A stretch of 64,000 nucleotides of DNA from Cyrtodaria siliqua. Lineage: Eukaryota > Mollusca > Bivalvia > Adapedonta > Hiatellidae. Position 1 is the first letter of the stretch, and each line of letters opens with the position of its first letter. This document shows positions 1 to 64,000 of this stretch, piece by piece. A program made the position numbers and the translations under genes. The stretch is taken from NCBI GenBank assembly GCA_037043455.1, contig JAWPHD010004352.1, positions 1 through 64,000 on the forward strand, written 5' to 3'. The notes under the pieces were generated by a model, which saw only the letters and a list, made by a program, of their open reading frames with translations, did not search any database and was not told where the DNA came from.

Positions 1-130
1 CTCCTTCCGCTTGTGGGCCCAGCGCTCTACCACTGGGCTTTAGAGTTGCATATGTCCAATATCTCTGATATTCGTTTTGGCAGAGTTAAGCCCCTACTGC
101 AACTTAACCTAGCACATAACTTGTTATGAA
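1..130 (-). repeat. tRNA-like SINE fragment joined to dispersed repeat
   Basis: The reverse complement of 1-45 contains agtggtagagcgctgggcc, like a tRNA A-box region. Bases 50-130 (ccaatatctctgat, ggcagagttaagcccc) recur at 63380-63460 and near 33140. Confidence 0.4.
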
Positions 131-302
131 AGAAAACGACAGCATGGATTGTTTTTGTATTTGCTGTGTAGTTATCTATTGATTTGTAGTTCAAAGGTCA
201 AGGTCACTATGACCTTTTTATGAAAAATGATTTCTTCTGATTTAATAGAGAATGGCTGGATGCATTGATTTTAATATCTCTTTGATATGATAATATTTAT
301 AG

Positions 303-409
303 ATGACCCCTACCACTACAACTGGGCCCTGGAAGCCCATCCTGAAGGAGAGGGAGCTGAGTTTGGGGCCATGGATGGTAAAAACACAGACACCCTGAAG
401 TTGACACAT
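303..409 (+). CDS. KIAA0319L: KIAA0319L visible exon 1 (PKD domain, central strands)
   Basis: Acceptor AG at 301-302 and donor gtaagt at 410. The exon starts with two bases of a split codon and ends in phase 0. It reads DDPYHYNWALEAHPEGEG and ends GKNTDTLKLTH, matching the W-containing strand and the following strand of the first PKD-type domain of the family. It is the first exon in the window; its upstream partner is outside. Confidence 0.85.
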
Positions 410-2894
410 GTAAGTTTTGTCAATATACATCTGCATGTACTTCTATTTATTGCAGAACAGTCAACATTTTCATGGTCAACATTTTCATGGTCAACATTTT
501 GATTACAATTTAAGAAAGCCCAAGTGTTACATCTCATGTGGGAGAGATGACAGGTATGTTAGCAAATGGTGCATATACTGAGGCCTAAATTAAAATATTG
601 TTTGTTTGCAGTTTGCGACCGACCCACGGCAAATCCGCCGACCCAAACAATTTTTTTAATATTTTTTTTTTTTTTTTTTTTTTTTAATATTTTTTTTTTA
701 AATTCTTTTTTTTTTTTTTTAATTTTTTTTTTTCAAGTTTTTTTGTTTCTTTTTTCTTGCATGTTCTGTTAATATTTAACTAAACCCTTTTTAAAAAAAA
801 AGACTCTATGTTTGCATGCCGTCGATGGGCATGCGTTAATAATAAAAATGTTTAAAAAAAAAAAAAATCCCTACCTACCGACCCACCCCTAAAAGCCATG
901 GGTCGGAAACTGCAAACAAACAATTTTTTAATTGGTGGCCTGATAGTTATGACTATTGGAATCACTACGCTGTTATATTTTCCGTCATATCTTCTATATA
1001 TTTTTACAGCTGATAGCAGGCCTATATACCTTCCGTGTGCAAGTGACGGGAACCAAGAAGTTTGGAGAGGCTTCCATCAACATCACGGTGAAGCCACGTA
1101 AGTCTTGATTGATACCTATTTGAAGATATTACTTGTAGAAATGCATTAGTACAGTACCAGTAGCTGAATTAAGAATAACATTAGAATCGGCACCTTACAT
1201 GGTGAATATCGTATACACCCATTTAAATGCCCTCGGGGACAATGTATTTTACAAAAGAGTGTTTATATGAGGCCATTTTCACAAGATTAGTAATTTGGAA
1301 TAAAGGAAATGGAATAATTTGGAATAAAGGAAATGGAATAATTTCTATAAAGGAAATGTAAAAAATGCTACTTATATTAAGGATCCTCTGCATTAAAAAA
1401 CGACATATTACACTTCTAAAATGTTTAAATTTATTGTGAGATTTTATTAACAGTAACTCCTAATATAGTACTGGTGAGTTAGTGTTCTTTAGAAAATAAA
1501 GGGGTGGGAAGTTGGTTAGAGGGGTGGGGAGAGGGTGGGGGTAGGGTGGAGCATTTAAATGGTGGGGATGTGGTATTTTGTTATTATCCTGTACTTGAGG
1601 CTATTCCATTAAAAATCTCAAGTGTGGGACTATGGGTTGGTTTAGGAACAACCATCAATTTTTTGTGTATCACCTGCAGAATTTTAATTATTTGTGAGGT
1701 ACCAATAATAGATCATGATTCCCTTAAAGGGACAATGTCCGTAACTTTTAGCCTATACAAAATAATTATGCTGACAAATATAACACACCAACCATAATTG
1801 AATATTTACTAAATAAAACCAAGATTGTTTTACGGAATTCAATAGCGGTACCAAAAAAAGAATAATCTTTTATTGGGATTGAACTGGTAACCTGCACTAA
1901 AATTACACTCTTATGTAATAATTGTGGAGCATCGCTACCGACTGAGCTAACTTTTTTTTCAAACTCACGAATGTATTACTACAGGCTTATCTGGGTCTAT
2001 GCTAATGTTTTCATGTAGACATTTCATTGAATAAAAATTAGACAGTTATTTGGCTATGCTCAATATCTGCTAACTTACGGACAGTACTAGTGTCCCTTTA
2101 ACACCTCCAACCACCAAAATATAAATTAATAATTATTGGTTGCCATTCACCGGAAGTCTTGTGTAAGTTTTACATGAACACCTATATCGTAAGCTTCAGG
2201 AAAGTTCATGGAAAACGAATGAAGTTGATATAATATATATAGCAGCAACCTGGGTGTTCTTTCAACATTTTGTTAAAGTATTTATAGAGTGGTAAAGGGG
2301 AAACTACTGCTCAAAATATGCTAAGGATCACTTTTTTGCTGTCTAAATTGCTTGCTGAATTAAATAGCATTATTTCTATTTTACATGAAATTATTTAGGG
2401 CAGTGTATGGTCATGTGATCTCATGACTTGATTCAGACTGTGTAATTGTTGAAGTATCAATGAAATTAATATCGTTATTGTGAATTAATTTCTAATAAAA
2501 TTATATGGAAAATAAAAGTGATCCTTAGCAAATTTTGAGTAGTATATATAAAGAAACAAGGTAAAATAAGGTTCCATAATGAGCTCTTGACATTTTGAAT
2601 TAAATTTACTGCATGCAGATGGTGTTTCAGAGTTATAGAGTTGCACCAAAGTTTTCTTGCATACAGCATAATTAGTTCAAACATATTAATTTGGGGTTGT
2701 GTGTACAGTTTAATTTTATTCAGTTGATTTGTCCTCTAAGTTGTAACGCTTCTGAGCACTTTGTCTGTTTCAGTTTATGTGCTAATAAGCATATTCTGCC
2801 TTTAAGTGTGGTTTTAAAAATTTGCTGTCATCAAGTTAGAATAGTATGATCTTCAAGGGCATCATTGTCTCTAGCTTCTTTTAATGGGTCTATA

Positions 2895-2928
<34 letters not shown>

Positions 2929-3801
2929 TTGTAACATTTATAGACTGAATATATGATTGCAAGTTTACCTTTGATTATGTGTTGGAGGGACTGTCAGCCT
3001 TAAAATTACACACAGATATAACTGTGATAAATACCTCAACATTGCCACGTCACATGAGACTACGCACTTGTAGATTATATAAACCTATTTTATTTTTCAG
3101 CTGCCAGAAAAAACCAGCCCCCAGTGGCGATAATCACACCCACCAAACTGGAGGTCAAACTGCCCAACTCGGCTATACTGGATGGATCAGGTATATTCCC
3201 CTTTTTAGCTCGTCTGTTTTTGAAAAAACTAGATGAGTTAGTGTCATGACTTGATCGGCGTCTGCATCATTGTCATCTTAGAATTTTGGTTAAGTTTTAC
3301 GTTAAGGTCCACTTTTTTCAGTAACTATTACAGCTACAGCTTTGAAACTTTGCATAGTTGTACTACATCATAACATCACACAGCAAATCAAGTTTCATAA
3401 CTTTTTTTTTTTGCATTATGTGACAGTTGTGCCCCTTTTTGAACTTAGAATTGTTATTAAGGTCCACGAACAGACGAGCGTCAGGCACCCGCAGGCGGTG
3501 CTCTTGTTATAATGGATGGTGATCCCACTTGCTACTGTTGTAATACTTTTACACACCTCCGTGGTCAAGTGGTCTACCTGTTAACATGTTTTGCAGCACA
3601 TAACTACATATCTATAACACGCACGTTTTCAAGTCCTACTAGCTTCTTTATTAATAAGCATTAGTTAATGATGTTGGCAATGATGATGATTGCTGACTGA
3701 TAGTTATATTGATGATGTTGAAAATGATGGTGGTGGTGGTGGTGATGATTAATACTACTGATGGTATATATTGATGATGATGTTGAAAGTGATGGTGGTG
3801 G

Positions 3802-3851
<50 letters not shown>

Positions 3852-6800
3852 GCTTACTGATAATTATATTGATGATGATGTTGAAAATGATGGTGGTGGT
3901 GGTGGTGGTGGTTATAATGATGATGGTGTTGAAATTGGTGGTGATGATGATGATGATGATGATGATAATCTGTATCTGCAACTATAAATGATGATAATTG
4001 TGATGATTTCATTTATTGCCAGACAGTACCGATGATGACAAGATAGTGAGTTACAACTGGGAGGTGGTCAGTGGTCCACTCCTGGAGAAGATCATCACCA
4101 GTGATTCTGCCATACTCAAGCTGACAGACCTGGCCCCCGGCAACTATACACTCAAGTAAGTCATCACCAGTGATTCTGCCATACTCAAGCTGACAGACCT
4201 GGCCCCCGGCAACTATACACTCAAGTAAGTCATCACCAGTGATTCTGCCATACTCAAGCTGACAGACCTGGCCCCCGGCAACTATACACTCAAGTAAGTC
4301 ATCATCAGTGATTCTGCCATACTCAAGCTGACAGACCTGGCCCCCAGCAACTATACACTCAAGTAAGTCATCACCAGTGATTCTGCCATACTCAAGCTGA
4401 CAGACCTGGCCCCCGGCAACTATACACTCAAGTAAGTCATCACCAGTGATTCTGCCATACTCAAGCTGACAGAACTGGCCCCCGGCAACTATACACTCAA
4501 GTAAGTCATCACCAGTGATTCTGCCATACTCAAGCTGACAGACCTGGCCCCCGGCAACTATACACTCAAGTAAGTCATCACCAGTGATTCTGCCAAACTC
4601 AAGCTGACAGACCTGGCCCCCGGCAACTATACACTCAAGTAAGTCATCACCAGTGATTCTGCAGCTGAAAGACCTGGCCCCCGGCAACTATACACTCAAG
4701 TAAGTCATCACCAGTGATTCTGCCATACTCAAGCTGACAGACCTGGCCCCCGGCAACTATACTCTCATGTAAGTCATCACCAGTGATTCTGCCATACTCA
4801 AGCTGACAGACCTGGCCCCCGGCAACTATACTCTCATGTAAGTCATCACCAGTGATTCTGCCATACTCAAGCTGACAGACCTTGCCCCCGGCAACTATAC
4901 ACTCAAGTAAGTCATCACCAGTGATTCTGCCATACTCAAGCTGACAGACCTGGCCCCCGGCAACTATACACTCAAGTAAGTCATCACCAGTGATTCTGCA
5001 GCTGAAAGACCTGGCCCCCGGCAACTATACACTCAAGTAATTCATCACCAGTGATTCTGCCATACTCAAGCTGACAGACCTGGCCCCCGGCAACTATACT
5101 CTCATGTAAGTCATCACCAGTGATTCTGCCATACTCAAGCTGACAGACCTGGCCCCCGGCAACTATACTCTCATGTAAGTCATCACCAGTGATTCTGCCA
5201 TACTCAAGCTGACAGACCTGGCCCCCGGCAACTATACACTCAAGTAAGTCATCATCAGTGATTCTGCCATACTCAAGCTGACAGACCTGGCCCCCGGCAA
5301 CTATACACTCAAGTAAGTCATCACCAGTGATTCTGCCATACTCAAGCTGACAGACCTGGCCCCCGGCAACTATACACTCAAGTAAGTCATCACCAGTGAT
5401 TCTGCCAAACTCAAGCTGACAGACCTGGCCCCCGGCAACTATACACTCAAGTAAGTCATCATTAGTGATTCTGCAGCTGAAAGACCTGGCCCCCGGCAAC
5501 TATACGCTCAAGTAAGTCATCACCAGTGATTCTGCCATACTCAAGCTGACAGACCTGGCCCCCGGCAACTATACTCTCATGTAAGTCATCACCAGTGATT
5601 CTGCCATACTCAAGCTGACAGACCTGGCCCCCGGCAACTATACTCTCATGTAAGTCATCACCAGTGATTCTGCCATACTCAAGCTGACAGACCTGGCCCC
5701 CGGCAACTATACACTCAAGTAAGTCATCACCAGTGATTCTGCCATACTCAAGCTGACAGACCTGGCCCCCGGCAACTATACACTCAAGTAAGTCATCACC
5801 AGTGATTCTGCCATACTCAAGCTGACAGACCTGGCCCCCGGCAACTATACACTCAAGTAAGTCATCACCAGTGATTCTGCCATACTCAGGCTGACAGACC
5901 TGGCCCCCGGCAACTATACACTCATGTAAGTCATCACCAGTGATTCTGCCATACTCAAGCTGACAGACCTGGCCCCCGGCAACTATACTCTCATGTAAGT
6001 CATCACCAGTGATTCTGCCATACTCAAGCTGACAGACCTGGCCCCCGGCAACTATACTCTCATGTTAGTCATCACCAGTGATTCTGCCATACTCAAGCTG
6101 ACAGACCTGGCCCCCGGCCACTATACACTCAAATAAGTCATTCTGTGTGTAGAAAAAATTACAGTGAATTTTTATTCTGTTTTCAAATATAAAGTAAATA
6201 AAGTGGATATGTTGTCATATTATTAGAATGTCTGTTTTAATTATGAATAAAAGTATATATTTACAAAGTGAAGTGTGGGATATATTGGAATCACGTTGTC
6301 AGTAAAATCCAGTCACGTAACATATTTTTGTCCCGTCACATCGCGTCACCTCACGTCGCATCATACGTTTGTCACGCATCCCGTAACACATTTTTGTCCC
6401 GTCACATCGCGTCACCTCGCGTCACCTCACGTCGCATCATACGTTTGTCACGCATCCCGTAACACATTTTTGTCCCGTCACATCGCGTCACCTCACGTCG
6501 CATCATACGTTTGTCACGCATCCCGTAACACATTTTTGTCCCGTCACATCGCGTCACCTCATGTCGCATCATACGTTTGTCATGCATCCCGTAACACATT
6601 TTTATTACGAGCATATCTCAAACAGTTTTGAATGGGTTGTTCTCAAACTTCATATACTCAAAACAACTGATGACCTTATATCCTTCTTCATCACTCATTG
6701 TTTATTGCCAAATTTATTACATAATTAGGGCCTTTTGTTTGACTTAGAAATTAAACAGAGGTATTCATCACCTTCAGAGATCTAGTTTTCTACGGAATGA

Positions 6801-9800
6801 CTTGGAATGAGAGTATTATGCAATATGTATATATAATTGTGTAAAGTGTGAGGTAGGATAGTTTCATGACCCACAACACACTCATTGATGGGGATAATAA
6901 ATGGTTTTACCATTAAAAAAACATTATCTTGATGATAGAGATTAGCAAACTGCCAATAATCTGATTGCAGTGCATCCCTCAAGTACTTACATAGACGCCA
7001 CTGCTTTATAATTCCCCACCTTTGGAGCTGCAAAATGTTGCCTGATTCTGAAATGGGAAATGTTGACAACTATATGGCTATGTACCATAGTGTAGAATTC
7101 AGCTGCACAAATTACAACACGTGCATGTGTCTTCCTAAGGTTCTTAATCCTAATGTCTGTTAGGGTACATTATAATCACATGTGGCTTTTAGAAAATTAA
7201 TTTGTGTTTGAATGTTCAATGTTATTTTATTTATTTCACAGACTGACTGTCACTGACTCAGACGGCTCCATCAACTCTACAACTGCCAATGTCACAGCCA
7301 TCAAAGGTAGGTGAACAAAAAGATAGTAATAACATTATGAATTTAAAGGTAATAGTGCACTTTTTTCAAACAACATTCATTTAAAAGGGCTCTGAAAAAC
7401 TCGAAAAAAGGTGAAATAATTATTAAAATAACACGAAAAATAAAGGAGATATGAGCTATTAAAAATTTGCAAAGAAAATAAATGGAATGATGACGTCATC
7501 ATGTCTTTTTATCATATAAGGCATATTGACTCAATATCTTTTAAAGCAGAGAAAATCGCTGCAAATTGATTAAATATAAAGATACAAATGTAAAATGTAT
7601 ACATTTTATGCTGATTTTTTATTTGCAGTGATTTTTCTTTGCTTTAAAAGATATTTTATTAAAATATATAATTTTTTATTATTTCAATTTAGAGACTGAT
7701 TATCCACCAAAAGCCAATGCTGGATCGGATGTGGTGATCCACCTACCACTGAACTCTGTCATACTGAATGGAAACCTGAGTACCGATGATAAGGCAATAG
7801 TCGGCTACGAGTGGATCAAGGCTTCAGGCGACAAACTGGCCGCAGATATGCAGGTATTTGTAATACACAGGTGTTGGGATGCATATCTGGTTTGTATTCC
7901 GGTGAACCCGGTGTGAGAGATTTTCCTGCTGTGTGAGTGGGTGTTGTAGAGATCCGGGTATTTGTTTGGATACACCTTCTGTGAACCAGGAGGTATGTGA
8001 GAGTATTTGGCTGCAGTACGCATTGCAGTGTCTGTATTGGTATAGGCAGAACCATACATTTATTTAGAGGTTACCTGTATTAAGAGTCCACTTTTTAAAA
8101 CTAGTTTAAACTCACCGCTCAGTTATAATGGTGTAAAGGTCATTCCCAATACTTTTACTTGCAATTTTAGCCGAATATAAAGAGACCATCAGAAAAATGA
8201 TGGTTAAAAAACAACAACCACCCTCCTAGGTGTCAGTGGACCAACATTTAACTGTTATACTATTTACCATTTTATTATCCTTCTTCATTTAGTGTCTCAG
8301 TGGCCGAGTGGTTAACGACTTTGTGTTGTAAACCTTCTCGCCTGTCACCGCTGCGGGTTCGAATCCCACTGGGAGCTCGACTTGTAAATGAGGAAGTGTC
8401 TATTCTTACGGATGGAGGGAGGCGCACATTACTGATTCTACTCAGGAAAAGTGGGTGGTCTGTCTCCACCACAAAAGAAAATCGACCGTCATATATATAT
8501 AACCTTACATGTGTTGAAAATGACGTAAAACACCATAAAAACATATCCTTCTTCATTTAAAGAAACGTGACAATAACACTGGTTACTCAATCTACTATAT
8601 AATATACATATATTGCAGGGTGCAAGGTCGTCAGAACTGCAACTGTCCAACTTGGAAGTGGGGGATTATACATTCACGCTGAAAGTGACTGACTCCGGAG
8701 ATCAAGTGTCAACCGCAGATGTTCATGTTTATGTCAAACCTGGTAAGATTCATGGTAAAACTCTCTCAGAAGACCACTGTAGCACCTCATAAGATTTTAT
8801 CCTCAAAAAGCATGTCTGCGAGCAACAGTATGGTTGATTTTATAGCCATTATATACACAGAAAAAAGTGGAGAGTAGAGGTAAAAGCCATATAATCCAGA
8901 CAGTGTTGCCATAGCGATGAATATAACATAATAGAAACCATATAATCCAGACAGTGTTACCATAGCGATGAATATAACATAATAGAAACCATATAATCCA
9001 GACAGTGTTACCATAGCGATGAATATAACGTAATAGAAACCATATAATCCAGACAGTGTTACCATAGCGATGAATATACGTAATAGAAACCATATAATCC
9101 AGACAGTGTGACCATGGCGATGAATATAACTTAATAGAAACCATATAATCCAGACAGTGTTACCATAGCGATGAATATAATGTAATAGAAACCATATAAT
9201 CCAGACAGTGTTACCATAGCGATGAATATAACGTAATAGAAACCATATAATCCAGACAGTGTGACCATGGCGATGAATATAACGTAATAGAAACCATATA
9301 ATCCAGACAGTGATACCATAGCGATGAATATAACGTAATAGAAAACAATTATCCAGACAGTGATACCATAGCGATGAATATAATGTAATAGAAACCATAT
9401 ATTAATCCAGACAGTTACCATAGCAACAAACGTAGCTATCATATATATATACACTGGAGCACTAACATTCCCTTCCGTTGGTAAAACCAGTTGATCACAT
9501 GTCATCTTGATCCATTTCAGAGCAAAACACCGCTCCAGTAGCCGTTACCCCAGTAACCATAGAAGCATCACTTCCTTTAGACAATATCTTACTGGATGGA
9601 AGTAACAGCACAGACGATCTGAAGATTACTTCATATCTGTGGCAACAAACTGGGTGGGTATATAACACTTTTGGTATCCCATTTTAGTGTGTTTTTTTCT
9701 TATATAAGTGGTACCGAAAAACGGTACCATTCCCAATGGCAAAAAGTATGGGTTTTTTCCCAAATGGAATGAAAAAAATCCCGATCAAATTTTTATTTTT

Positions 9801-12800
9801 TTGGTTGTAATTCGAGTGAAAACTTTATTTAAAGAGAAGAAGTGGGGAACTATATTCTTTTAGGTAAGGGGAATGAAACACTACAAGAGAATGTATACAT
9901 GGTAATGTGTTTGCAATGTATTTAAGCATACAATATTGCTTTTGTTTGATAGTGAAAAATTCCCAAATTGAGGCAGAATGCCGCAAACTTCCCAATTAAA
10001 TGGGTACCATTCCCAAAAGAGTGAAAAAAATCACTGCATTTTCTGATCTAACAGACCGAGATGTCTGGTGTTTTAACCTGGATGAGATCAGCTGAGACCA
10101 GATCTCTAACACTGTGTGATGATGTCATTTTAAACTTAAGGAAGAACTTGCAAAGTCTGTCTGCTAAAATTATGGTTGAAAAACTGCAATCACATCATCA
10201 TTCTTTGTTATAAACAATTAAAAAGTGCCCAATGAAGGCTTCACAATACACATTCAATATATTTGTCTATATTGTACTCTTACCATATCCCTGTAGAACA
10301 GCTAGCTATACAGGGTATCATTTGGCTAGCTCAAAAATCAATCTTACTTGTCTATATTGTACTCGTCCATTTCCCTGTGGACCAGCTATACAGGGTATCA
10401 TTTGGCGATCTCACGAAACAATCTTACTTGTCTATATTGTACTCTTGTTTCCATTTCCCTGTGGACCAGCTATACAGGGTATCATTTGGCTAGCTCAAGA
10501 AACAATCTTACTTGTCTATATTGTACTCTTGTTTCCATTTCCCTGTGGACCAGCTATACAGGGTATCATTTGGCTAGCTCAAGAAACAATCTTACTTGTC
10601 TATATTGTACTCTTGTTTCCATTTCCCTGTGGACCAGCTATACAGGGTATCATTTGGCTAGCTCAAGAAACAGTCTTACTTGTCTATATTGTACTCTTGT
10701 TTCCATTTCCCTGTGGACCAGCTATACAGGGTATCATTTGGCTAGCTCAAGAAACAGTCTTACTTGTCTATATTGTACTCTTGTTTCCATTTCCCTGTAC
10801 ACCAACTATACAGGGTATCATTTGGCTAGCCCAAGAAACACTCTTACTTGTCTATATTGTACTCTTGTTTCCATTTCCCTGTGGACCAGCTATACAGGGT
10901 ATCATTTGGCTAGCTCAAGAAACAATCTTACTTGTCTATATTGTACACTTGTTTCCATTTCCCTGTGGACCAACTGTACAGGGTATCATTTGGCTAGCTC
11001 AAGAAACAATCTTACTTGTCTATATTGTACTCTTGTTTCCATTTCCCTGTGGACCAACTGTACAGGGTATCATTTGGCTAGCTCAAGAAACAATCTTACT
11101 TGTCTATATTGTACTTAAGAAATAAAATATTTCCAACGGGTTTATATTGTTTATACTTGGAAGTTCATCGATACCAAGGGCCGCAGACCCGCAGTTTAGG
11201 TGTGTTTCAAGTCCCAAACACCATGTTTTGATCTCACACAATATAAACTAGCTGCAGATAATTTATTTGTTATCTGGCATGAATTTTTATTGTATTTAAT
11301 ACACATTTTCGAGAGATTGATCAAAATACAAATTTTCACAATTTACATTTTATGCCCATCTCTCTTCATCAAACGAGAAAAATATGCAGCTTCAACCTAT
11401 TTAAGTGTGTTGGAATGCAGCATCGCTTAAAAAAACGCATTCCATTGCATTGTTGTTTTGCATCTGACGTTTAAAATGACGTCTCAACGGTTAGCGTACC
11501 TGACGTCAGAGGTATTGTATACACATACATAACTTCTCCAATAACCAATCAGCATTGAGTATTTCAAGAAACCATGTTAGATTCTAGTTTCCATGTCCAA
11601 GAGGACTACCTATTGTCAAACATATTGCCTGACATTGAACTCTTTTGTAACCATTGTATCCATTTTTATCTCTACTGGTCAAAGGCCAGACAAGCTTATG
11701 GGATCACTTTTCGTCCATCGTCAGTCCGTCTGTCCGTCCGTCCGTCTGTAAGTAATTTTATAGAATCGACATCTTCTCTGAAACCACTTGAAGGATTTTA
11801 ATGAAACTTCATAACAATGTTACTTGTGATGGCCTCTCTCAGATTTGTGTTTTTCGTGGCCGCCAGTCATTCAAGATGGCCGCCATCACTAAAATTAGGT
11901 CAAATTTAAGAAATTTTAAGAAAATTCCAAACAACATCTCCAAAACCACTTATTCCATTCCTGTGAAATATCATAAACATGTTCCTTTTGTTGGCCTCTA
12001 TCAAGTTTATGTTTTTCGTTATCGTCGAATAATCAAAATGGCCACCACAGCGACCCAAAGTTTACATAGAGTTATATAGGAAAACGTTAAAAATGACATC
12101 TTCTCTGAAACCGTTTGAAGGATTTTGATGAAACTTAATCACAATGATCTTTGGGTTAGTCCCCATCAGATTTGTGTTTTTGGGGCCTCCAGTCATCCAT
12201 GATGGCCACCATGGCTAAACTAAGGTCACATTTAAGGACATTTATCAAACGACATATTACCACATTCCATTTTAGTTAAATATCATATACATGTTCCTGT
12301 TGTTGGCCTTTATCATGTTTATGTTTTTGAATCACATCATACCAGTAGAGCATCTACAGGCCCACTTGGGCCTCTTGTTTAATGGACCTCATTGCCAAAC
12401 ATTTAACTCTTTGTTTCATTTCCCTGTGGACTCACTAAGGCTGACCAAGACATATTTAAACTCTTGCTTCCTTTTCTTAATGGACCATATTGCCAAACAT
12501 TGAACTATTTTATATTTTATAGTGGGCCAACAGACCTCAAACTCATTGCATTTCAAAAGCGCTGTGGTCTAGTGGTAGAGCGTTGAACCCGGGATCAAAA
12601 GTCATGGGTTCGATCCTCTCCCATGACCATATGTGTTGTGTCCCTGAGCAAGACACTTTTCTGCAGTTGCTTAGTACTGGTTCTACCCGGAAACACATCA
12701 ATAGTGTTTAAAAAATATGTTCAGAGAGCTTTCGCTACAGTCGATGTAAAATAAATATGTTGAAAATAAACTAAACTCATTGCCTGCTATTGAACTCTTG

Positions 12801-15800
12801 TTTCCATCCCGGGCAAAGAATAGGGCCACTGCAGATCCCATTAGAGGGGTAGGCAGAGTGTCTACAATAGAATTTGCAGCAACTCTGCAGTTTTGCAGGT
12901 GAGAAGGGTCTAGGCCCAATCTTCGTATTTTATCTCATGTAAATGGAGGATGAGTCTGGCATGTTCATTCCTGTTAGGCACCATATAACCTTTCATGTGT
13001 TGGTGCACCTTCAAACCCAATTCAATTCCATTTGCCAGTGGACCAACTATTCTGGAACTGAAGGATGCCGATCAAGCCAAGGCGTCTGCTGGGGGCGTTA
13101 TTAAGGTGGGTCAGTACACGTTCAAGCTCACCGTCACAGATAAGGAGGATCTCAAGTCATCGAGCACACTGACAGTGAATGTGAAGCAGTGTAAGTCACT
13201 ACTGTCTTTAAAGGGACACTTGGTAATTGTGAAGTATTACTTGTCAAGAGCCTGTGTTGTTTAAAGGTTTATGGAACCTTTGCCACATCAGCAAGTGGAA
13301 TAAACACAGGGTTGGCAGAATCAAGTTAATTAAACTTTATAACTTTTCCCATCATTTTTTTTTAAGACTGACTGCCTTGTGTCCCTTTCATTTGTCATAA
13401 TATTCATTTGCTATTGCTAGTGGGATTTTGCTATGTAACAACCTTACAGTTACTTGCATTACTTGGGGATCAATCTTTATGAAATTTGGCATTAGGCTTG
13501 TTAGGGAAAGCTTTTAACCAAAAACTACACAAGTGATGTAACTTTACATCAAGTACGTCACGTTAAGGCATGCTGTTATGTGTTGTTCTGTGACGTTGTT
13601 GAGAGTTTTGAATAAATAGAATCACAAATTAGTGCAGATTTATTATTGAATTAAGTAAACTCATTGGCAAAACTGCTAGGCAAACTATCATAGCATGTGG
13701 ATATTTGCCAACTTGTTTAATATTTTCAACAATAAATTAGCGCTCATTAAAGATCCTAGTATATACATTTCAGCAGTGTTTGATAGGAAGATATGTCACA
13801 TGACATGTGTACCTTTCTGTTGCAGTTGCCAATGAAGAGCCAGTTGCACGTGCAGGCGGGGATGTGGTTGTACAGTTACCACAGTTGCTGGTGAGCCTGG
13901 ATGGTAGCAAGTCCTCCGATGACCACAAAATAACAGACTATCACTGGGTCAGGGATTCTAAGTCACTCTCTGCAGGGGTAAGTGATTACAAAATAACAGA
14001 CTATCACTGGGTCAGGGATTCTAAGTCACTCTCTGCAGGGGTAAGTAATTACAAAATAACAGACTATCACTGGGTCAGGGATCCTAAATCACTCTCTGCA
14101 GGGGTAAGAGATCACAAAATAACAGAGTATCACTGGGTCAGGGATCCTAAATCACACTCTGCAGGGGTAATGCAGGGGTAAGAGATCACAAAATAACAGA
14201 GTATCACTGGGTCATGGATCCTAAATCACTCTCTGCAGGGGTAAGAGATCACAATATAACAGAGTATCACTGGGTCAGGGATCCTAAATCACTCTGCAGG
14301 GGTAAGTGATCACAAAATAACAGAGTATCACTGGGTCAGCGATCCTAAATCACTCTCTGCAGGGGTAAGTGATAATAAAATAACAGACTATCACTGGGTC
14401 AGGGATCCTAAATCACTCTCTGCAGGGGTAAGTGATAACAAAATAACAGACACTAGTTAACCCAGTAACACATAACAAATATTAAGCAAGAACTGAATGT
14501 TGAACACATTATAGTTGATTCAGAGCCACCGCAAAGAGAGGGGAAGGATACATAGGAATCCGGAACCTGCTCTACTCTTACTAACTAAAAGGCTCATATG
14601 GTGTGTATACGAGTTGAAGGAGTTGTAGTTTCCCATCAAACACGTCTCCGCCGGGGAGAGAACCCACGTTGGTTTGTTAAAACATGACTTGCTATGTTTC
14701 AGGATATTTTAAATCATTCGGACCATCAAGCCGTCCTTCAGTTAGTGAACCTGGTGGCTGGACGCTACGTGTTCACGCTGACTGTGATGGATGCAGAAGG
14801 GCAGAGTAGTACAGATAAAGCTTCTGTCGTCGTAAAAGAAGGTAAGACAGCATTTAATATGAATTTCATGATTTTATTTCTTGAAATGCATTTTTATTTG
14901 ATGGATGCTTAGGGACTGAGATTTACCTGTCTGGCTTATGGATGTAGCAGACATAAGGGCAATGCAGGCCGGTATGGAGGTTTTTTGCAAGTTCAGCTTT
15001 CACCACTAGACCTCATTAACTATTTATAGATGGTAACATTGACAGTACAAAAAAAAATAAAAATCGATATACTTTTAGTTTTGTGATCTGTCCATATTTA
15101 CCCTCTGTCCATGTTTTCCTGGATTGCCCCTACACACATACCTCTATGAGGTAAGCTCTCCACTGCTAAAGGTAATTTGACTTTTTCAGTTCCTTTTGAG
15201 ATTAGCTCTCCCAAAGTTGTGGAAATGAAAAGAAAGCGTATGACCGTGTACATTTTGAAAAGCACTACATGAATTGAATTACCTTTAGCAGTAGAGGAAA
15301 GAGCTGACTGTGTAGGGGTATATATACTTTAGTTGAAAAATAATTGTTAAATATTAAGAAAATAATGAAGCAAAAACAGGTGAATTGAGAACTTTGTCGA
15401 CTAATTTTTATGCCTCTGTTTGAAAAGTACAGAGTTTTAGCATCTGTTCATCCGTCCGTCCGTAATAATTACTCATTCTGCAAAAATGCCATTTCATTGA
15501 TCTCCCTTATTGCCTCCATGCCAATGAGTATTCTGTATTTGCAGCTGAGAACAAGAAGGACATTCTAGAGTTGATGTTGGATGCAGACATTACTCAGTTT
15601 ACCGAGGAAAATAAGGTATCTATATGCATTCTGGTGTATTACTTTACATACCGTAAAATTGTATTTTTCTGTAAATTATTTGCAAATAATTCACTCAAGG
15701 TCATGCACGTGGCCGTATTCCATGAATGGGTGTAGTGAGTATGTGCTGCATGTCTTACTGTCGGGGTGAATATGTACAAATAATATGCCAATACTAAAGC

Positions 15801-18800
15801 TCCGTTAAACAATTTATTACATTTTGTTTCTTTAAATTGTGCATTTTAATGTGAAATGATAACAGGTATAATTCACCGAATGAATTATATATTTATCTTT
15901 CACTGTAATATCTCTTTTATTAGAGTTCAAAGTGTTGTGGGTATACAATGTTCATTCACACTTTTTTATTGCTAGAGCATAACTCCAAGATTACATCATT
16001 TAACTCTTTACACATTTCAACCTAAGTCTTGTGGTTTTGGGCCTTATGATATATGGAGCTTTAACATCGGTATGTTGTGCTTTTCCTCGGACACAAAGTC
16101 ATTAGCAAAATACTTGTTACCAGAGCATAATCCAAAACCATTTAAGGTATCTTTTTTGAAACTTTTTTTTTTTAAATCATTATCCTGTGTTAAAATTTAT
16201 ATTAACATGGGTACTTATTTGATGTCGTGTTTTCTGTCAAGCTGCAAGTAAAACGTTAGTTATACGAGGAAATAATATTTTATATATGTTTGTTATTTTA
16301 CCATGGGTTTTAATAAATTATTTTTGCATGATACTGTATGTGTAAAAAAACAAGCGTGAATGCAGCATGTGCATACGTGCGTGGCGTGGGTGTGGGTGTG
16401 CATGTACGTGTATGACTCTGTTGTTGCCAAAGTACTTCAGTCATATTTATTTTAATATTTTTGTATGAATGTGGGCATATTTTTGATTTCCAGAAAAAAT
16501 TGGAGGGCCAGTTAGCTCTGCTGTTGCCCAAGTCTCCGGTAGAAGGGGACACGGTGATCAACATACAGAAACTGACTGAAGATTCGTCCACTGGAAAGTA
16601 AGTGACCTTCTAACTTTAAAAATTACTGTAAATCTGGATTTCAGTGATACCAGTTGGTTCTAATTATATCACCGCTTTCACAAAGTGAAGTAGCGGCTAT
16701 ATAGGAATCACGGTGTCGGTAATATCCCGCGTCGCGTAACACATGTTTGTTGCGTCACGTCCCGTATAAAAATTGTTATTACTTGCATTCCTCAAACAAT
16801 TTTGGATGGGTTGTTCCCAAAATTCATATGCACATAACAACTGATGATGTCCCTCTACATCACCAATTGTTTATTGTCTAATGTATTACAGAATTATGGC
16901 CCTTTGTTTGGCTCAGAATTTAAGCGGGGGTATTCGTCCCCTTCAGTGATAGTTCTAGTTAGATTCTATGCCCAAAACTTATTTACCAAGCCTACATAAT
17001 GGTATACAGCTTGCATTAGGGTGTATAGAATCATCGGTAGTAAAGAGTCATTTTCTATTTCGATTTAATTTTCTCAGCTCATGTATTTTAGATTACAGTT
17101 GAAACTCCGTATGGCGAAATCGCTAAAAGATGAATGGCCACTCTTTTTGTAGTATTATCAATTAACAAATTTAACTCTTAAACATCCTATGAACATTTCT
17201 TGATAGTCCCGGAGAGAAACGTGTATTTAAAACCACTACTAAGTTGTATGTAAAAAAAAGGAATTATTTGCATGACGTAGATGCTACTTTTACCACTGCG
17301 TGCCTGCACGAGGAAATGAGGTAAATCTGAATTGTATTGCTGCACACAACTATTGCCAGATAACTGATAACTGATACATACATTTACCTATGGATTAATT
17401 TACCTGTTCAAAGTTTTCTATGTCATCAAATAAAATCTTATTCTTGCTTTTCACAGATATTGCAATGTGTGAATTGTAAATATCTATTGTTTTGTATTGA
17501 TTTTGATTGAAATAAACATAAACATGTTCATGAAACAAAACATGGCCGGGGAACTTTAGGGCAAAATTCCGGCTGTGTCCCATCAAATTTCCTTTAAGTA
17601 TGCAGTTTGATTCCAGTTGATTTTCTGGTCCCATCAATTACCTGTGTATTGTTTACTGTGGAAATTTCTGTTTCATCAATATCAGCGGCGACATCAAACG
17701 GAGCTTGTCTCAAGTTAATCACACTTGTCCCCGATTGTTTATGCAAACTGTCAAATTTCACTGCTGGTGATTGCGTATTATTAGCATGTGCGTGATGACG
17801 ATTTTTAATTATTGGTTTTGAAAACAATAATGCCTTTAATTGCGTGTAATTACTAAAGATGCGTCAATTACACAATACCTGTAAGTAAATGAACTTTTCA
17901 TAATTAGTTGTTTTTTTGGGGTTTTTTTGTGGTTTTTTCAGTCACCAATGGTGACCCATTTATTCTCCCCGTAATTTGGCATGTTGTGGGTCGGGGAGGA
18001 CCATCCCACCGCACGCCTTACAAACAAACACATCTATAATATTATACAATACACAAGTGATATACATAATAAAATTATCTATTATTTGTATTCAATATGA
18101 GAATTAGTTTATTTATTTCAAATAAATTTATTAAACAAAATATAAATACATGTATACTCCACATGTCTGTCTTTACACACTCTCTTAAAGATCTTTACCG
18201 TACAATACATGCAGTTAGCATCATGTTAAATTCTAGATGTATACTGGGTATTTGTTTATGTTGAATTCCGGGTATCTCTAAGCATTTTCATTGGTCCTTT
18301 GGAATTTGAGATACCGAGTTTCTACTGTATTTAAAAAAATTCAAGCTTGAAGATATATCATATAAGCATACATTTATGCAGCAGTGAAATGATTTGGTGC
18401 ATTTTTCAATGCAAAATGTATTCACACCTCTCAGAAAAAATGGTTCTTTACTGACCAAATAAAGTGTGAAACGAAAAATGTGTGCTGTCACAATAAACAG
18501 AGATATGAATATTTGCTGCTATGACAAATCTTAGAGTCAAAATACAATCATCAATAACTTGTTAAAGCTTGACACTCCTAGGGATACAATGAATCATGTA
18601 AATATTGGTGCAAAATAACCTTCTAAATTCACAGTTATAGAGAGATTTAGGGATTATAGGGAAATCCTTCACGAGTGATAGACGTGTGATTCTTTTCACG
18701 AACGAGCGTATGCGAGTGAGTGAAAAAACAAAGCACGTCTACCATCAAGTGAAGGATTACCCAATAATCGATCCCAGCAGGTAAATAATCTATTTATTAC

Positions 18801-21800
18801 ATTTTAAATTAAGTTTTTCGAACAAATATTCGCTTTATTGAACGTTATCGGCGGATGACGTCGACGTCAGCAACACTTTGCAACGTTAGTTATTATTGTG
18901 TTCTGAGTTAGCAACGTTAGTTATTATTGTGTTCTGAGTTAGCAACGTTAGTTATTATTGTGTTCTGAATTAGTTATTTAGCGATTATGAATATTCTTGC
19001 ACTGAGAAATCCTGATCTTTCACCCATAGAAATGTAACAAAGGACAATAATTTCGGGTATATTGCTGTCATACAACTAAAATAATAAATCTAAATCAGAA
19101 ACTAAATAGATGGTTTCCTTTCATTTTAAATTTAGACGTTTGACCCAAGTGATTCTATACCCACATACCCGCTGTATTCATCAGAAATGTTTTTGATATT
19201 TTTTTTTAAAGTGCTAGGACTGGTCGGCCTGGTGTCAGTATAATGTGACTGGTGGGGTATCATGTCATATGTCTACGGCGTGGTATTCCAGTGTGGCAGC
19301 TCTGTAGAGCTCACTGCTATAGTAGCGACGTTAAACCACATACATATATAGAAGAATGAATTATATTTTCTGACAGTAAGAATAAGGCAAACCTGGGCCT
19401 ATTGCAGGCCCGTACCTACACAGCGGCACACCGAAGCAGTTGCCTAGGTAGAATTTTGGGAAGGTACCAAACATTGAAATAGGCATTCAATGGAATATCA
19501 AATTAATCACTAAAACAGACTTGAATATATTTAACTTTAAACTGAAAATCTGGCCGGGGAATTCACTAAAACACGGAAATCACATGTAGTAATCAACATT
19601 TTGTCCTCACACCTCGCTAGGAATGGATTTGCCTCGGTTAAGTTGCAGGGCTGGTTACGGGCCACTAAAATGATGCCAGTATACCAGGAGAGTAGCTACC
19701 GTATACATGCTTATACATCCTCTAAAATGATACTTTGCTTATTTTGATACATGAAATTTGAAATACACCTCAAGATTAATGTGTTCACTTTTAAATTCTC
19801 TGATTTTAATTAGTTTATATCATCTAGTCCTTTTCGTACTATTTACAGACTCAGGGTGCTATTTTATGCAATGAATGTGATGCGATCCACGAAGGTATAC
19901 AGGAGTGGTGTCGAGTCTCTCAAGGTTTTAAAACACAAACTGCTGTCTTCACCGTACGTCCTCGACTTCAAGGTCATCGCCATAGATACTTTAGGTAAAT
20001 GCTCTATTTATACATTTTTACTTATTTCACATTTATTACTGTCTTAGCAAAGCTTGTTATGCAAAGTGTAGCTTTTAGAGATAAACAAAAGTAATAAATG
20101 TTTGTTTTCCTGTGACATTATAAAGTACAAATACTAGCAGCTGCAACTTTGAATGAGTTTTTCCATGTGATATACAATAAAGGTTAGACTGGCTGTCGTC
20201 CCAGTGGTTATTTTATTTTTTCTCCCCACCTTTTTTCAAGAACAAGTGGAGATCATGTATTCCTGTCCGTTCGTCCGTCCGTACGTCCATGTGTAATGTT
20301 GCTTAACTCCTCCTAAACCACTAGGCGGAATTCAACCAAATTTAGTGTATGACTTACCCCACATTATGACAACGTACAAGAGCAAATTATTTTTGATTCC
20401 GCCCCAAGGTGCCCGCCCCAGGGGTCAAAAGGTCAAATACACTAAAAATTCAACCACTTATTTTTTATTATTTTTACATACAAATTGGTATTTATACCAT
20501 CTATATAAGATACACAACATACCAAACAGGTTTTTATTTCAACCTCCGATGTGCGACTGGGGGTTGGGCGAATGTTTTCGGGGGTGTGGGGTGTCAATTT
20601 TTTTTTTTTTATTATGTCATAAATTCAACCAAACTTTGTGTAGTACTTCACCACATAACAACGTGCAAGAGCAGCATTATTTTTAACTCCGCCGCAAGGG
20701 GGCCTGCCCCAGGGGTCAAAAGGTCAAATACTTGTTTATCATGATTCTTCTGTGGCCAAGAAACTATGGTATTGCAGATCATGATTTCTTCTGTTTCCAT
20801 AATAGGAGAAAGTTAACAATTGCTGCTACTCTGTAATCTCCCTCCTGCTGGTCAATGTTGACTTCCCATTAACAAACGCGACACTTTCTGTGCGAACCCA
20901 GTAGTGCGAACGTGCAAAGAAACCATTTCCAAAATTAGCCTGCATTCACTCAAAAAAGCTATTTTCTTACGTATTCAAGTTATTATGAGTTGTACCTTAT
21001 TATTAATTTGAGTTCAAAGTCAGCCTATTGGGTTTATTTTTCGGACCGTATTTTGGTATCGATGGAGTTTTATTTGGAGCCCTTCGGCAATCTTCCGCTA
21101 TGGGAATTACCGGTGTTGATATAAAAATAAACTTCTCAAAAAAAAAAAGCAAAAGATAACGCTGGTTTGTACTTGTTTATTGACTGATGGTCACCATGTA
21201 CGATATATTAAAATATATTCTTAGTGATTCGTTTTAATTCCCATGCACTTTTTAAATAGTGATCTATTCGAACTCCGTATATGAAGTGAAACGTAAAATT
21301 TTTGAAGACGTGTTTTCCGACGACTGTTGCTAGGGAGCTACGGTATTGTTTATCATGATGTATGGCAGATACAAACTTTGGGGGCATATTGACAGGGATG
21401 TGCATGAGACTTTTGAGAAATGTTGATGGCGTGTCGGAAAACAGAGCTAGGGGAGATAATCCATGCATCTCTGACTTCCACTTCAAAGAGTTGGAGATCT
21501 GCGATGGTGATTGCTCACCATCGACTACATCTAGTTAATATTTTGCAGTCGTAATCAAAATAAAATCTTAAAATCCCAAACATTTCTGAATAGCTCTGAA
21601 CCACTTACATTTGAAACCAATAATTCAAAGGGGCTTAATGCAGACTGTTTTATTTGATGATAGCTTGAGTTGTCTCAAATAGTATAAACATTAACAAACA
21701 TAAGGACATAGCCAGTAGACTAAACAAAGGTTTGCACCAATGTCAAATTCGGTAAAACTAATGTTTGTTTCTATACATACATTTACAGGGTATACTTTAT

Positions 21801-24800
21801 GGTTACTGTATTGTTTCTTTTGTTTCTTTTCTCCACCATCATATGGAACATTTTGGGTTTAAACTTTATTTGAATGTAATGTAGGAATGAATGGTCAGTG
21901 TTGACCAGAGAAACATTGATAAGAATGGACCGACGTCAGATCAGACCACCTTGTTACTTGGTAAGCACGTTGCCCATTTTGAGTCATTAATGCCAGTTTT
22001 CTTTTCTAGTCTGCCAAAACAACTGTTCCGACCACGGTCGCTGTGATTTGAAGACAAAGCTGTGTATTTGTGAAGCATTTTGGACGCAGAATTTCTTCCT
22101 TCACCTTATATATGGCGAGAGTAACTGTGGTAAGTTAACAATATATTTTATTTATGCCCCCACCACCGAATTATGAGGGGGCTTATAGCATTAACCATGT
22201 CCGTCCGTATGAGTGTCTGTATGTTCGTCCTTCCTGAAAGGTTTGTGTGTCTGTCTCCTCCCACAGTTTTCAACCGATTGTTTCAAAACTTTACAGGATG
22301 ATTACGTAAGATGTCAAGACATGCATATAGATTTGGCATCAAAAACCACCTTGTAAGACCAGAGTTACAGCCCTTTTTAGGACAGATTCAGATTATCTAC
22401 CTCTACCATTATTATGAGCCCCAAGAAGATTCCCACATTCTGTCTGGACTTTTTGTGGGGCATTGATTGTATGTGGGGACCTCGACTTTAAGTCCCATTC
22501 GAAAGACTGGTTAGTTGGGAAATACTTCTAAATATTTTGATATTAAACCAAAATCGGTCCTGGCTGGGATTGAACCCGCGATCCCTGGGTTTATTACACC
22601 ACGGCGGCCACCTATGATTTATACAATGCTAATCTGTTATATATATATTGAAATATTTTTGAAAACTTTTTACCATGGTAATGAATAATAAATCCAATGA
22701 ATAATAAATCCCAACACGACACTAATACATGTATCCAGGAATCATCCCTAGCAGACGGCACTTTCTTGCAAAGTTGCTTGTGATAAACTGGTGAGGTACG
22801 ATATACTGTACAACTCACAACACATTGTGACACATGGGTAAGTAATGTCATATGCATAGAACGAAAGAAAACTTCAGTTGTGTATTTTGCATTTATTTGG
22901 TAAATGAAAATACGGTGCTGTACATTGAAGACATTCATGCATAAAGGAATACACCTGAAAATTTATTGAAAATTTATCTCCTGATTCCTGTGAATCTATA
23001 GCCATCCACACACTTTGGCCGGCAGTCAGTCGTGTAATAACCACATTTCCTCCCTGGAGATTTTGAATATTGTGCATAGGATCAGTTATGCCACTGGAAA
23101 TGAGGTTTCCATCTACAACCAAACTAATCCAAAGTTGGTGCATGTTATTATTTTCCATAAAATAGGAAAACAGGTACACACCGTTTCTGGGTGTTGTAAA
23201 TATCCCTCTAAAGCCATTGTAGCCATCTCCTTCATTCAGGACTATACCAGTGAGTTGTATAGTGTGTCCAGGTCCTAAGTTTGCCAAGTCATGGTCGAGG
23301 TAAGCGGAGAATGCAATGTTTTCTGGCACTTGTCGTTCTGAAAGAAAAAAGTATGCATTAAATGACTTCTGTTGATGATTATTCTACATTTGTAATTTCA
23401 TTTTATCAATTTCTATGCTTGTAAAATCATACATAAAACATCAGAAAATGTACAAAATTGTATTTCTGGGGACACATGCTGTCGTCTATTTGTTCTGATG
23501 TTACAATTCAAACTATTTCACCTGCATGGAGACATAAGGCACTGATATTTGACCTAGTGAACTTAATGGTTGAATACTTGCACTTGGGCCTTTTGAAGTC
23601 ACCTCAATGGATAAGGCAGTGTGCATTAGAGCTGCAGAACTTTGCCCACCTGGGTACAAGTCCTGGTGGTGGCATATTTTATGGGAATTTTCATCTTTCA
23701 ACTCATCTTCCTCTGCGGTCACTGTCCCAACCAATATGATCTAGAATTTGTTAACGGGACACCCTGTTCAATGTCATTTCATTTAAAAGGTGTATCTTCA
23801 TTGGAATGAGAACCTTTAGATACATTGTCCTTAAAAGAAAGTTTTTAGAAATGAAGATATTTTAAAAATACCTTTTCTCTTATTGTACCCTGACGGGTAG
23901 CCTCTTTGTGCCATTCGTTTGTGATTGGTGTTGCCTGTAGTTGTAAAGGAAACAGAGTTGTTCATTCCAGAATGTTGGTTTATGCCGGATATGTCCGTTT
24001 TATCAGTGTCAGTTTCCATGGAGCATCCACAGAGATATTCATTCTGTCTTACTGCAGACTCAGTCCCATTTAGTTTCACCTTATACTTTGTTGCTGCATC
24101 TGAAGATGTTGAATCAGTACTTTGTGATTCTTTATCTCCTGGATTGTCCAGTCTGCTGTTTACTCTTTGATGCCAGCTTTTCATCAACCAGTCTGTTGAT
24201 TGTTTATGTTTGCATGCTGACCGTGTTTTCTAATTGGTTTATTTTCTTTTCCTTAATTTTCTTTTCTATTTCATATTTTCCATTTCATCTTACATATTGT
24301 TCATTAATTTTGTCTTCCATATTTTTCATTTCTGCTGCCATATTTTCCATATTCACTTCCATATTTTCCATTTTTACTTCCATATTGGTCATTTTGCCTT
24401 CCATATATACCATTTTTGTTGCCATATTTTCCATATTCACTTCCATATTGGTCATTTTGTCTTCCATATTGGTCATTTTGTCTTCCATATTGGTCATTTT
24501 GTCTTCCATATATACCATTTTTGTTGCCATATTTTCCGTATTCACTTCCATATTTGTCATTTTTGTTTCCATTCCTTTCATTATCTCAATGAGCACCTTG
24601 ATTTCAGTAGCATCCTCGTTGTCTGGATCCTTGAGAATGGATGCTGAACAATCGCAAACAGGTTTACTAAAGTACCTTCATTTGTTCTTCCTAACTCCAT
24701 TATTCAAAGTTCAAAAACCAGCCATATCGGACCAGTAACAGCGGAGTTATGGTCCTTGATTTAGTTAAAAATGCTATATTGCTATATTTTGCCTCGTTAA

Positions 24801-27800
24801 GACGATAGGGCCTTCATTTTTCATCCTATCTTTACCAAACTTTACCACATTGTTACTATCAATGAAAGCTCGGACAAGTTCGAAAACCAGTTATATCGGA
24901 TTAGTAAAAGCGGAGTTATGGCCCTTGATTTAGTTAAAAATGCTATATTTTGCCTCGTTACGACGATAGGGGCTTCATTGTTCATCAGATCTTTACCAAA
25001 CTTTATCAGATTGTAATTTCAATGAAAGCTCGGACAAGTTCGAAAACCATTCATATCGGACCAGTAACAGCGGAGTTATGGCCCTTGATTTAGTTAAAAC
25101 TGCAATATTTTGCCTTGTTAAGACGACAGGGCCTTCATTTTTCATTAGATCTTTACCAAACTTTATCAGATTGTTAATGTCTATGAAAGCTTGGTCAAGT
25201 TCGAAAACCAGCCATAAACAGCGGAGTTATGGCCCTTGAATTTTTTTATTTTTTTTTTAATTTTTATTTTTTACTTTTTTTTTTTAAGCTCTATGTTGGA
25301 CCAGTCGGACCAGTAACAGAGGAGTTATTGCTCTTGATTTAGTTAAACAAGCTATATTTTGCCTCGTTAATATGGTAGGGCCTTCATTTTTCATCTGATC
25401 TTTACCAGATTCTTTAGTTATGGCCCTTGATTTAGTTAAAAAGCAGTTTTTTGCCCGAAACTTTCAAAAAAACATAAATGGCAGTCATTCGCTTCATTGG
25501 TGTTATAAGAGCCGTGTTAGCCAGTTGAGCGTCCACAGGCCCTCTTGGGCCTCTTGTTGTATTTTGTCGTTAGCTCTACTGACCCTAAAGGGCCAAGGGC
25601 AAATATATGACCGTGGTGTTCGTTTTGTTGATAATGGCACACCTAGTGCCTTAATGGCCCGAGGACTTTATGGCCATATACCTCTAAATAAGGGTATTTT
25701 AAAACAGGTAATCTCTTGATAGAGGGGGTCTCTAGAGCAGGTTTGACTATTGATGTTCAACTAAATATTTAAGCTAAGCTATTTGTCTGTACTTCAACTC
25801 AATCTGCAGTTAAGTGCACACTTGATTGCTGTACTTTGATGGTTTCATCATTCTTAACGGTCACACATCTTAGTTGATATAATACCCTTACAGTAGTAGT
25901 TCATTTAATTCTAACATGCATGACGTCACACCCTGATTCATTGGTTAAGTGGGGCTGATAATTTTCTTTACATAGAATAATGAGCTCTGTCAACACAAAG
26001 AGGCCCTGATACGGTCCCTGCAATTGTCCATTTTCAGATAGGCAAAAAATGATTCATATCTTAAGAAAATCTGCAATAAATATATTTATTATACCTCACA
26101 TAAAACGCCCATGCTAAATCCCCTTAGACAACAATGTGTAATTTCTTACTCACGCGAGGGTGATAGTAAATTGCAGGGTGATAGTAAAAATTTATCGCAT
26201 GCGCAGCTTTGATGCTCGTTGGAGTGCGTACTGTTTCGGTGATGTCATCGGCTCATTATGGTGAAATGCTATTTTTAACTCATCATAACTTCAAAAGTAC
26301 TTACCCTCACCACTGTAGGTTCGATCCCTCAGGGGCCTAGGAATCTTTATGTGAGGAAGCTATCCAGCTGGCTTGCGGAACGTCGGTGGTTCTACCCAGG
26401 TGCCCGCCCGTGCACGAAAATTGCCCGGAGGGGCACCTGGGGTCTTCCTCCACCAGTGGAAGCTGGAAAGTCGCCATATGACCTTAGCTGTTGATGCGAC
26501 TATTAAATCCAATTCAATTCAATTCAAAAGTACTTTACTGATTTTAATAAACTACCTAATTTGAAGAAAAAAAAATGAAAGAAAAAAATCCGGCGAAGTG
26601 AAATCTGTACTGAAAATGAACCTTATTTTGTCATGAGCAGATTTCGGTATAATAAAATAAATATCACATTCATGAGAGGGTGATAGTAAGAATGTTCACC
26701 CTGAGGATATGATTATCGCCCGAGGCAAAGCCGAGAGTGATAATCAATATCCGAAGGGTTAGAGGCTGGAGTGTATGAACAGAATGTTTTACGTTCACAC
26801 ATGGTATTATATACACTAAGATGTCTTCAGTATCGTTCCAGATTGGAGTATGATGTATGTAGTGTATGTAGTAATAATATGTTTTATAATAGTGAGAAAA
26901 AAAACATGACCGCATCAGTTTTATATTTTGCGTTTATTTAGTAAATAAATAAACCAGCAATGTACATTAAAAACATTTACGCATAAAGGAATACACCTGA
27001 AAATGTTGTCATACGCCAGGAGGCATCTCCCTCAATCGAATCCTCTGATTCATGTGAATCTATTGCTATCCACACACTTTGGCCAGCAGTCAGTCGTGTA
27101 ATAACCACATTTCCTCCCTGGAGATTTTGATTAATTTGCAAAGGTTCAGATATTCCACTCGAAATGAGTTTTCCATCTACAACCAAATTAGCATGAAGTT
27201 GGTGCACATTATTATTTTCAATAAAAAAGGAGAACAGGTACACACCATTCCTGGGTGTTGTAAATATCCCTGTAAAGCGATTGTAGCCATTTCCTTCATT
27301 CAGGACTATACCATTGAGTTGTACAGTGTGGCCAGGTCCTAAGTTTGCCAAGTCATGGTCGAGGTAAGCAGAGAAAGCAATATTTTCTGAAACTTCTCGT
27401 TCTGAAAGAAAAATGTACAAGTTAAATGGCTTCTGCTGATGATTATTCTACATTTGTAATTTAATTTCGTCTCCTATGCTTGTAAAACCGTGCATAAAAC
27501 ACCAGAAAATGTACAAACTTGTATTTCTGGGGACACGTGTAGGCTGTCGTCTGTTTTTTCTGATGTTACAATTCAAACTATTTCACCTGCATGGAGACAT
27601 AAGGCACTGATATATTTGACCTAGTGAACTAAATGGTCGAGTACTTGCACTTAAGCCTTTTAAAGGGTGTATGCCGTCTTGGCACCTCAGTGGATAAGGC
27701 AGTGTGCATTAGAGCTGCAGAACTCTGCCCCACCTGGGTACAGGTCCTGGTGGTTGCATATTTTATGGGAATTTTCATCTTTCATGTCATCTTCCTCTGG

Positions 27801-30800
27801 GTTCAATGTCCCAACCAATATGATCTAGAATTTGTTAACAGGCAACCGGTTTAATGTCATTTCATTTGAAAGGTGTAGCTTCATTGGAAAGAGAATCTTT
27901 AGATACATTAAAATAAAATTTTTAGAAATGAAGATATTTTAAAAATACCTTTTCTGGTATTGTACCCTGACTGATAGCCTCTTTGTGCTATTCGTTTGTG
28001 ATTGGTACTGCCTCTAGTTGTCATGGAAACAGAGTTGTTCATTCCAAAATGTTGGCTTATGCCGGAATCGTCAGTTTTATCAGTGTCGGTTTCCATGGAG
28101 CATCCACAGAGATTTTTGTTCTGTTTTACCTTAGACTCCATCTCATTTAGTTTCACATCATGATTTTGTTGTTGCGTCTGTAGCTGTTGAATCAGTTCTT
28201 TGTGATTCCTTATCTCCTTGGATTGTCCAGTCTGGTGTTTACTCTTTGATGCCATCTTTTCATCAACCAGTTTGTCGATTGTTTCTGTTTGCATTTTGAC
28301 TGTGTTTTCTAATTGGTTTATTTTCTTTTCCATAATTTTCTTCTCCATTTCCATATTTGTCATTTTTGCTGTCATATTTTCCATATTCACTTCCATGTTG
28401 TCCATTTTTTCTTCCATATTTTTCCATATTCACTTCCATATTTGTCATTTTTGTTTCCATTCCTTTCATTGTCTCAATGAGCACTTTGATTTCAGTAGCA
28501 TCCTCGTTGTCTGGATCCTTGAGAATGGATGCTGAACAATCGCAAACAGTTATAAACAGTATGGTCAGGATTATCATGGTTGAAATTTTCAGAGAAAATA
28601 TCCACTGTTAGATATTATATGTATAACATTCCACACCTAATGAGATGTCTGAGTGTTTGTGAATATTTCACAATAACAGTTTGCAGTTAAAGACACATGT
28701 TTTACTGCTTATCTAAAAGGTCAAATTTGTCATGAAGTGATCATCATAGTACATCCTTATCTGTTATGGTCAACACACACTTTTAGGATAACAAAAACAT
28801 GATCCATTTATGGCTGTTTAACAACATATTTAACCCTTGACCCGCTGAGCACGACTATAATGCGTCCATCGTAAACCCAGATTAGCCTGGGAGTAACTCA
28901 CAGGCTGATCACGATGTCTGGATGCTGATCAGTCATTTTCCCAAAAACACCCCTATGTCACATCAATGGAATGGTCTTAATTCAAAGAAGGAACAGTCCA
29001 TTATATATATGTAGGAGGTTAAGGGTTAAATCTTAAAGTCCGTTTTACACAGTTTCATGCATCAAAACAAATCAAACGTCAACTGCAGTACCTTCATTTG
29101 TTCTTCCTAACCCCATTATTCAAAAAACATAAATTGTCCATTTTTGTATTTTGTCATTAGCTCTACTGACGGATGGCTTATGCCATGGTCTGTTGTGTTG
29201 TCCCTCGCCAATGGTCTGTTGTGTTGTCCGTCGTCTGTTCATTCTTTAATTTTTTGATGTCAATACTCTAGCCATTACATTTTGTATCAAATCTTTACCA
29301 AACTTGACAATAGTCTGAATAATAAACACCAGAGTTATGGCCCTTGATTTAATGAATCATGCTAGAACACTCTAGCACCTTCATTTGCATCTGATCCTTT
29401 CCAAACTTAGTCTTAATATCGATGAAATCTTGGACCAGCTTGAAAACCGCCAATATCCGATTATAAATGTCAGAGTTATGGCCTTTGGTTTAATGAAAAA
29501 TGCCACATTTTGCCTTGTGAACATTCTAGCATTTGATTTTGCATCCAATCTTTACTAAACCTGTCCAGAACCTTAATATTCAGAAAATCTCAGATGATTT
29601 TGAAAAACACGAAAATCAGATAAGCCAGAGTTCTGGCCCTTGATTTAATAAAACGCACACTATATTTTGCCTTTTCAACACTCTGACACTAATTTTTCAT
29701 CATGCCCACAATATATCATTTCAGACTGGAGTATACTGTATGTAGTGATTGTATGTTTTACTGTTGTGATTACCTTTACTGGTGTGATATGGGCGTGTGT
29801 CTGCTGTTGGCAACGTAAAAGGTTTGTATTTAAAATTATTCAAAGCTTGTTTTACATTCATTACCTAGCAAGTTACAGTTTATACAAATCAGTATTGATG
29901 GTGCAGATGAACAGCATCAACTTGCTCTTATTGTGGTAGAAAACAGGAGAATTTAAAGAGACAAAAAAAGAATGTGAAATGGGGCTTATATAAGTATCAC
30001 GCTGTCCGTAATGTTGCGTAACATATTTTCGTTCTGTCGCGTTACACATTTTTATTACTTGCATACAGTTTTGAAAGGGCTGTTCCCAGACTTCATATAC
30101 ACATAACAACTGATCAAAAAGCAGGGGTTTTCAGCACCTTCAGTGATAGTTTGACTCACAGTGGCCTGTCACTACAACCTTGATTTCACAGGTCATAGTA
30201 CACAAAAAAAAGATTTCACTATAACTGATTGAAAATACTGTTTTAATTTTTCACAAGGTATATATGAAATTCATCAACCCTCTTTGTATGGTTTGTATTT
30301 AAATAAAGGCTTCGAAGCATTTCCTGCTGACTTTGATATCAGCATGCCCATGCCAATTAGTGACATATTCCATGGATATGATGAGAATAAATAACCAAGA
30401 TTCACAAAAGTTGGATTCCATCAAATGAATATTTTGAATATTTTTGAAATACACTTTTCTGGACAATTTAGTCGATAAGAAAATTTCAATTTATGAAGTG
30501 CTATGAAAATAAAACAGCAGCATGTCAGTATTGCTTTTGTTTGTTTGCATGATGTTTTACGTCATTTTCAACAAAGGACGGTCAGTTTTTTTGTGGTGGA
30601 GGCAGACCATCCACTTTTCCTGGGTAGAACCAGTACTGTACGCCTCTCGCCATCCGTAAGAATCAACACTTCCTCACAAGTCGAGCTTCCAGTGGGAATC
30701 GAACCCGCAGCGGTGAGAGGCAAAGGTTTACAACACAACCGGCTGGCCACGGAGATGCAGCCTGTCAGAGTAATGGAATACTAGCCATGGCCTCATTTCG

Positions 30801-33800
30801 TCAACATACACTGGCTTGTCTCCCCTGATAACTCTCTCCAAACAACTAGGTCCAGCCATTTGGTTCACCGGTTTAGCTATATCAGTTTTCATTTAAACTA
30901 ATTATAAACCATTAGCACTCTTTTTGTCGCCTGCTTAGCATGTCAGATACGTAGGGATCACTTTGACCAGCATCGGTGTAACACTCGTGTCTGCTCAATA
31001 AATTCTGAAAGATTGCACCCACCCTTGCAAGCTTTATGATTTGATTGTCCTTTGTGAGAGGATGACCCCTATGATTTTGGGGTCAGTAGGTAAAGGTCAC
31101 TTTCGATCTGATAATGAAAAATAGGTCAATATCTTTTGAAGGGTTGCACCCACTGTCTTCAGACTATAACTTGTTTGTCCATGGTGAGAGAATGACCTAT
31201 TGATTTTATGGTCAGTAGGTCAAAATTCAAGATCACTGATAAGCACAAGGCAGCCGACACAAGCGTTCACAGAAACACTCCCCTAGGTTACTAAAATTCA
31301 TTCAAATTAATAACATTTCAAGATTTTTTTTCTTTTTTAAATAATTATACTGTTTGAAATTTAATATCCTAATTATTCAAAACATAGTAGAAAAAGTACT
31401 TCCTCTAAATGTAATACAATGATAAACACAAAGGAGATCAAATACCAATACCTGAATGTTATCAGAGGAGAGTGCTAAAAGGGAGGTAATTTACAGGTAA
31501 CTGCTGTCTCCGTTGTGGTGCGGTGAATATACAAGTCATGTAATTATGCCTTATTTGTCTTTACAGATGTAGATGCAGGTTTAAATCTAAAAAGAGACAC
31601 AGATACTCATTACTACAAAACCAGGACGATGAAAATGATGATATTGAAATGAAGAAAGGTTTGTCAAACGTATTTATCGTTATTGGTTTTTAGCTCTACT
31701 GTCCAAAGGCCAGACGAGCTTACGCGATGGGGAGTTGTAAATCATCGGTTAGCTTTTTGTTATAATTTTCAGTTAAAATTTTCTGATTTTCAAAAACTTG
31801 ACGTGATGCTTTGGTTTAATTGAATTGAATTGGGTTTTAAGGCGCACCAACACATGAAAGGTTATATGGCGCCTAACAGGCATGAACATGCCAGGTTCAT
31901 CCTCCATTTACATCGAGATAAAATATGGAAAATGGGCCTAGAACCTTCTCACCCTGAACTGCAGAGTTGCTGCAAATTCTATCGTAGAAACTCGATTTAC
32001 GCTGGAGCCATGTTTATTGTTTTTCTGGCACTGCTCTTTTGATGTGGGCGAGATGGAACCTGAAGCAATGCAGGGATCATGATGAAGACCTTTAATAAAC
32101 ATGAACAAAAAATGATAAAATGAACATGAATTTGGGGGGATTCTACCCGGTGCCTACCCCTCCAAAGGGATTTGCAGTGGCCCTATTCTTTGCCCCGTGA
32201 CCAAACGGGGCCCCCTGGAACCACACGGGGATGCTTTGGTTTAATAAGATCATGGAGTTCAACAGTGAACAATATGTACACATGCCTTGGAGTTGTTCTT
32301 GCTTGCTAAGTGTTCTTTAAAAAAATAGACACATTGCAAGTAGTTAGTGATCACAATAACTTCAGGAATGGCTTTTAATTTGCTCAACTTTGCTGTAAAG
32401 GTTTATTTCATTGAGATCTTGGATGAGTTCGACATTGAGCTGAATTAATGGTGCTTTACAGAGTTATTGCCATTGTTTATGTCAAAATAAGGAAACTTCA
32501 GCTTGTTTGCTCAATAACCGACGTTTATGGCTTCTGATTTAAACCAGATTTTATTTTCAGATTTGTTTCAATGAGTCCACGGGTAAGTTCAACAACGAAT
32601 AAAATGTATTATGGAGTTATTGCCCCTGATCATGTCAAAATAGGAAATTTCAGCTTGTTTGCTCAATAACCTACGTTTATGGCTTTTGATTTATACAAGA
32701 TTTTTATTTTAAAGGGACACATGGCAATTTTGATTTTAAAAACTAGCAGCGTCCCGTTAGTTTTTCTACATAAATTGCATCAATAATATATTAAAACTTT
32801 TAGTATAATAAGACGAAATAGTGAATACTTAAAATTTTATTTATTTATTTAAATGTCACCAGGGTAAAAGTAAAAATGGTACTGGATATATAAATCGAGA
32901 CACCCATTTCAAATACTTCAAGATTGCCGTGTGTCCCTTTAAGATTTGTTTGGGATAAGGTACAAATGGATGCCCCGCTTAAGGGATCATTTGTCATCCG
33001 TCGTCGTCTGTTGTCGTCGTCTGTCCGTCACACTTTCACCTGCAACCTAACCTAGACCATAACTTGAAAAGTATTTGGCCTATGTTCATGAAACTTCACA
33101 CACACCTTCATCTTAATCCAAGGAATGTTGTTACACATGTCCAATAACTCTGACTTTCATTTTTAGCTCGACTGATCCTGATCAAAGATCAGCAGACAGA
33201 GCTTATGCTGTGATGCGTCGTCCGTTGTCTGTAAACTTTTTTGTGGCGACTACTCCTTTGAAACTTCTTGACGGATTTTCATGAAACTTCACTGGAATTT
33301 TGCTCTTGGTGTCTAGTTGATCCTAGCAAAAATTCAGGTCGAATGAGAATTCAAGATGACCGCCACGGCTAAAAATAGATTTTAAAAATGTGATTTTATG
33401 GCGACGTCTTCTCAAAAACCATAAGTGATATTGATTTGGACCTTAACCAAAATGACTGGCATGACATGCAGTTGGTCCTAACCAAAGTTCATTTTAATTG
33501 GATGTCAGACATGGCGGCCATCTTTGTTTACATAGAGTTATATAGGAAAAACTTGTGGCGACTACTCCTCTGAAACTACTTGATAGAATTTCATGAAACT
33601 TGAAAGAAATATTGCTCTTGATGTCTGGTTGATCCTAGGAAAAATTCAGGTCGGTTGGAAATTCAAGATGGCCACCACTGCTAAAAATAGGTTTTAAAAA
33701 TGTGACTTTGTGGTGACTGCTTCTCAAAAAACGTAAGTGATATTGAATTGGAACCTTTACCAAAAATGACTAGCACGACATCTTGCAGGCTGATCAGGGT

Positions 33801-35137
33801 TTACACTGTCTGGGTGCTCATCAGTCATTTGACCGAAACACCCCTTTGTACTATAAATGGACTGGTCCAAATTCAGAGAAAGGACAGAGGGGTAAAGATT
33901 AAGTCTCCTTTGTATTTTTGGCTCTCGGAAAAAGACTGAAAACAAATTGTAGGATTTTAAGATTTTATTTTGATTCTGATTTTCCAAATATAACCACTGA
34001 GACAAGAGCAAATATACTTGTACTGGTGAGATAGTAACCTAATTCTCAGGAGAAATTGCATAACATGACATGTGACCTGGTCACACACATGCTATATTTA
34101 CGAATACCGATCATTCCATTTATGTTACAAAAGGGTGAATTGGAGAAATTACTGTTGTGCAGTAAATAAGATGTACTAAGGTTGATGTTGTAAGGGATTT
34201 AATTGATATAGCTTTATAATTAACATTTGTGGTAGCATTATGACATTTGTATAAGCCGGAAAAAGATATATTCTTTAGACTAGGATTAAATTGAGTGAGA
34301 TTTTAATGTTGCATAGGTAATGTTGCATTATAAATCATATTATTTAGAAATATAGGAATGTTGCTCTTGATGTCTAATTGGTCACCATGGCTAAAATAGA
34401 TTTTAAATACAATTGTGTGGCGACTGCTGCTCTAAAACCATAATTGGTATCGGTTTGGTACCAAAATGACTTTCATGAAAACTTACAGGAATGTTGGTCT
34501 TGATGTCCAGTTAGTCCCAAGTAAAAATCAGGTTGGCCGGAAATTCAAGTTGACTGCCACAGCTTAAATACAAGTTTGTTGCAACTACTACTCAAAAACC
34601 ATAAGTCGTATTGATTTGGAACCTTTACTAAAATGACTAGATTGACATGTAGTTGGTCCAAAACAAAATTCATTTTGAATCTATGTCAAATAAGCTGTCA
34701 GCGATCATCTTTGTTTACATAGAGTGATATAGGAATAACTTGTGGAGACTACTGGTCTAAAAGTGTTGGTCTTATTTCCATAAAAACTTCACAGGTTTCC
34801 ATGGCCCTTCTGGCTATCAGAATCTATCAGTAGAGCTTCAAGGTCATTGACCTCTTGTTTCAGAGTTATACCCCCTTTCATAAAAATTTAACCTGCATAA
34901 CCTAGCTCATGACTGATTGTATTTGCTGAAATAGGCACCCTTCTAATGTTTCAACTATAACTTCTATATTGTCATTCATTTTCAGGTAAAATACAGAACA
35001 GCAGCGTCATGATATCCGAGTCGGACTTCTCGAGCGAGGAAGAAACAATTTTTGTCAATCAGAAAAAGAGTAATGGGCATGTGGCAAAATTGAATGGCGT
35101 TTCAAAACAGCATTTAAAAGCCAAACTGAAAACGTAG
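303..35137 (+). CDS. KIAA0319L: KIAA0319L-family PKD-domain membrane protein, 5'-partial, 18 exons
   Basis: Eighteen exons join in one open frame and end at TAG 35135-35137, giving about 708 C-terminal residues. Coding segments: 303-409, 1010-1097, 3101-3190, 4023-4155, 7242-7306, 7693-7853, 8619-8742, 9521-9653, 13039-13190, 13826-13977, 14703-14841, 15545-15615, 16494-16597, 19849-19994, 22010-22129, 29725-29821, 31567-31658, 34986-35137. All introns are GT-AG and all phases agree. In order the product has the end of one PKD domain, four full PKD domains (repeated LDGS-STDD, GxYxFxLxVxD patterns), a post-PKD linker, a six-cysteine EGF-like segment, one membrane span and a cytoplasmic tail. 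This order and length match the C-terminal two thirds of human KIAA0319L/KIAA0319, type I glycoproteins of the cell surface, endosome and Golgi; vertebrate KIAA0319L has also been described as the receptor used by adeno-associated virus. Several N-x-S/T sites are present. Signal peptide, MANSC-type region and earlier exons lie left of the window. Whether it is closer to KIAA0319 or KIAA0319L is not resolved; invertebrates probably have one ancestor gene. Confidence 0.93.
598..924. mobile_element. miniature element with ~30-bp terminal inverted repeats
   Basis: ttgtttgtttgcagtttgcg at the left end is matched in reverse by aaactgcaaacaaacaa at the right end, with gaccgaccca/tgggtcgg continuing the arms. 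The interior is T-rich (660-740) with no coding content. The left arm contains tttgcag and could act as a cryptic acceptor inside the intron before exon 2. Confidence 0.7.
1010..1097 (+). CDS. KIAA0319L: KIAA0319L visible exon 2 (end of first PKD domain)
   Basis: Acceptor tttttacag ends at 1009; donor gtaagt at 1098. It starts in phase 0 and leaves one base. LIAGLYTFRVQVTGTKKFGE then INITVKP is the classic last PKD hairpin (GxYxFxVxV...V.VKP). Confidence 0.9.
1290..1350 (+). repeat. short tandem duplication
   Basis: aatttggaataaaggaaatg is present about 2.5 times in a row. Intron 1, about 0.6 kb, otherwise holds only the element at 598-924. Confidence 0.7.
1724..2101. mobile_element. TTAA-flanked miniature element containing a tRNA-like segment
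   Basis: Begins ttaaagggacaatgtccgta and ends tacggacagt...gtccctttaa, so the ends are inverted repeats flanked by TTAA, as in piggyBac-type insertions. The reverse complement of 1873-1960 has gttagctcagtcggtagcg and ggttaccagttcaatccc, like A and B boxes of a tRNA, so a SINE or tRNA fragment is nested within. Confidence 0.65.
2104..3100. other. intron 2, right part, unclassified
   Basis: AT-rich, no coding signal. A (TA)n microsatellite lies at 2889-2925. The segments gatccttagca and tgctaaggatcac (2318-2333, 2519-2530) are a short inverted pair. Confidence 0.5.
3101..3190 (+). CDS. KIAA0319L: KIAA0319L visible exon 3 (start of second PKD domain)
   Basis: Acceptor tatttttcag ends at 3100; donor gtatat at 3191. 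ARKNQPPVAIITPTKLEV then LPNSAILDGS gives the linker and first strands of PKD 2. The family has the same PRKNRPP-like linker at this place. Confidence 0.92.
3205..3515 (+). repeat. dispersed AGCTCGTCTG-type repeat in intron 3
   Basis: Starts tttttagctcgtctg and ends acagacgagcg...ggtgctcttgttat. The same kind of ends occurs in other copies in this window. It contains the usual 'taaggtccac' and 'gaaactttgcatag' blocks and no ORF of note. Confidence 0.55.
3661..3985 (+). repeat. GAT/GGT trinucleotide microsatellite
   Basis: Long runs of gat/tga with interspersed ggt runs, ending 37 bp before the exon 4 acceptor. Reading frames here (poly-Asp, poly-His, poly-Ser) are artefacts of the repeat. Confidence 0.95.
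4023..4155 (+). CDS. KIAA0319L: KIAA0319L visible exon 4 (PKD 2, copied downstream as an array)
   Basis: Acceptor ttattgccag ends at 4022; first donor gtaagt at 4156. It reads STDDDKIVSYNWEVVSGP ... SDSAILKLTDLAPGNYTLK, the core of PKD 2. Its last ~63 bases and the donor are repeated 29 more times downstream, so this is the first of 28 GT donors. Only use of the first keeps the family-like join to exon 5 (NYTLK to LTVTDSDG). Directly upstream is a long GAT/GGT microsatellite. Confidence 0.92.
4087..6137 (+). repeat. 69-bp tandem array of exon-4 3' end plus splice donor, 29 extra copies
   Basis: The unit is the last ~63 coding bases of exon 4 followed by gtaagt. Donor GTs fall at 4156, 4225, 4294, 4363, 4432, 4501, 4570, 4639, 4700, 4769, 4838, 4907, 4976, 5037, 5106, 5175, 5244, 5313, 5382, 5451, 5512, 5581, 5650, 5719, 5788, 5857, 5926 and 5995. 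All are gtaagt except gtaatt at 5037; 6064 is gttagt and the last copy has lost GT. Three copies (starting 4639, 4976, 5451) share the same 8-base deletion. Because the period is 23 codons, each 69-bp copy keeps the exon frame and meets TAA inside the donor. Confidence 0.97.
6268..6790 (+). repeat. CpG-rich dispersed repeat with internal 66-bp minisatellite
   Basis: The 66-bp unit starting cgtaacacatttttgtcccg begins at 6316, 6382, 6458 (preceded by a 10-base insertion), 6524 and 6590. Flanking sequence (agtgaagtgtgggatatattggaatcacg before, cttcatatactcaaaacaactgatgac after) is shared with single-copy versions at 16665-16950 and 29975-30150, so the array grew inside a dispersed repeat. Confidence 0.85.
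6791..7241. other. intron 4, right end
   Basis: No repeat or coding signal recognised beyond the acceptor of exon 5. Confidence 0.4.
7242..7306 (+). CDS. KIAA0319L: KIAA0319L visible exon 5 (end of PKD 2)
   Basis: Acceptor atttcacag ends at 7241; donor gtaggt at 7307. LTVTDSDGSINSTTANVTAI completes PKD 2 and has two N-glycosylation sequons. The split lysine codon (AA|A) fits only the donor positions in the 69-bp array that keep this phase. Confidence 0.92.
7350..7690 (+). mobile_element. miniature element copy abutting exon 6
   Basis: Shares ggctctgaa, aataaaggagatatga, tgacgtcatc and ggcatattga blocks in order with 44552-44920. In that copy the ends tgcactattttcaaac / gtttgaaaatagtgca are clear terminal inverted repeats; here the right end is degenerate and merges with the polypyrimidine tract of exon 6. 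Confidence 0.6.
7693..7853 (+). CDS. KIAA0319L: KIAA0319L visible exon 6 (PKD 3, first half)
   Basis: Acceptor caatttag ends at 7692; donor gtattt at 7854 after CAG. ETDYPPKANAGSDVVIHLPL ... LSTDDKAIVGYEWIKASGDK matches PKD 3 of the family, which begins with a similar DYPPVANAG stretch. The acceptor lies at the degenerate right edge of a miniature element. Confidence 0.93.
8292..8548 (+). repeat. tRNA-derived SINE (family A)
   Basis: gtggccgagtggttaacga resembles an A box and gggttcgaatcccactggg a B box, followed by a conserved body (gaggaagtgtc, cttacggatgg, aaagtgggtggtctg, atgacgtaaaacaccat). Other copies: 30545-30762 (minus), 43285-43440 (minus), 43992-44165 (plus, truncated), 50515-50762 (minus). 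Confidence 0.85.
8619..8742 (+). CDS. KIAA0319L: KIAA0319L visible exon 7 (PKD 3, second half)
   Basis: Acceptor tattgcag ends at 8618; donor gtaaga at 8743. GARSSELQLSNLEVGDYTF then LKVTDSGDQVSTADVHVYVK is the second half of PKD 3. Phase enters at 0 and leaves one base for exon 8. Confidence 0.92.
8888..9420 (+). repeat. 51-bp minisatellite in intron 7
   Basis: About ten copies of a unit starting ccatataatccagacagtgt at 51-bp spacing with small changes (cgtaat/cataat, tgttacc/tgataccat). The 17-codon period leaves long open frames on the minus strand that are not genes. Confidence 0.93.
9521..9653 (+). CDS. KIAA0319L: KIAA0319L visible exon 8 (PKD 4, first half)
   Basis: Acceptor tccatttcag ends at 9520; donor gtgggt at 9654. 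EQNTAPVAVTPVTIEASLPL then LLDGSNSTDDLKITSYLWQQ starts PKD 4. An alternative donor four bases downstream (gtatat) would break the frame; gtgggt gives QQTGGPT across the junction. Confidence 0.9.
9690..10045. mobile_element. foldback element with ggtaccattccca ends
   Basis: aagtggtaccgaaaaacggtaccattccc near the left end and ggtaccattcccaaaagagtg near the right. A related copy in opposite orientation is at 61285-61625 (accacttatatcagggaaaaaaac). Confidence 0.55.
10263..11120 (+). repeat. 84-bp minisatellite in intron 8
   Basis: About ten copies of a unit containing tatacagggtatcatttggc and acttgtctatattgtactc at 84-bp spacing. Frames of 297 and 256 codons are open across it because 84 is a multiple of 3. 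Nothing suggests coding use. Confidence 0.93.
11125..11575 (+). repeat. dispersed repeat, ~450 bp
   Basis: Blocks aaatatttccaacgggttt, ttcatcgataccaagggcc, aatgacgtctcaacggtta and aaccaatcagcattgagta recur in reverse order and strand at 46385-46915. It ends gaaaccatgttag, matched by ctaacatggttt there. Confidence 0.8.
11674..12375 (+). repeat. dispersed repeat with AGCTCTACTG-like start and GGGCCTCTTGTTT end
   Basis: Starts tctctactggtcaaaggccagacaagctt, contains gtccgtccgtccgtctg, repeated 'gaaaccacttgaaggatttt' and 'catcatggccgccat'-type modules, and ends ccacttgggcctcttgtt. Related copies are at 24670-25560, 29150-29690, 33172-34860 and 47745-47950. Confidence 0.75.
12556..12720 (+). repeat. 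tRNA-derived SINE (family C)
   Basis: agcgctgtggtctagtggtagagcg and gtcatgggttcgatcctct form A- and B-box-like motifs, followed by ccctgagcaagacacttt and ctggttctacccggaaac. Not a functional tRNA: the acceptor ends do not pair. Confidence 0.75.
12805..13029 (+). repeat. dispersed repeat ending cccaattcaattc, abutting exon 9
   Basis: gcaaagaatagggccactgc ... gaatttgcagcaactctgca ... ggtgcaccttcaaacccaattcaattcc. Copies at 31812-32230 (minus), 39000-39400, 46045-46180 and 59240-59625 end with the same cccaattcaattca. The exon 9 acceptor begins within ~10 bases of its end. Confidence 0.85.
13039..13190 (+). CDS. KIAA0319L: KIAA0319L visible exon 9 (PKD 4, second half)
   Basis: Acceptor catttgccag ends at 13038; donor gtaagt at 13191. 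GPTILELKDADQAKASAGG then VGQYTFKLTVTDKEDLKSSS completes PKD 4. The acceptor sits about 10 bases after the end of a dispersed repeat, which supplies most of the sequence just upstream of it. Confidence 0.92.
13600..13775. mobile_element. foldback element in intron 9
   Basis: tttattattgaattaagtaaactcattggcaaaac is matched in reverse by gccaacttgtttaatattttcaacaataaatta. A less decayed relative is at 61900-62055. Confidence 0.6.
13826..13977 (+). CDS. KIAA0319L: KIAA0319L visible exon 10 (PKD 5, first half; copied as an array)
   Basis: Acceptor tctgttgcag ends at 13825; first donor gtaagt at 13978. FANEEPVARAGGDVVVQLPQ ... LDGSKSSDDHKITDYHWVRD ... SLSAG starts PKD 5. The last ~60 bases and the donor are repeated about seven more times. 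With the first donor the join to exon 11 (DILNHSDH) matches the family, which has a similar LNHSDHH stretch. Downstream donors at 14041, 14104 and 14167 are in the same phase with no stop between. Confidence 0.92.
13918..14455 (+). repeat. 63-bp tandem array of exon-10 3' end plus splice donor, ~7 extra copies
   Basis: The unit is the last ~60 bases of exon 10 plus the donor. Donor positions: 13978 gtaagt, 14041 gtaagt, 14104 gtaaga, 14167 gtaatg with 14178 gtaaga, 14241 gtaaga, 14302 gtaagt, 14365 gtaagt, 14428 gtaagt. The period is 63 bp (21 codons), apart from an 11-base insertion at 14167 and a 2-base loss before 14302. The first three extra copies remain open in the exon frame. Each unit also contains ctctgcag two bases before the donor, an acceptor-like motif. 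Confidence 0.96.
14456..14702. repeat. intron 10 remainder with tRNA-like repeat fragment
   Basis: Between the 63-bp array and exon 11. Part (gtttcccatcaaacacgtct ... gagagaacccacgttgg) resembles 56580-56640 (gtatcccatcagacacgcct ... gagcgaacccacatgg), so it is a dispersed repeat. Confidence 0.55.
14703..14841 (+). CDS. KIAA0319L: KIAA0319L visible exon 11 (PKD 5, second half)
   Basis: Acceptor gctatgtttcag ends at 14702; donor gtaaga at 14842. DILNHSDHQAVLQLVNLVAG then RYVFTLTVMDAEGQSSTDKA completes PKD 5. This is among the best-matching parts to the human family. Confidence 0.94.
14842..15544. other. intron 11
   Basis: No coding content. It has a partial inverted pair: ccctctgtcc...cctacacacatacc...ctctccactgctaaaggtaattt and aattacctttagcagtagaggaaagagctgac...tgtaggggta (about 15125-15322), a foldback-type element. 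Confidence 0.5.
15545..15615 (+). CDS. KIAA0319L: KIAA0319L visible exon 12 (post-PKD linker)
   Basis: Acceptor gtatttgcag ends at 15544; donor gtatct at 15616. AENKKDILELMLDADITQFT matches the family's conserved helix after the last PKD domain. It exits in phase 0. Confidence 0.85.
15616..16493. other. intron 12
   Basis: AT-rich with no recognised repeat or exon. A GT/GC-rich stretch (16365-16415, gtgggtgtgggtgtgc) precedes the acceptor of exon 13. Confidence 0.45.
16494..16597 (+). CDS. KIAA0319L: KIAA0319L visible exon 13 (post-PKD domain)
   Basis: Acceptor gatttccag ends at 16493; donor gtaagt at 16598. KKLEGQLALLLPKSPVEGDT then VINIQKLTEDSSTGK parallels the family's membrane-proximal domain, which has IxVQKI-like residues here. 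Confidence 0.87.
16598..19848. other. intron 13
   Basis: Contains a copy of the CpG-rich dispersed repeat (16665-16950), a foldback (18654-18772: gaaatccttcac / gtgaaggattacc), a 31-bp triplet repeat (18881-18973) and a SINE-like body (19210-19345, gtgtcagtataatgtgactg, related to 47620-47710). Bases 17000-18650 hold nothing recognised. Confidence 0.5.
18881..18973 (+). repeat. 31-bp tandem repeat, three copies
   Basis: caacgttagttattattgtg begins at 18881, 18912 and 18943 with almost identical units. Confidence 0.9.
19849..19994 (+). CDS. KIAA0319L: KIAA0319L visible exon 14 (post-PKD domain)
   Basis: Acceptor tatttacag ends at 19848; donor gtaaat at 19995. LRVLFYAMNVMRSTKVYRSG then VESLKVLKHKLLSSPYVLDF continues the membrane-proximal domain. 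The split K codon and exit phase agree with exons 13 and 15. Confidence 0.87.
19995..22009. other. intron 14
   Basis: A dispersed repeat with two related halves lies at 20205-20735 (both contain caaggNNNccNgccccaggggtc and aaaaggtcaaata). No exon or further repeat was recognised in 20740-22009. Confidence 0.5.
22010..22129 (+). CDS. KIAA0319L: KIAA0319L visible exon 15 (six-cysteine EGF-like module)
   Basis: Acceptor cttttctag ends at 22009; donor gtaagt at 22130. CQNNCSDHGRCDLKTKLCIC then EAFWTQNFF and GESNC has six cysteines in EGF-like order. It is strongly conserved with the family's CxLNCSDHGHCD... segment directly before the membrane. Confidence 0.95.
22140..22615 (+). repeat. dispersed repeat and tRNA-like fragment in intron 15
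   Basis: ttatgcccccaccaccgaat then gtccgtccgtatgagtgtctg is a common start-type repeat. The end (ctgggattgaacccgcgatccctggg...ccacggcggcc) is B- and A-box-like on the minus strand. Confidence 0.55.
22874..24660 (-). pseudogene. coiled-coil C1q-domain gene copy, 5'-truncated and frameshifted
   Basis: Paralogue of the gene at 26977-28577, also in two exons: 24660-23872 (coiled coil, donor gtattt at 23871) and 23337-22874 (C1q domain). Similarity to the intact copy stops at 24660, inside the signal-peptide codons, so no start or full signal peptide remains. In-frame stops include TGA at 24285-24287 and TAA at 24204-24206, where the other copy has CAGAAA. In the C1q exon a net 22-base loss near 22960-22985 shifts the frame before the last strands, so the protein reads past the usual stop into an unrelated tail. 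VPENIAFSAYLDHDLANLGP and GVYLFSYF are still clear. It lies antisense within a KIAA0319L intron. It is best called a decayed duplicate; a processed copy is excluded because the intron is kept. Confidence 0.85.
24300..24600 (-). repeat. 21-bp heptad-coding repeats in the C1q pseudogene coiled coil
   Basis: The heptad MTNMEDK/MTNMEVN is encoded by near-identical 21-bp units, with three in direct succession around 24448-24510. Variants (MENMATK, MVYMEGK) flank them. The unit equals one coiled-coil heptad, so expansion lengthens the coil without breaking its register. The intact paralogue has fewer copies. Confidence 0.8.
24670..25560 (+). repeat. direct modules of a dispersed repeat between the two C1q copies
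   Basis: Modules of about 120-180 bp with gcggagttatggcccttgat, tatattttgcctcgtt and gggccttcatttttcat are repeated four to five times, ending ctcttgggcctcttgttg. A similar block lies beyond the other C1q copy at 29090-29690, so the duplicated segment may include it. Confidence 0.75.
25561..26317. other. spacer between C1q copies
   Basis: Repeat tail and AT-rich sequence with no coding signal recognised. Confidence 0.4.
26318..26525 (+). repeat. tRNA-derived SINE (family B)
   Basis: gtaggttcgatccctcagg is B-box-like, followed by ggaatctttatgtgaggaag, ggcttgcggaacgtcggtgg and a cacctgggg block, ending aaatccaattcaattcaatt. A second copy is at 56035-56225. Confidence 0.8.
26977..28577 (-). 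CDS. secreted coiled-coil C1q-domain protein, two exons, one frameshift
   Basis: Start ATG at 28577-28575 with A at -3. Exon 1 is 28577-27949 (donor gtattt); exon 2 is 27401-26977 (acceptor ttctttcag, TAA stop). The join is phase 1. The protein, about 349 residues if the frame is repaired, has signal peptide MIILTILFITVCDCSA, a long methionine-rich coiled coil, a linker with CGCSMETDTDKT, then a C1q domain (SENIAFSAYLDHDLANLGPG ... GVYLFSFF ... TFSGVFLYA at the end). C1q-domain proteins are secreted trimeric lectin-like pattern-recognition factors, greatly expanded in bivalves. A run of five T at 28419-28423, where the paralogous repeat has four, shifts the frame between signal peptide and coiled coil. 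That is either an assembly error or an inactivating mutation. AATAAA on the minus strand at 26938-26933 is the likely poly(A) signal. The gene is antisense inside a KIAA0319L intron. Confidence 0.82.
28832..29037 (-). repeat. dispersed repeat in intron 15, inverted relative to the 3'UTR copy
   Basis: ttaacccttgacccgctgagc, gtaaacccagattagcctgg, gctgatcagtcattttccc and aaacacccctatg appear in reverse complement at 35305-35515, and a partial copy is at 33783-33895. Confidence 0.75.
29090..29690 (+). repeat. dispersed repeat upstream of the C1q gene and exon 16
   Basis: accttcatttgttcttccta and gagttatggcccttgattta modules match 24670-25560. It ends just before the exon 16 acceptor at 29724. 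Confidence 0.65.
29725..29821 (+). CDS. KIAA0319L: KIAA0319L visible exon 16 (transmembrane segment)
   Basis: Acceptor catttcag ends at 29724; donor gtttgt at 29822. DWSILYVVIVCFTVVITFTG then VIWACVCCWQRKR is a ~23-residue membrane span followed by cysteines (possible palmitoylation) and a basic stop-transfer stretch. The preceding 7.6-kb intron holds the nested C1q genes. Confidence 0.95.
29975..30150 (+). repeat. single-copy version of the CpG repeat
   Basis: gtatcacgctgtccgtaatg, gcgtaacatattttcg, acacataacaactgat. Same family as 6268-6790 without the array. Confidence 0.65.
30545..30762 (-). repeat. tRNA-derived SINE (family A), minus strand
   Basis: Reverse complement has ccgctgcgggttcgattccc and the conserved body. 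Intron 16 is otherwise dispersed-repeat and unique AT-rich sequence. Confidence 0.8.
31567..31658 (+). CDS. KIAA0319L: KIAA0319L visible exon 17 (cytoplasmic tail, sorting motif)
   Basis: Acceptor gtctttacag ends at 31566; donor gtttgt at 31659. CRCRFKSKKRHRYSLLQNQD then DENDDIEMKK. YSLL fits the Yxx-hydrophobic clathrin-adaptor motif; human family members have a tyrosine-based motif at a similar distance from the membrane. A nearby CAG at 31582-31584 is a less likely acceptor. Confidence 0.9.
31812..32230 (-). repeat. cccaattcaattc-type dispersed repeat, minus strand
   Basis: Begins tgaattgaattgggttttaa and includes ggttatatggcgcctaacag; the far end has gccccgtgaccaaacggggc. It is in intron 17. 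Confidence 0.8.
32709..32942. mobile_element. TTAA-flanked miniature element
   Basis: ttaaagggacacatggcaat at the left and attgccgtgtgtccctttaa at the right are inverted ends with TTAA at both outer edges. Related copy at 42835-43158 (right TTAA mutated to TTAG). Confidence 0.8.
33172..34860 (+). repeat. long modular dispersed repeat in intron 17
   Basis: Starts agctcgactgatcctgatca and repeats modules such as gtggcgactactcctttgaa, catgaaact, gatcctagcaaaaattcagg and attcaagatggccaccac about three times. Confidence 0.75.
34986..35137 (+). CDS. KIAA0319L: KIAA0319L visible exon 18 (tail and stop codon)
   Basis: Acceptor tcattttcag ends at 34985; stop TAG at 35135-35137. SSVMISESDFSSEEETIF is an acidic serine cluster like the ESELDSDD stretch of the vertebrate tail, followed by a lysine-rich end. 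The join gives GKIQNSSVM across the split glycine codon. Confidence 0.9.
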
Positions 35138-36260
35138 CATTCTGTCAAATGGGAATGTTGTGTTTTCCACATGGGTTGTGTATTCTCATTTATACATGAA
35201 TAGTGGGAATTTAGGAATTTCTCAGTAATGAATTGTGTAAGCAGATGTTTTAAAATATGCAATTATTTATTTAGGGCGAAAATACATATATCAGGAAACA
35301 TAGATCATAACTTAATCCTTGTCCCCCTACATATATATAATGGACTGTTTTTTCTTTGAATTCAGACCATTCCATTTATGTGAAAAAGGGGTGTTTTGGG
35401 GGAAATGACTGATCTGCAGCCAGACATTGTAAATCCTGATCAGCTCGCAGGCTGATATGGGTTTACAATGGATGCTATGGCTATTATAGTCGTGCTTAGT
35501 GGGTTAAGGGTTAACTCTCAGGTAGAGTTGAATCAACATGAAATACTTTTGTATGTCATTAAATTAAGTGGAAAATGAATTTAAAGTATTTAAAATTCTG
35601 AAAACTGTATATATTGAATACACATAATACTTGCAGAATTTTCACATGGTCTCTTCAAGCGTCTGTTGCCAATTTGTGGAGGCTTTGCATCGTAATCGAA
35701 TGAAAATTGTGTAAGGGTACAGCTACTGTCTTCAAATCCGAAATAATTACAAAGCTAAATATGTTTTACATGGGTAATGTCCATGATCTTACACATGGGG
35801 GAAGATAAAAGTCGCACGCTGATATCAACACTGACAGTTACATGACGTCAGTGTGTAAATAAACATGCAAAAGTTAAGTTGTTGGCAACGTCAATCCGCA
35901 GAATGTAAATGATATGCAATAGAAAGAATCCATCATGGGTATCCGGTTCAGTTATGGAAATTCCAACCCTCGGTGTAATTGTTTTAATCAGAACAGCTAT
36001 ACCTCGAACAATTATACCTCTTGTTGGAATTCCCGATCTTCACTGGATACCCATGAACATGTGGAAGGAAATTAATGTTCAGGAATGCAAGTATGACCTT
36101 CCCAGATTGCCGACAGAACTTTAAGCAAGAATAAATAGAAAACCGATGGTTTTGAAGTTTGATGTATCTCCTTGGAGTTCATTAATGTAACAGATGTTTA
36201 AATTTGTTTTATGTATTTTACATTAACTATAAAACAAATGAAATAAAATAAAGTTTTATG
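35138..36260 (+). other. probable KIAA0319L 3'UTR with candidate poly(A) signals
   Basis: No reading frame continues after 35137. Two overlapping AATAAA hexamers at 36242-36247 and 36247-36252 are the first well-placed poly(A) signals. The stretch includes an inverted copy of a dispersed repeat (about 35305-35515) and a small foldback (35930-36055). A longer 3'UTR is possible: further AATAAA hexamers occur at 37783-37788 and near 45300. Confidence 0.45.
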
Positions 36261-36560
36261 TTCCGTTAACACGTATTATTAGGTTGTATCATGCAGATGA
36301 GCACTTTTCTGCCTAATAAAGCAGTGACCTAATAAATTTTGCTTTATTAGGCACTGACCAATAAAGCAAATCAATGCGGAATCTCTCGGTGTTATTGTAC
36401 AAAGTTATCTGACGTCATGTACGTAACGTTATCTGACATCATAAAACAAACAAAAAACAACATGGCGGCGTCCACGATAAGCGTTACATTCTGCAAAATA
36501 GCTAATAATAGAAATTCATACAGAAAATGTGGATAATCTACATGATAAATAGAATATTAT

Positions 36561-36640
36561 GTCAGTGCCTTTTACTATCAAGTTTATTAGGCTCGGCACA
36601 AAAACCTTGCCTAATAAACTTGATAGTAAAAGGCACTGAC
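36561..36640. repeat. perfect 32-bp inverted repeat with 16-base loop
   Basis: Arms 36561-36592 (gtcagtgccttttactatca onward) and 36609-36640 are exact reverse complements; with one mismatch the pairing extends into flanking gaatatta/taatattc. A related broken arm pair (cctaataaa/tttattagg) lies at 36328-36357. Confidence 0.95.
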
Positions 36641-37437
36641 TTAATATTCCCTATATATTGGGACGGTGACCTCAGAGGGAGATGAGATGAAGGATTACCT
36701 TCAGCCATGCTACCACCAGAGCTCAAACTCATGCTGGGTAAGGGTCTCGAGCTCTAAAGCACAAGCCCGGTGTGGACTTCAAGGATCACATATACAATTT
36801 ACTCTCCAATTATCGACAAACTTCAACATCATTCGTTTTATCATACAAACATGTGATATATTAAGCTATATGTTAAGTTTGATGTAAATAGGATAATTTA
36901 TATATTTTACACGTTTTGTACATAGGTATTTTATATGATATTGAATGGTTCAAAGAAATAGTTCGAAGAAATACTGCAGTGGGTAGTTCTAGTACTTTAT
37001 TATGTTCAAGACATTATTGTGTATTTATTCATGGGAAATTCAGATAGTTAAACATGTCATGGAAGTTTGATCGTTATGGCATAACTCACACCATTGTCTG
37101 GTTGTGTGCATCTGAGGTGAAGGTCACAGCTAGGGGTCATAGGTCATACATGCAGAGTTGTGAGACAATACAGTTTGTTTGCAGCTGACAAATTTGAACT
37201 GCTGAACAGGATTCAAAAGAGCTTGTCGTAACTGTTAGTGGCTTGGGTTGTTTTTTTTGAATACCAAATCAAAATATCTGCATTTTATTTATGTGCTCGA
37301 AAGTCTTATCTTACCCACAGATGCAGATAAAAGCACATGAAGTTAAAACAAGACAACCGTACACGTCATGTGATATTTTGCAGAATACTAGCATGAAAGT
37401 TTTCACAAAATATCCAACATGTGCAAGGAAAAGAACC

Positions 37438-37576
37438 AGACATGGGTACCTGGTTCAGATAGAGAACCCTCCATAAAAAAACTATAAATCGGTCATGGAA
37501 GAGTCTTTTTTTTTTTTATCAAAACTGTTACATCTCCTGTTGAAATGTCCTGTCTGAACCGGATAACCATGCAAGA
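37438..37576. repeat. foldback element
   Basis: catgggtacctggttcagat is roughly inverted by tctgaaccggataaccatg. A similar element sits at 35930-36055 (catgggtatccggttcag / ctggatacccatg). Confidence 0.5.
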
Positions 37577-37589
37577 TTTTTATATTGTG

Positions 37590-40500
37590 CTGTAAATGTG
37601 ACGCTGACCTTGAACTGCAGATAAAAACAGTTTTTTTTATTAGTAGTAAATCATGTAAATAGAGGCATTCATGATTGGAATTGTGTATCAGTTTACTCAC
37701 AAATATTCTACATGCTCGTATAGTCCAGTTTGACAACATGACTTGACTGTATAATGGTTACATTTCCAATTTTCGTGGAGCAAATAAAGCTTGTCTCAAA
37801 AGCCAAGCTTTTAAGGGGAGCTAATTTTTCTTTGTGAAATGTATTACTCTTACATGTGCAGAGTTGTCATTTCTAACTTCTGGGGAACAAATTACACTTT
37901 TCTTATTTCAAAACCTGAAGTGCTATTAAAAGGTCCTAATTTTCAGATGTACTTAAAATCAAACTGGGCTATAGCTGAGGTTGTTTTTCTCCCCGAGGTC
38001 CTCCTCTCTTTAACCAACAAATATGTGTCCGTATGCCCTGACGGTTTGAGAGACTGTAAACTTGAGAATACTGTTAAATTGTGCAGTCAACTGTACATTA
38101 CACATTTCTTAAATGATATCCAATGTCAATGAATAAAATTGTCCAATCAAGGGAAGGGAGCTTATCAGCTTAACCTTTAATCAAAATTAGATGCAAACAG
38201 GTAATGCAGCGTTCACAGAACACAAACAGCCAAAATAAGCTTTTAGGTGATAGAGGTAGTGAACAGTGCATTTATATATTTGTTAAATCTTGCAGAAACT
38301 ATTCAATATGTTACTATAAATAGAACATTTACAATATTTGTACAGACATTTACTAATGCCTGATATTATAAGTGTTGTTTGAGACATTACAAGCATACAA
38401 GGGTTGAGGATAAGAGCTTTTAGGTAATAGAGGCAGTGATCAGTATGTTAATGTTAAATCTTGTAGGAACTATTCACTATGTTACTATAAATAGAACATT
38501 TACAAGTTTTGTACACAGACATTTAATAATGCCACTTGGTTGATTAAAAGTAGTGTGTGAGACATCACAAAGCTACAAAGGTTGAGAATAAGGACACTGC
38601 CATGAACAGGGGTCCCAGGTGTAAACCAGTTCCAGGTTGCACTAAACCGCACTCCTACACTAATGATTACTTTAAGGTGTCTGTTGTTATGCTAAACAAG
38701 GGTGCTATATCATGCTGTTCTGGTGTTAAATATATGTCACTGAAATGTTAAACCTTAACACCCTATCATAACCATGTCATTGTTTACCCCTCATTGTGTG
38801 TAACTAACATTACCATGTGGTAATGAGTTGAGTATTGTTTTGTATATATTTGCAATTGCACAAGATTTAAACATAATATTCATCGCATTTATGTATTATT
38901 CAAATGTACTTATCCGATCTACTAATGTAACCATGACATACTGTAATAAACACCAACTTGTGTCAATTCATTCTAGCTCTCTGGAGTTTATTGCCATGCC
39001 CCGTGTGGTTCCGGGGGCCCGTTTGGTTCCGGGGCAAAGAATAGGGCCACTGCAGATGCCGTTGGAGGGGTAGATCCCACACCCACAAAATTCATGTTCA
39101 TTTTATCATTTTTTGTTCATGCTCATTAAAGGTCTTCATCATGACCCCTGCATTGTTTTAGGTGCCATCGTGCTCAAATCACAAGAGCAGTGGCAGAAAA
39201 ATAATAAACGTGTCTTCAGCGTAAATGGAGTGTCTACAGTAGAATTTGAAGCAACTCTGCAATTCTGCAGGTGAGCAGGTTCTAGGCTCATTCTCCATAT
39301 ATTATCTGGATGTATATGGAGGATGAGCCTGGCATGTTCACTCCTGTTAGGCGCTATATAACCTTTTATGTGTTGGTGCACCTTAAAACCCAATTCAATT
39401 CAGACATGTAAAAACATTGATTAAGCATATTTTAAAGTAATTAAATTCTACCCACGCAGAATAGCATGTGAACAATGTCACAGACTTCCCATTGTTTGCG
39501 CCTGTACATTACTTGTCAACGGACCGTATAGAAGAAAGATGTTGAAACATTCTTTTTCAAACCCTCACCACCATTAGCACAATTCTGGTTGCAGTGCATT
39601 ATTACACACGAGTGTAGCAAACTTTAATATAAGGAACACAATGATTTATCCTCATATTAGTATGATGTTAAGTTACCTGTAAAGGCTTGAGATTAAGGCT
39701 GAGGCGGACAGAAGCTTGGTGAATTATCTTCGCTGCCATTTTACCCGCTGGGGAGAAGGACATTTCATAGGTTACAACATTTATTTATTGGTACATTTAA
39801 AAGATATTTGGATGTTTTTTACCTTTTAAAAAAAAAAGAAAAAGAAATATTTATAATTTATTGATTTAAAAATAATTTCTGATGCATCCTATCTAAATGG
39901 AATATTTAAATGAAATTTGGTTCTTTTTTGCCTTTTCAACTAATCTATCCTAAATGGAATATTTAAATAAAAAAAAAAAAAAATTTATCTTTCCAGAAAA
40001 AGAAATTATTTATAATTTATTAATTTAAAAATCATTTCTAATCTACCCTCACAACAAATAGTTATTGCCTATAATGTGTTTGATATGAGAAATCAGGTGT
40101 ACCAGTAACAGTTACTGCCATAAAATAATCCCGAAATTCTCAGTCTCAACATATCTAAAAATAATATTAAAATGTGTTGGTTTTTTTGGAGCTGGTGCAG
40201 TGTTGTTTCTCTTTCCTGGTATTTGTCTCAGAAAAATAGCCCAATGATTTTGATTTGATTCAATGATTTAGAATTCCATGTATCGCATGCCATGTATTAG
40301 TTGTTTTTTGTTTGGTTTATTCTTGTAAATATATGTTATTTCATCAAAGATGTCTACTTATTTTGTAGCTTCTTTGTTAGGATTTTGTTTCACTCAGATA
40401 ATTGTAATATTTGATATTTTTAGCCGGATAGCATTGCAAAATCCAGGCTTATAGTTTGGCGATTTCCGTCTAGCTGTCTGTCTACCCGTTTTGATTTTGG

Positions 40501-41280
40501 TTAAAGTTGTTGTTTTTCCTAGTTTCTCAAGAACGAATTGTCAACAAGCTTTGAAACTTGGCACACATATTAATTATCATTACACAATGTTATATGACAA
40601 GAACCATAACTCTGTCCTATATTTTACCAGAATTATCCCTCCTTTTAACTTAGATTTTTCAGTTAAAATGTTGAATTCGCAGTCCGGAGTTTGCTTCACT
40701 GTTGGTGCTTCACTTGTCTAATTAAGTATGCAAACAGTTTATTTGTCTGATGTTCATTTGTTATCACTATTACATGATTTGTTCCTTCAGTTGTTATCGA
40801 TATTTAAACATGATTTGTTGTTCTCAGTTGTATGAAGATCAACACTATATGCATGCTTATATTAAGGGCTATTCCATTAAAACATACCCGGGAAACCAGG
40901 AAGGCAATTTAATAAACATCTGCAGGTGAACCTTTTTTTCCGAAATTTGATTATTTAAATCTAATTTTGCTTCTATGGCTGGGAGTTCACTTCCTGGGTT
41001 CCCGTATATGTTTTAATGAATAGCCCGAAGGTGAGATTATGTTCAGTAGATATTATTAAAAAATAAATTGTGTTCTTCTTTAGAAATATTGTTTTGTTTA
41101 GTTTTGTTCTTTTTTTATTGCTTTTAAATCAACTATAAATTGTACCACAACTAAAGGTACCTAAATCAGCGGAGTTGATTTTCTGGGTTTATTAACATAT
41201 TGTTATGAATTTGGTTAAACATGCTTATTTTTTTTCAAAAATTTTACATAACTTATATAACAAACACACTGTCACATGCA
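37590..41280. other. intergenic, repeats only
   Basis: Contains a partial duplication (about 38220-38345 resembles 38420-38540: gaactattcactatgttact ataaatagaacattt), a cccaattcaattc-type repeat at 39000-39400 and a gtctg-type dispersed repeat at 40440-40720. The 97-codon frame at 37839-38132 has no recognised similarity or flanking signals. Confidence 0.45.
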
Positions 41281-42455
41281 GATGGGTAGGGTGTGGTTAC
41301 CGAGTGTAGAGGAGGAACACTACAAATCCCACTAGAGGCAGATGGGTAGGACATGTGCTTGATGGGTCGTGTGGTTACCGAGTGTAATGTAGTAACACTA
41401 CAAATCCCACTAGAGGCAGATGGGTAGGACATGTGCTTGATGGGTCGTGTGGTTACCGAGTGTAATGTAGTAACACTACAAATCCCACTAGAGGCAGATG
41501 GGTAGGACATGTGCTTGATGGCCCGTGTGGTTACCGAGTGTAATGTAGTAACACTACAAATCCCACTAGAGTCAGATGGGTAGGACATGTGCTTGATGGC
41601 CCGTGTGGTTACCGAGTGTAATGTAGTAACACTACAAATCCCATTAGAGGCAGATGGGTAGGACATGTGCTTGATGGCCCGTGTGGTTACCGAGTGTAAT
41701 GTAGTAACACCACAAATCCCACTAGAGTCAGATGGGTAGGACATGTGCTTGATGGGTCGTGTGGTTACCGAGTGTAATGTAGTAACACCACAAATCCCAC
41801 TAGAGGCAGATGGGTAGGACATGTGCTTGATGGGTCGTGTGGTTACCGAGTGTAATGTAGAAACACTACAAATCCCAATAGAGTCAGATGGGTAGGACAT
41901 GTGCTTGATGGGTCGTGTGGTTACCGAGTGTAATATAGTAACACCACAAATCCCACTAGAGTCATATGGGTAGGACATCTGCTTGATGGGTCGTGTGGTT
42001 ACCGAGTGTAATGTAGTAACACTACAAATCCCACTAGAGTCAGATGGGTAGGACATGTGCTTGATGGCCCGTGTGGTTACCGAGTGTAATGTAGTAACAC
42101 TACAAATCCCACTAGAGTCAGATGGGTAGGACATGTGCTTGATGGCCCATGTGGTTACCGAGTGTAATGTAGTAACGCCACAAATCCCACTAGAGTCAGA
42201 TGGGTAGGACATGTGCTTGATGGCCCGTGTGGTTACCGAGTGTAATGTAGTAACGCCACAAATCCCACTAGAGTCAGATGGGTAGGACATGTGCTTGATG
42301 GGTCGTGTGGTTACCGAGTGTAATGTAGTAACACTACAAATCCCACTAGAGTCAGATGGGTAGGACATGTGCTTGATGGCCCGTGTGGTTACCGAGTGTA
42401 ATGTAGTAACACTACAAATCCCACTAGAGTCAGATGGGTAGGACATGTGCTTGAT
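41275..42455 (+). repeat. 78-bp minisatellite, ~15 copies
   Basis: The unit contains gatgggtaggacatgtgctt and gtggttaccgagtgtaatgt at 78-bp spacing. It alternates cccgtgtgg/ggtcgtgtgg and ggcagatg/gtcagatg. The minus strand is open for 401 codons with a 26-residue repeat (IKHMSYPSDSSGICSVTTLH onward). Confidence 0.95.
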
Positions 42456-42459
42456 CAAG

Positions 42460-42834
42460 ATATCAAGTAATATTTAGCCATACAAATTCAATAACCTATA
42501 GTATTGTACTATATAGTTAAAATACACACAACATGTTAAACTACACACAACATATAGTTAAACTACATAAACTATACACAACATAAATTATATAGTTAAC
42601 TCCATATAGTTTACACACATACTAGATACTGGTAGTTAATCTGCACACTACACATAGTTCAACTATAGTTTAACCTCACATACTATATAGTTTTTCTTTT
42701 CTTTCTTTTCTTTTGTTGATCATTTTCATTTGTATATTATACATGTGTTTGCAATTTTTGTCATTCTGCAATCATCCAGATGAGATTTATTTTGTTTGAA
42801 GATCTTGTAAGATCACAATGTTTGTCAAAAGGGA
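42460..42834. other. low-complexity spacer
   Basis: tatagttaaactacacacaa-like degenerate repeats at 42500-42690, then AT-rich sequence. Confidence 0.55.
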
Positions 42835-43158
42835 TTAAAGGGACACATGGCAATCTTGAGTTTTATTTAAACATTTAAATTTGCTTGTCGATTTACTTAT
42901 CCTGCGTCATTTTGACTTCAAAACTGCTTGCATATAATTAAATAAAAAAATGAGATTTCAGTTGTCTTCACTATTTAAAAAAAAAAATATATATATATTA
43001 TTTGTGCAATATTATAAAAACTTAGTAATTTGTAAAAATAATTTGCTTTGAACTGTTCTGACAATTAATATTAATGATTTAACAAATGCAAGTTAAGAGA
43101 AAAAATAACAGGACTCCGTGAGTTTTTAAAAAAGTCAAGATTGCTGTGTGTCCCATTA
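42835..43158. mobile_element. miniature element, relative of 32709-32942
   Basis: ttaaagggacacatggcaat left end; attgctgtgtgtcccatta right end; AT-rich interior. Confidence 0.7.
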
Positions 43159-43284
43159 GTGCATATGTTTTGTATGATAAAATTATGTAGAAAAACTAAT
43201 ATTGAAGGGGTTACATCAGAATTTTTCTTAAAAATTACAATTTTGGTTTTCCATACCGATGATCTGTTTCATTGTTTGATTGGT

Positions 43285-44165
43285 TGGTTGAATGGTGTTT
43301 AACATTATTTTCAGCACATGTTAGGCTATATATGATGGTTAATTTTTATACTTCCCACATATGTAAGAATTGACACTTTCTCGGTCGAGCTCCCAGTGGG
43401 ATTCGAACCCGCAGCAGTGAGAGGCGAGAAGGTTTTAATCTCAATATCTTCACCATTCCAAACATGGATGCGCTTCATTGTTTGATATTTCCCAATGCTA
43501 CTTGGTCATTGAAAAAGCATGGGAAGCTTGAATATTTCCAGCCAGCACGCTTCATGACTGATCAACTCGGGTATATAAAATGAGGCCCGCTCTTAGTTTT
43601 TTTATTTGTATGGCATTGCTATATTGAGGGTAAGAGTAGCTTAACAACACTGTAATTTACTTTAATGAATATGTTCATAATTGAGCTTTTGAATACAAAA
43701 CTTATCTGGTATTTCTTAATTGTTTTTAGACCAAAAATCAGAGCACAACGCAATAAATATACAACATTCTTTCAGGTGTTATTATGTGAACTGGTCACAA
43801 ATGCTTTATTGGGTGGGCCTCATAATCTGAAGAAAAATTGAATATCACACTTTGCTCATGAAAGTGTATGGCTAACAGTGATTTACAGTTACCTATAAAA
43901 TTTCCACCACCCACCCCCACCCCCTCACCAAATACAATAGGCTCTAAATATGTCCTTAATCCACTACAACAGTAAGTGTATGAATTGTTGCGTTCAACTG
44001 GGAGCTCAACTTGTAAGTGAGGAAGTGTCAATTCTTACGGATGGCGGGAGGTGTGCAGTACTGGTTCTACCCAGGAAAAGTGGGTGGTCTGCCTCCACCA
44101 CAAAAAAATCAACCGTCATATATAACCTGACATGTGTTGAAAATGACATAAAACATCATAGAAAC
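43285..44165. repeat. two family-A SINE copies in opposite orientation
   Basis: 43285-43440 is minus (gggattcgaacccgcagcag) and 43992-44165 is plus and 5'-truncated. The sequence between them has no recognised feature. Confidence 0.7.
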
Positions 44166-44551
44166 AAACAAGTTGTTGCGCCAAATTTTTTCTCCTCTCT
44201 AATACTAGTTATTAATAAAGTTATAAGTTTTAGACTGTCCATCTCAATATTGTTAACTTTTACGGAACAGTAAACTAGAATAAAACAGCAGCACAAAATT
44301 CCCCCAGGATGTGCTTGTTAAGGCCCTGCAAAATTAGGGAACAGAACCGCATTGTAAACCTTGCGTAAATGCTAGTGGTAGCCAAAAAATACTAAATCTT
44401 CAGAAATTATCTATTTTTTTGTTGAAGAATTTTATTCAGTTAGAGTAAATTTTTTGCAATTTTGGAAATTCTGCCTACTGTTTTAGAAACCAACAAACCA
44501 ACCTACGAAAGATATGATCTGAGCTTTGTAAGGGTTGTAAAACACTGTTCA

Positions 44552-44920
44552 TTAAAGCGGTTGATGCACTATTTTCAAACAATAGTTATTTAAAAGGGCT
44601 CTGAACAACTTGAACAAAGCTGAAAGTATAATCAAAATGCCATGAAAAATAAAGGAGATATGACCTATTGAAAAATTGCAAAGAACATAAAGGAGGCGGC
44701 ATTTTGGAACGATGACGTCATCGCGCCTTTTTACCATATATGGCATATTGACAAAATACATTTTAAAGCAAAGAAAATCACTTCAAATTGATTAAAAATA
44801 AATATACATATGTAAAATGTATAAATTGTATGCTTATTTTTCATTTGCAGTGGTTTTCTTTGCTTTAAAAGCCCTTTAAAATAAACCTTGTTTGAAAATA
44901 GTGCATCAACCCCCTTAACA
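44552..44920 (+). mobile_element. miniature element with clear inverted ends
   Basis: ggttgatgcactattttcaaac at the left and gtttgaaaatagtgcatcaacc at the right, with ggctctgaacaacttgaac and a central tgacgtcatc. Same family as 7350-7690. Confidence 0.85.
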
Positions 44921-45550
44921 TGTTAAAATTGTTAATTATAATTTGTTCTTTTTAATGAACTTTGGTATCAGTTCAGACTATACCAAAAGACAACAAAAGT
45001 TCTCTGATATTTCTGTCATTCTGGGTTGCATTGTATCGGGGCTGAGTTTGCCAAAACTGTTTTAAAAATAATTGCAGTAAACATTGATGTGGGTGTGATC
45101 AACTTATGTGTACATTTATGGGTCATGCTTGGTGTTGTTTATTTAAAAGGTTGTATTTAATACACGCATCATTATAAATATTATTTATTGAAATACATTC
45201 CCATATGTTCGATATATATGTATTTATTATTGAGATGTGTTTGTACAAAGATGTTATTGGCGTATGTGAGATGTGTGTTTACTTTCGGCATTGGACATAA
45301 AATAAAGTACAAATAATTTTATGTATGTTTAAGAATTTTATTAATGTTAAAGGGACTGGAGGCATTCTCGAAGAGTAATTATTACCAATTTAATTACAAG
45401 AGAAAACGTTAGTAATGTGCTTCAGTTTCATATGAAATGTGCACATGTAAAACATACGCCGCATATTCAGTTTGGTCGAGTTATTATTTATGAAAATGTT
45501 TGACTGGAAAACACAAGGACTTTTTTTTGTTAAATCTTCAATATTTATAG

Positions 45551-45676
45551 GTTATTAGATTTGTATTGGGATATATGCTCAAGTTCTTCCACGGAACAAT
45601 ATTACGAGACTTTGGGAGCGTTATATGTATATGCAGAAGAACGAGTGCTATATCGCAATTCAAATCTAATAACCTT
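45551..45676. repeat. foldback with ggttattagatttg arms
   Basis: ggttattagatttg at 45551 and caaatctaataacc at 45663 pair, with weaker pairing inside. Bases 44921-45550 hold AT-rich sequence and an AATAAA near 45300, a possible distal poly(A) site of an unknown transcript. Confidence 0.6.
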
Positions 45677-46044
45677 TTTAATGCATACACATTAAGAATA
45701 ACTAGAATAAAAAAATAGGTTTTACCGTCTAATTTTTATTAAAAATATTTATTTGAAACAAACATATTGTCGTTAGATCGTGGGAATTTTCACAATGAAA
45801 CCAACATAGTTTACATCATATGACATACTTTCTTTGACCTGAACAGAAAAGCACCAATCACGAACTAGTATACATTACACACCCAATATGACTTTACTAC
45901 ATGTCAATATGAGCGAAAATTGACGTTTCCTGTTAAATTGCAAGTAAACGGAGCTTGTAAATGCGTGTGCAATAATACTGTGTATGGGGTTCATATTTGT
46001 ACATTTTGTACATATTATCAATTAAAAATCATAGTTGGATCACT

Positions 46045-46180
46045 TCTGCAGGTAGGAATGTTCTAGGCCCATTCTCCATATTTTATCTTGATGTAAATGG
46101 AGGATGAGCCTGGCAAGTTCATTCCTGTCTGGCGTCATATAACCTGTCGTGTTGCAGCACCTTAGAAATTCAATTAATGT
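46045..46180 (+). repeat. partial cccaattcaattc-type repeat
   Basis: ttctgcaggtaggaatgttctagg, gtaaatggaggatgagcctgg, ending ccttagaaattcaatta. Confidence 0.65.
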
Positions 46181-46384
46181 AGTTGGATCACAAAAAGAGC
46201 ATCATATAAATAAATATGAAGGATTTATCCACCAAAATCTAGCTGAGTCATCGAGTTTTCTTGACCAAACTGTTTCAAACTGTTTTTTGGCCAAACTGTT
46301 TCATTGAAAATAATTAAATTGATTCCTTTATGGTGCCGAGTTTATTGGAGCTGAAACACATTATGACAGCTTTACTCGTATTTA

Positions 46385-46915
46385 GATATCTAACATGGTT
46401 TATTAAAATACTCAATGTTGATTGGCTATTGGGGTGGTCTGAAAAAAGCTTTATAAACCTCTGACGTCATGTACATCAACGGTTTAGACGTCATTTTAAA
46501 CGCCAGAAAACGCGTTAACCGTTGAGACGTCATTTTAAACATCGGATGCCAAACAACATCGCAATGAAATGCATTATTTTGAGTGACGCTGCGTTCCAAC
46601 AACACATTTAAATAGGATGAAGCCGTATATTCTTCTTGTTTAATGTTGACAGATAGGCATACAATGTAAGTTGTGAGAATTTGTTTGTATTTTGTGCAAT
46701 CTCTCGACAAGATACATAAATTTAAATCCATGTTAGATAAGAAATAAGATATTTCCAGCGGTTTTATATTGTGCGAGATCAAAACCTGGTGTTTGGGACT
46801 TGAAACACATCGAAACTGCGGCCCTGCGGCCCTCGGTATCGATGAACTTCAAGTCCCGCCCACCAGGTATTGATCTTGGACAATATAACCCCGCTGGAAA
46901 TATTTTATTTCTTAC
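46385..46915 (-). repeat. inverted copy of the 11125-11575 repeat
   Basis: ctaacatggtttattaaaatactcaatgttgattgg start; gacgtcattttaaac and the central ggccctgcggccctcgg; ends gctggaaatattttatttctt. The 118-codon frame here is part of the repeat. Confidence 0.8.
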
Positions 46916-47519
46916 CTTGACAACTATTATTCATCTAGTGGCCTCCAGTTCTTTAACACGTAACACCTAAACTATGTCTGTGTTTTCAGTGTTGAAAGAC
47001 GTGTTTCAGTATAGAAGGATACAAAGACATCATCATAACGTTATGATAACTGTATTGCGGGAGAATCATACCGCTTGTTTTGTCATTTGCTACATAAAAC
47101 AAGAAAAAGATCACCAGTATATAATAGTGTTGTGTTTTTTCTTCCAACACCATACCTAAAGTCCCCTTTAGTACACCTCCCACCATCAACAGGCATACAA
47201 TAGATGTGCACCGTTTCTAAACTGCCGAGGTATATAATTTTAAATAATGAAATTTGAGAATTCAAGCTGTATAGACACAATATAAACGGCTTTAACCAGC
47301 TAGGCCAAACCACAAAACTGAAGTGTCGAATTAAGTTATCAACTCATAATTCTTTTTACGCATATTCAATAGCGGGTATTTTAAGAACCCGTGAATAAAC
47401 CTATACTTTTAATCAGCACATACACAGTATTATATGACCTAGATTTTTGATAACGGTTTTGTAGTATAGTTTTGCCGTTATTTGGCGGGTTAGTTTCTTT
47501 ACCGTTTCAACGGAGCTGA

Positions 47520-47950
47520 ATCAGTGGTGACTTGGGGGTAGTGGTAGAGCAATGTCCTTGAATTTGGGCGGTCATGGGTTTTGATAACCGGCCAGGGCAC
47601 ACTTTCAGCATAAACAGATAGTGCTGGTGTTTATAATGTGACTGGGTGGGGTATCGTGATGTGTATTGCTGCGTGGTAATCCAGTGCAGCAGCACTATAA
47701 TGTTGAGCATTTGTAAAGGCGACAGAAAACATTTACATTTCTAGTTTGTGTGGTGACTACTCCTCTCAAATTACTGGATGGAATTTCATGGAACTTTACA
47801 GGAATGTTGATCTTGAAGTCTAGTTGATCCTAAGTAAAAATCAGGTTGACCAGAAATTCAAGATGGCTACCACTGCTATAAATAGATTTTAAAAATACAA
47901 TTTTGTGGCAAATACTTCTGAAAAGTCAGAAGTATTGATTTGGTTTAAAC
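47520..47950 (+). repeat. SINE-like repeat followed by dispersed repeat
   Basis: gtggtagagcaatgtccttg with gtcatgggttttgataaccg is tRNA-like, then gtgactgggtggggtatcgtg as at 19240. From 47745 the gtggtgactactcctctcaa module of the dispersed repeat follows. Confidence 0.65.
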
Positions 47951-48059
47951 AATACTTATTCAAGAAATGTCTTGAAAAATAGGTCAAATAATAAATGGAC
48001 AGCATTTAAACACGAGTCTTCGATGAAAACTTAAATAAGTTCATCTCTTTGTCTGTCTG

Positions 48060-49140
48060 TTTGTAATTTGAATTAGGTGTTATACCTCATGAAAGATTAC
48101 ACACAGGATCATGAAACTTTGTACATAGCCTGCCCATGTGACAAGGATGACTCTTGTTGCTTTTGAGATCGCTGGGTCAAAGATCAATGTCCGGGTTGAC
48201 CCGACAGAAAAATGACTTCTGTGCTATGTATACAGCAACTTTCAGTCTAGGATCATGAAACTTCATAGATAGACTGCCCATGGTCCAAGACTGATCCCTG
48301 TTGTTTTTTAGGTCATTGTAAATGTCATGGTGACCCTACAGAAAAACAGCTTCCGCTCTAATGCTAGAGTACCTTTCAACCTCGGATCATGAAACTCCGA
48401 AGATAAGACTACCCATGGGACAAGGCTGATCAAGATAGACTACCCATGGGACAAGGCTGATCAAGATAGACTACCCATGGGACAAGGCTGATCAAGATAG
48501 ACTTCCCATGGGACAGGGCTGATCAAGATAGACTACCCATGGGACAAGGCTGATCAAGATAGACTACCCATGGGACAAGGCTGATCAAGATAGACTACCC
48601 ATGGGACAAGGCTGATCAAGATAGACTACCCATGGGACAAGGCTGATCAAGATAGACTACCCATGGGACAAGGCTGATCAAGATAGACTACCATGGGACA
48701 AGGCTGATCAAGATAGACTACCCATGGGACAGGGCTGATCAAGATAGACTACCCATGGAACAAGGCTGATCAAGATGGACTACCCATGGGACAGGGCTGA
48801 TCAAGATAGACTACCCATTGGACAAGGCTGATCAAGATAGACTACCCATGGGACAAGGCTGATCAAGATAAGATAGACTACCCATGGGACAAGGCTGATC
48901 AAGATAGACTACCCATGGGACAGGGCTGATCAAGATAGACTACCCATGGGACAAGGCTGATCAAGATAGACTACCCATTGGACAAGGCTGATCAAGATAG
49001 ACTACCCAAGAGAGATTGTTAGGTCAAGGTCACTGTGACCCGCCATAGAAAAACAGCTTCCATGCTATAAATGAGTAACTTTCAATCTAGGATCATGAAA
49101 CTTCATAGATAGACTGCCCATGGGGCGTATAATGCCCCAA
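48060..49140 (+). repeat. dispersed repeat with internal 31-bp minisatellite
   Basis: About 19 copies of a 31-bp unit (agatagactacccatgggac ...) at 48408-49010. The repeat flanking it contains single units (catagatagactgcccatgg at about 48266 and 49098), so the array grew from a motif of the repeat itself. Confidence 0.92.
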
Positions 49141-52100
49141 AAGATGGCGATCTTGTTTATTTTGTTTGCCTTTTGCAAAATTACTGGTATAAAATCAAAA
49201 CAACAAATATGAAAAGTTGATTTTTTATCAAACCACAATAAATATCACAAAGTAGATTACAGATCACAGATAGCTTACAATTAGAAGCAATGAAACAGAA
49301 ACATGGTAGATGTTAAATAAATTGAAATACTGAGTGTAAATAATATATGGGGAGTCACGAGTGAATGGGGAATAAAGATTTTTCAGCTTACGTATCATAA
49401 GTTTGCCATAAACTGATGAATATAGAACAAGTGAGCAGATCCTGCATTCATGCACTGTCCGGATTTTTATTATACATTTTATCTATCATAAATGTATTTA
49501 TGATAATAAATTTCTATCTATTCTATACAATAAAATACACGGAAATTTAAGAAATTAACAAATATATTTATTTAATTTGATTTTATTCTGGACAGTGTAA
49601 GAGTGTGATTTTGTTTTTAAAAATACATGTACCGTACAAGAATCGGTACTAACTGTACTCGATGCAGATCTACTTAAGCAGGGATATCAAAACAAAGTAA
49701 CTAAAAAAATAATTGAAAAACAGTCATTTGGTTTCCAAAAGGAAGATACAAAAAAATTCTATTTTAATTCACAGCAGGGCAAGATAAACGCGAGAAACAT
49801 CCATATAAATGAAAGTAAAGTCATTTCTATGCCAAGGTAATGAAATACAAACATGTTTAAAAAAATGCAAAAACAAACAATTTAAATAAAAAATAAACTA
49901 TAACAAACAAACGATATAAACAGAATACTGTAAGCGTGCATCATTAACAAAATTTCAATTTATCTTTAATTGGTTTATAATTATTACTACAATACTGTTG
50001 GCTTCTTTCAACAATTTAAATTGAGCTTTTCAATAAGCTAAATATATCTATTATTATAAATTAATAATACTGTTTTACCTTCACATATTATAACAATTTG
50101 AGCAATACCCTTCAACACGATAAATCTCAGTGTACATATATCGTCAAACCTGTTTTAGGAGACCACCCAATGGATAGACAAATGAAGACCTTTTAATATG
50201 TGGTCTCTTAATACACATGACCTCTTTATAAAAGCTTTCTGAAATTCTTAGAGAATTAACATTACCAGTAAAGAGTTATTCAGGTGGCATCTAATTAAAG
50301 CATCCTCTATACAAATGGAATCTTAATTCAGATGTCGTATTCAAAGGCGTGACTTAATTCAGGTGACATCTAAATAGAGGCGACCTCTAAACTTAGGCGG
50401 CCTCCTAATTCAGGTGGAGTTTTATTACAGACAACCTATTAATACTGTTGAACTCTTAAAATGAGTGGTCTCTTAATACGGGTCAGCGCTAAGATTTATT
50501 TTATTGTTTGTTTGTTTATTTTTATGGTGTTTTACGTCATTTTCAACACCTATAAGGTTATATATGACCGTCGATTTGTTTGTGGTGGAGGCAGATCACC
50601 CACTTTTCCTGGATAGAACCAGTACTGTACACCTCCTGCCTTCTGTAAGAATCGACACTTCCTCACTTACAAGTCACGCTCCCAGTGGGATCTAACCTGC
50701 AGCGGTGAGAGGCTAAGGTTTACTATGCAATGTCGTTAACCGTTCGGCAACGGAGACGCAAAAGATTTATTTTATAAATATATTTTCTTGTCCATGTATC
50801 TGAAAGTGGGATCCACTCCTAAGACTAGGGATAAACTAGCTTCAGGCTGTTACTGATAAACCACTACTGAACTAATGCTCAAACTGAGCTGCTATTTAAC
50901 CCCTAGTCATATGACTGAATATATATATCAGGTATTATTTAACAACTGAGACACAAATCGAGGATTCAATGCAAAACTGCTTTATCTTCTTCTTCATGTA
51001 CCTGTAGGTAAAACAGTGTTGCGTTAGTCCCTCGAAATGTATATAATAAGACAGGATTTATAGTGTATACAACAATAATGACTTATAATACTGACAAAGC
51101 CTATATCACAGTGTGAGAGGTTACATATTGCACGTGAAAAAATGACAAACACTAGCTCTGGTAAATTTCTCAGCAATGATTCAGTTTAGTTGAACATTAT
51201 CAACTTATAACTAGACAATATTTGAGTAAATATTTATATGGATAGACTTTTTTGTCTGTTTATATAACTTTAATAAAGTCTGAAAATATATAGCTGTTCG
51301 AGCAAGTAATGTTTGTGCCGTTTTAATTTACAATAATCAATTTGCTTACAATGTAACTTATTTGTGCCAAACTCTCCACACACAGAGAAGCTTCAAGGAA
51401 CTGAAGGCGATCTTGATACCAATCCAAATCCAAATGCAGTACGGGAAGTATCGTATAACTTTTAATTATTGTTTGTGAAAACGTTTGGTCTGACAGACAC
51501 AACTCTGTGAGTTTTTAATTTGAATGAAGTTTCATGTTGTTTAATTTGTATTTTGATTGACATCCATAAAATCTCCCAGTCTTTGAATACAGGCACTGCC
51601 CACAGTATGGCCCTCATTTCAATTTGTTCAACCTGAATTTACCAAAGCTTGAGGTGCAGCACATCAAACGTTAAGGTGGATCCCAGCACAACAATGGGAG
51701 GTAACTCTTAATCTAAAATCCTACAAAATAGTGTTACATGCAGACGACAAACATCCAGGCTAATTTCATTTAGAGTTACCCCACTTTATAGTATTGGTAA
51801 CTTCCTTAAACTATACACTACTATTTTACATATTTACAATGAAAATCAAAATTATATAGTCATGTAGAAATGGCATTACCTGTTACAGTAAGTCTTTTAA
51901 ACAATTAGTTCTTAATACTAAATGTTTTTCATTCTCAACCAAATTTTTTAAAATAATTCAACAATTCTACCTATTAAATGGATACACACAAATTAAAACA
52001 CTTTGTTAATACTTCACTCAAGTTTAGATGTTTTTCCTCCATCTTTTTAACAACAATAAACTCACAATCAGTTTTTCCTCCATTGTGTTAACAACAATAA

Positions 52101-53200
52101 ACTCTCAAACAGGATAATACATATGTAACAAAACATAATCTGTAACAAAACATAATCTGGCAGGAAACTGTCTTAAACAATACAATCTTTATAACAAAAA
52201 ACTGAAATTTTATTTATAACTACTTGTACATGCATTAAGTAAAAATTCTACTGATAACCATGGTGTAAAGAAGAAATTCTATTTATAACCATGGTGGAAA
52301 CTAGAATTTGTATTTATAACTATTGGTTTAAAGTAAAAATTAAACTTAACTACCGTTAAAATGTGGATTTTCTATTTATAACTTCTAGTATAATGTAGAA
52401 ATTCTATTTATATCTACCATTATAAAGTAGAAATTCTATTTACAGCCACTAGTATAATGTAGAAATTCTATTTATAACTATATGTATAAAGTAGAAATTC
52501 TATTAATAACTACTAGTTTACCAGTGTACTCTATATATAGCATATAATTACCCTACATATGAATGCCCATATATGAATATGAAAAACTTAGATGTAATAC
52601 TGTATCTGATAATACTTTGAATATAAAAACATTGACATAAATACAATATAATAGTGCAGATGAAAGCTTAATTCTTATATAATGTTTTCTTTCTGGTCCA
52701 CCAAAGTTAGAATGACAGGCTGTAATAAACATCAAACAATGTCCATTCCAGCACGCACAAGTTCTCTGTTTCGTGGCTGATTTTAACCATTTTCTTTTCT
52801 TTCTTTTTTTTTTTGCCATTTTATATGATTTACAATAAATAATGTTCAAAACTTAAAAGCAAGTTTTGAAACTTTTCCTTAAATTTATATTGTTAAAACG
52901 ATAACTATCACTAACTAGATTGCTGAGGTTTTAACTGTCAATAATTTGTCATCCTTTTACCCTTATTTAAAATGTATAAACATTGCAAACCTTTACCAAC
53001 AAACAAATGTGTATAGTACATGCACTCACTTCATACTGTTTTAAATGAACCCACATCCAGTTGAAACCCAACAAGTGCCATAATCAGATTCTATCTACTT
53101 GTTTTGAGATCAATAGAAAACATAAAACCACATGGGATTGTGGTTTAATTTGATATTTATATAAATGCATATTCTGTGTAAATAACAAAACCTCACTTCC
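49141..53200. other. AT-rich intergenic region
   Basis: No gene recognised. Holds degenerate 'ggtgacctcttaat'-type tandem modules (50150-50490), a minus-strand family-A SINE (50515-50762) and repeated 'gtagaaattctatttataac' modules (about 52200-52510). Part may be 3'UTR of the minus-strand THEG gene. Confidence 0.5.
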
Positions 53201-53211
53201 CACCTATCTGC

Positions 53212-53600
53212 TATCTCAACTCTTTGTGGGCACTAGCTCCACTCTTTGTAGGTGCTATCTCCACTATTTGTGGGCACAAACTCCACTCTTTGTGGGCACT
53301 AGCTCCACTCTTTGTGGGTGCTATCTCCACTCCCTGTGGGCGCTAGCTCCACTCTTTGTGGGCACTAGCTCCACTCTTTGTGGGCACTAGCTCCACTCTT
53401 TGTGGACGCTAGCTCCACTCTTTGTGGGCACTAGCTCCACTCTTTGTGGATGCTAGCTCCACTCTTTGTGGGCACTAGCTCCACTCTTTGTGGACGCTAG
53501 CTCCACTCTTTGTGGGCACTAGCTCCACTCATTGTGGGCACTAGCTCCACTCCACTCATTGTGGGCACTAGCTCCACTCATTGTGGGTGCTATTTCTCAC
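53212..53600 (+). repeat. ~22-bp minisatellite
   Basis: About 17 copies of ctccactctttgtgggcact with variants (tggacgc, tggatgc, attgtggg). Confidence 0.92.
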
Positions 53601-54213
53601 TCTTCAGCTACCTCCATTTGACTCATTGTGGGATTTTATTTAATTGCCTCCTATGCAATCACGTTTTGACCTATTTATTATGCATATCAGTCCTGGGTTG
53701 GTTTTTGGACAAACTTTGAAATCATCATGAATTTTATGCAAATACACATTACCCTTATTATGCATGTATCAGTCCTATCGGCGAGTTCTTGTTTAATACG
53801 TTTATTTCAAGATACATGTATTTGTTTAATTTTTATAATGAAAAACAAAAAACATTATCATTTCCAAACATAATTATGGCCAAAATAATATTTCCTCAGA
53901 GCAGACCGTTTACTAAAGTCTATTTATATAAAAGACACAGTAACAGAGAGAATCAAAATCAAAATATTGTGAGCCTGTGAGGTGTTTTATGAAACTGAGT
54001 TTAACGCAAACTTTAACTTTTTCAAATGCACTATCATACAGACTCCTGTGACACATACAAAAGCTTTTTTCGATAATAAAATCCATCGAAAAGCAGAGTA
54101 AAAAACATCTTTAAAAGAAGTAATAATCATTATATCTTCTTTTAACACTGCCTCAACCTTAGTTTTAATGAATGCAAAAAGAGTTGTATAATGTCATTAT
54201 AATCAAAACTGAA

Positions 54214-54540
54214 ATAAAAGGGACTGGAGGCGATGTGGAAAAACTGTGGCCGTCCAAACAGAAATAAAACCATCATACTGCGCTCCAGTGTCATACAAAA
54301 CATACAAGTGCACTAAATTTTAAGACTTGTGTTCTGTCTGGTTTGTTGTTTATTATTATAATAAAGTGTTTAGTCTGGAAAACTGGATGACTCGGACAGA
54401 TTTTTTGGTAAAAATCTTATTTCCTATATAATTAAAGGGGCTATACGGCTTTGTCAAGGGTACTTGTTTGAAGTATATTTTTATTGGATTATAACACTTG
54501 GTCATAAAATAACATCCAAATTGTGTTCAGTCCCTTTAAC
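54214..54540. mobile_element. miniature element with aaagggact ends
   Basis: taaaagggactggaggcgatg left, gttcagtccctttaaca right. A related left end is at 45349-45380. The remainder from 53601 to 55136 is AT-rich with no gene recognised; ATTAAA on the minus strand near 55030 could serve the distal THEG exon. Confidence 0.6.
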
Positions 54541-55136
54541 ATCTTTCTTTTTTATCATGTTTCCCTTTAAAGTTACCCCATACAAATATCAATGAAAATG
54601 TTAAAACATCTGCGTCATACAAACATGCAAAATCGTGCCATCAGTCTATCAATGTAAAATTAACTTCAGTAACTACAAAAAACATCATAATACTGTAAAC
54701 GTGTGTAAAATGTGTACGTGTGTGAACAGGTAATAAATTGATAACAAACTTTAACAACATTTACAACTTTTTTAAGTATCTCCATTAATGAAATATATAA
54801 AAAATAATTCAGCGGAAAAAAACAGACATAATTGTACCATTTCTAATTATTTAATACTTCAGCTGATTTTTCTGCACATGTTGCAATATTCTCTACCAAT
54901 ACTGTTTAAAATTTCAGATTTTTGAATTTATAAAGAAGCTCTCAAAGTACTATTTGACTTTATTCTACTTATTGGAAAATTAAATTGAACTGAATTGGTG
55001 GACAAAAGCATGATAATTGCATTGCCTTTAATTTTACTGATAACTTCACAACAAAATGAAAATGAAACGGAATTTCTTTTTAAAAAATAGTGACCAAAAA
55101 AGCAATCTGAAAAGAGTTGAGAAATATTTACATTAT

Positions 55137-55686
55137 TTAATTAACTTTCTTCGTTCTAATTTTTCTTGGCAGTGGTGCACACAACTCCTCCACCCTGGGG
55201 GTACATCGCGCCCTCTTTGCAGATTGCGACACTTTATACGGGTCAAAATCATCATTAATCATTGTCCGACTTCTGGGTCGTGATAACTGCTGTAATCGTA
55301 AAGTGGCGATTGCATTAAGGGCAGAATTTGACACATCCCACTGTATCGGGCGTTCATCTTTAAACTGTCTGTGGTACGATTTAGACCCGGCAAGGGTTTC
55401 AACCCTTTCAGAGCTGGTCGCCTTCATGGCTGCGGGATTGACATGGTGATACTGGCCCCACTCCGTCTCGTACACTCCAAACTTGTCTTGGCGACTTCTA
55501 GGTTGTGCGAGTTGTTCCAATCGTTGGGTTGGCTGCGCTTTCAAGGCAGTATCACTAACCTCTATGTAAGGTGACCGCTCCATCTTATGATCAAGGTGGA
55601 TGGTCTTATGGCGACTAAGTGACATGATACGCTCTGTCGACGGTGCATTTTGTGCACTTTCCAACACTGGCCATATGGGAGTGGGT
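55137..55686 (-). CDS. THEG: THEG-repeat protein, terminal exon (distal of two)
   Basis: Acceptor ctttttcag before 55686; stop at 55139-55137. After one base that completes a split codon it encodes 182 residues with five THEG-type repeats: AQNAPSTERIMSLSRHK, ALKAQPTQRLEQLAQPR, AMKATSSERVETLAGSK, ALNAIATLRLQQLSRPR, AKRARCTPRVEELCAPL, ending PLPRKIRTKKVN. THEG proteins (SPMAP2 and SPMAP2L in mammals) are associated with sperm flagellar microtubules. The exon is homologous throughout to the exon at 57975-58581 and enters in the same phase. No separate upstream exon was seen between 55687 and 57974. It could be an alternative last exon of one gene, or the remnant or 3' end of a tandem copy. Confidence 0.82.
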
Positions 55687-57754
55687 CTGAAAAAGTGTGT
55701 AAAAAATATGTCAGTGCAGTGCCTTCTATTCTATCAATAACAAAAAAACGTCCATAGAAACATATAAAATATTCTAAACTACATGACAGTCTAACTAATG
55801 TGTTTCTTATATCAGGTAAAAGCTATCTGGAAAATAAATGTCAGTGCAAAGGTAGCAATACCGTAACGCATCTAATATGGAACAAATAACTAAATTATGA
55901 AAAACTATATAGTGCGATTGGTGCCTCCTAGAAATGTATGCATAGGACAGTCTAAATCTGAAACTGTAAAGAATCCTAGGTTAGGTGTGGTCACACAATC
56001 ATTCTGTTCAATATTATTTTAAAGGGACATTGGCCAAGTTGTTAGAGTCCCTGACTTAAAATCACTACAACCTCCCACTGTGGGTTCGAGCCCTCGTGGG
56101 ACCAGGAATCTTTATGTGAGTTATCTACCCAGTTGGCTTGCAGAACGTCGGTGTTTCTACCCAGGCAGCTACCCATGCACGAACATTGGAAGCCGTTGGT
56201 GGGATTATAAAATCCAGTCCAATTACTGTCCAATTCAAGTTAAAGGGACACAGGGAATTTTTTACAACTTGAATTGTTTTTCTACAAAAGTTGCATAAAA
56301 ATAAAAGCAGTTTTTGTTACAGTTAATTTTATTATTTGCAAGCAGGTTTAAATCTTTTTAATAAATCGGGGTACTCATTTTAATTCTAAATAAATAAAAC
56401 AATATTGTCATGCGACCCTTTAACATCATCTGTGATCTAAACCTGTACCTATACAATCCTTAGGTCTCTTTTCATGGAATTCTCCCAACAGGAGGAAATG
56501 AAATCGTTTTTATGTTCCGTTAACACATCATATAAGTTATAATGGGAAAGTAACGTCAGAAAGAGCCCGGATGAAGTATAAAGTATCCCATCAGACACGC
56601 CTGCGTCATGGAGCGAACCCACATGGAAGAAGTTTGTAGATCTAAAGCCCAATGCCTCTTTGACTGAGTCACCGAGGCATTCATCTAATTTTCCATGAGG
56701 CCCTCTTATATAACTAGGTAAAGAGTGACTGCCTAACTCAGTGTTGTACTTGTGCTGAGTGAGTAGAATTAATGACTACTGGGCGGCCATCTTTGAAAAA
56801 AATATCCAAAATGGCCAAGTGAAATTTTCAACCAAATGCATACTTTAGCCATGATCAATGTAAACCATGTGGTATATGACAGTAATTCAACATTATTTAC
56901 GTCAACATAGTATCAGAAAGAATACTTATATGACAGAAATTGTGCCCTTTATATTCGAAAAGTTTGGTACAATCTTACTCAAAGTTGCTTTGTTTTTTAT
57001 GTGAAGTAAATTGGTCCACAGAATAGTCCATTTATCCAGTGATGGCAGACGAGACATCATTTCTGAATAAAATATACAATTTTATCACATAATTACTTTT
57101 TCACATGACCATACCCCATCCATTTTGGATCTTTTTTATTATGACGGCAATAGAGTTAAAACAGTTTCACATTCAACTCTCGATGTGCAAAGTGAATATA
57201 TTATGTAGTTGTGCAAAGTGCATATGTGTAGTAGTGTAAAGTGCATATCTGTAAAAGTGCAAAGTGAATATGACTGTCATAGTGTAAAGTGAATATGTGT
57301 CATAGTGTAAAGTGAATATGGTATTAATGCAAAGTGAATATGTGAGGTAGTACAAAAAGAATATGTGTATGCATGTAAAGTGAATATGTGTAGCAGTACA
57401 AAATGCATATGTGTAGCACTTCAATGTGCAAAGTGAATATGTGTAGTCCTACAAAGTGAGAATGTATTCTAGTGAAACATGAATATGTGGTCGTGCAAAA
57501 TAAATTATGTGTAAAAGTTCAAAGTGAATTTTTTAAATAATGAGAACTTTTTTTGAGAAGTGATTATGTGCAAGGTGAATTTGTGTCATAAGGCAAGGTG
57601 AATAGTATGCTGTGTAAAATGAATGTATCTGCATAGTGAGAACTGTACTTGCAACAGTGCAAAGTTACTTGCAACAGTGCAAAGTATTTTTGGTTTTATG
57701 GCAACGTGAGGGTTTACAAATGAGGTAATTTCTAAAAATGAATATGGTGAATAT
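55687..57754. other. spacer between the two THEG terminal exons
   Basis: Contains a family-B SINE (56035-56225) bordered by aaagggac motifs (56021, 56241), a tRNA-like repeat (56440-56700), and a degenerate ~24-bp tandem repeat of gtgcaaagtgaatatgtgta (57180-57530). No second copy of the 67-bp THEG exon was found here. Confidence 0.6.
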
Positions 57755-57962
57755 ATTTCGACAATTAAACATGTTTAAAAACATTGTTTACAGGAAAATG
57801 CGATAACCTGTTTAAAATTACCTATTAAATGTGTTAATTTTACAATATACAAACTTTTTAAGCCGAAATTAAGGTTTTATTTCATACCCCAGCCAACCCC
57901 GTTTTCGCTTCTTGGAGAAGGGGTTGGATGGGGTATGAAAGTTAATACTCGGACCACGTAAT
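57755..57962 (+). repeat. left arm of ~200-bp inverted repeat enclosing the proximal THEG exons
   Basis: The stretch from atatttcgacaat to the ggaccacgtaatg region is matched in reverse complement at 61024-61228 at roughly 90% identity by eye. Shared parts include atgcgataacctgttt, attacctattaaatgt and cagccaaccccgtttt. It also has internal partial dyad symmetry (cccagccaacccc against ggggttggatgggg). Confidence 0.85.
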
Positions 57963-57974
57963 GTTTACGTAATG

Positions 57975-58581
57975 CTACAACTTCGGTAATTTGATTGATT
58001 GTTTTGTGGAACTACTTTCAATTATTTGTTTAGCTTTCAATTTTCGTGGCAAAGGAGAGCATAATTCCTTTATTCTTTTTGAGCACTTGGCCTTAAGCGC
58101 CGACTGCAACACGACGTATGGGTCATAGTGTTCCCTGTATAAATATCGACTTTTCGGCCGAGAAATCTCGGTTATTCTTGGCGACAGGTAAGCTTTGAGA
58201 GCTCGGGCTTTCACCTTGTATGGGTCTGGTATCTTGAGGGGGTTCAGCACCTCCAGTCGTTTTGATCGTGGCTTTGACAAATCGTGAAACCTCGATGTTA
58301 CTGGCAATGTTAACGCTCGCTCCATTATTTCAGGTAACTTTGTATCATTGGCGTAAAAGTTATCGAGTCTGGCTTCCTCTTGTGCTTGAGTGTAACGAGG
58401 TTGAGCTAGTACCTCAAGACTGGACGTGAGTCTCGCCTTCAGTGCGAGAGGGTTGATGGGAATTAGCAAAGGACGATCAAACTGGTATTGAGGTGAGAGC
58501 AGATTGGGGAGACTCAACCATTTGATTCTGTCCGTGGTGGGAGCCTCCAGTGCATGTGTGCTTACAGCAACTGGAGATGGT
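57975..58581 (-). CDS. THEG: THEG-repeat protein, terminal exon (proximal of two)
   Basis: Acceptor catgtttcag before 58581; stop at 57977-57975. After the split codon AG|A it encodes 201 residues with THEG repeats ALEAPTTDRIKWLSLPN, ALKARLTSSLEVLAQPR, ALTLPVTSRFHDLSKPR, ALKAYLSPRITEISRPK and ALKAKCSKRIKELCSPL, then PLPRKLKAKQIIESSSTKQS. The upstream exon at 60386-60320 ends in the matching phase. A candidate AATAAA on the minus strand at 57881-57876 lies about 95 bases after the stop, inside an inverted-repeat arm that begins about 13 bases beyond the stop codon. The predicted role is an axonemal or microtubule-inner protein of the sperm tail, known from the family only. Confidence 0.85.
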
Positions 58582-58604
58582 CTGAAACATGGTGGATGAG
58601 CATC

Positions 58605-58830
58605 ATATCATGATATTTGCATGACACATTTGAAAGACATTTGTATGAAATAAGTATGACATTTGCATGACATGTGTGAAAGACATGTATATGACATATA
58701 TGGATAACATATTTGCATGTCAGGTTTAAAAGACATGTGCATGACATATATGTATGATATATTTACATGACATGTTTGAAAGACATTTGTATGACATATA
58801 AGTATGACATATTTGCATAGCATTTTTACA
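58605..58830 (+). repeat. ~46-50-bp tandem repeat in the THEG intron
   Basis: Four copies of atttgcatgacatgtttgaaagacatNtgNatgac with variation, starting 30 bp upstream (minus sense) of the proximal terminal exon's acceptor. Confidence 0.8.
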
Positions 58831-59239
58831 ACCTGTGTGTATTATGACATGTATGTAATAACATGGCATGAACCAACAACATACCGTTATATGACGTAGC
58901 ACACAAAATACAAAACTCATTTTGACATATATAATTATATAGATATAAATTATTTGCATGAAATCATTCTATGAGAAGCTGAATGGTAAAACATTTTGTC
59001 ATCTAAATTCGGACATGCCTTTGTGATTTCTCTGTACTACCACAGACCTATTAATAAACAGATAGGAAACTTACTATCTTAACCAATGAAGTAACCAAAA
59101 TATCACGTGGCACCTTAACTTTTCCTTCTATCTTCTCTCTCAATTATTCACCGATTTTGATGAGAATACATCCAAAAGATTCATAGTGAATAGCAAAATT
59201 GTATTATAATAATTTATGTTTATTTTCAAAATCAAAAAT

Positions 59240-59625
59240 CGTTTGGTTATGGGGCAAAGAATAGGGCCACTGCAGATCCCTTTTGAGGGGTAGGCAGAGG
59301 GGTAGAATCCCCCCAAATTCATGTTCATTTTATCATTTTTTGTTCATGTTCATTAAAGGTCTTCATCATGATCCCTGCATTGTTTCAGGTGCTATCTCGC
59401 TCGCATCAAAAGGGCAGTGGCAGAAAAACAATAACGTGGCTCCAGCGTAAATGGAGTTTCTACGATAGAATTTGCAGCAACTCTGCAGTTCAGGGTGAGA
59501 AGGTTCTAGGCCCATTTTTCATATTTTATCTCGATGTACATGGAAGATGAGCCTGGCATGTTTATGCCTGTTAGGCGCCATATAACCTTTTCATGTGTTG
59601 GTGCGCATTAAAACCCCAATTCAAA
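59240..59625 (+). repeat. cccaattcaattc-type dispersed repeat in the THEG intron
   Basis: ggggcaaagaatagggccac ... gtgttggtgcgcattaaaaccccaattc. Fullest copy of this family together with 39000-39400. Confidence 0.85.
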
Positions 59626-59899
59626 AAAAACAAAAACTCATAATTCACCATTATTTTAAAAATTATACTTTTAATCAGCAAATACACATTGTTATATGAA
59701 CATTTGGCTAGAGTTTTGATAAATGGTTTTCTAGTGCAATTTTGCCGTTATTTGGAGGGTTAGTTTCTTTAATTCACCGCCCCAAACAATTCACTTCTGT
59801 TTTTATTTGGGTTTTTTTCTGAACTTTAAGTCTAGATTAAAATTCTGAATCAGGATTCAGTATAGATGCAAATTTACTACAGGACTCGTAAATAGAGAA

Positions 59900-60235
59900 T
59901 ACCGTATTGTTTCTAATTGGCGCCCCCAGGGGCGTGACATTTTCTGAAAGTGGGGGGGCTTATTAGAGCGCTTTTCGTAAGCCAGTACACATTTTAATTT
60001 CCTTATATAATACTAAAAAATGTTGTGTTACTGAAATATGGAATTAAATACATAGGTTTGTGTATACTGCTTCTTGGATTTTAACCACTTTTACACCTCA
60101 AGGTAAGATTACATTTTTTTTAAAGTTAAGGGGTTGGGGGGTGAGGGGGGGTATTTTTTTAAAAGTTAAGGGGGGGGGGGGGGGGGGGGAGGGCGCTAAT
60201 AAGAGGCGGAGCGCTAATTAGAAACAATACGCTAT
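59900..60235. repeat. foldback with homopolymer G
   Basis: accgtattgtttctaattggcgcccc at the left and gcgctaattagaaacaatacgct at the right are inverted ends; the interior has a G run at 60171-60189. It lies 85 bp from the 67-bp THEG exon. Confidence 0.75.
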
Positions 60236-60319
60236 ACAAATAAATAATAGCAGTATGAAAATCTGTTCTTTTCTGGAAAAAAAAATCGTAACGTAATGTG
60301 TACAGGAAAAACTACCCAC

Positions 60320-60386
60320 CTGTCTCCCTTCCATGAGCGATGTGGAGGTCTGTGTTGGGCTAAATCGTGAACACGTGCGGTGGCAA
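60320..60386 (-). CDS. THEG: THEG-repeat protein, internal 67-bp exon
   Basis: Acceptor gtgtttcag before 60386 and donor gtgggt at 60319. It reads ATARVHDLAQHRPPHRSWKG between split codons (2 bases in, 2 bases out). This is a THEG repeat (A-x-x-R-V-x-x-L-A), which supports the exon although it is short. It splices in phase to both 58581 and 55686. An exon ending with one base of a split codon must lie upstream; none was recognised up to 64000. Confidence 0.75.
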
Positions 60387-60530
60387 CTGAAACACACATA
60401 TACAATATGTTTATTACATGCAACAAGCAGAAACGTTGTAACATCAGACAATAATAATGACCATAAATGATGGAAGAGCTGGCAGGGCACTTTACTTCCC
60501 ATTTTGCACATTTTATGCACGTGGACACTT

Positions 60531-60685
60531 ATTATGAATGTGGACTGAAGTTATGAATATGATGTGGACACATGTTCTGCACGTGAATACATGTTATCCA
60601 TATGATGTGGACACATCTTATGCAAATGACATGGATACATGGATAAATGTGATGAAACGTGATGTGGACACATGTTATGCACAAG
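60531..60685 (+). repeat. degenerate gatgtggacacatgttatgc repeat
   Basis: About five imperfect copies of 25-40 bp. It lies upstream (minus sense) of the 67-bp exon. Confidence 0.65.
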
Positions 60686-61023
60686 GAAAAGCTATCTCGA
60701 AGAAGAATGAGATAAGATGAACCTTCACTGCAACAGAAAGTGGCCGGCTAGATACAATGATGTATTATACCATACCCTTCTTTCTTAACATTTAATCTTT
60801 AAAATAATTCGACATTTAGGTAGATATGAAACAAAAGAGTGATAATTATATAAACCTATGCATTTAAGAAATACTTTTTGGGGGCAGATTTTTACTACCG
60901 GGTAACATCAAGCGTAAAATAGTGAAAGGAATGGTCATGATTACAGCATTTTTCAAGTCCGACTCCTTATATATGGAAGAACTGAGAGATACGATCAGTG
61001 ATTTTTTTCACAACTTTGGGAAT

Positions 61024-61228
61024 CATTACGCGGTCTGAGTATTACTTTCGTACCCCATCCAACCTCGTCTCCAAGAAGCAAAAACGGGGTTGGCTGGAGT
61101 ATGAAATAAAAAAATCATTTTGGCTTAAAAAGTTCGCATATTGTAAAATTAAAACATTTAATAGGTAATTTCAAACAGGTTATCGCATTCGCTCATTATT
61201 TATTTTATTGTCGAAATATCCGTTAGAA
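61024..61228 (-). repeat. right arm of ~200-bp inverted repeat
   Basis: Reverse-complement copy of 57755-57962. It lies in the intron upstream (minus sense) of the exon at 60386-60320. Arms are about 3.06 kb apart. It may simply be two insertions of one dispersed element. Confidence 0.85.
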
Positions 61229-61284
61229 ACTCCTGCTAATATAAGCTTTCCCATAGCTTTAATGGAATTAAGGCGGGACCACGT

Positions 61285-61625
61285 CATGTGGTACCAGTAC
61301 CGGTTGAATTGGGAAAAATAACGCCATTTTCACCAAATTTGAATTTTTTTCTACATTATAATTATGATATTATACAGGGCACATATTTAGCTCATACTGT
61401 CACTGAGCTAGACTGAGGCCCCCAAAATTAGGCACTGCTTCCCCTCTACAAAAAGTGTCTACTTTTCCTTATCTTTATTTAAAATTCACCTTTAAAATAT
61501 GTAAACAAAGAAATTAATTTTAGATTGGGAATTTTAACACTCCAATTGGGAAAAAAACATACTTTTTGCAATTGGGTACTGTATCTTTTATGGTACCACT
61601 TATATCAGGGAAAAAAACACTGATG
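61285..61625. mobile_element. foldback element related to 9690-10045
   Basis: gtggtaccagtaccggttgaattggg left; gggtactgtatcttttatggtaccac right. Confidence 0.6.
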
Positions 61626-61899
61626 CTATATAATTATGTCATCAATGATATATTAGTTCTGAACAAACAATTGTGAAATACGATTATTTTATATATATAT
61701 ATTTATCACATAACTTATGGTGTGGGAGTGGAATAACACCATTCTATATTTTCGCTATACCACTAGTTATATATAAGCCTAGTAAGCGCTGTCAAAAAAA
61801 TCGATAATGACTATGATCCAATTCCCATGGTTTATGTCAGTTTCGCGTGTTAAAGCAACAGGCAAAATGCTATAAAAGTCGATATGTGAGTTATGTGAT

Positions 61900-62055
61900 A
61901 AATAGAATCTAACATTCGTTCTCATTCATTATTGAATTTATTAAACTCGTTAGCAAAAATAATATAATACTCGACAAGAGCCTCGCATTATATCATTTTG
62001 CCAACTTGTTTAATAAATTCAATAATGAATGAGTTCTCATGTAAGATCCTCTATT
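61900..62055. mobile_element. foldback element with ~40-bp arms
   Basis: ctcattcattattgaatttattaaactcgttagcaaaa is inverted by ttttgccaacttgtttaataaattcaataatgaatgag. Confidence 0.9.
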
Positions 62056-64000
62056 TATAGCATGGTGATTAAATATACCATGCAGTTACAAATACGGAAA
62101 CCGATGTGGATTTAGTATGAATTCATTAATGGATTAAACATGTCCTTTGAAAATCAAAGCTAAATCAATATATACAAATTGGTCTTCAAATGGATCCTGG
62201 CATTATAAAATGAAAAATTTGTATTTAGAGGTATATGCTTGATTTACTTCTTTTGAAATGCATTTTCTCAAAGTCAATAAATCAAATATTGCAATTAACA
62301 CGATCAATATACACACATTGACGGTATGTTAACATATCCTGTGTGACAATGAAAAGTTTGAGTGGGAGATATACATGCTGAATTATTTTTTTTTACTGTA
62401 AATTAGTGTCCCAAATCAGAAGTGTGTTACCATAAGCCTCTCCCCTAACAGTAGCGTCACAAACATCCAACCTTAAAAAAAAAAAAAAATACATTTTCGA
62501 TCTTTTGTATCCAAAAATCCCACCAAAATATCAAAATTCAATAAAAAAATAATTACATTTTATAACAGGTCTCTAACACTTATCCAGTTTAGAAAAAATG
62601 AGTTTTATTAAAATAAAGATAATTAACACACGAGTAAAAAGAAATATAGTGTATACCGACATTGATTTTTTTTATTTAGACACAGTCATATTGTTAATAA
62701 AACTAGACGGCTGGCAGTCACATAAAAATGGAAGAATTGAATTATAATTACGTATACATTAATATTGTATAACAACCATGACTTAGCGGAAATAAAATAT
62801 TGTAGATTATATAAGTCAATTTGATATATTTCTCAGATGAAGTTATTAATTTAACCGTTTTATTGATGTGTTGATTGACTAAGCTAAAACCAATCATTTT
62901 GTGTAAAGGTGTGAAGGGATTGTATAACCCATAGGTGGAATCCAAATGACCTACTTATATACGAACATTGACAGGTGACATCACCATTCACCAAATTGCG
63001 ATTTATCAGATATCTACTGGTCTTTTCAACAATAGAAACCTTACACTGACCAATATATAGTTGGTTGGCACACAATACACTGTTTTGTAAACAGTCATCG
63101 TTTGTATACACATTACAGTAAAGATAGGGAGAAGAATTAAGGGGGGTCGTTGGGGGAAGACTCCCTTTTCTTATGAGAAAAAAATATCGAAAAAGAAATC
63201 CAGTAAAAAACTCAGGCCTACTTTTTGTGTCATCTGTATAGAATGGCAGACACTTAGGAATCACTGTTGTCTGTTGACTTTCTTCGTCCATTGTCATCGT
63301 CCGTCTGTCACACTTTTAACCTGCAACCTGAACTTGGCCATTCTTTAGCTTATCCCAAGGAATATCGTTACACATGACCAATAACTCTGACTTTCCATTT
63401 GGCAGAGTTGCCTCTTTTCATAAAACTTTAACCTGCCACCTGATCTAGCTTATAACTTCAACTTCAAACACCAGTGTTCTGTGGAACACCCTTCTAGTGA
63501 TTATATACAAGTTTAGGGAAAAGGATTAAATTTCAGAATTTAGCAAAATGATCTTCTGTGCACACAAACTTTCAAGAGTTTGTTTCCATGCTTGCATGGG
63601 TCTTTTTTAGTTACTTGTTATAACTCTATACAAATGGTGTTTGACCAAAAGGCCTGTATTACCTACTTGTATATTATTTTTTTTAAAAATCACTATTGTC
63701 AAAACTCGTTGGTCTATTTGATGTCATCCCCTGTTAACATTTCTAATGTTATATTAAACTTTTACATTACTGAAAAGACCCTTGAGCAAAACAAATAAAT
63801 CTTTACAAAACATAGTTCTCTATACATACATAGCAGATCATAGCACATTGGCAATATTTCAGTTCTAATTATATAATTGACACCAACTCATCTTAAAAAC
63901 TTCGTTAAATATTCCCTTCAAATAATAATACAGTCAATCGATCATTGATTGTAGAATTGATTGTAAAATTGATTGTAGAATTGATTGTAGAATTGATTGT
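62056..64000. other. right end of window, no gene recognised
   Basis: AT-rich. 63290-63490 resembles the dispersed repeat at 33000-33170 (acctgcaacct, ccaataactctgactttc). A 16-17-bp tandem repeat (attgattgtagaattg) starts at about 63935 and runs off the end. A 137-codon minus frame at 62884-63297 has no recognised similarity or composition bias. Confidence 0.5.

What the first reader, a model, noticed from the sequence alone, without database searches (positions are those of the whole stretch)
4087..6137. Exon end and splice donor amplified together: 28 GT donors in one 2-kb array
The final ~63 coding bases of exon 4 plus the gtaagt donor form the 69-bp unit of a 29-copy array. The splicing machinery is offered 27 gtaagt sites and one gtaatt in near-identical exonic context. 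The period is exactly 23 codons and TAA is part of ctcaagTAAgt, so use of any downstream donor puts a stop right after the normal residues. The array is therefore either silent because the first donor always wins, or a built-in nonsense switch whose strength could scale with copy number.
Basis: partly seen in the sequence, partly recalled or inferred. Interest (0 to 1): 0.87.

Follow-up and report, generated by a model that had tools for sequence, protein, structure and literature searches.

The report
Splice-donor minisatellite in a KIAA0319-like gene
The end of a protein-coding exon, together with the signal that marks where splicing starts, has been copied about thirty times in a row into the following intron; this is probably harmless, but it is one of a number of such arrays in this animal's genome and makes a good natural test of how cells choose between identical splice signals.

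Summary
The array is real: thirty units (27 of 69 bp, 3 of 61 bp) at 4093-6138 with 29 GT donors (27 gtaagt, one gtaatt, one gttagt); the last unit lacks GT. The gene is a KIAA0319/K319L-like PKD protein whose ten joined exons are open.

It is not a one-off. The same gene has a second array at another exon end (eight gtaag donors), and a third lies at a von Willebrand-A exon. Two genome-wide patterns of three spaced donors gave 25 listed clusters; 12 of the 21 decidable ones begin at a coding exon end. Donor patterns exceed backwards controls 1.7-fold, an acceptor pattern 1.3-fold, with noise of about 1.5-fold between control strands.

Closest known thing: the amphioxus 'mirage' minisatellite, reported not to disturb splicing. 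Minigenes with two identical donors and long introns used only the upstream one. I therefore favour a mostly silent array born by tandem duplication at a TCAT microhomology. The immediate stop is not a designed switch: 12 of 14 readable arrays stop within 14 codons. No RNA data were available, so use of downstream donors is untested.

The parts
4023..4155 (+). Coding exon (PKD domain, phase 2 end) whose last 63 bases are the exonic part of unit 1 of array 1
   Evidence: acceptor tgccag, donor CAA|gtaagt
4093..6138 (+). Array 1: 30 tandem units (27 x 69 bp, 3 x 61 bp) of exon end + donor; 29 GT donors
7242..7306 (+). Next coding exon, the acceptor partner for array 1 donors
13826..13977 (+). 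Coding exon (PKD domain, phase 0 end) whose end seeds array 2
13923..14459 (+). Array 2: exon end + gtaag(t/a) donor, mostly 63-bp units; donors at 13978, 14041, 14104, 14178, 14241, 14302, 14365, 14428; frame open for 67 codons past the first donor; donors 2 and 3 in frame before that stop
14703..14841 (+). Next coding exon after array 2
1010..14841 (+). KIAA0319/K319L-like gene, ten exons joined here (1010-1097, 3101-3190, 4023-4155, 7242-7306, 7693-7853, 8619-8742, 9521-9653, 13039-13190, 13826-13977, 14703-14841); further tblastn matches at 22024-22152 and 29724-29822; 5' and 3' ends of the gene not determined
   Evidence: tblastn with recalled human KIAA0319; Pfam PF22352

Best explanation
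Array 1 is a mirage-type minisatellite. A tandem duplication began with its left break inside the exon and its right break just inside the intron, at the shared tetranucleotide TCAT, so that the unit carries the exon end and the donor (the sequence shows the shared TCAT; the event is inferred). It then grew by copying blocks of several units (order of unit variants shown; mechanism inferred). It survives because the authentic exon end stays first and complete. Exon definition should favour that first donor, because later donors would stretch the exon from 133 to 202-2041 nt while introns on both sides are long (inferred from published rules and precedents). Downstream donors are therefore expected to be silent or nearly so. 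The sampled parts of the genome are rich in minisatellites, and exon-end donors are one of the places where they are born.
For: Anatomy and uniqueness. TCAT at both edges: exon GAAGATCATCACC and post-array AAATAAGTCATTCTG. The 69-bp units are 97.5% identical on average, the last two units carry the weakened and the lost donor, every short unit is followed by FF. Open frame over ten exons. Same design at other exon ends: array 2, VWA exon on C287, and 12 of 21 decidable clusters from two donor patterns, 8 of the 12 with some homology support. Donor-triple match counts exceed backwards controls: 5238 against 3051 and 3446 against 2086. Paralogues on C39 keep the exon with about 14 and 56 copies. 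Minigene and amphioxus precedents.
Against: No RNA evidence for this animal. The donor-strength matrix used is recalled human values. The minigene paper also reports that over all alternative donor pairs about 60% favour the downstream one; the upstream preference appears after matching strength. The human CBS VNTR is reported, by title, to be associated with reduced activity. In the 257-kb sample GTAAGT triples are not special: 15 of the other 89 permutations of its letters do as well or better.
Confidence: 0.72

Rival explanations
1. Leaky nonsense rheostat: a fraction of transcripts uses downstream donors, meets TAA and is lost to nonsense-mediated decay, so gene output falls as copy number rises.
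For: 27 of 30 units keep gtaagt with near-equal predicted strength (recalled matrix); from donor 2 on, the exon junction lies 65 or more nt after the stop, beyond the usual 50-55 nt rule (recalled); a human CBS VNTR spanning exon 13/intron 13 is titled as associated with reduced activity.
Against: Exon definition predicts upstream use; amphioxus mirages reported not to make aberrant mRNA; the stop is generic for this intron phase, and array 2 of the same gene lacks it.
Confidence: 0.15
2. Compatible with the best explanation, but stronger: donor sites are favoured birth places for minisatellites (mutational hotspot, or retention because extra donors buffer loss of the first), not just random victims of a repeat-rich genome.
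For: 12 of 21 decidable clusters start at exon ends; donor ratios 1.72 and 1.65 against 1.30 for the acceptor pattern; two donor arrays but no acceptor array among the ten joined exons of the window gene.
Against: Clusters were selected for containing a donor motif, and the share of true donors among all such 8-mers could not be measured (single-motif searches unanswered or without usable answer). Match counts overlap and are swelled by long arrays, and the two strands of one control differ about 1.5-fold (2485 and 1623; 1268 and 818), so ratios of 1.3 to 1.7 are not far above noise. No enrichment in the 257-kb sample. Acceptor clusters were not inspected.
Confidence: 0.25
3. Array 2, open in frame for 67 codons, makes protein isoforms with 21 or 42 extra residues in a PKD domain.
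For: Donors 2 and 3 keep the frame and lie before the first stop; the intron from donor 8 is only 275 nt, where intron definition may begin to matter (recalled).
Against: The insert would repeat part of a PKD domain and probably misfold (inference); a unit with 11 extra bases breaks the frame at donor 4.
Confidence: 0.07
4. Assembly artefact: the true genome holds one copy.
For: Repeat arrays are prone to misassembly; no reads could be checked.
Against: Thirteen unit variants in an ordered arrangement; the same structure at other, unrelated exons, and paralogues with about 14 and 56 copies.
Confidence: 0.04

Closest known systems
'Mirage' minisatellites of amphioxus (Adh3, globins BflGb6/BflGb9, PGBD5, troponin C); passages of PMC3087553 and PMC3902484 seen, the original 2002 paper not held
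   Same: Tandem units spanning an exon-intron boundary, extra copies inside the intron, authentic boundary kept, units of 10 to 160 bp, edge units excluded from homogenisation
   Different: Another animal; 30 copies here (about 56 at one paralogue of another gene) against 3 and 6 in the two haplotypes of BflGb6; two arrays in one gene and a dozen further ones from two searches. Amphioxus shows both boundaries; I searched for donor boundaries and did not inspect acceptor clusters
Human CBS 31-bp VNTR c.1444_1467+7(16_21), exon 13-intron 13 (PMC2630376 and PMC1395315, passages; Lievers 2001 by title only)
   Same: Unit holds the last exon bases plus the donor (24 + 7 by its name), 16 to 21 copies, polymorphic
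   Different: Human locus, unit 31 bp; no comparison of sequence was made
Polyubiquitin UBC dual-specific splice-site array (PMC10809524, abstract and one section read)
   Same: Splice-site motif repeated at each tandem unit
   Different: There the units are coding monomers retained or spliced out in frame; here the copies lie in the intron and array 1 stops
Intron gain by tandem duplication of AGGT segments (Rogers model; PMC4974935, passages)
   Same: Tandem duplication across splice signals, once reported with several 24-bp copies in fission yeasts
   Different: No new intron is seen here; an existing intron is lengthened

Membership tests
Mirage-type minisatellite | Tandem array whose unit spans an exon-intron boundary | tested here: met
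   array 1; array 2
Mirage-type minisatellite | Authentic exon end retained first, open reading frame intact | tested here: met
   412 codons over ten exons without stop
Mirage-type minisatellite | Minisatellite turnover: homogenised units, decayed edge, varying copy number | tested here: met
   units 97.5% identical, last two with weakened and lost donor, block order; copy number varies between paralogues of another gene (about 14 and 56); no population data for this array
Mirage-type minisatellite | Regular mRNA splicing undisturbed | not testable with these tools
   no RNA data held
Mirage-type minisatellite | Somatic or allelic length instability | not testable with these tools
   one assembly, one locus
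Poison-exon / NMD switch | Alternative donor places a stop more than 50 nt before a junction | tested here: met
   65 nt from donor 2, more from later donors
Poison-exon / NMD switch | Regulated use of the alternative donor | not testable with these tools
   no RNA data
Poison-exon / NMD switch | Stop-bearing frame special to this locus rather than generic to the intron phase | tested here: not met
   12 of 14 readable arrays stop within 14 codons; a phase-2 intron starting GTAA always stops
Dual-specific splice site array (UBC-like) | Each repeated site has AG|GT so that it can serve as acceptor too, and units are coding | tested here: not met
   array 1 donor is CAA|gtaagt or CAT|gtaagt and the unit carries an in-frame stop; actual use as acceptor not testable

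The most novel reading that the evidence does not exclude
In this 2.88-Gb animal genome, functional 5' splice sites are preferred nucleation points for minisatellites, so that several hundred or more genes (a rough extrapolation) carry ladders of near-identical donors at exon ends: a standing natural experiment on donor choice and a reservoir for new introns.
Probability: 0.25. Interest if true: 0.75.

Novelty: new member of a known kind. Interest (0 to 1): 0.55.

Why it matters
In the papers I saw, boundary-spanning arrays of this kind are described from amphioxus genes and one human VNTR. Here they are common enough to be found from two pattern searches, in genes as unlike as a TTLL3-like tubulin-modifying enzyme, a FIG4-like phosphatase, a DIL-domain (myosin V-like, name recalled) protein, a filamin-like protein and an M16 peptidase. 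Arrays with many near-equal donors and one acceptor allow a direct test in nature of the first-donor (cross-exon proximity) rule, of how U1 occupancy behaves over tens of sites, and of whether such arrays seed new introns or tune expression by copy number.

Tried and rejected
A permutation test of GTAAGT triples in the 257-kb sample gave no enrichment; tandem arrays (TRF period 10 or more, 2.5 copies or more) cover 16.6% of that sample, so many hexamers turn up in some array. This weighs against a strong donor preference. The sample is not random: it is the window's contig plus stretches of three contigs picked for PKD matches. A search for relatives by protein was not possible. The kinase family search gave positions only and was not used further. 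Pfam found nothing at E 0.01 for 5 of 10 exon peptides; of these one (TTLL3-like) has a strong PDB match, two had none useful and two were not tried. The filamin and SacI matches are below Pfam's cut-off. Four of the 12 'exon end' verdicts (C8, C26, C104, C148) rest on reading frame, acceptor and donor alone, by my reading without a blind control. Of the 9 clusters judged 'no', I looked only at the fetched flank; C2 lies in an intron about 260 bases behind an exon-like stretch, not at its end. Guessed shares of true donors (5, 13, 25%) were put into a binomial; since the share is unknown I do not use them. My first exon bounds were off by a few bases and were corrected. Ideas only thought about and not tested: U1 telescripting, recursive splicing, introner elements.

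Full report
What is there. TRF reports a 69-bp array at 4092-6141. Cut at its repeats, it has 30 units from 4093 to 6138: 27 of 69 bp and three of 61 bp (units 9, 14, 21). Twenty-nine have GT at the donor position (27 gtaagt, one gtaatt, one gttagt); the last has AT. Unit 1 is the last 63 bases of a coding exon (4023-4155) plus gtaagt. Ten exons from 1010 to 14841 join in frame into 412 codons without a stop, matching Pfam K319L-like_PKD (E 2e-78) and human KIAA0319 (recalled sequence as anchor). A search of the 2.88-Gb assembly with the 69-mer reported 30 matches, all in this array.

How it arose. The exon edge reads GAAGATCATCACC and the intron after the last unit reads AAATAAGTCATTCTG; they share TCAT, which fits a tandem duplication at a short microhomology. 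Ten further units are identical to unit 1; mean pairwise identity of the 27 69-bp units is 97.5%. Each of the three short units is followed by two F-type units, an order seen in 8 of 200,000 shuffles (the grouping was chosen after seeing the order), so blocks of several units were probably copied. A finer triplet test showed no excess (1 against 1.03). Unit 29 carries gttagt and unit 30 has lost its GT, as one may expect at an array edge.

A second array in the same gene. Exon 13826-13977 ends GCAGGG|gtaagt, and a unit of mostly 63 bp made of that exon end and donor is repeated, giving donors at 13978, 14041, 14104, 14178, 14241, 14302, 14365 and 14428. Here the frame stays open for 67 codons past the first donor: donors 2 and 3 would add 21 and 42 residues, and a unit with 11 extra bases breaks the frame at donor 4. 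The two arrays of one gene thus have opposite consequences if misread, which argues that the frame was not selected.

Is it general? In 257 kb from four contigs (the window's own and three picked for PKD matches, so not a random sample), tandem arrays cover 16.6% of bases. One of them is a third case: a von Willebrand-A exon (Pfam E 2e-11) followed by degenerate copies of its end and donor. I then searched the genome for three AGGTAAGT spaced by 45-75 bases: 5238 matches against 3051 for the pattern read backwards; and three AGGTGAGT: 3446 against 2086. These are overlapping matches, many from one long array. The printed rows (the first ones in contig order) fall into 8 and 17 clusters by my grouping. 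I fetched a flank of each of the 25. In the first set 5 of 8 begin at an exon end (C8, C26 and three paralogues on C39) and 3 do not. In the second set 7 of 17 do, 6 do not, and for 4 the fetched piece did not reach the array start. Together 12 of 21 decidable clusters, or 10 of 19 if the C39 trio counts once; 12 of 25 if the undecided count as no. Homology supports 8 of the 12: the C39 trio (one peptide tested; PDB 5vlq, E 5e-35; that this chain is TTLL3 is recalled), C16 (FIG4, E 2e-7), C131 (peptidase M16 / mitochondrial processing peptidase), C137 (zf-UBP), C183 (DIL) and, below Pfam's cut-off, C123 (filamin). C8, C26, C104 and C148 rest on frame and splice signals only. From interpolated contig lengths, the clusters of both kinds (exon end or not) scale to about 630 and 345 genome-wide, a rough figure.

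Is the donor favoured? Not settled. The 8-mers were chosen for being donors, and the share of true donors among all their occurrences could not be measured. The acceptor pattern gave 5348 against 4108 (1.3-fold), but the two strands of its control differ, 2485 to 1623, and so do those, 1268 to 818; ratios of 1.3 to 1.7 are therefore near noise. Acceptor clusters were not inspected. In the 257-kb sample 15 of the other 89 permutations of GTAAGT did as well or better. Among the ten joined exons of the window gene two donors and no acceptor lie in an array.

Does it act on splicing? No RNA could be examined. Exon 4023-4155 has an upstream intron of 832 nt and a downstream intron of 3086 nt from the first donor, still 1178 nt from the last GT. 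PMC9225289 (abstract and part 1 of the Results read) reports that with flanking introns of 365 nt and two identical CAG|guaagu donors the upstream one was used exclusively, and that for strength-matched donors exon-defined exons prefer the upstream site; over all alternative pairs about 60% prefer the downstream site. Later donors here would make an exon of 202 to 2041 nt. Amphioxus 'mirages' are said not to interfere with regular splicing (PMC3087553 and PMC3902484, passages). In human CBS a 68-bp duplication of an intron 7/exon 8 junction is spliced at the distal copy (PMC2630376, passage); I take this to be the copy nearest the rest of the exon, which would fit the same cross-exon rule. So the array is most likely silent or nearly so. 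A leak with decay of the product remains possible: from donor 2 on the junction lies at least 65 nt after the stop.

The stop is ordinary. Of 15 donor arrays read past the first donor (two in the window, the VWA case and the 12 clusters), 14 could be judged and 12 meet a stop within 14 codons; the two that stay open longer are array 2 and the M16 peptidase gene. A phase-2 intron starting GTAA or GTGA always stops at once.

Copy number moves without harming the exon. Two paralogues on C39, 86% identical over 368 aligned bases of exon and upstream intron, carry about 14 and 56 copies (counted as a 14-base tag with up to 3 substitutions); in the third I saw 39 before the fetched piece ended.

What it is. 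By its anatomy it is a mirage-type minisatellite, a kind named in amphioxus; a human relative in kind is the CBS VNTR c.1444_1467+7(16_21) (PMC2630376 passages). In the listings of my paper searches I saw no title or start of abstract that reports such arrays in another invertebrate; I did not read most of the listed papers, and the library lacks most subscription journals. What looks new is the animal, the length, two arrays in one gene, and the number found from two searches.

Noticed in passing
window 22877-23383 and 26980-27447, minus strand: Two open frames with C1q domains (Pfam E 2e-13 and 3e-17), lying between tblastn matches of the KIAA0319-like gene (22024 and 29724), on the opposite strand.
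   Followed up: partly
window 55140-55730, minus strand: Open frame with THEG (testicular haploid expressed) repeats, Pfam E 1e-44.
   Followed up: partly
window 24272-24572 and 28328-28460: Repeats with a 21-bp base period; minus-strand frames read KMTNMEDKMTNMEVNMENM and the like, perhaps coiled coil of the C1q genes.
   Followed up: no
window 10263-11115: 84-bp array (28 codons per unit) open in two plus-strand frames over most or all of its length, inside the intron between 9653 and 13039.
   Followed up: no
window 41291-42455 and 48400-49008: 78-bp and 31-bp arrays; the 78-bp array lies in a minus-strand frame open for 406 codons.
   Followed up: no
L034 (C287:494001-504000): 71% of this 10-kb stretch is tandem repeat, including a 39-bp array of about 92 copies next to the VWA donor array.
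   Followed up: no
C39 near 335000, 413000 and 505000 (L044-L046, L064, L065): Three TTLL3-like paralogues each with a 41-bp donor array of very different length; near 335k a piece late in the array repeats a longer stretch of the exon end.
   Followed up: partly
L041 about 790-915 (C2): An exon-like stretch ([37 protein letters not shown]) that recalls a ubiquitin-specific protease; the donor-motif array starts about 260 bases into the following intron and does not look exon-derived.
   Followed up: no
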